From Beroe forskalii (Eukaryota > Ctenophora > Nuda > Beroida > Beroidae), in the NCBI GenBank assembly GCA_011033025.1, contig WFMF01000058.1, forward strand, positions 186,001 to 250,000: 64,000 nucleotides of DNA, given 5' to 3'. Shown here piece after piece: positions 1-64,000 of the stretch (within the stretch, counting starts at the first letter, position 1; every line of letters starts with the position of its first letter). The position numbers were made by a program, and so were the translations under genes. The notes under the pieces are model-generated. The model made no database searches. It was not told where the DNA came from and was given only the letters and a program-made list of their open reading frames with translations.

Positions 1-1650
1 TGGTGGACGCGGGCTTCAACCCCGAGTCAATGAGAGGCACCAAGACAGGGGTGTGGGTGGCTTGTAGCAGAAGTGAGACTGGGGAAGCACTTTGCGGGAA
101 AGAAGGTAGGATTTAGGAACCTTATAACTATTTTATCGTTGAGTGATTTCATTTTTCAACTCTTATCAGATCCTTTGGCTGTTTTGCGAATTTGTCATAG
201 AACATTACTAGACTACCAGATTCATTCAAGTGAAACCTAACCGCAGAGCAGGATGGCTATCTCGTCCTTGGGAACTGTAGGGCAATGTATGCCAACAGAG
301 TGTCTTACGCATTCGATTTCAAAGGACACAGGTTACTCAATGATATTGAAAAAATAACTGCCCATCACACTTATTATCAAGAACACTCTGATCCGCTTTG
401 AGAATGACTTTGGAAATTTAAAATACCTGCAAATTCTATCATCTGAAAAGCTGTTACATCCAACACTCCAATAAAACCTTATGCAGTGTGACGGTTGACG
501 GGGGCGGTGCCTCCAGTGGGACCATCCTAAACTCCGCCATGCAGTACATCCAGGAGGGGAGGATTGACTACGCTGTGGTGGGGGCTACCAACATATTCTT
601 CAAACCTGGCGTACAACTTGGTTAGTTTAGCTAACTAATTCAAGTCAGTCAGATGCAGTGATCTACATATCACTGCTCATTTCCTGCTTTCCTCAAATCC
701 TCTAACTTGGACTAACTCAAGTATCATCGTGTAATACGATGAGAATGTAGTGCAATATGACGAGAATGTTCAGTGTTCATTTCTCCCAATTATTCCCTCA
801 GCATTGGAAGTGACGAGTAACGGAGCTAAACTGACTCGGGGGGAAGCAGTGGTGGTGACTATCCTCACCAGGAAGTCTGCAGCCAAGAGACCTTACTGTG
901 AGCTGAAGGGCGTGTCTTGTTCGTGGCTGGGAAACCCCTTACAGGAGGGTCTCATCAAGTCCACCATCATGAAAACCTACCTGGCTGCGTGCATTGGTAA
1001 TTATAATATCTATTTGCAGTAGATTTCAGACTCCACTGTATTCAGCAGATGAGAACATTGGATTTTATTGTCTATTCCATTGTCAAAGCCGCACCAAAGA
1101 CCAAAGTGAATCTCATCTTTTCATTTTACATGTGAGATCTCGCTTCAAGTCAAAAGCTTCAATCTAATTTCTTTAAATAAATCCCCAAAATCCAGATCCT
1201 AACGTTGTAGACAAGATAAAGATGGCTACCGCACCTGGCCATGATGGGCCAGTAAAGAATGTCACAACTCATATCTTCAATTCGAGACAAATTTGTGAGT
1301 CAATTCGGTACCATAACCGATCAAATTAAACTGTTAAATTAATCTATTCCAAATTCTTTGATTAGAGAATTCGGCCAATCGATGCTATTTATCAGTGAAT
1401 TACTACTTGAATTAAAGATGCATGACACTATCAAGCTTCTAGAGAATTCTATGAAGCAATACACCTCTTTAATCCCCAGACGATGTTGAAGCGACGGACT
1501 TTGAAAGTGTGTCAGGTTTAGTGGCACTGATTGGATCGTGTTTGTTCCTGCAGCAGAACAGAAGTCGTGGGGAATAAGCCAAATCTCCGGGGAAATTTCC
1601 CACACCCCTTATCAGTTTTTAAACGACCAGCCACCCTGGTGACGATGGGA
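1..1650 (+). CDS. Fatty acid synthase-like gene, ketosynthase (KS) exons, 5' partial
   Basis: Animal type I fatty acid synthases condense acyl and malonyl groups in the cytosol through this KS domain. Exons read 3-105, 247-331, 487-620, 802-996, 1196-1307, about 1366-1515 and about 1554-1645; the first five join in frame at GT-AG sites. Human FASN landmarks are matched: [16 protein letters not shown] in exon 1, [17 protein letters not shown] in exon 2, [18 protein letters not shown] in exon 3, and [14 protein letters not shown] in exon 4. The gap-free alignment puts VDGGGASSG where KS enzymes have D-T-A-C-S-S-S, so the active-site Cys is Gly. The HGTGT site reads ATAPG, and the NSFGFGGSN loop resembles WGISQISGE. 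The loop before AVVVTIL is about 12 residues shorter than in human FASN. The last two exons do not stay in one frame as given. This is either a catalytically dead KS-like paralogue or a decaying copy. The 5' end lies outside the window. Confidence 0.82.
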
Positions 1651-2234
1651 GAAGATGGGTACCAGATTTCAGTTGTTTGTTTCAGGGTTTGGGGGGTTCT
1701 GTTGACTGGGCACTGATTATAAGAACATGGAAATCAAACAAAAATTGTATCTTTTAATAAAAAGATTGGGGTACATAGAACTCTGCTTAAATAAGACATG
1801 ACGATAGGTACCCCAGTCTTTCAACAAATTTAGGAAAAAAAGGTTTTTTTCTAAAAATTTTAAAAAAAATTTTCAGTCAGGGATCAATGACTTTTTTGAT
1901 TAATATTTTTATTTCCCCCCGAAGTGTTTCCTTCAAAGCCCTTTATAAGACAAAAGGGTTGGGGGGAAAATTTATTTAAAGTGTCTAATTTTGAGAGAAA
2001 AAGCCAAAGTGAGCAAGTCCTCCTGGGCCCAAAATTCAAAACCGAAAGATTCAAAGGGAAAGCAGGGCAGTTTTAGTTATTCTCTTCATACCGGACTCCC
2101 CTGTCTTATGATATAAAGTAATAAGAATTGCTGAGAATTCTGTAATAACTACTTGTTCTTTCTATTTCTCTTATTGTTACACATCCTATATTGTTTAACG
2201 GATTTAAATCAGTTATGCGATAAACTATTTTCAG
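1650..2234 (+). other. Intron with homopolymer-stretched sequence
   Basis: This lies between the KS exons and the linker exon of the FAS-like gene. From about 1800 to 2080 it has runs of A, T, C and G typical of poor base calling, like the larger block at 3553-6350. The rest is AT-rich and ends in a pyrimidine-rich stretch and acceptor TTTTCAG before 2235. No other gene is seen. Confidence 0.5.
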
Positions 2235-3552
2235 ACAAGTTCCGACACAAATCTGGCTACTCCAGATGCTACTGATAAGAAGATAAGCTCTACCTCTCCC
2301 TTGTTAGAGACTGATATCCCTCTTCTGGCTGAGGGAAGGACAACGGAGGCCGTGGAGGAAATACTGAACTTCTGTCAAAGTGACGATGCTACCGGGAAGG
2401 ATAGGAAATTACTCCAAAACTGCATGGCAAGTGCATCAAACGTGCACTTGCCGTATCGAGGTGAATTTTAAATATACTAAGTGTTTCCAGGTAAATCCTA
2501 TTTAGACTTGCTAGGATTTAGGAAGGGATTCGTTAGGAAGAGAAAAAATCATTAAAATATGCAAGAAAACTGAGTATGTTTCCCCAGGATATAAAATCCG
2601 GGAAATAACGGAAGTTCAGAAGTGTTCCACATCTCCGCCTCCTGTTTGGCTGATATGCAATGGGGTGGGAGCTCAGTGGCCGGGCATGTTGAAGCACATC
2701 TCCCAGCACCCACTTAGTAAAGAGATTCTTGAGGAGCTCACTCAGCTCCTCCTGCTCCATTCCTTCGACTTGACGAGACTCCTCCAGTCGGAGGATCACC
2801 GGATTTACGGCGAGCCAAAGTACCTCTTCGTAGGCCTCGCAGTGGTCCAGTGTCTGCAGGTGGGTTGGTAATGCAAGTGGGGCTTTTAATCCTTCCCTTG
2901 AAAACCAGTGAGGTTTTATTCCACTTTATTTCAAAATGCCGTATATAAAAAAGATTAAAAAAGCCAAGCTGAATACTGTCCGCGTCATATTTCACGAACC
3001 TCACTGGTACTCCTAGGTTCGTCTAAGAAGTGTGCTAAACGATTTCATTCTCAGATAGAACTGCTCCGGGCTTGCCAAGTTCCCATCTCCGGGGTAGTAG
3101 GGCACAGTTTCGGGGAGCACGCTGCAGCCTTTGTGGCGGGGTGTCTCACTAGACATGAGTTTATCCTGACAGCACTAGCTCGTGGCAAGGTCATCTCCCT
3201 GTGTGAACCAGGGGCTATGGCTGTGGTGGCTTCCTCCTGGGAGAAGGCTAAGGACATCGCTACCAAGTTCAATGTCGAGGTAATATTAGGGATAATATGA
3301 TGAGTTATCATTTTCAAATCACTGGCTCCCAATCATGAATTCAAGAATAGGTTAGACTAGTCATTTTCTGCAATATGGATGCAATTGACAAATGACAATT
3401 CTAAATTTCTAAAGTGGAATGATTAACGATGTTTTCATTTTCAGGTTGCTTGTGACAATTCCCCTACTTTGGTCACAATGTCTGGTACAACTGATAACAT
3501 TGATAGAATGGTTGAAAAACTAAGGAAAATGGACAATTGCAAGGAAGATTGA
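2235..3552 (+). CDS. Fatty acid synthase-like gene, linker and malonyl/acetyl transferase (MAT) exons
   Basis: These exons continue the FAS-like gene. MAT loads acetyl and malonyl units from CoA onto the carrier protein. Exons are 2235-2460 (linker; EGRTTEAVEEILNFC matches human GRTPEAVQKLL), 2588-2859 (VWLICNGVGAQWPGM, the start of MAT), 3055-3279 (GHSFGEHAAAFVAG, then LTALARGKVIS) and 3445-3552 (VACDNSPTLVTMSGTTD, matching human CHNSKDTVTISG). Splice phases agree across all four. The GHSxGE nucleophile Ser and the following RG arginine are kept, so MAT looks usable although the upstream KS does not. Reading stops at TGA 3550-3552 well inside MAT. A one-base shift there would restore similarity to the family, and the poor-quality block starts at this point, so the stop is probably not the natural C-terminus. 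The rest of the enzyme (DH, ER, KR, ACP, TE) is not seen. Confidence 0.85.
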
Positions 3553-6350
3553 AAGTGGAAACAGAGTTTTAAAAATTACAGATTTTTTAAATTTTTTTCT
3601 ACCCCCCCCCAGCCCACGATCTCTTAACCCTTCATTTTTTTTTTTCCAAAAGGCCAAGGGGAAAAAAAAAACCCCTTTCTTTTCCCTGCACTTTATTGAA
3701 AAAATCATCCGCCCCCTTTTCCCAAAATTTTCCCCCTTAACCCCCTGGCAGGGGGCCCAGACCCCAGCACAGTTTTGTTGAGCGCGGGGCCCCCCCAAAA
3801 AAAAAACCCTGCTCCCCCATCATTTCTCAAATTAACGTCCATTTCAATCGAAAAGTTGGAAAACAGTCCGGAGCCCCCACACAACCTATCTCTTACGACC
3901 CAACAAGAGATTAAAAGACAGGGACCAAAAGACCCCCGACCGGGGTGGGTGGGGGGGAACTCTGGTCAGGGTTTCCCTTTTAAACCCACCAATAAAGGCT
4001 TATTATAAAACCCTAAAGATACTCCCCCGCAGAGAAAAAAAAAAAAGAAACACAAACCGATCAAGTGCAATGAGGCAAGAAGACCATATGGAAATGCAAT
4101 GATTCTTGAAGTTTGGACAAACCCACCCCCCGAAAATTTCCTTTTTGGCTCTGGGACCATAAATATCCGAGGTTTTAGGGATGCGTCATATTTAAATCAA
4201 ACAAACCCCCAAGATGAAATTGGAACGTTTTTCGTCATGAAATTAATTTGATTGGAATGTCCCGGTCACAAAAGCTGAGCCCCTTTACCAAAAGGAAAAG
4301 AAGCAGTAAAAAGGTTTTTAAACATATTCAATCAAAAAATTTTTGTTTTTTAGTATTTGACAACAATAAAAGATTTTTCGTCTTTATTTGGGTTAATCCC
4401 TTTTTAAATTACCTTTTTCTACCAGCCCCAATGTTAAAGGGTGTTGTGATATCAATTACGCATAAACCCGAAAGGGAGGGTTTCCCAAAGTAAAGGGAAA
4501 AAAAAGGTAAGGGGGTTTTTCGAGTCAGCAGAAAAAATGCCCAAACCGCACTCGAAAATTTTAAATCTTCGATCGCGGGGGGGCGGCAACGCCTGACAAG
4601 GTTAATCAGATATAAACCCCCAAAACCCAAATTTGAATTTTAGAGTCTATTGGTCCATTTTTCAGGGAGGCCCGGGAAAAATGGGGTCTAAACAATTTCA
4701 AACTGGGGATGGGCTGAAACTTGAAATAACCAAAATTGCCATTCTGATTGATTAAATGAAATTTTGATGATAAAAAACGTTTTCCCAAAAGGCATTTGCC
4801 CGCGACATATAAAAAAGGATGAAGAGGTACCCTTCCAATTGAATGGGGGGGTGTCCTTGGCCCAAACCAAAAATTCAACGGGGCCCTTTTCGTTTATAAA
4901 ACAAATTTTGTTAATTTCGGATCGAAAAAATACTGGCAAAGGTGTTCAATTTGTTATTTTCGTTTAGATAAAAAAAATGGTTATAGTGTCCCCCCCTTTG
5001 CATTTAGAACCCTCCCCCCCCGTCGGAGATGACGAATATATAAAACCCCAATTTGGGGGGCTAAATAAAAGGTCCCACGCCATTAAAACCCTTGCGTCCA
5101 TCGGATGCCCAAAGGTACCAACCCTGAAAGATAAAGCCATAGAAGCAATTCATAAACGCCAAGAGCATATTGGGGAAATAATGGCCAAGGTAACAATGAC
5201 CCTTGGCATTTGTATTGGAACAATGTTTCCATTGGGCCCCCATGGTATAATGGCATGGCACCAGGCTAATTTGCCATTTAAAGGACCAAAATTTTATTGG
5301 TACTGCCGGACATGGGAATGTTGCCATTGGGATTGGACCAAGCCATTGGCATTAATAGGTATTGAACAATGTTGCCAGGGAAACCCCAAGTTGCCATGGG
5401 ATAAAGGGCCCAAAGGCCATTGGAACAATTTTGCCTTTTAAAAACCACGGTACAATGGCATTGGCATATGGGAAGACAAATCAAGTTTAAACAATGGAAA
5501 ATTTTTGGAAAAACAATCCATTTAAATGGACCAATTTTGGAAACAAGATTTATAGCATAATGAAGTTGTCCAATCTGGCATTTAAATTTGGCTTTCGCAA
5601 AATTTGATGAGCATAAAATGGAAAAAGCCATTCAATTTTTTGAAGGGAAAAATTTTTGGCCCTGGTAAACCCTTGGCAATTTACTTGTTGATTCAAGGTG
5701 CACAAATTAAAATTTTGGCACCTTTTAACAGTTGGACCATTAAAATTGTTGTTATGGGGCCCGCCGCCCTGGGAAAATCATAAATGATGTCCTTTTTTCG
5801 GCCTTGGCGCCCGGGGACAAAACCCCAAAGGCCTTTCGCCCAAAAAAGGCCTGCCGGGAAGGGGGAAACCCTTTGGAATAAACCCCCGTTTTTTTTACCC
5901 CTTGGTTAATACCAGTGCCAAATGGACCAGTTGTGAGCACCAAAGGGTGAAGGACCAGATTTCTTTTTAAATTTTCCAGGTACACCTGGTGAAAATAAGG
6001 ATCCAAGGGGGGGGAAAAAAGTTCCACTGGGGGTGTCTAGCAGACAAAACCCGAGCCGGGCTAACCCCTTTTTATTCAGAGTCGCGGCGCGCTGAGATGG
6101 CCGGTCAGGAACGCGCTTCCCCGCCCGTCCCTCGCGAAACCGGGCGGAGGGGGAGACCAAAAACCTTAAAACCCCAAAAACTTTCCCCGGGGCCGCGCGG
6201 CCCCTCCCTTAGGGAAGCGCACGGGGCGTCCCCCACCTTTTCGGGTTAGGGAAAGCCCCCCCTTTTTTAAACCGGGGCCGAAACCGGGCGGGTTTCCCTT
6301 TTTTCTTTCGGGCGGCCCCTCATCCTTCTCTGGATCCCGATGGCAGGGCC
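3553..6350. other. Low-quality, homopolymer-inflated block with no credible gene
   Basis: Long runs of C, G, A and T follow one another in nearly every line, for example at 3600-3830, 4560-4600 and 4980-5030. Such runs are rare in the good-quality parts of the window. Around 5100-5750 short words such as TTGCCATTGG and CCATTGG recur loosely, as if a tandem repeat had been read badly. The stretch 6050-6330 is GC-rich. Open frames here (such as 4977-5441) have biased composition and resemble no family I know. The block breaks the FAS-like gene and ends just before the cyclophilin gene. I infer gap filling or unpolished reads. Confidence 0.6.
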
Positions 6351-6425
6351 TTTCATTGTATGGGCTACAAGGTTCACACTATTTCAATCTTGTCGAAGAA
6401 ACGCCGTTCGAAGTTTACAACCGCC

Positions 6426-9400
6426 ATGAAGTTTATTTCTTTGGGGGCTGTCTGCTGTCTTGTTTACTTTTTCATGCTTCCGAAAAGTAATGAAGCTGCC
6501 AAGAAAAGTGATGGAATAGCTGTGACTGACAAGGTTACCATTTCATTTTTATGACCATTCTTTTTGATGATTGCTCCTAGGAAGTTTTAGGTCTGACATT
6601 CCTTATTCCTCATTGCTTCAATATAAATAGTTTCTTCTAAGTTGAACTGAAAGTCACTGATAAACAAACAGGAGTTGAGAAACATGCCTGATACTGTAGG
6701 ATCATATTAGCCTGATATTAAAACATTTCATAAACTTGGAACCTATCTTTTTACTACTGCTTTTAAACTAGTAAAGCATTGCAATTCCCTTTTGACGAGA
6801 TAGATATAATAAAGGGTAGTAAAAGGTTTAAACTTGGCCTCAAAGGGGTTAACTACTACCCTCCTACCCTTCGAAAGAGGAGTAAACCCCTAAATAATGA
6901 TTGAAAATCTTTTATTGGATTTTTGGTTGTCCAAACACTGGAAATGGAGGCAAATTGAGCGCTCAGTTAAGCGCTGAGTTAAGCCTTGCGCTGATCTACC
7001 CATTTGCCGAAATAGATAGTGAAGAGTGAACAGTTTTTCTGAAGTTTAAAACAGTCTAAGGCTGTGCCTCACAATCCGTTTTATTACCCTCTTGAAGAGG
7101 TGCTTTCGATTGACGAGCACACATACTCCAAGATCTCTGCCAATAAGACGTGTATGAGACAACTAGCAGGCCCGTTGGGCCTGGTTATAAAACCAGTCGT
7201 GTACAACTTAAAGGAAGGTTTAACCAAGTAGATCTGACCATCCTGATTTCAGATCCGCGAAGAACCAAGTGCGCCAGGTGGTGCAACATGGCGCAATTGT
7301 GCCATTTTGGCGCCAAGGCGCCAAAAATACTAACTTTTGATAGGTCGTAGAGTCTTCATTTTCACTAAATGAACCGCAATGGCCATGTCTACGACTTTTT
7401 AATAAACATATGCCCTAAAATGCTCACATAGCAAGTTATGAGCAAAAAACTGTTTTCGGCCCTCGCATTGACTGAAATAAGGCTATTTTTCGTAATTTCG
7501 GCCAGGAGGTCGTAGAAAATTTGTTTAAAACCCAAAAGAAGCGCAATGGCCATGTTTTATATACTCTTAAACGCTCACAAGCGAAGTTATAGGCAAAAAA
7601 CCGTTTTAAGCATCGGCCATTTTTAACCTATTCTTCACCTCACAGATAATAGGACTGGCAAGTAGGGGAGCCCATGTATCCGTTTCGGTAACACGGGCTC
7701 CCCAATTCCAGGTATCACACCGTTCACCGTACCCAGGTTTCACCGAACCCAGTTCACCGTACCCAGGTTTCCCCCACACATGGGATTCCTCTATACACCC
7801 CTAATCCCTATACACCACTCCCCTTGATTAATCTAGGGCTCACCCGATTGTCCGGGGCTCACCTCTATACATGGTCTCGCCCATGCCAGACTCACCACAT
7901 TTCCGAGCTTCACCATACCAGGCTCCACCAAACCTCGGGCGTCACCAATGCCCCGATTACCGATTGAAACCGCACCCGTGGGGGCGTTGCCTTAAATTCT
8001 CCCTAAATATATCAACTTTTCTCACTCAAACCTTCGAAATATTGATGCGAAAACAATCAAGTTTATGTGTGATCAAATCAAGAAAACTACCTTAAAGAGG
8101 TGTATTTATATGGGATAAAATTTCGGTGTTTCAAATTTTGGTAAGTTAAAAATATGGGGGTTTTCTCAACCATTACTCTTGTTAACATATGATAATGACT
8201 TCGTCATGGTGTGTTGAAAAATAGGGATTTTTATGAAAAATCCCCAAATTACAACCTTTATAAATAAACCTCTAAGGTAAATGATATTTGCTAAGGATCA
8301 GGATGAGTTATGAGGAATGAAAACTAGCCACTATCACCCACAGTCCTCCTTATCCTAGATATGATAATCCCGTCCCGAATCACATAAAACTGGTGAGGCT
8401 CCTCTGCAATCTTCTTTCGAAGTTCCACCACCAGCTTTCTCTGAGACTTTCGCTCCTCCTCTGACCTGTCCGGACACAGGAATACCCTATTACCCTCTCA
8501 AACCTTGTTGACTTCTTCAGCTCTGAACTTTCCTTAAGATCTGTAGTGCTGTAGCCCCATTTCCCAACTTTACTTTGACTGGTCTCGCTATCCCCGGCTT
8601 CTTCATAACAATCCGGATTCCTTCGAGTTTCGTCTTTTCGCCGAGCTCCTGGAACACTTCTCCAACTTTGTTTCCCAACGCTTCGTTCTCGGACTCTTCA
8701 ATCTACCGAAAATTAATACATTTCTCGGATGGTAGGACAAAACAGCCTTCTGGAGACACTTCTGACTGAGAGGACTCCCCTGATTGCTTGATACAGCTGT
8801 ACTGAATGACTTGATCTCACTGACAGTATCAGACACTGCCTCTGTGACAACTTTACCAACGCTTTTCAGAGACTTTTCCTGAGATTCAAGAAGCTCGTCC
8901 TGCAACTCAATGGTCTTCTGGGACAAATCCTCTCTGTCATCTTTCAGCTTCTTGATCAGTTTCTGGTTCAAAATGATACTCCAAGCCTCTTTCATAAGTT
9001 TAACTGAAATTTCTTTCCTCTCACGGTTGAGATAAGCCTTCAACTGGGATTCTATGTGGGATCCCACCGGTTCGAAACACGAATTGACACCTATTGCTTT
9101 CATCACTCCTCCGATCCACATCAGAGAAACTTCACCCGCATCATGGGGTGTGGGACTTTGATCATCACTCATTGTACAAGTATGAGGGTTACTTGTACAT
9201 CGTATAATGAAAAGAGATAAGTAGCGATATGAAAAGAAATAAGTGCCTTTGGGATAACCCTCGATACAGGGGCTCACCCGTACCAGACTCACCTCATTGC
9301 CGGGCTACACCATACCAGCCTCCACGAAACCTTGAGCATCACCAATGCCTTGGGATAACTCCGATACAGGGGCTCACCCCTACCAGACTCACCTCATTGC

Positions 9401-12400
9401 CGGGCTACACCAAACCAGGCTCCACCAAACCTTGGGCTTCATTGATGTTCTGGGCTAAACCTAAAACATGGGATCACCCATAACAGGCCCACCCTTACCG
9501 TGGGCTTCACCGCACTTGGCTCCACCTTATCCTGGCCTTCACCATAGCTTGGGGTCATCCTGAAACATGGGATCTCCCATAGGAGGCTCACTCTTACCTT
9601 GGGCTTCACCGATCTTGGCTCCACAATATCCTGGGCTTCACCATAGCTTGGTCTCCCCCACACTTACTTGGGCTCCCTCTTACTAACTCGGGCTCCCCCT
9701 ACCAACTCGGGCTCCACCATGCCAACTTGGGCTCTCCCTACCAACTCGGGCTCCCTCACACTAACCCGGGCACCCAATACTTATTCGGGCTTCCCTGCAA
9801 ACTCGGGCTCCACCATGCTAATGAGGGCTCCCCCATACTAACTTGGGCTCCACCTACCAACTTTGGCTCCCTCTCACTAACATGGGATCCCCTTACTAAC
9901 TCGGGCTCCCCATACAAACATACAAACCTGGGCTCCCACATACTTCTTGGGCTCCCCTACCAGCTCGGGCTCCCCAATAACAACTCGAGCTGTTCCATAC
10001 TAACTCGGGCTCCTCCATACTAACTGAGGCTGCCCAACACTTTTTGGGTTCCCCCTGGGTACAAACTTGAGCTCCCCCGCACTATTTGGGCTCCCCCATA
10101 CCAACTAGGGCTCCCCCGTACTGTTCGGGCTCCCTCAAACCAAGTTCGGCTCCTCCCGTACTGTTCGGGCTCCCCCATACAAACTTGGGCCCCCGTACTG
10201 TTCGGGCCTCCCCATACCAAGTTCGGCTCCCCCGTACTGTTCGGGCCTCCCCATGCCAAGTTCGGCTCCCCCGTACTGTTTGGGCTCCCCCATATTAAAT
10301 TGGGCTCCCTCGCACTATTTGGGCTCCCTTATACCAAGTTGGGCTCCCCCGTACTGTTGGGGCTACCCGTACCAACTTGGGCTCCCCCGTACTGTTCGGG
10401 CTCTCCCAAACCAACTCGGGCTCCCCCATACAAACGTGGTCTCCCCAGCACTGTTTGGGCTCCCCCAAACCAATTTGGGCTCCCTCGCACTATTTGGGCT
10501 TCCCCATACCAACTTGGACTACCCGTACTGTTCGGGCTTCCCCATACCAACTTGGGCTCCCCCCATACCAAGTTCGGCTCCCCCGTACTGTTTGGGCTCG
10601 ACCCCATAAAATAGCAGGATATAGGCAAAAGAACGTTCTGTCCCTCCCCAGATGTACCCATCTTACACATAAATTTGTTTCAGGTGTACTTTGACATGGC
10701 CATTGGAGACGAGGCAATCGGTCGTATTGAAATCAGTCTGTTCGGTAATGATGTGCCCAAGACAGTCAAGAACTTTGTCACCTTGGCATCAGGCGAGGTG
10801 AGAAACATTTCCCAGTTCATAATTCCATTTGTACTTGCAAAGATGATAAAAGAGGCACCTGCATCGTTCTGCGTCGATCGAATTGACTGATCAAATGAAC
10901 AACGCACACAATGGCTCCCGCTTGCTATACTGTTTTGCGCGGACGTGATTGTGAAAGTGTATGGCGCGCGATTGTCATTTGAGCAGTCCATTCGATCGAC
11001 GCGGACTGAAGAAACCAACACACAAACATCGGGAATATCTTTTTTCCACCCAATCGACTTTTTATTTTACGAAAATTAATTGAATGGGTTGGTAATGGAC
11101 ATGGTTTGGGAAGGTGAGCAAAAGGATGTGTACATAATAGCAGGTCCAGGTTTACATAAGAACCAATGTAATTTATGGAAAGTGCCAGGAAAATGGTGAC
11201 AGATGACCTCCCGTTAGCGCCCTTTTCCATTACAAAAAACTACTCTATCATAATGTCATTCGCTTCGGAGTTTGTAATTGTGCATTATTCTCTGTAGTCG
11301 GCATGCAGCTAGCAAACAAGATCAATTCTCCGGTCATCCTAACCTCGATTCACGAATCTCTTCACTATGTGGCTGTCAGTTGTCAAAACGTACCTTTTAT
11401 AGGATAACCAGGACCATCTGTACCACAGGCTCCAAGTTGCCTAAATTATGACAATTCCTCAAGGTTTGCTCAAGAATAAGTTTCTCAGGAGTGAGTTGGG
11501 TTATTGAGGAAAAGGCTCCGGTCCTATACAGTGTACTCAGCATAGTACCAAGTGTCCAAGTAGGTACTACTGTAGCTTTACACAGAAATTGAGAAACATC
11601 AACGTACTATGTAAAGGTTGCTCTTCGGAACAAGCAACAACATTGATGATGACCAGACAAGCGTATGAAGTTTGAAAATCTGACGTCAAATTAGTGAATG
11701 ACTTATCATACCAAGACAATTAATACCGTAAAAAGATGATCTAGCATCTATGCTCATTGTATTTTGAAAATTTTCCAACATGTTCATGGTTCATCCTAGT
11801 CCCTAGATGATTATCGTCCTTTCCCTGAAGACGATAATCACATGATTTTCGTAAGCTCCTGATTTCAAAACTTCTTGTATCATTCAAACGTTTTCAACTT
11901 ACTCCCTTAGTGCCTAGATGATAATGTGCATGAGTGATAGAGATGCTGGATGAAACTAATTAAATAAGTAAAGCAAGTAAATAAAAGGTGGCACTTATAA
12001 TGACTTATAATGCGAAAGAAATGCCATTCAACAAAATTGCGCTCAACCTACAACGAACTAGCAACTTCTGACGAATGCACATTGCACATGCTAGAATTTC
12101 CGAACATTTGGCAATGCGTATTCCTGGTGGTAGGGCACAGCATCGCAGCGATACCTATCCTTTCAGGTGCTCTCAACTTTCTTTCCTCCCTTGGCATTAT
12201 ATTTACAGCGTAACTTTCACAATCCATTGGGCAATATAACACTCTGGCTCACTTGGTAAGCCATGTAATACCTTCCTGATTCTCATGGGTAGGGCGTTAG
12301 TGCACGGCTTTTAAGGTGAGGAGGTATTGTTTTTTGATATACTGATCTATAGTACCAAGCACGGGGAGGGAGATCTAAGCGCCTGAAAAACGAGGCAACA

Positions 12401-15400
12401 GGCGGTCGCGTATTCGAGTGTTGACCCTGATGTTATACTTTACACCTTTCAGAAAGGTCCCGGATTCCAGTACAAAGGGAGCACGTTTCACCGTGTTATC
12501 AAAGACTTCATGATTCAAGGAGGTGATTTCACAAGACACGACGGAACTGGAGGTGAGTCCTTCTGGGGTAGTGGGATCAGGGATGGACAAATTGAAATGT
12601 GATAATTATCGTTGTATCACTCTCATAGTCTGGTGATTTAGATATGTGCATAAATATTCATACCCTGTTGACTCTTATTGACCCGCCCTTAAGGGTAAAA
12701 ATGAAAGTAACATTTTTGTCCAAAGGGCCGGTGAGAAGGAGTTCGGGAATTATTGGGGGGATTGTAGCCCAAAAAAAAACCAAGCCCTACCCTATTTTTC
12801 GATTCTTGGGCTAGGTTTTTTTTGGTTTTTTTTGGTTTTTTTAGGTTTTTTTTGGGTTACATTTTGGTCATTTCTGGGGCTTTTTCCAATGAATTTTGAC
12901 ATAAAAATCTGTTGTTTTTGAACATAATTTTCACAGTCAGTGGCTTTTAAAGTTTATTTGGTGAATAGAAACGGCTATTTTCAAATTTTCAGAGCTTGAA
13001 GGGCTTAGGTACCTATGACCTAACAGTAAAATGCACAATATTGCCTGACTAACTGGTGTCTCTTGCTGACTTACTGGTGACTCTTGCCTCAGTGACTGGT
13101 GACCCATGCCAGACCCAGCTTGTAACTTTTGCCTAACTCACTGGTGACTATGACCTGATCCAATGGCAGGCATGAATCCACCGGGGGCGTGTGGGGGCGT
13201 GCGCACGCCCCCATCAGAAATTTGGGGGCGTGCTTGGGGGCGTGCAATTTTTGAAAATTTGATGCTTGCGATTTAATTCAAGATGCCAAAAATAAACTTA
13301 GTGGAAAACTTTTATTTATATTCGTTACTTCTAGAAGCATATATTCTAAATTTGAATACCTCTGATAATGGTATTTTTATCTACATAAAACAGTACAGAG
13401 TAGCTGTACTATGATCAACCATATTTTATAGTTAGCAAAAGGCATGAAACAAAACAGAGGGCCCATGCGTTACGCATTAACAAAAAGCACACCTCCAGAA
13501 CCATAACAAAAGGGATACATGAACTAAAAATAATTTTTCAATAATAAGGCTTGAAAAGTGAAAAATAGCTCACGGGCTAAAACGGGTCATTTAGTTGTGC
13601 AAGGGTGATTGTGTAGTACAAAGTGTACTACACACGATTTTTCGGCCTCCATCCAAAAAATAATATTCATGCCAGTAGCCTTGAAGGCTTGAGACAAAAA
13701 CAGGATTTAGAGTTTATGAATCCTATATATATTCAAAAACTCTACTGCCTTTGCAGTATTACAACAACGAAAATAAAAGTCGCCAATAACAGGCACAATG
13801 CAATTGATTTCCAATTTCTTTCTTTTTCTTAATACTTCAGACATCTAACTTCTGGGGCTGCTGCCCCACAGACCTCTGGAACACTTTTGATTTTATATTT
13901 ATATCAATGAGATTTTGTACGACAGCATTAACAGCGCTGTTATATTGAAAGCAATGCCCAAACACTATTGAGTTGCCATTTCTTTATACTCCAGACCTCT
14001 GGCTTCTGGGGGCTGCCGCCCCCAGACCCCTGCTGCTCCTTTGATTCTAAATATAATATTCATTGGAATTTTGTACGACAGCAACAACAGCGCTGTTAAG
14101 TTGAAAACAATGCCCAAACACTAATGAGTTGCCATTTCGTTATATTCAAGAACTCTGGCTTCTGGGAAAAGCCGCCCCCAGACCCCTGCTGCTCTTTTGA
14201 TTCTTAGAATAACATTCATTGGAATTTTTATGACAGAAAGGACAGTGCTGTTATCAAGTTAAAAAAATAATGCCCAAACACTATTGACTTACCATTTCTC
14301 TATACTTCAGACCTCTGGCTTCTGGGGGCTGCCGCCCCCAGACCCCTGCTGCTCTTTTGATTTTATATTCATTGAGATTTCGTACAACAGCAACGAGAGC
14401 GTCGTTAAGTTGACAACAATGCCCAAACACTATTTAGTTGCTGCCGTCCCCAGACCCTTGCTGCTTTTTTGATTCTAAATTTTATATTCATTTGAATTTC
14501 GCACAACAGCAACAACAGTGCTGTTAAGTTGAAAAAAATGCCCAAACACTAAAGAGTTGCCATTTCGTTATACTCTAGACCTCTGGCCTCTAGGGGCCGC
14601 CGCCCCAGACCCCTGCTTATACATACTTTAATTATCCTTCACATATTCAAAAACTTCCTATGTGCGAACGAGGTGCCGCGAAGCGGCACCTCGTGCAGCT
14701 CATGCCGAGTGAGCTGTATAAATTTGCACGCCCCCAAAAATTCTGGGCTGGATCCATGCCTGTCCAATGGGACCTCAAACCTGAGCGGCTGTGACTCCTG
14801 GCTGACACGCTGAGTGCTGTCCAGCTTTGCAACTCTTGCCTAATTCACTGTTGACTCTGACCTGACCAACTAGGGCCTCTTTCTCTCTAGCCTGACTAAA
14901 TTATGACTTTTGCCTGACCTATTGGCTTTTTGGTGACCTTTACCTGTTCCAGATGGCGATTCTTGCATGACCAAATTGTGACCCAAATTGTGACCAAGTT
15001 AGGCCTTTTGCCTGAATTCCTCAATGACTGGTGACTCCCCATTACCTGATCTCCTGGCGCCTCCTACTTGACCTACTAGCGTCTCTCATCTGGCCTACTG
15101 ACAACCTTAGCTGACCTAATAAGGAACCTTATGTGGCCTACTGGCGACTCTTACCTGGCCTAGTGACGCTTCTTATCTGACCTACTGACTAATCTTCTCT
15201 GACCTACTTGCGAATCTTACCTGACCTACTACTTTAATACTTTCGACCATTGCCTGACCATAGGTGACAGCAGACACTTACCTGTGACCCAGCTGGTACT
15301 TCTTGCCTGATCCACTAGTAAAACTTAAATTAAAAGCTCAAATAGATATAACTGTTTTAGCCATTGGCGTCTCTTGATCCTACCTGACCTACTAACGTCT

Positions 15401-18400
15401 TCTAATCCTACCTGACCTACTAGCTTCTCCTGACCCTACCTGACCTACTGGCGTCTCCTGATCCTACCTGACTAACTGGCATATTCTGGACTGATCCTAC
15501 CTGACCTACTGGTGTCTCCTGATCCAGCCTGACGTACTGGCATCTCCTGATACTACCTTACCTATTGGCATGTCCTGATCCTACCTTACCTACTGACGTC
15601 TCCAGTTCCTACCTGACCTATGACTGGCGTCTCCTGATCCTACCTGAACATCGTGATCCTACCTGACCTAATGGCATCTTCTGACCCTACCGTACCTAGT
15701 ACCTACTGGTGTCTGCTATCCTACTTGATCTACTGGCGTCTTCGGTTCCTACCTGACCTATAACTGGCGTCTCCTGATCCTACCTGACCTATAGCTCGTG
15801 TCTCCTGATCCTACCTGACTTACTGTACACTGATGTCTCCTGATCCTACCAGACCTACTGGCGTCTTCTGATCCTACCTGACCTACTGGTGTCTCCTGAT
15901 CCTACCTGACCTACTGGCGTCTTCTGATCCTACCTGACCTACTGGTGTCTCCTGATCCTACCTGACCTACTGGCATCTGGACTGATCCTATCTGACCCAT
16001 TGGAGACTGGCGTCTCCTGATCCTACCTGACCTATAGCTCGTGTGTCCTGATCCTACCTGACTTACTGTGCACTGATGTCTCCTGATCCTACCAGTACCA
16101 GACCTACTGGCGTCTTCTGATCCTACCTGACCTACTGGCGTCTCCTGATCCTACCTGACCTACTGGCGTCTTCTGATCCTACCTGACCTACTGGTGTCTC
16201 CTGATCCTACCTGACCTACTGGCATCTGGACTGATCCTATCTGACCCATTGGAGACTGGCGTCTCCTGATCCTACCTGACCTATAGCTCGTGTGTCCTGA
16301 TCCTACCTGACTTACTGTGCACTGATGTCTCCTGATCCTACCAGTACCAGACCTACTGGCGTCTTCTGATCCTACCTGACCTACTGGCGTCTCCTGATCC
16401 TACCTGACCTACTGGCATCTGGACTGATCCTATCTGACCCATTGGAGACTGGCGTCTCCTGATCCTACCTGAGCCTCCTAATCCTACCTGACGTACTGGC
16501 ATCTCCTGATCCCACCTTACCTATCGGCGTCTCCTGATCCTACCTGACCTATGACTGGCGTCTCATGATCCTACCTGACCTACAGCTGGCGTCTCCTGAT
16601 CCTACCTGAGCATCATGATCCTACCTGACCTAATGGCATCTTCTGACCTACTGGTGACTGCTATCCTACTTGATCTACTGGCGTATCCGGTTCCTACTTG
16701 ACCTATAACTGGCGTCTCCTGATCCTACCTTATGACCCAGCTGGTACTTCTGGTCTGACCCACTGCTGACTCTTAGCTGATCAAGTAACCCACTGGTGAT
16801 TCTGACGTGATCTTCTGGCCGGATACCCTCTTACATGAACCAGAGGCTGACTAGACCCTTGGCGGCATCCTTTTCAGACTCACTTCTCCCAGTGTTAATT
16901 GCTCAATTATGACTTCACAGGACAGTAGGACACGTTTCATCAACAAGTCGACTCTCGCAAGAAGCTGGTGGCACTTGCCTGTCCCTTGCCACACAGATGA
17001 CTTTTTGACAGCTCGTGAAAGATATGCTGAGCATCAATAATCAAGCCTTGCTGACTGATGAAGCCTTAATCATTGCTTGGTGACTAAGTGCCTACAAACT
17101 GGTCTTCTGGTGATCATTGTGGCTGACCTTTGTCAATCATAATTTAAGCAAGAATGCTAAATTGCTCTCAACTGGCCGACCTTCATCTGGCGACCTTCAC
17201 CTGGTGCCTTGTTGGTCCTTTCTTGTCCCCTGTGACTCCCAGCTGACTCCCTGCAACACTTCTCTGGCCCTCTGGTGACACTAGTCTGACCTCCTCATGA
17301 AGCCTTATCTCGCCCTGAGATGCGATGTAACGCTTGGTGAATCCTTGGCCCTTCGTCATCCGGCCCCAGAACCAAGGACGACCTTTGAAGGACCCTCGGG
17401 TCTTGAATAACCCCTACGTGGTAATGAGTGGCCAGAGCGCTCTTGTTTAGACCAGTATGGCCTGATTCGACACCTTTTGATCCTTTACTGTTCCTCTCTT
17501 ATCACTGTTGGACCAAGGTCCCGTGCTATCTCATGATTTTCCGTTGTACCTTATCAAAAAGCACTGAGGGCTCTTAAAATGCTTCTCAAATGCTAATCAA
17601 GTCCTTAAATAGTGATTTAAGCCATCTGTAATTATTGAAAACCATTGAGTATCAATAAGAATGTGTAAATAACACAAATAACACATTGGTGTGAAATGTC
17701 CAAAAAGTTCAAAAAATCCAACCCAAAAAAAACCAAAAAAACCCGAAAAAAACCAAAAAAACCAAGCCCTACCCCAAATTTGGGATCTTGGGCTTGGTTT
17801 TTTTTGGTTTTTTTTGGCTACAATCCCCCCATTATTGTCACAAAATCGTCACATTTTTTTCATAATGCCTGTTGAGGTTAAATGAGATTTGTCACAATTC
17901 TAATTGATTCCGTTGATTAAAGTATCATCATGTCCCTCCCTCTCTCTGTCTCCTCCCACTCTTTTATCTGTGGCTCTAACTTTGTCAAGCATTAGTGTTA
18001 AGATATGAATATATGACGTCATATCACTGCACATTACCATAACATAAATACCTGACACTTCTGCCCTTGCTTGGTAAAATGGAAGTGAATCTTAATATCT
18101 CTGTTATGCATTTTCTCAGAAATAGGGTGACGTATCCGCTTGCTTTTGTTGAGCTACGTGCGCGCTGCAAGTTTTGTGACAATTTTGAGCTCGAACATCT
18201 TTTGGGGCCGGTACATACTATGAACTTCGCGGAGGAGTTCATGATTCCGTAAAAGTGGATGCAAATTGGATGCACTTGGATGCAATGTGAAAATTTTCAC
18301 ATATTTTGTGAAAATGGTTTTGTGCGAGTTTTGAGGGCTGGAAATGTGTAAAAATGGTTCAGACATGATTGTATAGCGAATGCAAGTTACTTCGGATCGT

Positions 18401-21400
18401 TTTTGGGAGTTTTGAGAAGTTTTGGGCCCCAATATGGCTGAAAAAGGCCCAAAAAGGCCGAAAAATAAAGTTGCTTAAATTTGATTTTTATCGACTGGAA
18501 AGTAATTCTAGACATCCTAGGAAACATTCTGCGTGGTTTTTAGACCGAAATACGCTGTTTTCCGCCTGTGAGGGATGCATCCATTTCTGAAAAACGGACT
18601 GTAAAAAAGTGGATGCATTTTCACAAAAAGTGTGAAAATGGTTTTGTGCGAGTTTTGAGGGCTAGAAATGTGTAAAAATGGTTCAGACATGATTTTATAG
18701 CGAATGCACGTTACTTAGGATCGTTTTTGGGAGTTTTGAGAAGTTTTGGGCCCCAATATGGCCGAAAAAGGCCCAAAAAGGCCGAAAAATAAAGTTGCTT
18801 AAATTTGATTTTTATCGACTGGAAAGTAATTCTAGACATCCTAGGAAACATTCTGCGTGGTTTTTAGACCGAAATACGCTGTTTTCCGCCTGTGAGGGAT
18901 GCATCCATTTCTGAAAAACGGCCTGTAAAAAAGTGGATGCATTTTCACAAAAAGTGTGAAAATGGTTTTGTGCGAGTTTTGAGGGCTGGAAATGTGTAAA
19001 AATGGTTCAGACATGATTGTATAGCGAATACAAGTTACTACGGATCGTTTTTGGGAGTTTTGAGAAGTTTTGGGCCCCAATATGGCCGAAAAAGGCCCAA
19101 AAAGGCCGAAAAATAAAGTTGCTTAAATTTGATTTTTATCGACTGGAAAGTAATTCTAGACATCCTAGGAAACATTCTGCGTGGTTTTTAGACCGAAATA
19201 CGCTGTTTTCCGCCTGTGAGGGATGCATCCATTTCTGAAAAACGGCCTGTAAAAAAGTGGATGCATTTTCACAAAAAGTGTGAAAATGGTTTTGTGCGAG
19301 TTTTGAGGGCTAGAAATGCGTAAAAATGGTTCAGACATGATTGTATAGCGATTGCAAGTTACTTAGGATCTTTTTGGGAGTTTTGAGAAGTTTTGGGCCC
19401 CAATATGGCCGAAAAAGGCCCAAAAAGGCCGAAAAATAAAGTTGCTTAAATTTGATTTTTATCGACTGGAAAGTAATTCTAGACATCCTAGGAAACATTC
19501 TGCGTGGTTTTTTAGACCGAAATACGCTGTTTTCCGCCTGTGAGGGATGCATCCATTTCTGAAAAACGGCCTGTAAAAAAGTGGATGCATTTTTCACGCA
19601 AAAACAGCGTATGTGAAAATGGTTTTGTGCGAGTTTTGAGGGCTAGAAATGCGTAAAATGGTTCAGACATGATTGTATAGCGATTGCAAGTTACTTAGGA
19701 TCTTTTTGGGAGTTTTGGGGCTTTTTGGGCAATATGGCCGGGCCCAAAACTTCAAAGTTGCTTAAAAACGATTTTATCGACTGGAAAGTAATTCTGAACC
19801 ATTTTTACACATTTCCAGCCCTCAAAACTCGCACAAAACCATTTTCACACTTTTTGTGAAAATGCATCCACTTTTTTACAGGCCGTTTTTCAGAAATGGA
19901 TGCATCCGTCACAGGCGGAAAACAGCGTATTTCGGTCTAAAACCACGCAGAATGTTTCCTAGGATGTCTAGAATTACTTTCCAGTCGATAAAAATCAAAT
20001 TTGAGCAACTTTATTTTTCGGCCTTTTGGGCCTTTTTTCGGCCATATTAGCCCAAAACTTCAAAACTCCCAAAACGATCCGTAGTAACTTGCATTCGCTA
20101 TACAATCATGTCTGAACCATTTTTGCACATTTCCAGCCCTCAAAACTCGCACAAAACCATTTTCAAATTTTTTGTGAAAATGCATTCCTTACGGGCGAAA
20201 AACAGCGTATTTTGAGTTGGGTGGGCCTTTTTCGGCCTCGTAGGGGCCGGAAGTTCTCAAGCCTTCTAAAAACGATCCTAAGTACCTAATAACTTTTTTT
20301 AACTGAGCCATTTTCACTGAACCATTTTCATAAAAAATGTGAAATGCATCCACGGTTTTGCGAGCCGTTTTCGGTCCAAGAACCACGCACAATTTATCTT
20401 ATGATAACTTTTAACCCATGGACAAAAATTTTTGAACAAAATAAATGTATCAACTTTCCGGACCGAAATAGCCATTTAAATCCATTTTAAATCCAGTAAA
20501 TTGAATCAAAAGGTCCACAAATTCCCGTGTGATTTGATAATTTAGGGCATTATCGTGTTATGTTATCTTTTATAGTGTTCAAGTATCTTATTAAACACTG
20601 TATAAGCGAGGTCATAAAAGTTTCGTTTGACGGAAATAACTGGCCTTAAATTCAACCGACCCCACTTTGAAGCCTTGACCGGTCTTTCTTGCCCGGCCCT
20701 TGGGACAAAATCTCAAAGTCTAGAAGGCCGGCGCGGTTAGATAAGGGCATGTACCAGGTAATTATTCTAAATTTGAGCAACTTTATATAATTGCTCAAAA
20801 ACAATCTTAAGTTACTTTGTTCACTATACAAGCATGTCTAAACGATTTTAACACGTTTTCAGTCCTCAAAACTAGCTTAAACCATTTTCACAGAAAATGT
20901 GAAGATGCAACCACGTTTTTACACGCCTAAATATTCGGGAATGGATGCATCCCTCCCCGGGGAAATATGTTTTTGGTTTAAACTGAATGTTTCCTATCTG
21001 TGTCCTATGCATATGATCCGAAAAAAGTCAGATTTGATCAATCTTTAAATTCGACCCTTTTCGCCTATATCGACGACACAAAAATGACCAAGACTCCAAA
21101 AACGACTTTAGGTCACTTATATCGAAGTATCGATTATTCAAACATATTTCAACCATTCTCATCCAGTTTTGGCAAAATGTGAAAATTTTCACAATTTCAT
21201 CTCAGCCAGGTCGTCATTGTGAGCACGCGCGCATTTTCACAATTTGCATCCACTCTACGGAAGAGTCAATGTTTCGCCGGAATTGGAACAATTTGCGGCC
21301 AGAGTTAGGATTGGATTGACTTTGTGATGATGCAAATGTGTTGTAGATACATTGAATCGATAGTTTTGATAAGTTTTTAGGGTCGGACTGCCGTCATGGT

Positions 21401-24400
21401 GCCACCAGATAGCCGCCAAAGCCACCTATTTTCGTACGCGTATATACCCAATTTTGGAGCAATTCTAACCGGTATGAATGGGTCATAGGTACTCAAATTG
21501 TTGCTAGAGATGTTCCAGAGAGTGCGTGTGATGATATTTTAACCGTACATCTCGCTGGAAGCGTATAAGAAAGTGGAACAAAGTTTCTTAGACAAATGGA
21601 ACAAATATGGGACAACTTGTAAGCATACGGGAAAAAAATGGGACAAATTGTAAGCATATATTTGCGGCCAGAGTTAGGATTGGATTGACTTTGTGATGAT
21701 GTAAATGTGTTGTAGATACATTGAATCGATAGTTTTGATAAGTTTTAGGGTCGGACTGCCGTAATGGTGCCACCAGATAGCCGCCAAAGCCACCTATTTT
21801 CGTACGCGTATATACCCAATTTTGGGTAAATGTGTTGTAGATACATTGAATCGATAGTTTTATTCCCATCATAGAAAGTCAGCCGTCCCAATTTGCCACC
21901 AGATACCAGATAAATTGTAGCCGCCAGAAAGTTCCATATTTCTAGGAAACATTGTTCCACTTTCTTATACGCTTCCAGCGAGATGTACGGTTAAAATATC
22001 ATCACACTCACTCTCTGAAATATCTCTAGCATCAATTTGAGTACCTATGACCCATTTATACCGGTAAGAATTGCTCCAAAATTGGATATATACGCGTACG
22101 AAATTAGGTGGCTTTGGCGGCTATCTGGTGGCACCATGACGGCAGTCCGACCCTAAAAACTTATCAAAACTATCGATTCAATGTATCTACAACACATTTA
22201 CATCATCACAAAGTCAATCCAATCCTAACTCTGGCCGCAAATATATGCTTACAATTTGTCCCATTTTTTCCCGTATGCTCACAAGTTGTCCCATATTTGT
22301 TCCATTTTTCTAAGAAACTTTGTTCCACTTTCTTATACGCTTCCAGCGAGATGTACGGTTAAAATATCATCACACTCACTCTCTGGAACATCTCTAGCAA
22401 CAATTTGAGTACCTATGACCCATTTATACCGGTTAGAATTGCTCCAAAATTGGGTATATACGCGTGCGAAAATAGGTGGCTCTGGCGGCTATCTGGTGGC
22501 ACTCTGACGGGAATCCGACCCTAAAAACTTATCAAAACTATCGATTCAATGTATCTACAACACATTTACATCATCACAAAGTCAATCCAATCCTAACTCT
22601 GGCCGCAAATATATGCTTACAATTTGTCCCATTTTTTCCCGTATGCTTACAAGTTGTCCCATATTTGTTCCATTTTTCTAAGAAACTCTGTTCCACTTTC
22701 TTATACGCTTCCAGCGAAATGTACGGTTAATATATCATCACACTCACTCTCTGGAACATCTCTAGCAACAATTTGAGTACCTATGATCCATTTACACCGG
22801 TTAGAATTGCTCCAAAATTGGCTATATACGCGTACGAAAATAGGTGGCTTTGGCGGCTATCTGGTGGCACCATGACGGCAGTCCGACCCTTAAAACTTAT
22901 CAAAACTATCGATTCAATGTATCTACAACACATTTACATCATCACAAAGTCAATCCAATCCTAACTCTGGCCGCAAATATATGCTTACAATTTGTCCCAT
23001 TTTTTCCCGTATGCTTACAAGTTGTCCCATATTTGTTCCACTTTCTTATACGCTTCCAGCGAGATGTATGGTTAAAATATCATCACACTCACTCTTTGGA
23101 ACATCTCTAGCAACAATTTGAGTACCTATGACCCATTTACACCGGTTAGAATTGCTCCAAAATTGGCTATATAAGCGTACGAAAATAGGTGGCCTTGGCG
23201 GCTATCTGGTGGCACCACGACGGCAGTCCGACCCTAAAAACTTATCAAAACTATCGATTCAATGTATCTACAACACATTTACATCATCACAAAGTCAATC
23301 CAATCCTAACTCTGGCCGCAAATATATGCTTACAATTTGTCCCATTTTTTCCCGTATGCTTACAAGTTGTCCCATATTTGTTCCATTTTTCTAAGAAACT
23401 TTGTTCCACTTTCTTATACGCTTCCAGCGAGATGTACGGTTAAAATATCATCACACTCACTCTCTGGAACATCTCTAGCAACAATTTGAGTACCTATGAC
23501 CCATTTACACCGGTTAGAATTGCTCCAAAATTGGGTATATACGCGTACGAAAATAGGGTGGCTTTGGCATCACAAAGTCAATCCACTAGAACATCTACTG
23601 TATGCTACGGAGAAGGTGTTCTAGCATTTTTGTCATAAAAGTGTCAGGATTTTACAGGATTTTACAAGAGGTTCCTCTCCATTCTTGTCATGGATTTTAC
23701 GAAATTTCCGTCAATTAAAGTATCAACAAAGAGCTCCCTGTGGCTTTGCGGCTAGTATTATGTCTGCTCGATATCACGGTCTATGTTTTAGGCGGTTCCG
23801 CTGACGTAATTTAAATTGAGCAGAGTGGATGCTTGATTACGCCCGATTTTCTACTAGCTTGAATGAAACCATGTCCGTATCATGATATCGATTACAGATA
23901 TTCTTAGAAATTCGTAGGAGCTTGTTCGTGTCCAGCTACGGAACGCGCCGCCTGCTTCGTCGAGGATCAATAGGTACAACTCCTGTAAAATCATGACATT
24001 TTTGGGCTAGAACATCTACTGATGCTACGGAATCATCTTCTGGTCGCGGAGGCGGCGACGATGGTTGCATATACAAATCGTATCTTTTCAGGTTTTAAGC
24101 CGCGCTAATTGTGGCGCGCGCGCGGCGTCGATCTATTCTCAACACATGACACGTATCTTAACTGTTAACGGCCCTGAATCATTACCCAGGGAGCCGAGCC
24201 GTTACATATAACGTCATCAGCCGAAGGGAAGGGGTTGACAGGGAGGAAGGGGTCAAAGCACTGCTGACGTCAGCAAAAATTTTTTGAAATTCTAACATCT
24301 TTAGGTTTGAAACTTTTGTTTACCTATTGTACATATAAAGGGTGGGCGACATCTCATCTCACGACAAATTTTCCTTGTTTTAGAAAAATAAAAACAAGAT

Positions 24401-25446
24401 TAAAATACACCGCACGTACATGAATTACTTTAGAATTACTTCTATCTTTTCCAAAATACCACCACAATTTGTTTTGAAAAATGAGAGGGTTGGTCGTTGC
24501 TGACATCAGCATTAGGGAGGGGTCAGCCGATGATTTAACTGATGCATACAGAGGAGGAGGGGTTGAAAATGATGAGAAAAGTTATGACGCAATATGTGAC
24601 CGATCCCCAATTTTCCAGGAAAGAGTATCTACGGAGACAAGTTCAAGGATGAGAACTTCTCGCTGAAGCACTACGGACCAATGTGGCTGAGCATGGCCAA
24701 CGCGGGGAAGGACACTAACGGCAGTCAGTTCTTCATCACTACAGTAAAAACACCTTGGTTGGACGGCAGACATGTTGTCTTTGGGAAGGTCACAGCCGGA
24801 GAGGTAACTTGATATTGTTAATGATTGCTTCGCCTAACTGTTCAAACGCGGGTAGGCACTGTTCAATACCTAGCAGTATTTCATGCACACCATGTACTCA
24901 CTACTCATGTACAGTGTATTTATTAAGTTTAAAAAAGATTGCGTCAATTTTTATCAGTTAACCCTGGCCCCTGCCCCGTCTAAATTTATGATTCCTCGGC
25001 CCCCAGTCTGTCTCCAGTCTTTCCCGGCCCCGGCTGAGATCCCGCCAGCAGTCGACTACTTCTCGTGAAATGATTAAGTGATGAAAATGGGTGTCATGAA
25101 ATGTTTTGATTAAGTTTGCCTGTCACATTTTTGAGAAGCAAGGTAGGATGACCGACGAATTGGTCCTGCCTAGTATCTGTATCAGTATGTTGGCTGCAGA
25201 GCATACTCCTTAGGATGTCACTGCAGTTACAATGCCTTTTGGAAAACATCAAGTCGATCGGAGAGGGAAAATCTTGAACTATGCACACCCTTCCTTACAA
25301 GTTATGATTCACTTCCTTTTCAGGACGTTGTAAGGAAGATCGAGGGTACTCAAACGAACCAAAGAGACAAGCCTCTTAAAGACGTGACCATTAAGAACTG
25401 CGGTGTTCTGCCTGTGGACGCTGACGAGATGGTCAAGAAGGAGTAA
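6426..25446 (+). CDS. PPIB: Secreted cyclophilin, peptidyl-prolyl cis-trans isomerase B
   Basis: This is an ER/secretory-pathway prolyl isomerase that helps fold secreted proteins such as collagens. Five exons (6426-6533, 10684-10797, 12453-12552, 24619-24803, 25324-25446) join in frame into 209 residues plus TAA; human PPIB has 216. The start at 6426 has a good Kozak context (CCGCCATGA). An in-frame ATG at 6360 would add 22 residues. Residues 1-20 form a hydrophobic signal segment ([15 protein letters not shown]). The isomerase core is complete: [16 protein letters not shown] with catalytic Arg88, [18 protein letters not shown], and [13 protein letters not shown] with Trp154 and His159, the cyclosporin/active-site set. 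The C-terminus is DEMVKKE, where human PPIB ends in AIAKE. Intron 3 is 12 kb and packed with repeats. An AATAAA at 25786-25791 could be the poly(A) signal. Confidence 0.95.
7344..7605 (+). repeat. Two-copy direct repeat, period about 164 bp
   Basis: Two diverged copies begin at GGTCGTAGA (7344 and 7508). They share CGCAATGGCCATGT and GCTCAC...GTTAT...GCAAAAAAC segments in the same order. The repeat lies in PPIB intron 1. No coding capacity is seen. Confidence 0.6.
7650..7990 (+). repeat. Minisatellite, left part (GGGCTCACC type)
   Basis: Irregular GC-rich units containing CACC, GGGCTC and CCAGGCTCCACCAAACC. The same words, including CCAGACTCACC and the ordered run up to TCACCAATGCC, reappear from 9255 onward. 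The array therefore seems to be interrupted by the DNA at about 8000-9230, which holds the LINE ORF1 fragment. Confidence 0.6.
8335..9172 (-). pseudogene. LINE (non-LTR retrotransposon) ORF1 remnant
   Basis: Read on the minus strand, this starts at ATG 9172 with [18 protein letters not shown] helical, charged stretch follows that suggests a coiled coil ([20 protein letters not shown]), then NVLIFG, the first strand of the RRM-like domain of LINE ORF1 proteins. After a frame change near 8690 it continues with [20 protein letters not shown], and after a second change near 8500 with [18 protein letters not shown] and [12 protein letters not shown], the usual C-terminal pattern. ORF1 proteins bind LINE RNA and act as nucleic-acid chaperones. 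At least two frame breaks make this a dead fragment. No ORF2 is next to it. It lies in PPIB intron 1 and splits a minisatellite. Confidence 0.7.
9240..10612 (+). repeat. Minisatellite, right part (GGGCTCCCC units, about 17-36 bp)
   Basis: About 1.4 kb of short units with the core GGGCTCCCC(C)(A/G)TAC followed by variable TAACTC, CAACTTG or TGTTC. The first 200 bp resemble the array at 7650-7990. Open frames on both strands (PPYCLGSP-like and [10 protein letters not shown]-like) only reflect the repeat. The array ends about 70 bp before PPIB exon 2. Confidence 0.8.
10865..11005 (+). mobile_element. Small MITE with GCGTCGATC terminal inverted repeats, copy 1
   Basis: Inverted termini of about 28 bp (10871-10898 and 10975-11002) read GCGTCGATCGAATTGACTGA inward from the left and GCGTCGATCGAATGGACTGC from the right. 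The 75 bp between them have no coding capacity. A second copy with the same terminal word lies at 27741-27897. The superfamily is not assigned because no clear target-site duplication was recognised. It lies in PPIB intron 2. Confidence 0.65.
11030..11200 (+). repeat. Dispersed copy of the long-TIR element arm
   Basis: Words such as TGGTTTGGGAAGGTGAG, AGCAGGTCCAGGTTTACA and GGAAAGTGCCAGGAAAATGG match, in the same order, the right arm of the long-TIR element near 55005-55095. It lies directly beside the MITE at 10865-11005. This shows that the arm sequence is an interspersed repeat. Confidence 0.55.
11231..12452 (+). other. Rest of PPIB intron 2, no gene seen
   Basis: AT-rich intron sequence. 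Short open frames at 12010-12242 on both strands overlap one another and match nothing I recognise. The acceptor is the pyrimidine-rich stretch before 12453. Confidence 0.5.
13030..13166 (+). repeat. Left stub of the CTGAC/CTGGTG minisatellite
   Basis: Units such as CTGACTTACTGGTGACTC and GCCTAACTCACTGGTGAC match those right of the nested hAT element. The array was therefore split by that insertion at 13166. Confidence 0.65.
13167..14762. mobile_element. Non-autonomous hAT element with perfect 8-bp TSD
   Basis: The termini are CAGGCATGAATCCA on the left and CAGGCATGGATCCAG inverted on the right, like the CAGNGGCGGATCCAG termini of many animal hAT transposons. An exact 8-bp duplication TCCAATGG flanks it (13159-13166 and 14763-14770), the TSD length diagnostic of hAT. 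Next to each end are GGGGGCGTG(C) blocks in inverted orientation. No transposase reading frame is present. The inside holds about six tandem units of roughly 145 bp. It is nested in the minisatellite of the 12755-17830 element. Confidence 0.85.
13845..14625 (+). repeat. Tandem repeat of about 145 bp inside the hAT element
   Basis: About six units carry CAGACCTCTGGCTTCTGGGG, GCCGCCCCCAGACCCCTG, CTCTTTTGATT and AATGCCCAAACACTA in constant order, with starts near 13845, 13990, 14150, 14310, 14440 and 14577. Within each unit GGGGGCTGCCGCCCCCAG can form a hairpin. Units differ by substitutions and small deletions. Confidence 0.75.
14800..16860 (+). repeat. CTGATCCTACCTGACCTACT minisatellite with higher-order repeat
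   Basis: Units of about 27-29 bp with the core CCTACCTGACCTACTGGCGT followed by CTCCTGAT. From about 15770 to 16460 a higher-order unit of about 240 bp recurs; the variant CTATAGCTCGTGTGTCCTGA occurs at about 16030 and 16271. The outer parts are more diverged. No coding capacity is seen. Confidence 0.8.
16861..17690 (+). other. Spacer inside the TIR element, no gene seen
   Basis: Diverged CTGAC/TGGTGAC words continue thinly to about 17300. The remainder is unique AT-rich DNA up to the right terminal foldback. Confidence 0.4.
18240..21270. repeat. Satellite block with 324-bp units and an internal orientation switch
   Basis: Near-identical direct units start at GTGGATGCATTTTCAC (about 18609, 18933, 19257 and 19580), giving a period of about 324 bp. 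Each contains GGCCCCAATATGGC, GGCCCAAAAAGGCCGAAAAA and GACATCCTAGGAAACATTCT. After about 19790 the sequence continues as inverted units, well kept to about 20180 and then diverged to 21250. The outer ends are also inverted: TTCCGTAAAAGTGGATGCAA (18245) and its complement near 21235-21265. The block may be one large inverted-symmetric element in PPIB intron 3. Confidence 0.75.
21290..23570. repeat. Satellite block with 368-bp units, inverted then direct
   Basis: Starting in minus orientation (21290 to about 21880), the array switches and continues with about four plus-orientation units. The landmark GGCGGCTATCTGGTGGCAC recurs at about 22116, 22484, 22852 and 23197 (spacings 368, 368 and 345). 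Units contain CAATCCAATCCTAACTCTGG and CGCTTCCAGCGAGATGTACG. The copies are nearly identical, so amplification was recent. The short proteins readable in each unit (MALAAIWWH...) merely repeat with it. Confidence 0.8.
23571..24618 (+). other. End of PPIB intron 3, short repeats, no gene
   Basis: The word CTAGAACATCTACTG occurs at 23584 and 24007 about 420 bp apart, as if marking copies of one element. A GC-rich stretch near 24040-24130 and the palindrome GCTGACGTCAGC near 24265 are present. CATATAAAGG near 24333 could pass for a TATA box, but no gene starts after it. Confidence 0.4.
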
Positions 25447-27580
25447 TCACGCAGATGCACTTACCTACATTCACTTAGCAAATAATTATTAGTGTGCAAG
25501 AACAAATCTCTGTGCTGTTCAGCTTTTGTACAATGTTCTTTAGGGCCGTCCGTGAAGGACATCCGTGATGAGGGGTAGGGGGAGTGTGGAGTGTGGACAA
25601 AGGGGAAGGATGGGTCTAAAATGACGTAATTTTAGCGGATATCCTTTTTGACAACCCTTTAAATTATAGCTTATCTGACCCATTTTATCATTTTCTTAAC
25701 GTTTCAAATTTTCACTTTATGTTGAACTCCTTTCATCCATTTAGTGAGGACTTATCAGAAAATTTTTTATGTTATTCATAATAATAATAAACTTAATTTA
25801 TAAAATTAACTTTTATCACTACTACATTGTTGATTACAAAAGCTAATGTGACCACCCTCAAGTTACATGATTAAAAAGGATGTTTTAGGGCCTTATGGAT
25901 CGTCCACATATTACAAAACCAATTATTGGCCATTCATAACCCCTCATCCCTCCCGTTTTCAAGCATCAACCCCCTCCTGAGGAAATATATTACGTTATCA
26001 AGGGCTACCCGTCTCCCCCATCCCCTTCTTGGTTCAAAACTACATTGAGTCAATTTTTCAGGAAATTCCCCGAAAAATTACAAAATTTTCGATAATATTA
26101 CCGAAAAAATTGACATTTTGATAACGTTATTAGCTGCCAAAAACCTCCCTGCCTCCCCCAACATCAGCATCATTTGAATAGACCCCTACCCCTCAACTGA
26201 AGACGTAATATTTAAAAAGCATTCTACTGCTAGTTACTCTCTAGAAATTGAGTATCAAATGCTAAAATGTTCCCTACAGTGGAAGAGAAATATGATACTG
26301 AAAACTACCTGCACGTCTTCGCAATACGTCATCAACTCATTCCTTTGTTTTGGTGTGCTCCTGTCCGTATCACATACCTTTGGAAGCATTTGCTGCTCAA
26401 TGAACTTCCATAGCATATACGTGTAAGGTTTCCCTCCTACCTCATGTTTGTAGTTGTCAGTTCACTTTGAATTCGATGGATTGCTTGCCAACCATTACTC
26501 ATACTGCACAATGCATGTTTTTTTAGAAAACATGGGGTATTGTGTGCGTAAATATCGATCAATGACAGGTTGGATTTAAAAGACAGTGCGCTCAAAATTT
26601 TGTTTTATTTTTCAATTTCCATAGAATTTCTGTTCATACAATATGAGTCAGTACCTAACTGCATAAACAACTTCAAGCAACAAGATGCAAAATATCGAAC
26701 CGCAATTCTACTTCTTGCCATCAAGTGGTAACCTTCATCATTCATGTATTTATGTAGCAATTGCAAAAGAATTTTATTATTTTATGCAACTCAGAATTTC
26801 TAACTTCATTTCTACATATGAGTTGTAATACCCCAGCAATCGTATTCACTTAGCCTGATTATCTTTGACGTACTGCATTTCGCTTCCTATTTTCGGAATT
26901 TTTCGAACCGATACCTTTGTTGAATTCGTTTCTATTAGCCAGAGGTTTTCAAAATCATTTAGAATCCTGCCAGTGTTCTTCCAAGCCGGCAAAGAAACGC
27001 TTCCTCAACATTTCCGAAAAAATGAATTACGAATTAACGTTTAACTTTAACTGTAATTGTAAAAAAGGGGAGTGAGGGTCTTCGGGGTTGCGATGGCCAA
27101 AATTGAGTTTTGGGCTAGAAATAATAGAGCATCCTATGTCTGGGTCAGACGTTGCCGAAGGCGAGGGGGTCAGACAAAATATTTCCTTGTGTTTTGACAA
27201 AATTTCATGTTACCCATAACGGTCAAATATAAACCGCAATAGAACGTTTTAAAACGTTGAAAAACATTTTCTGTTAACACCAAAAATAAACATTTTGAAC
27301 GCAAACTTGTATGCATTGTTTCGTTAGAAAGTTTTCTGTGCTACAAAAATTAACGTTCTGTATCGAACGACGAACGCTTATTTTTGCTTAGAAAATTTCT
27401 CTGTTAAACTGTTTTGAAATATAAACCGCAATTTAACTTTTTATCCAAAATTTAATCTTTTTTAATTCTAAAACGTTTTCTGTTAACTCCCAATAAACAT
27501 TGGCCTTCCTTACTATGACAAACGTCACTCAGGAAAATATAATTAAGCATTGTTTCTTTAAAGGTTTCAGGATTAGGGTC
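25447..27580 (+). other. Intergenic region after PPIB, no gene seen
   Basis: It contains the PPIB 3' UTR, then AT-rich DNA. Around 27200-27500, related segments with ATAAACCGCAAT, AAACGTT and TTTTCTGTTAAC occur twice. No exon-like open frame was recognised. Confidence 0.45.
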
Positions 27581-27584
27581 AAGG

Positions 27585-27640
27585 ATTTGTTAGGGTTAGG
27601 GTTAGGATTAAGGTTAGGGTTTTGTTTAGGCTATGGTGAG
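27585..27640 (+). repeat. Interstitial telomere-like TTAGGG tract
   Basis: TTAGGGTTAGGGTTAGG followed by diverged units (ATTAAGGTTAGGG). TTAGGG is the ancestral animal telomere repeat, and short internal tracts can mark repaired breaks. Only about three perfect units are present. Confidence 0.55.
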
Positions 27641-27740
27641 GTTTAGGATACAGAAAAATAAACATTAAACGGTTTTGAAATTGCTAAGCGTTTAACTTTA
27701 TCTGAGATTTCTAATTCCATGAAACGTTAGGTGGTTTCAT

Positions 27741-27897
27741 CGTTCCGCGTCGATCAAATGGACTGATCAAATAAAAAAACCCGCACAACACACTTTTATG
27801 AAGACATCCGCGCAAAAACAAGCAACCCTTGAGCGATTTGAATGAGCAATTCTTTTATTTTTGATCAAGTTCATTTTTCGATTTTCGACGCGGAACG
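27741..27897 (+). mobile_element. Small MITE with GCGTCGATC termini, copy 2
   Basis: The inverted termini CGTTCCGCGTCGA lie at 27741-27753 and, complemented, at 27885-27897. Next to the left terminus is TCAAATGGACTGATCAA, shared with the copy at 10865-11005. About 155 bp in all, with no coding capacity. Confidence 0.65.
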
Positions 27898-27944
27898 GCA
27901 ATGCAATGCAATGGTTAGGTTTAGGATACAGAAAAATTGACGTT

Positions 27945-28230
27945 TAGATCTGTGACGTCACTCAGATGTTACAGATGTTCCCTACTAGCTACCCTCCGCC
28001 GCGCGTCAAACTTTCTCTGTCTGACGTCCAGATGCAGACCCGTTTATTCAAATTTATTTAAAAAACCTTGCCTGAGCTGCAGGCGTTGTCTTGCCCTCTC
28101 CGCGCCGCGCTCGCCCAGCTGCCTGCCTGTTTGTCAAAAAATATGGGGCAGGCAACGCGCGACGGTTGCTTTAACCAGATCCCTAGTTTACGCGCCGCGC
28201 ATAAACCTTGCTCGACACGCCACCCTGGTA
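27945..28230 (+). promoter_or_regulatory. Possible RASA1 promoter and 5' untranslated exon
   Basis: A GC-rich, CpG-containing patch in AT-rich surroundings about 0.2-0.5 kb before the first RASA1 coding exon. It begins with the CRE palindrome TGACGTCA (27953-27960) and ends with a good donor, CTGGTAAGA near 28227. A 5' untranslated exon spliced to the acceptor at 28415-28421 would fit. An open frame here (27937-28239) has no protein-like features. No TATA box was recognised. Confidence 0.35.
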
Positions 28231-28421
28231 AGAATATAGGAATATGACCAATTTAAAACGCTATGCCATCGTCAACCCTATCGACGGGCAACGCCGAAGG
28301 CTAAATGTAAAACTAAATTGAGAACGCTATGCCGCGCGCGAGGGTCGGGTAAAAATTCGAGGGGCATTATTGTAAACCCTTTGAATAAAATCTCAAAAGA
28401 TTAATAATTGAACTGTTTCAG

Positions 28422-31400
28422 TGCATGTATTTCGTATGGGAATGACATCTGAAATTGAGCGGAGGAAGTCATTTCCATTCGCTTATTTCAACCGTCCAAT
28501 AAGCAAGACAAATAGTGTTTGGTATATTCACGCGCACAAAAAATCGAGCGCTTTCTCAGGAGACTACTCAGATATTGGGGCCATCGAAGTAACTTCGCAA
28601 GACGACCAAGTTTTTGCTCCTAGATTTGGATCGTTTAACTCAAGTTTGGACGATGTCCAAATGGAATGTGACGTTGATCCTGAGCCTGACGAAACATTTG
28701 ATGACGACATCGTTTTTCCGTCCAAAGTAACTGCTCTCAAGTGCGACTCCATTGCTCCTCCTGAGAACGAGTTCGTCTTTCTTCGACTTTTAATTAATTC
28801 ATGATTCTTTGTAGTCCAATCCATGCATTGTTCTAATGACCATCCTACCAATGTTTGAAATCTTTCCCCGATATGTATACAAATGAATATTATTATATTT
28901 ATCGCTTAGATACTTTCAATTGGGAACGTTTGTTGGAGTGAACTAGTTTGACCGACCTTTTAGTACATTTGCTACTAGCAGGCTGGCAATTTGATTTAGG
29001 CCGAGCGAAAAATGAACGCTAACTCGATTGCTGATAACTTATCTTCCTAAGGAACACAGTTGTGTACCTCATCACTGAAAATAAACCGCTAGAATTAAAA
29101 ATTTTCATATCCACTATATATTCATATGAATGTTATACGATAGATTTTACTCATTGTTAAATTTTGGAGGGTGGTGGCTCTCTGACGCTTTTGTGCAGAA
29201 GTACAGTAGGTATATTCTTTGGCTTGGAGTTTTATCTGCAGTTTTCTCTGACAAACTTTTACACACAGCAGTGTAGGTAATTATTGTATCAATAAAGCGT
29301 GGCTCGTGTGGAGCCCAAAAAACAAGCCATATATCCTAGGTACTGTTCCGTTTCTTAGGTTACCTTTTGGCAATTTCTAACACCTTTCCTAATGATTTTT
29401 TGGTTCAAATTCAATTTTTCGTGGTGTCTACCATGTGACTGTAGATGTACAGAGGCCTGGGATGTACTGTAGCAGAAAATTTACTGAACATATTTGAATA
29501 TTTTCAACCTCCGAATTGATCTGACATTGGTTCACTTATTCAAATTTCCAATTTCGCTGTTATATCATTTGGTAGGGAGAGCAGTGATTAATTTTAAAGT
29601 CTTGGTAATCACTCAATAGATAACAAGTTAGATAAGAGCTATGTTAATTTCAGGTGGTTTCACGGTTACTTGGGTCGAGGCGAGGCAGAGGTGCTTCTCA
29701 GCAAAAACTGCCCAGGCTCCTACATTGTCAGAATCTCTGCTGACTCACCCAACAAATACATACTCAGTGTCAAGACCCCGTCCGGGTGTAACCACTTTAA
29801 GTGAGTTCAATCATTGCGTGTACTATGTAGTCCGATTTCAGATGTTATGTTAACTGACACTTCATGACAAAAAAAACAAAAAAAAAACTTTGATCAAAAC
29901 CAAAATCTATTTATAATTTTTTTTCAAAGGGACAATAATTAAGTGGGGGCCAGGCCTAGTTTAATCAATGGGTATTTTATTTCCCTTACTGGCCTTTTTC
30001 TAACTGGCCTCTTTTTAACTACAATACCTCTATGGACGAGAAAATCAATAATCATTTTTGAACCATTTCAATTTGCTTATTGGCTCTGTCCCATTTTTCC
30101 CTAACTCAAGTGAATTGGAACAGGGACATTTGGGGTAAAAAGGTCAAAGAAAATGGGACAAATGAGACTCAGAAAAAGGTGAATTGGGCAGGGAAAAATT
30201 GGAGAAATGGGACAGGGACAATCGGAAATCCTTCTCATTACATTTTTTGTATCACAAATATTTCAAAAACCTCTTATTCGCAGAATAAAAGCAATTAAAA
30301 TAACTTAAATGACACAAAAACTATAAATTTTGTGCACATATCTTCGTATCTTCGATGTGACTTGTCGGTAACCGAAGTTTTATTGATGAATTCTGAGATT
30401 CAAGATTTCAGCGCTCAACTTCCAGGGAACCGGGTGCCAAAGGGGTGGAAAATCACCCGAAACCTTTCTAAAATTGTAAATTATGTTTGGAGGCATCTAT
30501 ACAATGCTGAAATGATGGAAACATAACGTACAATTCATTGAACACATTATGGCCCTCAGATCGATTTTCTTCATTTCAACCTCTACCCGCATATTGGACA
30601 AAGGCGTTATTTTCCACCCCAAATCCCGAAAATATACTATTTTCGCGTGTAAAAACAATTCTAGCATAAATATTTTGTCACAGAAAACGCCAACAATCAC
30701 CTTGGTCCTTGGCACGTTATTCTTACAATGGAAACATATTTGTAAATCATCTGAAGTTTAATACTTCATATTGTACTAAGGGGCTAAGGGGTGATTTTCC
30801 AACCCAAAATCCTTAACGGAAAATATTGTCAAAAATCAGTTTTATTCACCGTACCAACTTATAAAAATAGTGAAATGAATCATTCAGATACATACATACA
30901 TTTTTGATACATTTCGAAGGGTTTAGCAGGGATCGCAGACATCAGTGATGTCCCCGTACTCCATCTCCTCGTTCACAGCTGAAGTCGAGTAAGGACTTGC
31001 TGTTTGGAGGTGTGTAACCCGGAACCGGTGGCACATCCGGGTTTTGGGCGAGGAATTCCCCCAGGGCCATCTTGAATGGCCCTTCACCTTGTTGACTTGC
31101 TTAGGGAGCAAGTTCCAGAGACGAGCAGATTTAACCCAAAATGAATTGTCATATGCAGTGGAAACCGAGCGCTGTGCCTCGTAGCTGAATGGTCGAACTT
31201 CTTCTCGGACTCCAAGACGTTCGTTGTTGTAGCTTTGTAGAATTCAAAACTTGTGCTGTTCGGGCCTTTTCCTGCAGAACCTTCCAAGTATGGATTATGG
31301 TGTATCTTTCTCTTCTGCGTTGCAGAGACATCAGCTTTAACTTCTTCAGACGATCTCAGTGATCCATTATTTGAAATTTAATGAAACTTTTTTTTTCGAA

Positions 31401-34400
31401 TGACCTCGGGCTAATTGGAAAAGGGGTGGATTTCCACCCCATTGATTTCTCGAGAACGGTAAAGCATGTACTCAAAAATAGTGATTTGTTTTTTGTTAGA
31501 CAAATGGCACCTACTGACTAAAACTTCGTCGATTTACCTCGAAAAACAGAAAAGCTGTCCAATCTGGGCTAATTGGCCCATTGGCTTTGTCCCAATTTTG
31601 CCTAACTTGAAATTGGAACAGGGAAATTTGGGACAAATTAGTTTAAGATAATAGGACAAATAAGACTCAAAAAAGTGAATTGGACTGCAAAAATTGGACC
31701 ATATCATCAGACCATATCATCACTCGGTTCCCAGACCATCGCATCCCTCGGTTCCCTGACCATTTCATCCTTCGGTTCCCAGACTATCTCATCCCTCGGT
31801 TCCTGAACCATCTCATCCCTCGGTTCCCGGACCATCTCATCCTTCGGTTCCTGGACCCTCTGTCCATCTCATCACTCAGTTCCCAGATCATCTAATCCCT
31901 CGGTTCTTGCACCTTCTCATCCCTCAGTTCCCGTACCATCTCATCCCTCGGTCCCCAGACCATCTCATCCCTCGGTTCCCAGACCATCTCATCCCTCGGT
32001 TCCAAGACCATCTCATCCCTCGGTTCCCAGCCCATCTCATCCCTCGGTTCCCGCCTTCACGGACCATTGCATCACTCGGTTCCCAGACCATCTCATCCCT
32101 CGGTTCCCAGACCATCTCATCCCTCGGTTCCCGCCTTCCCGGACCATCGCATCCCTCGGTTCCCTGACCATTTCATCCTTCGGTTCCCAGACTATCTCAT
32201 CCCTCGGTTCCTGAACCATCTCATCCCTCGGTTCCCGGACCATCTCATCCTTCGGTTCCTGGACCCTCTGTCCATCTCATCACTCAGTTCCCAGATCATT
32301 TAATCCCTCGGTTCTTGCACCTTCTCATCCCTCAGTTCCCGTACCATCTCATCCCTCGGTTCCCTGACCATCTCATCCCTCGGTTCCCTGAAAATCTCAT
32401 CCCTCGGTTCCTGGACCATTTCATCCTTAGGTTCCCAGACTATCTCATCCCTCGGTTCCCAGACCATCTCATCCCTCGGTTCCCAGGCCATCTCATCCCT
32501 CGGTTCCCAGACCATCTCATCCCTCCGTTCCCTGACCATTTCATCCCTTGGTTCCCAGACCATTTCATCCCTCGGTTTCCGGACCATCCCATCCCTCGGT
32601 TCCCGGACCATCTCATCCCTCGGTTCTTGCCTTCCCAGACCATCTCATCCCTCGGTAATCGATTCCTGGACCATCTCATCCCTCGGTTCCCGTACCATCT
32701 CATTTCTCGGTTTCAGACCATCTCATCCCTCATTCCCTCGGTTCCAGTTCATCTTATCCCTCCGTTCCCGTACCAACTCATCCCTCGGTCCCCAGACTAT
32801 CTCATCCCTCTTTTCCCAGACCATCTCATCCCTTATTCTCTCGGTTCCGGTTCATCGTATCCCTCGGTTCCCAGACCATCTTACTCCTCGGTTCCCAGAT
32901 CATCTCATCCATCGGTTCCCAGCCCATCTCATCTCTCAGAATCGGAACCATCACAGGACCTATTTGGGCGAAGGACTGATCTGTTGCTGCAACAGAAATT
33001 CCCGGACACTTTCTCTCCACCAGTGTTACAATGCAAAGAATATACCAACCAATCATGCTTACATGATCGGTGCAAATACATCAGGAACATTTTGTAATTT
33101 GGTAAAGAATTAACAGTTTAGAGTACAAATTTCCTAAAAAATATTCTGACTGTTTCTGTGTAAATGCTCTGCATTTTCCTATGACACGCATTTCCCTCAT
33201 GAAACAGGCACTATACTATATCATTACAGAGGAGTGCCCACAGCATGATGCTGGCATTGCACACACCTCATAATACCTATACACGTATATGAATAGCAGT
33301 CCTGTCATGTAGTGTCGTGAGCAGCATGTGTAACCCAACACCCGACACAGAGTACACTTTAACATGTGGCTGGGTTGTGCTCAATGTCAGCTGGTGTATA
33401 TAAATATATATATATATATCCTATAATTAAAATACCTGCCTTGTTATTATTAACATAACTCTCTGTGTGTATGCGAGGGAGTGGGGAGGGTATATAACTT
33501 CAGAAGGCCTCAGGGAATCTCTTTCTCCCTAGGCAATTTTAAGTGTGTGTACTTTGTAATATATCTCTCTACTCGGGGAGTCATATTAACATGTGTTATT
33601 GTGTTACACCCCACCCCATAGCAAATTTACAGAGACATGAGTTTATAACACCTGTACCAATAACACTGTGGAATGCCGGAACTCTGCAGTTCAGTTCATA
33701 ATGCAGAGGGAACGAAACAATGATTTATTGCTATCCACAATTACTACGGCAATTCTCATGGAAAAATACCTTATTGAACGTGTTTGAACTAACTTTTCAA
33801 AAAATAAAAGGGAATCATATTTGACAAATTTATTAAAAGTAGTTTCCTGATGAAGGATTTTGTACTCTGAAATAGCTTCTAATACCCATAGAACACAGTC
33901 TTAGTAGAAAGGCCACGATCACTTTCTTAATCAACGAGGCCGGGTGTTAGGCCTGTAGAATCTCGGCTGTCTTAGCGACTACAAATACTTCTTCCTGGAA
34001 CAATGTACTGTATTAGCCCAGGTGAAAGGGTTCACTGTGATTCAGGTGAGCCGTCTGAGGCTCTCCATGTATCACCCTGAAGACTGCTCCTGATTGCTCA
34101 TTTATTCTTGATTCTTCAGTGTACCACACAATGTCATTATAACCGTCCAGGATCCTTCTGGATATTCATCCCTGATGGGAATCGCACGGTACACCTTTGG
34201 TCAATAGTGAGAATTGGTGTTTTAGAGTTATACTTAGGTAATAGGAACCTGTTCCTAAGAAGCCACTCCCCTGGGTAGTGGGTAGAGCCGTTTCTTGTTA
34301 GTACAGATGTTGCTGGCAAACCGTATCGAGGGGTTCCCTGGATGGGGGAGGGCCTAAGGGCCATTGGACTTCATCTTTAGGATTTCCTCGCCGCTGTTTC

Positions 34401-37400
34401 GTTAATGAGCTACATTATGATTGGGACAAGCCCGTTATTACATCCAGTGGTGCGTTGGGGTCGAGGGCTGGTCTCCTGTTTTTAAAACATTCGCTAACCT
34501 CTGTACCGATACAAGTTTTGTTTCTGTGTGCCGGTAATACAGATGGTAGACCCGTGGACTGCATCAGCAAGGCTTCGGACTTATTGCACACGTATTCAAT
34601 GTGGTCGCTATGAAAGTTTTGAGTCCAGAGTGATAACCAGGATTTTCGTGGATGTTCAAATTTCTATTGCTCTGCCGTCCACTTTTAGGGGCCTGGACCG
34701 CCTGGTGAATGACCTGTTCCTCGTGTTCAGAGACATGATTCAGTGTGGCTCAGATTGAGCCCGTGAGAGTTGCACGACTGGTTGATGCTCTTAACTTCTT
34801 AAGGCTTTTCTGTTAAACCTCTCTCAAGGTGTCCGCGTCAAAGCCTTGGTTGTTTCCAATTACAACCAATCCATCTATTTCAAAATACCCATAATTACTG
34901 CTTAACCTTCCAGTAGTTATTAACTGATCCCCTCCCAGAATCAAGACTATTCTCGGGGAGTACTACATCAGCATCTACAAGTTTCCCACGTTGGGTTCCA
35001 TTATAGGATACTTCAGTCAGGTTACCCCTCTCTTGTCAGGAGTCTACCTCAAGTCCCCTCTGTCGCCTAACAAGGTTAACAAATATACCAATTAATTTTA
35101 CAAACACTTGAGTGAAACTAGTGAGGTTCTATACCAATAATATTATTGCTGTTAGACTGAAAAACTGATGGCGTGTGTAATAAATGGCTTCTAGCATGTC
35201 GCCTTTGAATAAGACTGGGCTAAGGTCAAAGAAATATTCCGAATCAAATGGTGTTTCCTCACTCAACTTTTAAATGGCCTGTATTGACCAGGAATTTAGT
35301 AGCGACAAATGTGACAGTAAAACTTATCATTGACCTTATGACGGCAAATTGCTTCAACTAACATGCCGTGGTTAAGCTTTTCCTAACATTTTTTGTGAAC
35401 GTACCATTACTTCAGGCGGTATCGAGGGAGAAGAAACTAAAGGCAAAAGCGAGCTACACCCCCCACCCCAGCAACGACGGGCCTGATGTCCTCAGGTACG
35501 TGTAAAGGGGGAGAGAAGAATTCTTAGTCTGTATAGTGACTGTACAGTGATGATAAGGGATGATACTCTTGATATTTCAATTACATTCCAAGTTACGAAA
35601 ACTTACAATAAACTAGATTGAAAATAACATAGATACATGTTCATATTGGGGAGTTTAAAGGACAAAAATTCGGTACAAAAAGTTATAGTTAGCCCACAAG
35701 AACATAGTTACACAGTTCACACTATTATCAAACTATTTCTTTGAATTCGAGAAAATTTTCAGGCCTCAAAAAATATCATAAATGGGAACTTCACGCTTGA
35801 GGGAGATTTGTCTCTCCAATCTAATTCTTATCTGTATAATCACATACGTCGCAATAGCAATGTCCTGCACGGAGCCCCTCAGCTTCGATTCCTTGTTTAA
35901 CATGCCGTACAGAACCGACCAAGTTATAGCATGGCAAATTAGTTTAATAGTTTGCATATTGGATAGATTGTCAAACTTAGTCAAAAACACGACTTTGATT
36001 CAAAATAATCGTTTTAGTCGACCGAAATTTCTATCTTGCCTGAAAATACAGTGTCACAAAAGCTGACAATCAAAAATGAGTCGTAACCGACAAAAAGCCG
36101 TGATTTTGGTTTGAATGGTGATTGATATCTTCTACTTGTGACCCAACTGAGATGGCTGCAAAATTTGGTGTGTATATCTATCCAAAAGTCGAGATATGGC
36201 ACTTGCCGCCGTTTTCATGACCTCAGAGTATCCCCCAAATTACACATTCGAATTTTCGGTTGTTTCAACGTGTCCGGGTGGTCATATATGATTGTATGTG
36301 ACATTGTCATGACTGAAAATTCGGTCTACTAAACCGATTGGTTTTGATCAAAATATATATGAATCAGGGGCGTAGCTAGATTTTTGAGGTGCGCGGACAA
36401 AACACCACCCGGACAAAACCCCACCCGGACATAACCCCACCTTAGAGCACAAATTGTGCGAAAGGGACGCTCGTGCGTAATCCTGTGACGCAATGTTACG
36501 GTTAGGGTTAGGACGTATGGTTCGCACGAACGTTCCCATCGCGCAATTTGTGCTCTAAGGTGGGGTTATGTCCGGGTGGGCTTTTGTCCGGATGGTGTTT
36601 TGTCCTACCATTCACAACCTGTTGAATGTTTTATTTTGCTTGACTCAAAGCTCTCATCTCAACAAAATTAACAAAATTTTCATATTGTCTGTCTAAAAAG
36701 GGGGAGGCAGCCGCCTGTGTCGCCTCCCCCTGGCTACGCCCCTGATATGAATATATAAGTATGGATTTGGTGTCATTTTGGAAGCACCGCGTCACCATTT
36801 CGTGAAGATCGACCTCAAAATGGTTCGAACAGTGTATTAATACTTTGCACTATCATATCTGTTCATGAAAAACTATTTGATTGGGTAAAATGAACCTGAA
36901 ACGTACACTTAAATTTTGGCGCATGTGCCAGTAATTTGGGGATTTACTTACATTGGCGTCAGCCGCGAAGTATTCTATCTTTATAGAGAGTTGCGCGCCT
37001 TTTGCATATTAGTTTTTATTTGCGCGCGCGGCCGGAATTAAGTTGCGCGTACTTATGACGTATGGTGTACGTTTTTGACACACGGAAGCATGGATACCTT
37101 ATTCATTATTGGCTCTTGTTTAACCGGCACTCAGGAAAAACACCTTCGAGATTTCTGTCCAACGGACTCGTTAACATGGGGCCAGTTGAATAAAAAGCCA
37201 GCTAATTAAAGTCAAATGGAAATTTACTACTTGGATTATGCACTATGTCATTCATAGTACAGATCATGACTTAAGACATCATATTATTATAGAGACTGTG
37301 ACTTCGATCTTTTGATACAATTTATGAGATATAAATGGGATTGATTGGTTATTTCAGAACATAAAGCTATGAAAAGAAAGTTATGAAAAATGTCCAAGGG

Positions 37401-39377
37401 GCCGGTTAAAATGTTTCACCAATGGGATTCCCTGGCCAAAGTCACCCACCACCCTCCGACCGCCCATCGACCTTAAACCCACACCCTTCCGATAATCTCC
37501 ATGTTTCATCCTGGCGTTGATTTTCTGCTGATGTATCCAAGTATTTGCTTCCACAAACTCAAGAATTTCTGCGAATAGAAAGGGAGAAGCTGTCTATTAG
37601 GAGTTATGTGCTCTACTCAGTACCTATTTCATTGGAATCATTCCTAATATCTTTCACAGTCAGCTGCAGCAGTCTATCTGCAGCAGTCTATCCTACTCCT
37701 GCAGATTGAATGGTGCATATTATGCTACCGTAAATCACATCTTAGATTAATTAAAGATTGGTACAGATCTCTTCGCATCACACGTTTCAGGATGGCCTGA
37801 GATATGATATTGTCACCTCCCCAGATATTAAACGAGATCCAATGGTAGATAAATCTACCATTGGATCTTGTTCAATAAGCAGAGACTTTTAGCTGCTAGC
37901 TCTAAAATGATCGCTGTGTGTCATAAAATAAAATGAAAAATAAATAAAATGAAAAATGGGTTGATAGTCTCCACTTTACTCCTTCATGTAATCCACTGAT
38001 CTGAACTTAATTTCAGTTTTAAGAAAGGGGAGATCTTCCTTACTAACGATATCTTGGACGGGGATGACTGTAGGTGGATCAGAGGACGTAAGGAGAACTC
38101 TGGGGAGACGGGTCTTATAATGAAGGTCCTGGTTCAAGAAATACCGCTGGATGAGGACTTCTATAAATATGAGTGAGTTTCTCCAACAACTTATTTTGTC
38201 TTTAAGTTTTTCGATTCAATAGGAAAGACCATAATAGGAAATTTGTGTACAATACCTAGCTGACCACCACCTCTACCCATTCGGATAGTGGCAACTCCTT
38301 AGTGGAGTATTCCACTGGGACCCACCTGGATGCACTAGTATCCCATTACCTGGAGCCAGGTGGTGGCGTCTTAGCTGAAGAAAATTGGGCGCCCCTCCGA
38401 AGATTGACTACCGTGATCCTTCAGTAATTTGCCGCTTGGGCCTGGCCCTTCCAACGACGTGTAAGGGGGTTAAATTTACTGCTATGTTGTGTTGTGCAGG
38501 CTCTTAAATTCGAAGACACTTTAAATTTATGATGGCTTGGGAAGTTGATCTGTCTGGGTTGTTGATTTACTGCGTCGTGGTATTTCTAGCTTAATAATTA
38601 GGGGAACAAACTGTCACAAGATGCCAAATAGTGTTTTGAGCCAAATCAATGGCTGCTTGGTCAATCGATCATTGACATGAAATTCCCATAAATGGAATTG
38701 AATGATCTTCTCTTGGGTCTGATTGTCGTAGGGATTTGTTACTCATTAACTCTTAATAAATATGAATAAACTCCATTGAATCATATAAAGAACACAGCCG
38801 GTTTTGGCAATATTCAAGTTGTAACATCTCAGCCATTCTTGATGCAATTGATCCGAAATTTTTTCATGGCACTGTTGACCCCCAAACATGAGTTACAAAA
38901 ATTTCCCAAGTTTATTTTGAAATATTGTCAACTTATAAAAACATATATAGGTAGTTGTGGGCTGGCAAGCAAAGTTACATAACGTTTTCTTTAGCTCTCG
39001 AACTTGCCCTTGGGCCCCTCGGACCCCAGGGCTCTCGAAAAGGACTCGCCTCAGTTGCGCTGGCCCTCAAACCGAGGGCTTGTCTACCGTGAGGATTGCA
39101 GTAACATATTTGCCCTTGGACCCTTCGAGTCCTCAGGCATGCACTTGGGCCTTCAACCCTCACACCGTTTGGGTCGCCTCCACTGCTGACCTTCGGGCTT
39201 GTCACCGCAGGACACTTGGCAGCCCCCTGATTACAATACCACAGCAAACATATAGACTACATTATCGTTGGTTTTTGTAATCGGTCCCATCAACACATTC
39301 TTAAACACTGCGTCCTTATTTCAGGTGGTTTCATGGCCGGATAACGGACGCAATGGTAGTCGACATGCTCTGTCATG
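28422..39377 (+). CDS. RASA1: p120 Ras GTPase-activating protein, N-terminal SH2-SH3-SH2 exons (3' partial)
   Basis: RASA1 binds phosphotyrosine receptors through SH2-SH3-SH2 and switches Ras off with a C-terminal GAP domain. Exons 28422-28770, 29654-29800, 34939-35074, 35416-35495, 38017-38172 and 39325-39377 join in frame. From ATG 28436 they give 302 residues; human RASA1 has 1047. Order: an acidic N-terminus of about 110 residues ending APPENE (human APPTNQ), SH2 starting WFHGYLGRGEAEVLL with phosphotyrosine-binding Arg138 in GSYIVR, then EYYISIYKFPTLGSIIGYFS (human DYYIGGRRFSSLSDLIGYYS), SH3 with FKKGEIFLTNDIL and GETGLIMKVLVQEI, and WFHGRIT starting the second SH2. The donor of the first exon (GA|GTTCGT) is weak, and the true start may lie upstream. 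No PH, C2 or GAP exon was found before 56500, so the gene is cut short, rearranged or has unrecognised exons. Confidence 0.88.
30079..30240 (+). repeat. Dispersed repeat, copy 1
   Basis: Contains TTGGCTCTGTCCCA, CCCTAACT, GAATTGGAACAGGGACATTT, GACAAATGAGACTCA and AAAGGTGAATTGG. The same words in the same order occur at 31575-31700. It lies in a RASA1 intron. Confidence 0.55.
30920..31345 (-). pseudogene. LINE reverse-transcriptase ORF2 C-terminal remnant
   Basis: On the minus strand, SLQRRRERYTIIHTWK, SFEFYKA, then NSFWVKSARLWNLLPKQVNK appear in the order usual for the last part of invertebrate LINE ORF2 (after the reverse transcriptase). At least three frame changes separate these pieces, so it is inactive. 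It is about 425 bp long, 5' truncated as LINE copies often are, and lies antisense in a RASA1 intron. Confidence 0.7.
31575..31700 (+). repeat. Dispersed repeat, copy 2
   Basis: Matches 30079-30240 (CCCATTGGCTTTGTCCCA, GAAATTGGAACAGGGAAATT, GACAAATAAGACTCA, AAAGTGAATTGGAC). The 24-bp minisatellite begins directly at its 3' end. Confidence 0.55.
31697..32945 (+). repeat. 24-bp minisatellite CATCTCATCCCTCGGTTCCC
   Basis: About 52 units of CATCTCATCCCTCGGTTCCC followed by AGAC or a variant. The period is a multiple of three, so both strands stay open (HLIPRFPD repeated on +, MVREPRDE on -), including a + frame of 260 codons at 32315-33097. A block of about 200 bp (about 31735-31935) recurs almost unchanged 418 bp later (about 32153-32353), a higher-order duplication. 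It lies in a RASA1 intron and is not likely to be coding. Confidence 0.85.
33100..34938 (+). other. RASA1 intron, AT microsatellite, no exon accepted
   Basis: Contains a short TA microsatellite near 33400-33420 and otherwise unique DNA. Open patches at 34137-34230 and 34528-34758 were examined and do not fit the RASA1 protein; the exons at 29654 and 34939 join directly with matching phase and continuous SH2 similarity. Confidence 0.5.
36365..36744. mobile_element. hAT MITE with ATATGAAT target duplication
   Basis: The ends CAGGGGCGTAGCTAG and its inverse CTGGCTACGCCCCTG are typical hAT termini. The 8-bp duplication ATATGAAT is exact (36357-36364 and 36745-36752). The element is 380 bp with no coding capacity. 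Inside (36398-36604) is a long palindrome whose arms carry GGACAAAACACCA(T)CC and GGACATAACCCCACCTTAGA. It lies in the RASA1 intron before the SH3 exon. Confidence 0.88.
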
Positions 39378-42300
39378 GTAAGTTGTAGTCTTTTAATCCC
39401 ATTTAATCATAAAGAATATATATGCAAATTTTAAGAATGTCACCTTGGATGTATACCTGTTTTCTACCACCCTACAAAAATCGCGGATATTCAACTCCAT
39501 GGCATGTGTATTGTGTAGCCTGTGGGTGTGGAATGAATTAAAAATAACAGTACTTCTTTCCTTAATTCGCACAATTCGTTGGTATTATTATTTATTATTT
39601 CCGAGCATGCCATTAGAGCATTAGCAAAGCACACCATTCAGTCTCTTAATGATCTATTCTTGTGCACTGTACACGGCCACGCCTCCTACATTCATTATCC
39701 TAATTTGCTGTCAGTCTTCTCGCTATATATAAGTATATATTGAGAATGCCGTTGCTGTAAATTAGTTGGCCAGCGTGTCCGGAATGTATGTATGTTGTAT
39801 GGGTGTGTTGTGTTTACCGTGTCATGTGTATAAGTTACTGAGTTAGTATCTGTGTATTCGTATGTTAGTGCGTACTAAGGAATATATATCTTAGGTTTCT
39901 ACTGCTCTTACCCATTTCATTTGTGCCTTACTTATCTTTTTATTTCATTTTGTGATGCATCTTCCTAATTTATGATCATTCTTCTTTTTCAAATTAGCCC
40001 TGCACTTGATAACATTCCTTTCATATTGACTGCATTCTGGCATATTTTCCAGCTCTCCGTGAAGAAGGTAGTTGTTAAAATCGGCCTGTCGCACCTTTAT
40101 CAATACTGTTTCTCTTTATTTTGCTCGAGGCAGAATAGGAGGCAAGACACTTGACAAGAATTTTGCTTTTTTTCCTCTAACTATCTTCGACAAGCGCCTA
40201 AATAGAGTTTTACGTGATTGTAATACATACGCAAGTGGCACGTGCATTTTGTCGCGCACACAAATTAATTTTACAGGGTAATTCAACATCTGTTTTTGTT
40301 TGAGTGCAACAAATTCATTCTTGGTAGTTTCTTCGTGAGTTTTGTAAAACAGAAAAGGAGATTTGAATGAAATATGAACCAATGATCACACATGAAACCT
40401 TGAATGTAGAATTTGTGCTCGTCTATGTCTGTTTTTTGTAGTATGCGAATAATCACCTCGGGGGATGGAAATGAAGCACCCACTAATAGAGACAATGGGC
40501 GTAATTCTCTTTTGTATGGGAACACTATTCCTGGATTTTTGTATATAAATTAGAATCATTGAAACAGCGGCTGTCCGCAAAGAACTGTCATTAGTTCTGT
40601 GAAGGGCGTGGTGCTAAAAGAAGGCTAAATATTAGGGAATGCTAAGTATTCGCCTCTCTGCCGACCACCCAAATACCAGCCATACCTGCCATATCTCGTG
40701 GCAGTAGCTGACTAGTACGATTTGGAAGGTATAATTCAACCCTTCAAAATACGGAGTAGGTATACACAGCACATTGGCTACAAGTCTTTCAAAAATTCTG
40801 AGCAGGGCAAAAATTTAAAATATTCGCTGCATTTTAGTTGACGTAATTATTGGTGCTACTGAGATTTTACTTCAAAGAAATGCCTGAATTACGTTATTTC
40901 TTGGAACACTTGACAGTATCGCGAGTAGTTCCTGGTTACATTACGGTAACCTGAAGAGTCGCCTGTTGCTCACAAATGACAATAGCTAGTTGATAGTGAA
41001 GTCATTTCATGCCTTGGAATGGAGAATTAGTGAGGTAATGCTGCTTATTTTGGTAGACGAGGCAAGCCTTTCACAGGGCAATACGTACTCCTGAGAGTAT
41101 GGAGGTAGAACTGTTTCCGCCTTTACGAGTATACTCCGATTTGTCACGTTTGACAGTTCTACAGTTGACTCGATAGATTGTAGAAACATTGTGACAAATT
41201 ACTGAGAAGTCAGATTTTTGACGCGTGCCTGCAGTTTGAATTTTCAGCTCGCTTTTTCTGTGGTTTAGAAACTGACGAGTGACGATGACATCAGTCATGT
41301 TGGTGACTCTTTCGCTTGAAGTCTGTGCGTGATGTCCTATTTAATAATTATGATGATAATAGTTGAACTTTAGACACTACTTTAAAGATTTGATAACTTA
41401 TACTTAGCAGTGTTAGAACTAGTTTTTTTCCGTCTGTAGCCTTCTTGATACGCGATCCAAGGCACATGTCCAATTGTCCACTACCTATTTTCATCTTCCA
41501 TGTTTGAAACTGGAACTTAATGATTATCAGTCATCTGTTTCACACACAATACGCTTTCAGGATTTCTTTGTTATTAATGTCCAATCAAATTATAAAGAAA
41601 GCATGAAGTATCGATTATAGTAATTTGATGATTCCTCTATCGTTTAAACGAAATGCCCATCCGACCAAAGTAGCAAAATCTTTGTGCTGATTTCCTATAG
41701 TTTCAACAACTTTGTTGTTTCTTTCGCTCGCGACGGCGTTGCACTGCAACGCTAGCGGGCCTGCTCCCCGTCTAAAAATTATCATTTGTCAATTGAAACT
41801 TTGAAAACCAACATCCTTATATTATATTACAGTATTACTTGAAGGCCCATGGGGCCTTCTAGGTCACGGGACACCCAGTTCATTAAATGCCGGCCACAGA
41901 GTACCACTCTTACATCTTAGTCTTTATGTTTCAAATGTTCCCACTCTTCATAAATCTAAACTTCCCTGATGAACTGCTCTTATCAAGCTTTAGATATCCT
42001 GAAAATTTTATGATGTCTTATAATTATAACAATTATAAAAAAACCTCGGAAATATTGCATGAAATTAAGAGGCGCATACCTTAAAGAACACGAAATTAAG
42101 AACTCCTAAAATTATTGAAAAGGCGCAATATTTGGCAGTATATCCTTCTAAGTTTGATTTTCGACGCTAAATTCTGGAAAATAAGCATCTTTGGGGGTTG
42201 TTAGAAGAGAGGGAAACCGCACGTAATCCGTGACATGTCAAAAAACACACAAGAACTATACTTTCATGATGTCGCAAATTTTATTTAGTCCTGCGCTCAG

Positions 42301-45300
42301 TCAATATCATTATTTCATAATTAGCATTTTCAAAATGACAAATACAATTGGAACAAGACTCGTGAACTCTCGGAGTGCACGAGGCTCAGCAAACTCGCGT
42401 GTTTGAGCAGTGACAGGCGTACATTTAACTCCGAACCGTGGTTCCTCTATATTTGTGAAGACAGAGATACTTGATAGGATTCGGCTATAGGCACTCAGAA
42501 TATCGAACACAGTTTTCATGAATCAAATAGATTTAGTCGACGTGTGTTTAAAACAACATTAATTCCGACCACGGTGAGTTAGTCACAGAATTATTCTTGT
42601 TGATTCATTTTATTTGTCTTCAAGAGTCCAAGGGTAGATTTATTTCTCAAATTAACCTAAGTCTGGTGAAATTGACCTAGTTATGGCAGCATTTGTGGAA
42701 AACATGGGATTACACTGGGGGGGGGGGGGTCAGGCCTACTCCCACTCCTTTTGGAGGTTTGGGATGGTGGTTGAGGTGGACGAGGGAGGTGCCAATATAT
42801 AGCAAAGGAAAATCCAGGGTGTTTCATTTGGAAATTGGGAACTTAAAAGATGTGACCTTAAAAGATGTGATTGAATCAATTCTTTGATACCTAAAATTGA
42901 CGGCGAATTGTTCTAGATAGGTCCATACTCTCTATTTCTTAACCGCGGGGTGTTACCGCTCTGGTCAGGGCGGGAATGTAGTATGTACACTGTTCACATG
43001 ACGCAATGCATGGTAATATGGTATGTGTATCATCATGGTATTTTTATCTAGTTAATTAATACAGTACAGAGTTGCTGTAGGTAATATGATCGACCATGCT
43101 GCTGAAATAATGAAATATGATCATTGATCAACCAACCATGTATGTCTGTTGACTGTTGACTGTTCAGGCAACATTCCGACTTCTGGAATATTCCACTATA
43201 TTACCCGCACAATGCACCGTATCCTCCTGGCTATTTTCTGCAGAGTATGAACACTCCATGGTGAAAGTAGCTCTTCCTGCGTCATCTTCACGCCACATTG
43301 TGCTATGATGATGACGTCACTTCAAGCGCCGGTTATCGGTGCGCTTCCTTCCGCCTCGTATACTTGGTCATATCAAGGGGGGGTCTAATTCCATACCAGT
43401 ATGACACCGGAGAACGTGTGTTTTCTCTCAGTACGATTCATCTTTGATAAAGCCATACTAAAGTTGTGTGAGACAAAACAGTCAGAAGTAGACTTCCACT
43501 TATCAATTGCGTCTCAAAACATGCTTACCAATTCTTTTGATGAATAATTGATTGTCGAAAATTTTATGACTGGAATCCCCCTCCTTCTTTTTCCTGTTAT
43601 ATATTAATTCAATAACATGGCATGGTATTTTTAGAGCCTGTTATCATTCCCTGCCATTTAGTCTTTCCCACGGTCCGATTTACTGATAAGACTCCTCCGT
43701 TTTTTATTACATATAAAATCTCATGTTCGACATAAGTTTGTCTTCATGGCCTATAAAAATAATTAGTTGGTAAATTTATTCAATCATAACTTGCAGATTC
43801 ATTGAAAATATAGTTATATTTTGCTTTAGAGCGCTCTACTGATACTTTTACAAAAAATGCAACATAAGTTTCAAATGAGAATCATAATATATATTAAAAT
43901 TTTTATATCAATATCAAATTAATTACCGATTTCTGAAATTTTAAAATGAAAAGAATGCTGTACAAAATAAATCAAAGAATTAATCAATACTGACATGGTA
44001 TGAATTTCAAAAATTACATAAAATAAAAAATGGGATAAACTTAACTGAGCCTGTTCGGGGACCTAGCAAATGGTCCATTGGAAATTTATCGTTTATGCTT
44101 CCAAATAACTTCGCAGCTTGCCGATTTTTTTCCAAATTTCTAGTTGCTGTTTCCTAAAGTTTCCTGGGACTTCTTCCACACATTCAATCTGGACTAAGGT
44201 GGCTACTTTAATCTGTGAGGCGTAGACTGCTTTGGTGCTCTTATCTGATTTGTATTATATTTTTAAATAAATGTAGATGATTTGCATTATGCTTCGTCAG
44301 ATTTATAGATTACTTTCTAGACTTGCTCGTGCATTTCGTTATCATTCAAATTAGTGATGATTTTATTACTTTTCCTCTTTTTAACACACAATTATTTTTG
44401 ATACCGTTTTAAAATCAAAATATATGAGTAATTCGACGAATATTTTGGTGTTAAACCACATCTTTCTTCAAATATCATAATATTGTCATTAGTGTCGCAA
44501 AATTATACCAGGAATTCACCATTATGAATCAGCGTGTTTAAAAGTGAAGGTCTTAAAAATATCGCTACATTGCTTATTTTACCTTATACTTCATCAAATG
44601 GCGCGTTTCTGTATAAGTTCAGGTCACATGACCACCAGCTGAGATTAGCTGTGTACTGTTATTACTGCTTCAATTTAACCGTCATGTTAGATACAGCTTA
44701 ATTTTTAAATCTTCGTTTATTAAACGCGGCTGCACACATTATCAAATGTGCCCGATGTTTTTCCAAGAACTGTAAATTCAATTTGTCCCCCTTCGCCGCT
44801 TTAAACTTGAAAGTTTGCTTGTGTTTCGAGGAAGCCCTTGATTTTGCGTTCGGTGTCATGGGTTATCAATTTGCATTCTGTTTTGTAACATTGCTCACGT
44901 CGAGTGATGGAAACTATAGGGTTCATCGTCCGAGTGAGTCTGCGTATGCTTAAATCAATTGTTAATAGACAGGATTAATGCATGATTTTGATCGCTAGAC
45001 ACTATTTATCCATGAACCAAAGCCACAAGATTTTGTCAACAACAAGAAATGCGCCGGCAGGCGCATATCTTGATGTTGTTGTTAAGTTTTGAGTCCAAGG
45101 TTTTATCTGTATTTATGTTTAAGGTGATTCATTGAAAAACGATCTCAAGTACCTATTTGCTCCGAGCCAGTCAAAAGGGTAGCCTGACAGCCAAGGCCAA
45201 CTTGCTTGACAGGAATACCTATCCTATTGTAGAATGTAGGTCGCACAGCGCACTTGCTAAGATTGACGGAATCATCCTGCATCCTTCTTTTCGTTCTTGT

Positions 45301-46505
45301 TGCCTGACAGTGTCGGGCTATTCTTTCAACATTGTTAGTAACTTTTATTAGGTATACTTCCCTGTTATTTTTATCTTCAGACCACTGCACAGCAGTGCTA
45401 TAATTTGATCAGTCCATGTCTCCATAGTCCATAGTTATGTGTCCATAGTAGGAATAGTTCTGATTCGCTAGTTGCACTGATAATTGCGTGACACACCTTA
45501 GTACGCAGCTGCAACTTTAAGCTGATTTGTGTCATTTCAATTCCTATGAAAATATTTTGCATACAGTATAATAATATTTGATTTGAATTATTCTTCGCCC
45601 TCCGGACTTCAAAAGGTGTAGCATTGTAGCAAGGTCATTAATCGCCTGCAGAATATTTCAAGTATGTACAAGCAAAAATGCACTAAAACTCGAAAGAGAC
45701 CACTTCACATCACTTCCTGCATGTCAAAGAACATGTCGTTTAGAAATCGTCAGAAATCAGAATTATGCTTCTATCACGCCTACTGCCTACATCTATTATA
45801 CACTCACCGTTTTTAGTAGAAAACTGTTCAAAACTTTATAAACCGGAGCATCGAGGATTTCATTTGATTAATGTGCGATTAGATAACTAATGAGAGTGTG
45901 TTATCGATTTCATATCACGAAGCGTTAGCCGAGTGGGATAATATTAGATCAGCACGGGCAACAGAGAAAAAAAATAATTGCATTTATTACGTTTTCCTTC
46001 CCCCTATGGCCCTATGTTTCATTCGCCACTTACTACTGAGACATGGATGGGTGGATGGTTGCTGATCATTTCGGCACTCCTGCACTGCAGCAGTATGTAG
46101 ATAAAGACACAGTAGTTCTTTTAAGGAGTGATGATTTATCGATAATTATTACAAAGTTAAATGCATTATAACTGGAAATTGAGCCTTCATATCATTGTGT
46201 AATTAATTAAGCACCAATGCCTCGAAAAGTGCTTAATTTCATGGTGCTGGCTTAAATTTTGTTTACCTTAATTTTGGGATTTTTGAATGTCAAAAAATGC
46301 TCTATAATTTGTTAATATATCAAACTGACCATTCAACTTTGACCCGACTCATGATGTCCAACCCTCCTTGTGTGATTGGTGACCGGGACGGTTTTTTGTC
46401 AAAGATAAAATCTGCTTAAAACAGGTCCGCACATTGAAAATTACGTGTCGTTTGAATACATTATGAAAAAATTTAATTAAGCTTACATGTTTTCTTTTTG
46501 AGTGT
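39378..46505 (+). other. About 7 kb without a recognised gene
   Basis: AT-rich DNA after the last recognised RASA1 exon. Short segments recur elsewhere: 39452-39490 (TTTTCTACCACCCT...AAAATCGCGG) matches 51937-51975, and 45045-45075 (GAAATGCGCCGGCAGGCGCA) matches 55660-55690. A G-homopolymer run lies at about 42717-42729. I looked for the rest of the second SH2, PH, C2 and GAP motifs and for dynamin GTPase motifs and saw none; short exons could be missed. Confidence 0.45.
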
Positions 46506-46512
46506 TTTACTT

Positions 46513-46823
46513 CTATTCCAACAGCAGTACGGCCAATGACAGGAATCGATGGATTCAAGTGTTATCAAGCCAGTGACGGTTAAGGAAGTGTAATCCATAC
46601 TTAATTATTGGCCCGAGACTTCGCTGCAATGGGCAGCTCCTCATTTAACCCTCCCGCACAGTTTCCTGTACGCTCGGCTGAGTGAACCGAGTGGCTGCAT
46701 AGGCTTGAGATACCTACCGTATCTTATACCCGTAGCTCGGTGGAAACGGCAGGGAATTGAACCCGGGATCTTTCGATCACGAACTAGACAAGATACCAAT
46801 ACACCAACTGACCATTCAATGTA
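46513..46823 (-). mobile_element. tRNA-derived SINE, copy 1
   Basis: On the minus strand the head carries an A-box-like TGGTGTATTGGTA and a B-box GGGTTCAATTCCC. The body reads GTACGCTCGGCTGAGTG, GGGTTAAATGAGGAGCTGCC, CATTGCAGCGAAGTCTCGGG and CCGTCACTGGCTTGAT. The body matches the plus-strand copy at 52916-53190. The heads differ, so the two copies belong to related subfamilies. Confidence 0.75.
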
Positions 46824-48054
46824 ATTAAGCCAACACGTTATGAATCATTGAATCACCAGATCTCTCAAAAGTGCCTATTGCCTAATTTCTTGGTGCTTTA
46901 TGACGTGTAAGGTTTATTTCCTACAATCAGGTATGCTTCGCATATTTAACTTCGTCGAGCCATAATAATTATGTTCCATATGAATTCGAGAATCCCATTA
47001 GTTCTAGAAGATTGAACTATGTTGCGGATACAAAGAGCATGCGATTTCTAACGCGTTTGAAAATGTGCATTTTCGGCACTTCTAATGAATTAAAAATCGA
47101 ATTTTTGAATTAATTTAATACTTTAGAAGTTCGCAACCAATCAATTACTGTTTAACCAGGTAAGTTTTCAATTACTTAGTCGGTTATACCACTTACCTGT
47201 GGAAAGTAATTTGAATGCAGCGTCAATGCAGCGTCTAGTGGTAAAGTGGTGATCTATAGATATATTTCCACCAATGAGATGCCGCTTCTCCCAAGCTGTA
47301 GCCAATCAGGAGCCCGGTTTTGCGCCACGTGCCCCGAAATACTACGGTGATGTTTCAGGTATATTTTCACCGCGTGACCTTCCCAGCTTCGATGCCTCAG
47401 TTAACTTTACAGAAGTATTCTCTGACAGATGGGCTGGTCACGTGCGCGTCACGTGACACACAGTTTAAGTCACGTTCACTCCGCAAGCACACGCCAATAT
47501 ATACTCTGATTGTAGCTCAGAGAGAGCAATGCAGAGGTGTGGCAGGTGCTTGCATCGCGCATAGAATATATATATTGATATATCTGATCTATTGTAATCC
47601 ACTTTATTAACGTGTAGTGGATTGCAGACTATTGTCTCTTGTTAAGCCATTCGTCTCGGCGACACTATAGCTCGTGTTTTAAAGCTTCCGCCGCGTTTGG
47701 TTTAAGTGTGTTAAATGCGCCTTGCTTTGTCTCCGCTACACAATACAGTGTCTCCGTCCTGCATACCATACACTCAGACAATACCACCAGCTCCTCCTGC
47801 TCCTCCTATATCATGCACTTGACACTCCGACTCTCTCACTCTCTCTCACTAGTTCTCTCAGCTGCTAAAAGCTCTCCCATTTTCGTGCATTTATTGTAAT
47901 TGTCCTTATTTAAGATTTAGATAATAGTTACAATACCGCACAGGCATATACTGGAGTATTTACTTATCTATATAGTTATATGTTGCTTGTGAGTAGCTCG
48001 CATTTTACTCTGTGCTTCGTGAGAGTTAAATGCTCTAATTTGTGTCTCTAAAAT
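46824..48054 (+). other. No gene; GC-richer patch with E-boxes
   Basis: At 47275-47470 there are an inverted or direct CCAAT-type word (AGCCAATCAGG), several CACGTG/TCACGTGAC E-box motifs, and TATATA-type words near 47500-47580. This could be promoter-like DNA, but no gene that I recognise begins after it. Confidence 0.35.
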
Positions 48055-48064
48055 ATGCTGAATG

Positions 48065-48195
48065 AGGCATGTTCCTTACGACACTCCCTTCTTACTTCCT
48101 TACGACACTCCCTTCTTACTTCCTTACGACACTCCCTTCTTACTTCCTTACGACACTCCCTTCTTACGACACTCCCTTCTTACGAAACACCCTTC
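48065..48195 (+). repeat. 25-bp minisatellite TTCCTTACGACACTCCCTTC
   Basis: Four to five units of TTCCTTACGACACTCCCTTC plus TTACT, then shortened units. Peptides such as LRHSLLTS read from it are repeat artefacts. Confidence 0.75.
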
Positions 48196-48995
48196 TCACT
48201 TTTGCCTTGGTTTCGCCCTAAAGCTCTCTTTATTACACCACCAGTTCGTTCAAATCTCCTTGTTTCGCTCTTCTCGTCTTTTCGGTACACACACTTGCCC
48301 TCGTTGCTTCAATTTTCACTAATTACTCTCGATACTATTTTGACCGACCTAATTGCATAATGAGTCACTGTCTGCGTGTGTAAGGCTCCGAGGGCGTGAT
48401 GCAGCATATAGGCATGTGTTTCTCATGTATGTTTGTAGGGTTGATGTTCACATGCACCCTACTCACATGCACCTAGTGTCATGGACTCACAGTGGATTAT
48501 GATACATCTGACCCTACGTGAGTTGCAGGCGTGGATAGTGTTGGTGTCGACCATAGTTGCCAATTTGCCCTTCTTTCGCAGGGTGCCCTGCTTTGCCCTG
48601 CTTTTTGCCCTGCTTTGCAAACCGAGCCCTGCTTTAGCAGGGCAAATCAGTCCGAAAGGTACCCATATTTTCATTGGAATAAGATAATCAAATCCATGAG
48701 TTGGAAAGATAAATGCACACTTGATTATTATACCTGTAAGCTGATTCAGTGATTCATTAATCAATCATTGCTTCATTAGGATTACAAGCATCTTCATTGA
48801 TAGCTTCATTGAATTGATGCAAAGTTGTGTATTTTTTAAACAAGGAAATGCTGAAGATTCTTGAAGAGGTTGGTATCGGCACTATTTCAATTTTTAAAAA
48901 GTACTTATATTGGTATGGAAGTTAGTAGAGTTAAAAAAAAGTATTCTTAGCAGGATGAGCATAAGTGTCTTTTCAAAAACATACCTAATGCCCAA
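48196..48995 (+). other. No gene; short GCCCTGCTTT repeats
   Basis: GCCCTGCTTT recurs several times at 48585-48640, ending with the inverted AGCAGGGC. The rest is unique DNA with no recognised exon. Confidence 0.4.
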
Positions 48996-49855
48996 AGTGG
49001 TTGGTGTAACTGGTGGTTCAGAAAGGTACCCATAATTGATAAGTGCTTAAGTAGTTAAGTGTAACTGTTGGTTCAGAAAGGTGAACCCATAAGTGGATGG
49101 TGTAACTGGTGGTTCAGAAAGGTACCAATAATTGGACGGTGTAACGGGTGGTTCCGAAAAGTACTCATTATTGGTTGGTGTAACTGCTGGTTCAGAAAGA
49201 TACCCATAATTGGTTGGTGTAACTGGTTGTTTAGAAATATACCCATAATTGGTTCTAAAAGGTACTACAGTATAATTGGTTGGTTTAACTGGTGGTTCAC
49301 AAAGGTACCAATAATTGGTTCGCGTAACTGGTTGTTCAAAAAGTACCCATAAAGCCATAATTGGTTGGTGTAACTGGTGCTTCACAAAGGTACCCATAAT
49401 TGGTTCGCGTAACTGGTGGTTCAGAAAGGTACCCATAAATGGTTGGTGTAACTGGTGGTTCAGAAAGGTACTCATAATTGGTTGGCGTAACTGGTTGTTC
49501 AAAAAGGTACCAACAAAGCCATAATTGGTTGGTGTAACTGGTGGTTCACAAAGGTACCCATAAGCGGTTCGCGTAACTGGTGGTTCAGAAAGATTCCCAT
49601 AATTGGTTGGTGTAACTGGTTGTTCTAAAAGGAACTCATAATTGGTCGGTTAAACTGGTGGTTTAGAAAGGTACCCATAATTGGATGGTGTATTTGGTGG
49701 TTCAGAAAGGTACTATAATTGGTTGGCGTAGTTGGTGGTTCAAGGTACCAATAATTGGCTGGCGTAACTGGTTGTTCAAAAGGTGTTCCCTTTAAGCCAT
49801 AATTGGTTGGTGAAAACTGGTGGTTCACGAAGGTACCCATAATTGGTTGGCGTGA
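48996..49855 (+). repeat. 39-bp minisatellite GTAACTGGTGGTTCAGAAAG
   Basis: About 20 units with the consensus GTAACTGGTGGTTCAGAAAG then GTACCCATAATTGGTTGGT. Since 39 is a multiple of three, both strands have long repetitive frames (151 codons on the minus strand at 49047-49502). Each unit holds TTCAG|AAAG|GTACC, resembling an acceptor and a donor four bases apart. Composition and frame pattern argue against a protein. Confidence 0.8.
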
Positions 49856-49859
49856 GGAC

Positions 49860-50095
49860 ATAAATTTCAAAAAGGTATCTTGCTGGTATGGGACACATGT
49901 GAGGTTTCAAAAGGTACCTGCACGTACGGACATAAATGGGGTTTCAAAAGGTACTTGTTGGTGTATTTTATTTGATAAGTGGAGTTTCAAAAGTTACCTT
50001 AGGGCATGTACATAAGTGGGGTTTCAAAAAGGTACTCACAGGTTTATGGACATAGTGGGGTTTCAAAAGGTACCTGTGTATGTACATAAATTCAA
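49860..50095 (+). repeat. Second minisatellite, GGTTTCAAAAGGTACCTG units
   Basis: About six irregular units of about 40 bp with GGTTTCAAAAGGTAC and GGACATAAGTGGG. They share the AAAGGTAC word with the adjacent 39-bp array and may derive from it. Confidence 0.65.
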
Positions 50096-51076
50096 TAATT
50101 ATCAGATTTCAAATATTCAAATTTCTGATCTGACCATTTCATACCCATTTCGGAGATCTTAGTAATAAGACAATAATAGAATAATTTATGGCTGTGCAGG
50201 TGGACTTGGGCAACTCATTTCATACTCTATATGAACATAGTTCAATGTTTGGACCCCAAGGTTCATAGGCAGGCTGTTTTGCTTCAAGTACTTGATCTTG
50301 TTAAACTGATAATTTGACCTTTGTAAAACTAGAAATGAATAATTACAAAATTAGAAGGCGTTGTTCAAAGTATCTTATCACACCTTACTAATCGTCATTG
50401 CCACTGTAGCGAACGGTTAATACCAACTCTTAACACTCGATATTCTACTTCCAATTTATGTCACAAATTATTGACGCACTTTGACAAAATAGGCTGTAAA
50501 CATGTACGAAAGTAGCCTCCAGCTATATAAAAGTGATTGCTGACAAAATGGTCAATATCATAAAGCATTCAGCTCAAGAGTCAAGGAACCGTCAACTTTG
50601 GTTTGTTATGATGATTTATTAATACGAGGAATTTAATTCCTTATTTATTATTCAGTTATCCCCAATTTTTACCAGCATTCCAGCAACTCCGAGGGCATCA
50701 TCATGAAATTTACCTTATTTCCTTATTAATTGACTCTTTTCCGATGAATAATGCAAGTATTCATAGCAACTAACTGGTAGATAATGTTGTTGTTACTTTG
50801 GTATGGGAGAATTGATGGGTGATTATTGATTTCAACTCAATCAGAATGAAGCAATGAATGTACTGAACTCCAATCAAAATCATAATAAGCTAATATCACC
50901 GTGAACTTTTGGTGGTCATTTATAAGTTTATATGATTCTTTTCATTAATCGATAATAACTGACAGCTGGTTATAGGATGATTTTCCACTGCAACAGTTAT
51001 GCATTTTCCACTGCAACAAATATGCATTTCTAACATTGAAAATTATGTCAAATTTGGTTAAATTTCGGATTCAAAA

Positions 51077-51110
51077 ATTATCTAGATTATCTAGATAATC
51101 TAGATAATTA
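51077..51110. other. Perfect 34-bp palindrome built from TCTAGATAA
   Basis: AATTATCTAGATTATCT is followed directly by its exact complement with no spacer, so this can form a cruciform or hairpin. Repeated TCTAGAT words make slippage a likely origin. Confidence 0.75.
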
Positions 51111-51362
51111 TCTCATAAACTCCGTAGTTTGCCATGGTTTTCACGGTTGAACTTGAAGCAATTAGCATTGATGATTCAATTTCATGATACGCAATTTTAT
51201 GGATACAGTAATTTGTTTTTCTACCATAAATTGTTCAAAATTGCTCGATTTTCAAACATTGGTAAAGTGTTGACTCGGAGCTTGAATTTTTGCTAAAAAT
51301 TTGATCGGCTAACTAAATTTTAACTTGAGCGCGCCACACATGATGTTGAGCCGCAGCGCCGC

Positions 51363-51411
51363 GCACAAAACTGCTCGATATGAACAATGTTCATATCGAG
51401 CAGTTTTGTGC
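51363..51411. other. Perfect hairpin, 24-bp arms with a 1-nt spacer
   Basis: The arm GCACAAAACTGCTCGATATG plus AACA (51363-51386) is exactly complemented by 51388-51411 around a single A at 51387. Such arms are unstable in vivo and rarely persist without recent origin. Confidence 0.8.
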
Positions 51412-52915
51412 AGTATTTCGCCTGTATAAGGAAACGTCAAAAAATGGGCGTGGCATTGTGCCACTGTTTCCCGATGGAGTTGGGCCGAAAAAAATTTTCC
51501 GGTGGTTCATTGACCCCAAAGGCAAAATATAATCAATGATTGGCAGCGATTAGACGAAAAAAGTTTTTTTGAACACCCCTAATGAACATCCATCCTGATC
51601 TTGTGGAGTGAAAAGCACGCAATTGCGCGCGCAATCAAGGTTGCTACGCGACTCTACTTGATGGTACTATGTGGACGAAATCTCCATCAAATATGAGGAC
51701 ATCTCCCTCAAATTTGTGGACATCTCCCTCAAAATTTGTGGACATAACTCCCTCAGAATTTCCGGGCACTTTCCAGAAATTACAGTAGTTGTATTGCAAA
51801 TCTGAACCTGCTATGCACATATCCTATTTCTCACCTTCCCAAACACGATCTCTGCTAACCCTCTTCAATGACTTTTTGTAAAACAAAAAAGCGATTGGGA
51901 GGGAAAAAATACCGGTCTTAGGGAGACACCTTTTTCTACCACCCTGCAAAAAATCGCGGGTTTTCAACCCCTAATGTGTCAGATTTTCATGGAAAGCAGA
52001 GGCTCCTACTTTGAACTACCTCTCTCGATTAAAATAATAGATAAGCAAAATGCTTGTTTACACATAACAAAAAAAGCGCATAACTCAGCCGTTTTTTTGA
52101 GCAATTTTGATCAACTTTTCAGGATATTATGGGCAACATAATATGACAAATAAACCTGTTTTTTGTTTTAAAGTTATCTCTTAATAACTGGCTTCTCGAG
52201 CTCAGAAATGAATCTAAACTTCACTGTCAAGATGTTACTTTTATGAAGTTCTAAATATCCTGAAAGTTTCATCAAGTTTGCTCAAAAAAACCTCGGAGAT
52301 ATGCACATTTTTGTAACGCTAATTAGTAAGAGAATGGTCCAACATGCCTGGGAAAAAATTCATAACAAAGGTTTCAGTGTGCCAATCGACTCAAATGGGT
52401 CCCTAGGGTCACCAAAAATTTTTGTTCAAATTTTCGGTGTCCGGAAAACTCAGGGTGGCCACGCCCTTTTTTGACCGTGGGAATATTTGATTAAAATCGT
52501 AAACAAATTATTTTGACAACAACTAGGCATGATTATACTCTAAACCTATGTTTTTGATACGACAAATCGATTGCAAGCATCATCTAAACTCTAAAACCAA
52601 TATTTTGGCTTATATCGGCCACGCCCACTTTTTTCGTTACTCGTTTTGCCGAAAATTTCGAAAAAACTAAGCTTCTGCATCTAAGGCATGATTATACTCT
52701 AATCCTATGTTTTTTGGCACGAGAAATCGTTTAGAACCAATGTCTAAGTCCCAAAACTAATATTTTAGCCGTAATGGACCACGCCAACTTTTGGCATCAA
52801 TACAATGGCCGAAATTCTGATGTCTTTATATCGATTTAGTTAGGGCATGATTATACTTGAATCCTATCTTTTTTTGACGTATGAAGTCAATGAAAAAGCA
52901 ATTTTCTAAATGCTT

Positions 52916-53190
52916 GTCCAGGTAGCTCAGTGGTTAAGGATTTGGGGTATCCTACATTCAATCGAGACGTTGGTGGTTCGATTACCGGCCGTGCCTTTCG
53001 TCTACTCTCACCTAAACAGCCACACGGTTCATGCTGCCGAGCGTACAGGAGGGTTAAATGAGAAGCTGCCCATTGCAGCGAAGTATCGGGCGAATAAAGT
53101 ATGGATTTATATTCCTTAACCGTCACTGGCTTGATTACACTTCAATCCTTCGATTCCTGTCATTTGCTGTTACAGCAGTTGGGATTAAAA
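52916..53190 (+). mobile_element. tRNA-derived SINE, copy 2
   Basis: The head has A-box TAGCTCAGTGGTTAAGG (52923-52939) and B-box GGTTCGATTAC (52975-52985), spaced as in a tRNA. The body matches the minus-strand copy at 46513-46823 (GAAGCTGCCCATTGCAGCGA, CCGTCACTGGCTTGAT, CGATTCCTGTCATT). RNA polymerase III would transcribe such elements. It is inserted inside the long-TIR element. Confidence 0.8.
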
Positions 53191-53234
53191 CAAAACCTCC
53201 AAAAAACTGAAAAATATATTTTGGGTCTTGCTCC

Positions 53235-53453
53235 AACCCTACTCTCTGGAAGTTCCTGGACGCCCTGAAAGCAGAGCAGGCACTCACAGACCACAAGCTC
53301 ACCAGAAGACAGCTGCGTCAGCCACCTGAACCCAGAGCCGCCAAGTGGGTCAGATGCGATCAGAGGCTGCAGAAGGTCGTTGAGGACTATGATTCTTACA
53401 CTGATGTTTTGGATTATTTGGAAGCAGTTGGTAGCATGACTATGTTGAAGTAA
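53235..53453 (+). pseudogene. DNA transposase C-terminal remnant (MULE / IS1595-like)
   Basis: Seventy-two codons and a stop: NPTLWKFLDALKAEQALTDH, then KLTRRQLRQPPEP, then RLQKVVEDYDSYTDVLDYLE. This resembles the tail after the catalytic domain in invertebrate MULE-type transposases (W-K-F-(I/L)-D-A-L-K-x-E-Q-A-L-T and D-Y-L-x-x-(I/V)-(A/G)). The catalytic DDE part is absent. It lies between the arms of the long-TIR element, which it may once have mobilised. Confidence 0.6.
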
Positions 53454-53564
53454 TTTGATTATATTTTGAGTGCTAATATTACTATACATTATCTTTGTGT
53501 GAAACATGCTGATTATACAGTGCTTTATTCTATAAACATTGATTACCTCATTAACTCTGTGTCT

Positions 53565-53755
53565 TATTCGGACAAATGTCCGTGTCGGACAAGTGAAAGG
53601 CTCCTCTCAATCACTTACCAATAAGTTTGAAGAAATTGTTGTGGGATTTTCGGACAAATGTCCGTGTCGGACAAATGTCCGCAAAATTTCGTACTGGGTT
53701 TCGGACAACTGTCCGTGTCGGACAAATGTCCGTGTCGGACATTTGTCCGACTACC
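53565..53755 (+). repeat. Palindromic CGGACAAATGTCCG repeats
   Basis: The 14-bp palindrome CGGACAAATGTCCG and its halves recur at least six times, often joined by TGT (GTCCGTGTCGGAC is itself a palindrome). Any register gives hairpins. It reads through as TNVRVG/SDKCPCRT peptides only by chance. Confidence 0.75.
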
Positions 53756-54894
53756 TAGGACAGCATATCCCGCAATGAGGCCATTGTGTAACAGTAGAAA
53801 GTGCCTAAAGAACACGGTAAAGTGTCACGGGGTAAAGTGTCGCGGGAGTAAACTGTCCTGCTACCTTTTGACCTGCCATAATACTGAAATATCATCAAAA
53901 ACTCGTAGCTGTGACGCATCTTGGCAGCCATAGTATTTGTGAAGTGGTTTATGGCTGTAGATAAAAGTATTATCAATAAATTATATATCGATCCCCTTTT
54001 TATAGCGCTTTTTGAATCATGATTTAAGTTCGGATATTCGATGACAATAGGAAGACGTGGTCCGAAATGCCCAAAATATTGAATTTGCGGTTTGAAATTT
54101 GCTCGTGTCAAAGACCTATTATGTGAATAGAATCATGCCTAAGTTGATCATGGCATATAATAACTTCAGATTTCGGTCATAATATTGATATCAAAAAGTG
54201 GGCATGGTCCATAACGGCCAAAATATTGATTTTAGGACTTAGAAATTGGTTCTAAACGATTTCTCGTGCCAAAAAACCTAGGATTAGAGTATAATCATGC
54301 CCTAACTAAATCGATATAAAGACATCAGAATTTCGGCCATTGTATTGATGCCAAAAAGTTGGCGTGGTCCATTACGGCTAAAATATTAGTTTTGGGACTT
54401 AGACATTGGTTCTAAACGATTTCTCGTGCCAAAAAACATAGGATTAGAGTATAATCATGCCTTAGATGCAGAAGCTTAGTTTTTTCGAAATTTTCGGCAA
54501 AACGAGTAACGAAAAAAGTGGGCGTGGCCGATATAAGCCAAAATATTGGTTTTAGAGTTTAGATGATGCTTGCAATCGATTTGTCGTATCAAAAACATAG
54601 GTTTAGAGTATAATCATGCCTAGTTGTTGTCAAAATAATTTGTTTACGATTTTAATCAAATATTCCCACGGTCAAAAAAGGGCGTGGCCACCCTGAGTTT
54701 TCCGGACACCAAAAATTTGAACAAAAATTTTTGGTGACCCTAGGGACCCATTTGAGTCGATTGGCACACTGAAACCTTTGTTATGAATTTTTTCCCAGAT
54801 GCCACCTCTATTCAAATATGATTCCCTTACTAAATGCAAAGGTTGTAGATTTACATTTATTTTTTAACTGAATGATCGGATCGCATACTGATAC

Positions 54895-55837
54895 TGATCA
54901 ATGATGATTATAGTCTCTGCGACAAAATGAAAGAAGCTGATTTTTTCCCTCCCCATTGACCTTTTTGTGAATACAAAAAGGCAAATGAGAGGGTTGGCAG
55001 AGATCGTGGTTTGGGAAGGTGAGAAATACGATATGTGTATATCAGGTCCAGGTTTGCAATACAACTACTGTAATTTTTGGAAAGTGCCCGGAAAATGGAA
55101 GTGGCGTAAATTCGTCATAAAAGTGGCGTAAATTCGTCATGAAAGTGGCGTAAATTCGTCATAAAACTGGTGTAAATTCGTCATGCAGTCGAGTCTCCTA
55201 GCAACTCTAACATTTGCGCGCGCACAACGCGCGCGTGCAAACGCTTGCGCAGGTGTGAGATTGTTGGTGTAAGTTCGTGCGCGGCGCTGTTTAAGTCAAA
55301 CAAGCCACACGAATAACGATTTCAGTTGAAATAATTATGTAGAGCGCCCAAGAAATGTTAATTGAGAATCGAAGCAAAGATCATGATAAATATTGAAAAG
55401 TTTTCCACAAAAATATTTTCCCTCTAACTATTCTGTTTCAGCAGAGGGCCCAGCGTTTGCGCCGCGCACTCCAGCTTGTAGCTCCGAGAAAATTAAGCGG
55501 CTTTCCCATGAACTACTGAGCTCTGAACCAAACACTCACACTGGCACACTGATCTCAGTGATACAATCACTCGTTCGCGTTACGCATTTTCGTCGATCGT
55601 GATCATATACCTCTAGCTGGGGGAGGGAAATTAAGCGCCTGCATACGGGAACAATGGACAAGAAATGTGCCGGCAGGCGCAATTCTTGTTAATAATGTTT
55701 AAACTTTACCATTTGAGGTTGATGACGGAGTAGAATTCTGAAAATATTCCCGATGTCAGTTTATTAAAATCATATTTATTTATTAGAAATCAGCTTCTTT
55801 CATTTTGTCGCAGAGACTATAATCATCATTAATCAGT
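54895..55837. repeat. Inverted repeat pair, 49-bp arms
   Basis: 54895-54943 (core TATAGTCTCTGCGACAAAAT) is complemented at 55789-55837 with a single mismatch. About 850 bp lie between. This is either a TIR pair of another small element overlapping the right arm of the long-TIR element, or a local inverted duplication. Confidence 0.7.
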
Positions 55838-56588
55838 AAGATTTACATATAAATTGGTATTAAATTTCAGAGTGTGTCATAACAAACACATGATATAAAA
55901 CGCGTGTAGTAACACGGCTCTACGCATATGGTACTACCCTTTAAATCGGTCTAAACCAGTCGTGACTCGTGAGACTACTATAAAACATAGAAACACATTT
56001 GTTAAGTTGATATCACTTGAAAATGGCAAGGAATTGAAGAATCGTAATGATTTGGCAGTCTTACAAAAAGAGAGCGGTGTTCTGGGGGCGCAGCCTTCAG
56101 AAGCCAGTGGGTCTGAGAAAAAATATTTCTCACGGAAATAGGATTTTCATGTCAATTTTGAAATTGAGATCCCAATCCCCCCTTAATTTTTTCACTCCCC
56201 CCTTCTGTCCAAATCCCCCCAGAATCATTGAAATTAGGGCAACCCCCCACCAACCCTATCTGGCCCAAAATCTTTATCCCCCCCTTTTTCTTAGGGGGGG
56301 GGGGGATGAAGCTATGCTTAGTAAGTTGGTTAATCCGACGGAAGGTAGTAAAACCTAAAAGCAATGAGCGATTCGAACTTCTGTCGTTCGAACTTCTGTC
56401 CTGTTTGGCAACGGATGTCATAACTGCTCATTTTTTCCGAACTTTCGTCGTTTTAGGGTGATTTTTTTGCTGATATCTTCTGAATCATTCAGGCGTTGTT
56501 TAAGTTTCATGGATATTGGAAATTATGTTTCTGTGGATTAGATTGATAACGTGTTCAACAGGAAATACGCTAAGATTTTCTCCTTCAG
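55241..56588 (+). other. No gene recognised before the dynamin exons
   Basis: Contains the right half of the inverted pair above. A GC-rich frame at 55393-55602 follows a good acceptor (TGTTTCAGCAG) but matches no dynamin or RasGAP segment. C and G homopolymer runs occur at 56175-56310. No GTPase-domain motif of dynamin was seen. Confidence 0.45.
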
Positions 56589-57560
56589 AATGGTGAACAA
56601 AGTAAATCATGATTTTGAAGAAATGATCGAAGGAGCCGGGTCAGTGGACACTAAGAGCCTGTCCGGGGGAGCCAAGATCAACACCATCTTCCACTTCCGC
56701 TTCCCTGGATACTTGAATGAGGTTTGCTGCTTCCTCACCCTAACCCTAATCATCTTCCACTTCTGCTTCCTTGGATACTTGACCGTGGGATATTTTGGTG
56801 AAAAATCGAAAATCCAAGTTTACATTCATATAAGTCATGCGGGTACTCTAAACCTATGTTTTCTGGGACGGGGAATCGATTCCAAGCATAATCTAAGCGC
56901 TATCGATCTCTCTTGACCCATTCCCGACCACGCCCAATTTTTGCATAGGGAATTTTTGAGGCCAAAATGCCATCTATATTAATAATTTCAGAGTGTTCGT
57001 GCATCTGTCTGTCTGTCTGTGTAAAATGACTATTTAAGAAGTGCATTTGATATTTTTGACCGGGTTTTTCGGGAAAGTCTTCACCCAATTAAGAGGATTA
57101 TTCATATCTATGATAAATTTGAATTGGACTATCCGTTAATTAGTTATTCGCATAATAAATATCATGCGTTTACTAAGTAAGACATTTGGTAAAGTAAGAC
57201 ATTTGGTAAAGTAAGAAATTTGGTAAAGTAAGACATTTGGTAAAGTAAGAAATTTGATAAAGTAAGAAATTTGGTGAAGTAAGACATTTGGTAAAGAAAG
57301 ACATTTGGTAAAGTAAGAAATTTGGAAAAGTAAGACATTTGGTAAAGTAAGACATTTGGTAAAGTAAGACATTTGGTAAAGTAAGATACTTGAATGAGGG
57401 GCGGTTGGACGAGCAGGAACTGCGCAAAGAGATCGGTTACGCTATTCGCAACATCCACGGCGTGAGGTCGGGGCTCTTCACTCCTGATGCAGCCTTTGAG
57501 ATGACAGTCAAGCGGCAGATCCAAACATTAGCTCCACCCTCCATGAAATGCATACAGCAG
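56589..57560 (+). CDS. Dynamin, two exons of the middle (stalk) region, partial
   Basis: Classical dynamins are GTPases that assemble round the neck of endocytic vesicles and pinch them off; this part belongs to the stalk that drives assembly. Exon 56589-56721 follows a strong TTTTCTCCTTCAG acceptor and reads [17 protein letters not shown] and [16 protein letters not shown] (human MVQQFAVDFEKRIEGSG, LSGGARINRIFHERFP). Exon 57399-57560 joins in phase 0: [20 protein letters not shown] and [10 protein letters not shown], ending SMKCIQQ before donor GTACGT at 57561. The alignment to human dynamin-1 is gap-free across the junction. Upstream GTPase exons are not found in the 17 kb before it, and downstream exons lie beyond the window. 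The intron between the two exons and the next one are built partly from copies of exon ends (see findings). Confidence 0.9.
57177..57387 (+). repeat. 17-bp minisatellite GTAAGACATTTGGTAAA
   Basis: About 12 units with variants AAATTT and GGAAAA, filling the 3' half of the short dynamin intron and ending directly before the exon copy GATACTTGAATGAG. Each unit holds GTAAG, the 5' splice-site core. The same word is mixed into the downstream 40-bp array at 58310-60880. Confidence 0.85.
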
Positions 57561-60500
57561 GTACGTGTGAGTTGCATTGCATGAAATGCATACAGCAGGT
57601 ACGTGTGTGAGTTGCATTGTATGAAATGCATACAGCAGGTACGTGTGTGAGTTGCATTGCATGAAATGCATACAGCAGGTACGTGTGTGAGTTGCATAGC
57701 ATGAAATGCATACAGCAGGTACGTGTGTGAGTTGCATTGCATGAAATGCATACAGCAGGTACGTGTGTGAGTTGCATAGCATGAAATGCATACAGCAGGT
57801 ACGTGTGTGAGTTGCATAGCATGAAATGCATACAGCAGGTACGTGTGTGTGTTGCATTGCATGAAATGCATACAGCAGGTACGTGTGTGTGTTGCATTGT
57901 ATGAAATACATACAGCAGGTACGTGTGTGAGTTGCATTGTATGGAGTGCATACAGCAGGTACGTGTGTGAGTTGCATTGCATGAAATGTATACAGCAGGT
58001 ACGTGTGAGAGTTGCATTGTATGAAATGCATACAGCAGGTACGTGTGTGTGTTGCATTGTATGAAATGCATACAGCAGGTACGTGTGTGTGTTGCATTGT
58101 ATGAAATGCATACAGCAGGTACGTGTGTGAGTTGCATTGTATGAAATGCATACAGCAGGTACGTGTGTGAGTTGCATTGCATGAAATGCATACAGCAGGT
58201 ACGTGTGTGAGTTGCATTGCATGAAATGCATACAGCAGGTACGTGTGTGAGTTGCATGAAATGCATACAGCAGGTACGTGTGTGAGTTGCATTGCATGAA
58301 ATGCATACATTTGGAAAACGTGTGAGTTGCATTGCATGAAATGCATACAGCAGGTACGTGTGAGTTGCATTGCATGAAATGCATACAGCAGGTACGTGTT
58401 TGGTGAAATTGCATGAAATGCATACAGCAGGTAAAATGAGGATTGCATTGCATGAAATTTCAGTAAGAATGTGAGTTGCATTGCAAAGTAAGAAATGCAT
58501 ACAGCAGGTACGTGTGTGAGTTGCATTGCATGAAATGCATAAAGTAAGAAATTTGTGTGTTGCATTGCATTTGGTGAAAAAAGCAATGTGTGTGTTTGCA
58601 TAAGATGAAATTTGGTAAACAGTAAGACGTGTGTAAAGTAAGCATTGCATAAATGAAATGCATACAGCAGGTACGTGTGTGGTAAATTTGCATGAAATGC
58701 ATACAGCATACGTGTGTGTGTTGCAATTTGCAAAAGTAAGAAATGTGGTTAAATTAAAATGTGTGTTGCATTACATTTGTAATGCATTTGGAAAAGTAAG
58801 AAATGTGAAAGTGTGAGAAATTTGTGCATGAAATTTGGTACAGCAAGACATTTGTGTGTTAGAAATTTGAAATGCATATACTTGGGCGAGTTGATTTGGT
58901 AAAGCAAGACATTGCATGAAAAATGCATAAAAGTAAGAAATTTGTGAAGTAAGACATTTGGTGAAATGCATACAGCAGGTAAAGTGCGTTTTGCAAAGTA
59001 AGAAATTTGCATAATCTAATGAGGTTTCGTGTGAGTTGCCACTTATTAAATGCAAGACATTTGGTACGTGTGTGTGTTGCATTGCATGAAATGACATTTG
59101 CAGGCACGTGTGTGACATTTGGTGCATGAAATGCATACATTTGGTAAAAGTAAGACATTTGGTAAATGCATACAGCAGGTAAAGTGAGTTGCATTGCATG
59201 AAATGCATACATTTGGTAGAAATTTGTGTGTTGCATTGCAAATAATGCATACAACAAGACATTTGGTAAAAGTTGCATTTGGTAAATAAGATTTGGTAAA
59301 CATTTGGTAAGTAAGACATTTGAGTTAAGACATTTGGTGAAATGACATTTGGTAAAAGACATTTGGTAAGTAAGAAATTTGGAAAAATAAGAAATTTGGT
59401 AAGTGTGACATTTGGTAAAAGAAATTTGGTAAGCAAGACATTTGTGAAAAGTAAGACATTTGGTGAAATGTAAGACAACAAAAAGTGAAATTTGCATTGC
59501 ATGAAATTTGGTAAGTAAGAAATTTGGTAAAGTAAAAAATTTGAAATGAAATTTGGTAAAGTAAGACATTTGGTGCATTGACATTTGGTACAGCAAGACG
59601 TTTGAGTTGCATTGCAGAAATGCATACAAAAGTAAGAATTGCATTGTGAAATGCAAGACATTTGTGTGTGTTGCATTGCATGAAATGCATAAACATTTGG
59701 TAAAGTAAGAAATTTGGTAAAACATTGACATTGTGTGTTACGTAAGAAATGCATACAACGTAAGACGTTTGGTAAAGTTGCATGAAATTTGGTAAAGTAA
59801 GTGTGTGTTGCATTGCAAAATTAGACATTTGAAATGTGAATTTTGGTAAAATGCATAAAATTTGAGTTGCATTGTATGAAATGCATACAGCAGTAAGACA
59901 TTGTGGCATTGTATGAAACATTTGAAATGTGTGATTTGCATTGCATGAAATGCATACAGCAGTGGTGTGTGTTGCATTGCATGAAATGATACAGGTAAAA
60001 TGAGTTGCATTGTAAGTAAGCATTTGCAGCCGTGTGACATTTGCATTGTAAAATGCATACAGCAGGTAAGTGTGTGTTGCATTGTATGAAATGCATACAG
60101 CAGGTACGTGTGAATGCATTGCATGAAATATGCAAAGGTACATTCGGTTGCATTATGAAATGCATACAGTAAGACATTTGGTAAAATGAAATGCATTCAG
60201 CAGGTACGTGTGTGATTTGCATTGCATGAAATGCATACAGCAGGTACGTGTGTGAGTTGCATTGCATGAAATGCATACAGCAGGTAAAAGTGTGACAGTT
60301 GCATTGTATGAAATGCATAAAGCAGGACATTTGGTTGCATTAAGAAATTTGGTAAAGTTGCATTTGCATGAAAAGACATTTGGTAAAAGGTACATTTACG
60401 TAAAGTTGCATTTGGTGAAATGCATACAGCAGGCCGTGTGTGAGTTGCATTGCATGAAATGCATACAGCAAGACATTTGAGTAATTAATGAAATGCATAC

Positions 60501-63500
60501 AGCAGGTACGTTTGGTAAGTAAGAAATTTGCATGGTGCAGTAAGAAATTTACAGCAGGTAAGTAAGAAATTTGCATGAAATGCATACAGCAGGTAAATGT
60601 GTGTTGCATTGCATGAAATGCATACAGCAGGACATGTGTGAGTTGCATTGCATGAAATGCATTTGGTAAAAGTAAGTGTTGCATTGCATGAAATGCATTT
60701 GGTAAAGTGTGAGTTTTGGTTGTATGAAATTTGCAAAGCAGGTAATACATTTGAGAGTTGCATTTGGCATGAAATGCATACAGCAGGTACGTGTTTGTGT
60801 GCAAATAATCATTTAGTAATGCATTCAAGGTGTGTGTTACGTGTGTGTTGCATTGCATGAAATGCAGTCATTTGGCGTAAACGACATGTAGTTGCATTGT
60901 ATGAAATGTGTGAGTTGCATTGCAAAGCAGGTACGTGTGTGAGTTGCATTGCATGAAATGCATACAGCAGGTACGTGTGTGAGTTGCATTGCATGAAATG
61001 CATACAGCAGGTACGTGTGTGTGTTGCATTGCATGAAATGCATACAACAGTACGTGTGAGTTGCATTGTATGAAAATGCATACAGCAGGTACGTGTGTGT
61101 GTTGCATTGCATGAAATGCATACAGCAGGTAAATTGTGTGAGTTGCATTGCATGAAATGCATACAGCAGGCCGTGAGTTGTGTTGCATTGCATGAAATGC
61201 ATACAGCAGGTACGTGTGTGAGTTGTACATTGCATGAAATGCATACAGCAAAATTACGTGTGTGAGTTGCATTGCATGAAATGCATACAGCAGGTACGTG
61301 TGTGAGTTGCATTGCATGAAATGCATACAGCAGGTACGTGTGTGAGTTGCATTGCATGAAATGCATACAGCAGGTACGTGTGTGAGTTGCATTGCATGAA
61401 ATGCATACAGCAGGTACGTGTGTGTTGCATGCATTGCATGGAAATGAATGCATACAGCAGGTACGTGTGTGTGAGTTGCATTGCATGAAATGCATACAGC
61501 AGGTACGTGTGTGAGTTGCATTGCATGAAATGCATACAGCAGGTACGTGTGTGAGTTGCATTGCATGAAATGCATACAGCAGGTACGTGTGTGTGATTGC
61601 ATGAAATGCATACAGTGTACGTGTGTGTGCAAATGAAATGCAAAGCAGTACATGTAGTTGCATTGTATGAAATGTGGTACAACAGGTGCGTGTGTGTATT
61701 GCATACATAAATACAGGCCGTGTGTGAGAGTTGCATGAAATGCATACAGCAGGTACGTGTGTGTGTTGCATTGCATGAAATGCATACAGCAGGTACGTGT
61801 GTGAGTTGCATTGCATGAAATGCATACAGCAGGTACGTGTGAGAGTTGCATTGCATGAAATGCATACAGCAGGTACGTGTGTGTGTTGCATTGCATGAAA
61901 TACAGCAGCAGGTGACCGTGTGTGAAATGCATACAATTGCATTGCATGAAATGCATACAGCAGGTACGTGTGTGAGTTGCATTGCATGAAATGCATACAG
62001 CAGGTACGTGTGAGTTGCATTGCATGAAATGCATACAGCAGGTACGTGTGTGAGTTGCATTGTATGAAATGCATACAGCAGGTACGTGTGTGTGTGAGTT
62101 GCATTACATTTGGAAATGCATACAGCAGGTACGTGTGTGAGTTGCATTGCATGAAATGCATACAACAGGTACGTGTGTGAGTTGCATTGCATGAAATGCA
62201 TACAGCAGGTACGTGTGTGAGTTGCATTGCATGAAATGCATACAGCAGGTACGTGTGTGTGTTGCATTGCATGAAATGCATACAGCAGGTACGTGTGTGA
62301 GTTGCATTGCATGAAATGCATACAGCAGGTACGTGTGTGTGTTGCATTTGGTAAATGCATACAACAGGCGTGTGTGGATGCATTGAAAAATGCATACAGC
62401 AGGTACGTGTGTGTGTTGCATTGCATGAAATGCATACAACAGGTACGTGTGTGGACGGTTGCATTGCATGAAATGCATACAGCAGGAAATGCATACATCA
62501 GTGTGTGAGTTGCATTGCATGAAATGCATACAGCAGGTACGTGTGTGTTGCATTGCATGAAATGCATACAGCAGGCCGTGTGTGTGTTGCATTGCATGAA
62601 ATGCATACAGCAGGTACGTGTGTGTTGCATTGCATGAAATGCATACAGCAGGTACGTGTGTTGCATTGCATGAAATGCATACAGCAGGTGCATTGTATGA
62701 AATGCATACAGCAGGTACGTGTGAGTTGCATTGCATGAAATGCATACAGCGAGTACGTGTGTGAGTTGCATTGCATGAAATGCATACAGCAGGTACGTGT
62801 GTGAGTTGCATTGCATGAAATGCATACAGCAGGTACGTGTGTGAGTTGCATTGCATGAAATGCATACAAATGCATGCAAGCAAAGATACGTGTGTGAGTT
62901 GCATTGCATGAAATGCATACAGCGAGTGTGTGAGTTGCATTGCATGAAATGTGTGTTGCATTGCATGAAATGCATACAGCAGGTACGTGTGTGAGTTGCA
63001 TTGCATGAAATGCATACAGCAGGTACGTGTGAGTTGCATTGCATGAAATGCATACAGCAGGTACGATAATGAGTTGCATTGCATGAAATGCATACAGGTA
63101 CGTGTGTGAGTTGCATTGCATGAAATGCATACAGCAGGTACGTGTGAGAGTTGCATTGCATGAAATGCATACAGCAGGTACGTGTGTGAGTTGCATTGCA
63201 TGAAATGCATACAGCAGGTGCGTGAGAAATGAGTTGCATTGCATACAGCAGGCACGTGTGAGTTGCATTGCATGAAATGCATACAGCAGGTACGTGTGTG
63301 AGTTGCATTGCATGAAATGCATACAGCAGGTACGTGTGTGAGTTGCATTGCATGAAATGCATACAGCAGGTACGTGTGTGAGTTGCATTGCATGAAATGC
63401 ATACAGCAGGTACGTGTGTGAGTTGCATTGCATGAAATGCATACAGCAGGTACGTGTGTGAGTTGCATTGCATGAAATGCATACAGCAGGTACGTGTGTG

Positions 63501-64000
63501 AGTTGCATTGCATGAAATGCATACAGCAACGTGTACATACACGTGTGTGTTGCATTGCATGAAATGCATACAGCAGGTACGTGTGTGAGTTGCATTGCAT
63601 GAAATGCATACAGCAGGTACGTGTGTGAGTTGCATAGCATGAAATGCATACAGCAGGTACGTGTATTGCATGAAATGCATACAGCAGTACGTGTGTGTGT
63701 TGCATTGCATGAAATGCATACAGCAGGTACGTGTGAGTTGCATTGCATGAAATGCATACAGCAGGTACGTGTGTGAGTTGCATTGCATGAAATGCATACA
63801 GCAGGTACGTGTGTGAGTTGCATTGCATGAAATGCATACAGCAGGTACGTGTGTAGGTACGTTGAGTTGCATTGCATGAAATGCATACAGCAGGTACGTG
63901 TGTGTGTTGCATTGCATGAAATGCATACAGCAGGTACGTGTGTGAGTTGCATTGCATGAAATGCATACAGCAGGTACGTGTGTGAGTTGCATTGCATGAA
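57543..64000 (+). repeat. 40-bp array copied from the dynamin exon-intron junction
   Basis: The consensus unit is ATGAAATGCATACAGCAG (identical to the last 18 bp of the dynamin exon, encoding MKCIQQ) plus GTACGTGTGTGAGTTGCATT and GC from the intron. The exon's own copy at 57543-57560 is the first unit. About 19 regular units run to 58310, a mixed zone to about 60880, then roughly 75-80 units to the window end. Every regular unit holds donor CAG|GTACGT. Since 40 is not a multiple of three and the minus strand lacks stops, all three minus frames read the same 40-residue periodic peptide; these long frames (up to 912 codons) are artefacts. The far end lies outside the window. Confidence 0.93.
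58310..60880 (+). repeat. Mosaic zone mixing the 40-bp and 17-bp repeat words
   Basis: Pieces of the 40-bp unit (GAAATGCATACAGCAG, GTTGCATTGC) alternate irregularly with pieces of the 17-bp unit (AAGACATTTGGTAAA). Switches occur at shared short words such as GAAAT, GTAA and TTTG. Units vary in length here but are regular on both sides. Two explanations fit: an assembly or consensus artefact that blends two arrays, or real template switching between them. Confidence 0.8.

Follow-up and report, generated by a model that had tools for sequence, protein, structure and literature searches.

How a gene can be spliced correctly when its 5' splice site is followed by about a hundred equivalent copies of itself is the question raised by a dynamin gene of the ctenophore Beroe forskalii. 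Studies of how the spliceosome chooses among equal neighbouring 5' splice sites have usually relied on artificial copies, two or a few in number, and where equal 5' splice sites stand in tandem the intron-proximal one is often preferred. Since that copy can win, the tolerance of some 98 good donors is not self-evident, and a conserved gene in which about 100 natural, equal donors lie behind the true site provides a natural test of splice-site choice. If it is true that the RNA uses the first donor only, the locus puts exon definition to a strong test; if internal donors are used, truncated dynamin would stem from a source that varies in length.

The window, a 64,000-nt stretch of DNA analysed as a whole, ends within the repeat. 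Tandem Repeats Finder reported one block of 40-bp tandem units with the consensus CATGAAATGCATACAGCAGGTACGTGTGTGAGTTGCATTG, beginning within the last 18–19 nt of dynamin exon A (Table 1). Past the window the array extends 917 bp further, to C669:250917, where it meets a 100-N scaffold gap (L009:1918-2017); because of this gap at the far end, the length of 7,376 bp is a lower bound. Each unit consists of the last 18–19 nt of exon A followed by about 22 nt of intron. The first is the exon end itself (...TCC ATG AAA TGC ATA CAG CAG, then the donor GTACGTG), and by direct reading CATGAAATGCATACAGCAG|GTACGTG is repeated approximately every 40 bp. Up to the gap, exact CAGGTACGTG (CAG|GTACGTG) occurs 98 times, 83 of them in the window, with 19 in 57541-58300, 8 in 58301-60900 and 71 in 60901-64917. 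The same interval contains 111 occurrences of CAGGTA, 98 of exact ATGAAATGCATACAGCAG, and 156 recognisable unit starts when fuzzy matching is allowed. The unusual features of the array are its length and the count of intact competing donors, and its scale is remarkable.

The position of the array within the gene was established by comparison with mammalian dynamin-1, which served as the tblastn query. The upstream exon matched at 57% over 42 residues and exon A at 66% over 53 residues; the former also matched PDB dynamin-1 by phmmer, and its PF01031 match (E 3.2e-4) falls under the curated cut-off, while exon A is contained in a stronger one (C669:243390-243566, E 3.5e-10). The following exon, exon B, lies on a second scaffold, C181 (L028:6153-6260), to the right of a further copy of the array and with the acceptor tcacacccgctttccag. 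When translated together, the upstream exon, exon A and exon B gave a single dynamin-1 alignment (3zvr_A positions 353-487, E 1.2e-42) with one one-residue gap within the first exon and gapless joints, the end of exon A, SMKCIQQ, pairing with SIKCVDM in dynamin-1. Because the exons join gaplessly, the first donor is the coding donor and the array is intronic. The two scaffolds thus carry consecutive portions of a single gene, or of its alleles, with the array placed in the intron between exon A and exon B. A mutually exclusive second exon A was rejected, as PF01031 positions 158-216 had no second match on C669 or C181 (nine matches in total) in a profile search that may overlook short exons and reported neither exon B nor exon C.

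These results bear on several claims of the first-pass annotation, which had described the feature as a minisatellite of about 100 copies of a dynamin exon-intron junction. The existence and location of the array and the dynamin identity of the exon at its start were confirmed, and the unit is, as claimed, an exon end joined to an intron start with a donor in each intact copy. The figure of about 100 holds for intact donors and is too low for units. It had further been stated that use of any later donor would add VRVSCIA and then a stop, and this agrees with the sequence, since GTACGTGTGAGTTGCATTGCATGA would be kept in the message and the added codons read GTA CGT GTG AGT TGC ATT GCA TGA. The protein is therefore compatible with the first donor only, given the gapless joint and the stop after seven codons otherwise.

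Table 1. Features of the dynamin locus in the window (positions are those of the window).
Feature	Position	Strand	Basis
Upstream dynamin coding exon, 44 residues, acceptor ttttctccttcag, donor GAG|GTTTGC	56589..56721	+	tblastn, phmmer, PF01031
Upstream intron	56722..57398	+	direct reading
17-bp minisatellite AAGTAAGACATTTGGTA, 12.5 copies	57175..57386	+	Tandem Repeats Finder
Dynamin coding exon A, 162 nt, 54 residues	57399..57560	+	tblastn, PF01031, translation
40-bp array of the exon A/intron junction	57542..64000	+	Tandem Repeats Finder and direct count
Authentic 5' splice site CAG|GTACGT, the array's first	57561..57566	+	gapless join to exon B (C181), dynamin-1 alignment
Mixed part, 17-bp-repeat pieces alternating with 40-bp-unit pieces	58301..60900	+	7-mer and register analysis

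The AG|GT at the joint of each unit raises the prospect of recursive splicing, whereby each CAG|GTACGTG would act as an acceptor and regenerate a donor; splicing into a unit would restore an identical donor, and every path would lead to the same mRNA. We consider this extremely unlikely. No polypyrimidine tract precedes the CAG of the unit, whereas the acceptors ttttctccttcag and tcacacccgctttccag have one. The objection is indecisive, as the acceptor of exon A is also without a tract: the 3' end of the upstream intron is another copy of GATACTTGAATGAG (57385-57398), which must serve as the acceptor of exon A.

The array could also be an artefact of assembly, the true repeat being much shorter or placed differently. 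The same repeat was found on C181:982451-983648, where exact CAGGTACGTG occurs 25 times, 22 on one strand and three on the other. Because it adjoins the following dynamin exon there, a misassembly joining the array to exon A, which the first-pass annotation had feared, is unlikely. A search with an 80-nt repeat query, in which the best candidates were scored and very common words skipped, gave 99 matches confined to C669 and C181, both this dynamin gene; among these candidates no copies were found in unrelated genes that would point to an introner-like element. On two scaffolds the repeat adjoins exons that follow each other in one gene, which argues against an artefact, as does the higher regularity of the outer array, in which mean unit identity is 0.92 over the first 760 bp and 0.91 over the last 4 kb, against 0.81 in the middle. 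In favour of an artefact, the array stops at a scaffold gap and C181 is a palindrome with its centre in the array, exon C being found on both strands (L028:3624-3716 minus, 9172-9261 plus) and exon B once. The arms of this palindrome show 97.0% identity over 431 bp next to the array and 91.3% over 1433 bp farther out, and may represent a head-to-head fusion of two alleles or a genuine inverted duplication; the difference between the arms may be allelic or due to assembly error. A true array much shorter or elsewhere than assembled is very improbable.

The mixed part of the array, which the first-pass annotation does not mention, also speaks for an artefact. This region holds 456 of the 463 diagnostic 7-mers of the 17-bp repeat present in the array and breaks into 177 short runs, 96 from the 40-bp unit and 81 from the 17-bp repeat. 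Across the interruptions the 40-bp register is clearly preserved, with 18 of 53 cases falling within 2 nt against 6.6 expected and 33 of 53 within 4 nt against 11.9. Preservation of the 17-bp register is weak: 22 of 50 cases are within 2 nt, where 14.7 are expected, and 35 of 50 are within 4 nt, where 26.5 are expected. The insertion of intact 17-bp blocks into the array was accordingly rejected. Since the 40-bp register is kept, the base accuracy of this part is doubtful, and these 2.6 kb may be a mixed consensus of two aligned read populations, i.e. a consensus error.

The state of the internal donors was assessed in 86 units of 30–50 bp from the outer, clean part of the array. The GT is mostly kept, the G at +1 being altered in five units and the T at +2 in seven. 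Changes average 2.6 over the 18 exonic positions, 6.8 over donor positions +1 to +6 and 4.7 over the other intronic positions, the last two positions being excluded as spoiled by the cutting of units. The array donors thus vary somewhat more than the other positions of the unit, yet are mostly intact, and the higher change rate at +1 to +6 might reflect weak selection against donors inside the array. By a simple donor score built on a consensus, 99 CAG|GTACGT sites of the array score equal to the true donor.

So many intact donors, each leading to an early stop, speak for a function of the array in which its donors would bind U1 snRNP, slow, regulate or divert dynamin splicing, or give rise to isoforms subject to nonsense-mediated decay. 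Such a function is nevertheless very unlikely. Retention of the GT is also expected from recent expansion and homogenisation, and neither a preference of duplication for junctions (in a small sample) nor a preference for donor motifs in the arrays of this genome was found. More specifically, the array might be a regulated splicing decoy, in which about 100 equal U1 sites would hold back or redirect dynamin splicing and repeat length would tune the level of dynamin; we regard this as a remote prospect.

Evidence on these preferences was sought in the rest of the genome, an assembly of 1134 contigs totalling 216 Mb, in which at least 104 homeodomain matches were counted. The genome is rich in minisatellites, the 64-kb window alone giving 99 tandem-repeat rows, some of them overlapping. 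Genome-wide, three AGGTRAG motifs in close order were matched 6379 times (3328 + 3051) against 6323 (2956 + 3367) for the reversed control, a coarse test whose counts are dominated by long arrays but which gave no enrichment of donor motifs in arrays. The second test used 33 profile-matched myosin-head exons on four of the 11 contigs with myosin matches, within the fetched stretches; one C580 match and more distant C173 matches lie outside these. Thirty-four matches had been placed, of which a partial one lying at the margin of the C225 stretch was discarded, and two donors and one acceptor near stretch ends were also removed. At a score of at least 24, a tandem duplication was found at 1 of 31 donors and 1 of 32 acceptors, and at 64 of 675 downstream and 69 of 659 upstream intron controls, so that in this small and rough sample tandem duplication showed no preference for splice junctions over intron positions. 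The exon ends were those of the profile matches, some of which cross stops, and splice sites were assigned with a simple score that in some cases chose poorly (one donor at −6.6). The controls are non-independent, as they draw on 17 arrays at a score of at least 50, covering 2,513 bases in four stretches and lying mostly in C225 and C173. The test gave no sign of junction preference and hence of selection for such arrays, and it is not proof of depletion. The sequestration of U1, slowed splicing and decay switch suggested in the first-pass annotation thus gain no support from these comparisons, rough as the junction test is, or from any other result of the analysis.

Junction repeats do occur elsewhere in this genome. 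A myosin donor is tandemly repeated (ATAG|GTGGGTTG..., i.e. ATAG|GTGGGTTGTTTTATACCC, 2.2 copies), and a myosin acceptor, TTTCAG|TTCAAC, is repeated 7.9 times in a 34-bp unit. The C580 exon 7527-7757 also shows, by eye, a two-copy duplication AACAGTGCAAG|GTT at its donor; the score test missed it since its target began 12 nt downstream, and the controls share this blind spot. Among five loci viewed after the motif search, which were picked by motif and are not a fair sample, C1 contains a 50-bp repeat of 2.6 copies across the putative end of an exon (TACCATTCTTCAATCAGTCCG|GTGAGTTTGGG), and a second locus carries a 30–36-bp unit, in frame, with TCAG|GTGAGG. Since two of the four myosin loci read are affected, boundary-spanning minisatellites seem to be a recurring feature of this animal.

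The first-pass annotation knew of no described system of this kind. Such a system exists in the amphioxus “mirages”, tandem repeats spanning exon-intron boundaries, as presented in two reports (PMC3087553, PMC3902484). There, both 5' and 3' boundaries are affected, many units contain AG/GT, copy number differs between alleles, and regular splicing was reported to be undisturbed, the units being noted as possible cryptic sites. That a class with the same structure reportedly leaves splicing intact argues against a function of the dynamin array. The likeness extends to the unit spanning the boundary, to one copy being the authentic coding-exon junction, to the AG/GT signals of the 98 intact units, and to the occurrence in this genome of junction repeats at both 5' and 3' boundaries; the unit length of 40 bp lies within the 10–72 bp given for the amphioxus Adh3 mirage (PMC3087553). 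The differences are those of host, gene and scale. The hosts named in these two reports are cephalochordates only; in the present genome no GFP-family match was found, a result of little weight, as no control genome gave one either. The gene here is dynamin, and an array of at least 7.4 kb with 156 recognisable units stands against BflGb6 haplotypes of 3 and 6 units of 150–160 bp. The dynamin array therefore shows the structural features of a mirage-type minisatellite, of a class already described and of exceptional length. A literature search, weak for subscription journals, found no description of an array with this many donors.

These data have led us to propose a model whereby the minisatellite would have grown as the 3' end of exon A and the start of the intron (about 18 + 22 nt) were duplicated in tandem again and again, with copying probably directed from exon to intron; exon A is the likely source of the repeat because its sequence is constrained by the protein. 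The first copy is the true exon boundary, under selection for the protein, and the remaining copies are intronic and would be removed with the intron as the first donor is spliced to the next exon. The splicing machinery probably tolerates the array because the exon is defined between the acceptor and the nearest donor of the 162-nt exon. The reading that is probably correct is that of a mirage-type repeat which arose as a by-product of DNA turnover in a genome where minisatellites abound, and which the splicing machinery tolerates. It is favoured by the myosin and C1 junction repeats of the same genome and by the undisturbed splicing reported for the like-structured amphioxus mirages. The greater change at donor positions +1 to +6 than in the exonic part is less readily accommodated. 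We infer both accurate splicing in vivo, with presumed exclusive use of the first donor, and the lack of a function; the junction test is weak, and the intron is broken by a scaffold gap.

Recurrent boundary-spanning minisatellites also bear on intron growth and on the origin of new introns. In the AGGT model, discussed in PMC3087553, introns are gained through tandem genomic duplication of a segment containing AG|GT, and the dynamin array likewise duplicates such a segment. The intron itself might thus have been born by tandem duplication of an AGGT-containing exon segment: its donor lies within the duplicated segment, and copies of the exon end, 14 nt long, stand on both sides of the upstream intron. 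The acceptor of exon B, however, has an ordinary form and lies outside the array, past about 500 bp of other sequence. The two splice sites of this intron thus do not both come from duplicate copies in the array, and such a birth is highly improbable. A near copy of the preceding exon's end is also found at 56749-56782 of the upstream intron. Minisatellites are likewise contained in the introns of earthworm metallothionein genes, for which the cited part of PMC12783039 describes no boundary-spanning unit. Closer to the present case are human internal tandem repeats at exon-intron boundaries, which, according to PMC2812944, occur in genes in segmental duplications, have units of about 30 bp, average four repetitions and can yield novel introns or alternative splicing. 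Both these and the dynamin array are minisatellites on exon-intron boundaries, and the dynamin array fills an existing intron.

The intron upstream of exon A (window 56722-57398) contains, at 56749-56782, a near copy of the end of the preceding dynamin exon (ATCATCTTCCACTTCTGCTTCCTTGGATACTTGA). Its own 3' end is a further copy of GATACTTGAATGAG without a polypyrimidine tract, and the acceptor role of this intron has to fall to that terminal copy. Past the 40-bp array, tblastn with a mammalian dynamin-1 query gave no match in the 38 kb beyond the scaffold gap (L009-L011 and L031).

On C181, the second scaffold with the 40-bp repeat, the array lies within a palindrome in which exon C, a following dynamin exon, is present on both strands, while exon B is found in the right arm only. 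The palindrome is either an allelic join or a real inverted duplication with one exon-deleted arm. The intron following exon B carries its own minisatellite, which begins at most 6 nt from the exon B donor.

Features accompanying the 40-bp arrays, and other tandem arrays
Feature	Position
Palindrome, centre inside array	L028:3600-9300 = C181:981600-987300
Minisatellite, 11-bp units (ATGTTTTGAGA), 247.6 copies, 2.7 kb	L028:6266-8951
Scaffold gap, 100 N, immediately 3' of array	L009:1918-2017 = C669:250918-251017
Array of in-frame 30/36-bp units with TCAG/GTGAGG	L034:1469-2171 (C1)
Long-unit tandem array, 324 bp x 4.4	window 18293-19717
Long-unit tandem array, 368 bp x 4.5	window 21931-23568
34-bp unit x 7.9 across myosin 3' splice site (TTTCAG/TTCAAC)	L066+L067 reverse complement 12256-12522 (C225)
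Two similar myosin exons side by side	L066+L067 reverse complement 3496-3992 (C225)

Elsewhere, the C1 array may represent a coding repeat, each of whose units includes a potential donor. The 34-bp repeat on C225 is a junction array on the acceptor side, and the pair of similar myosin exons on that scaffold is perhaps mutually exclusive.
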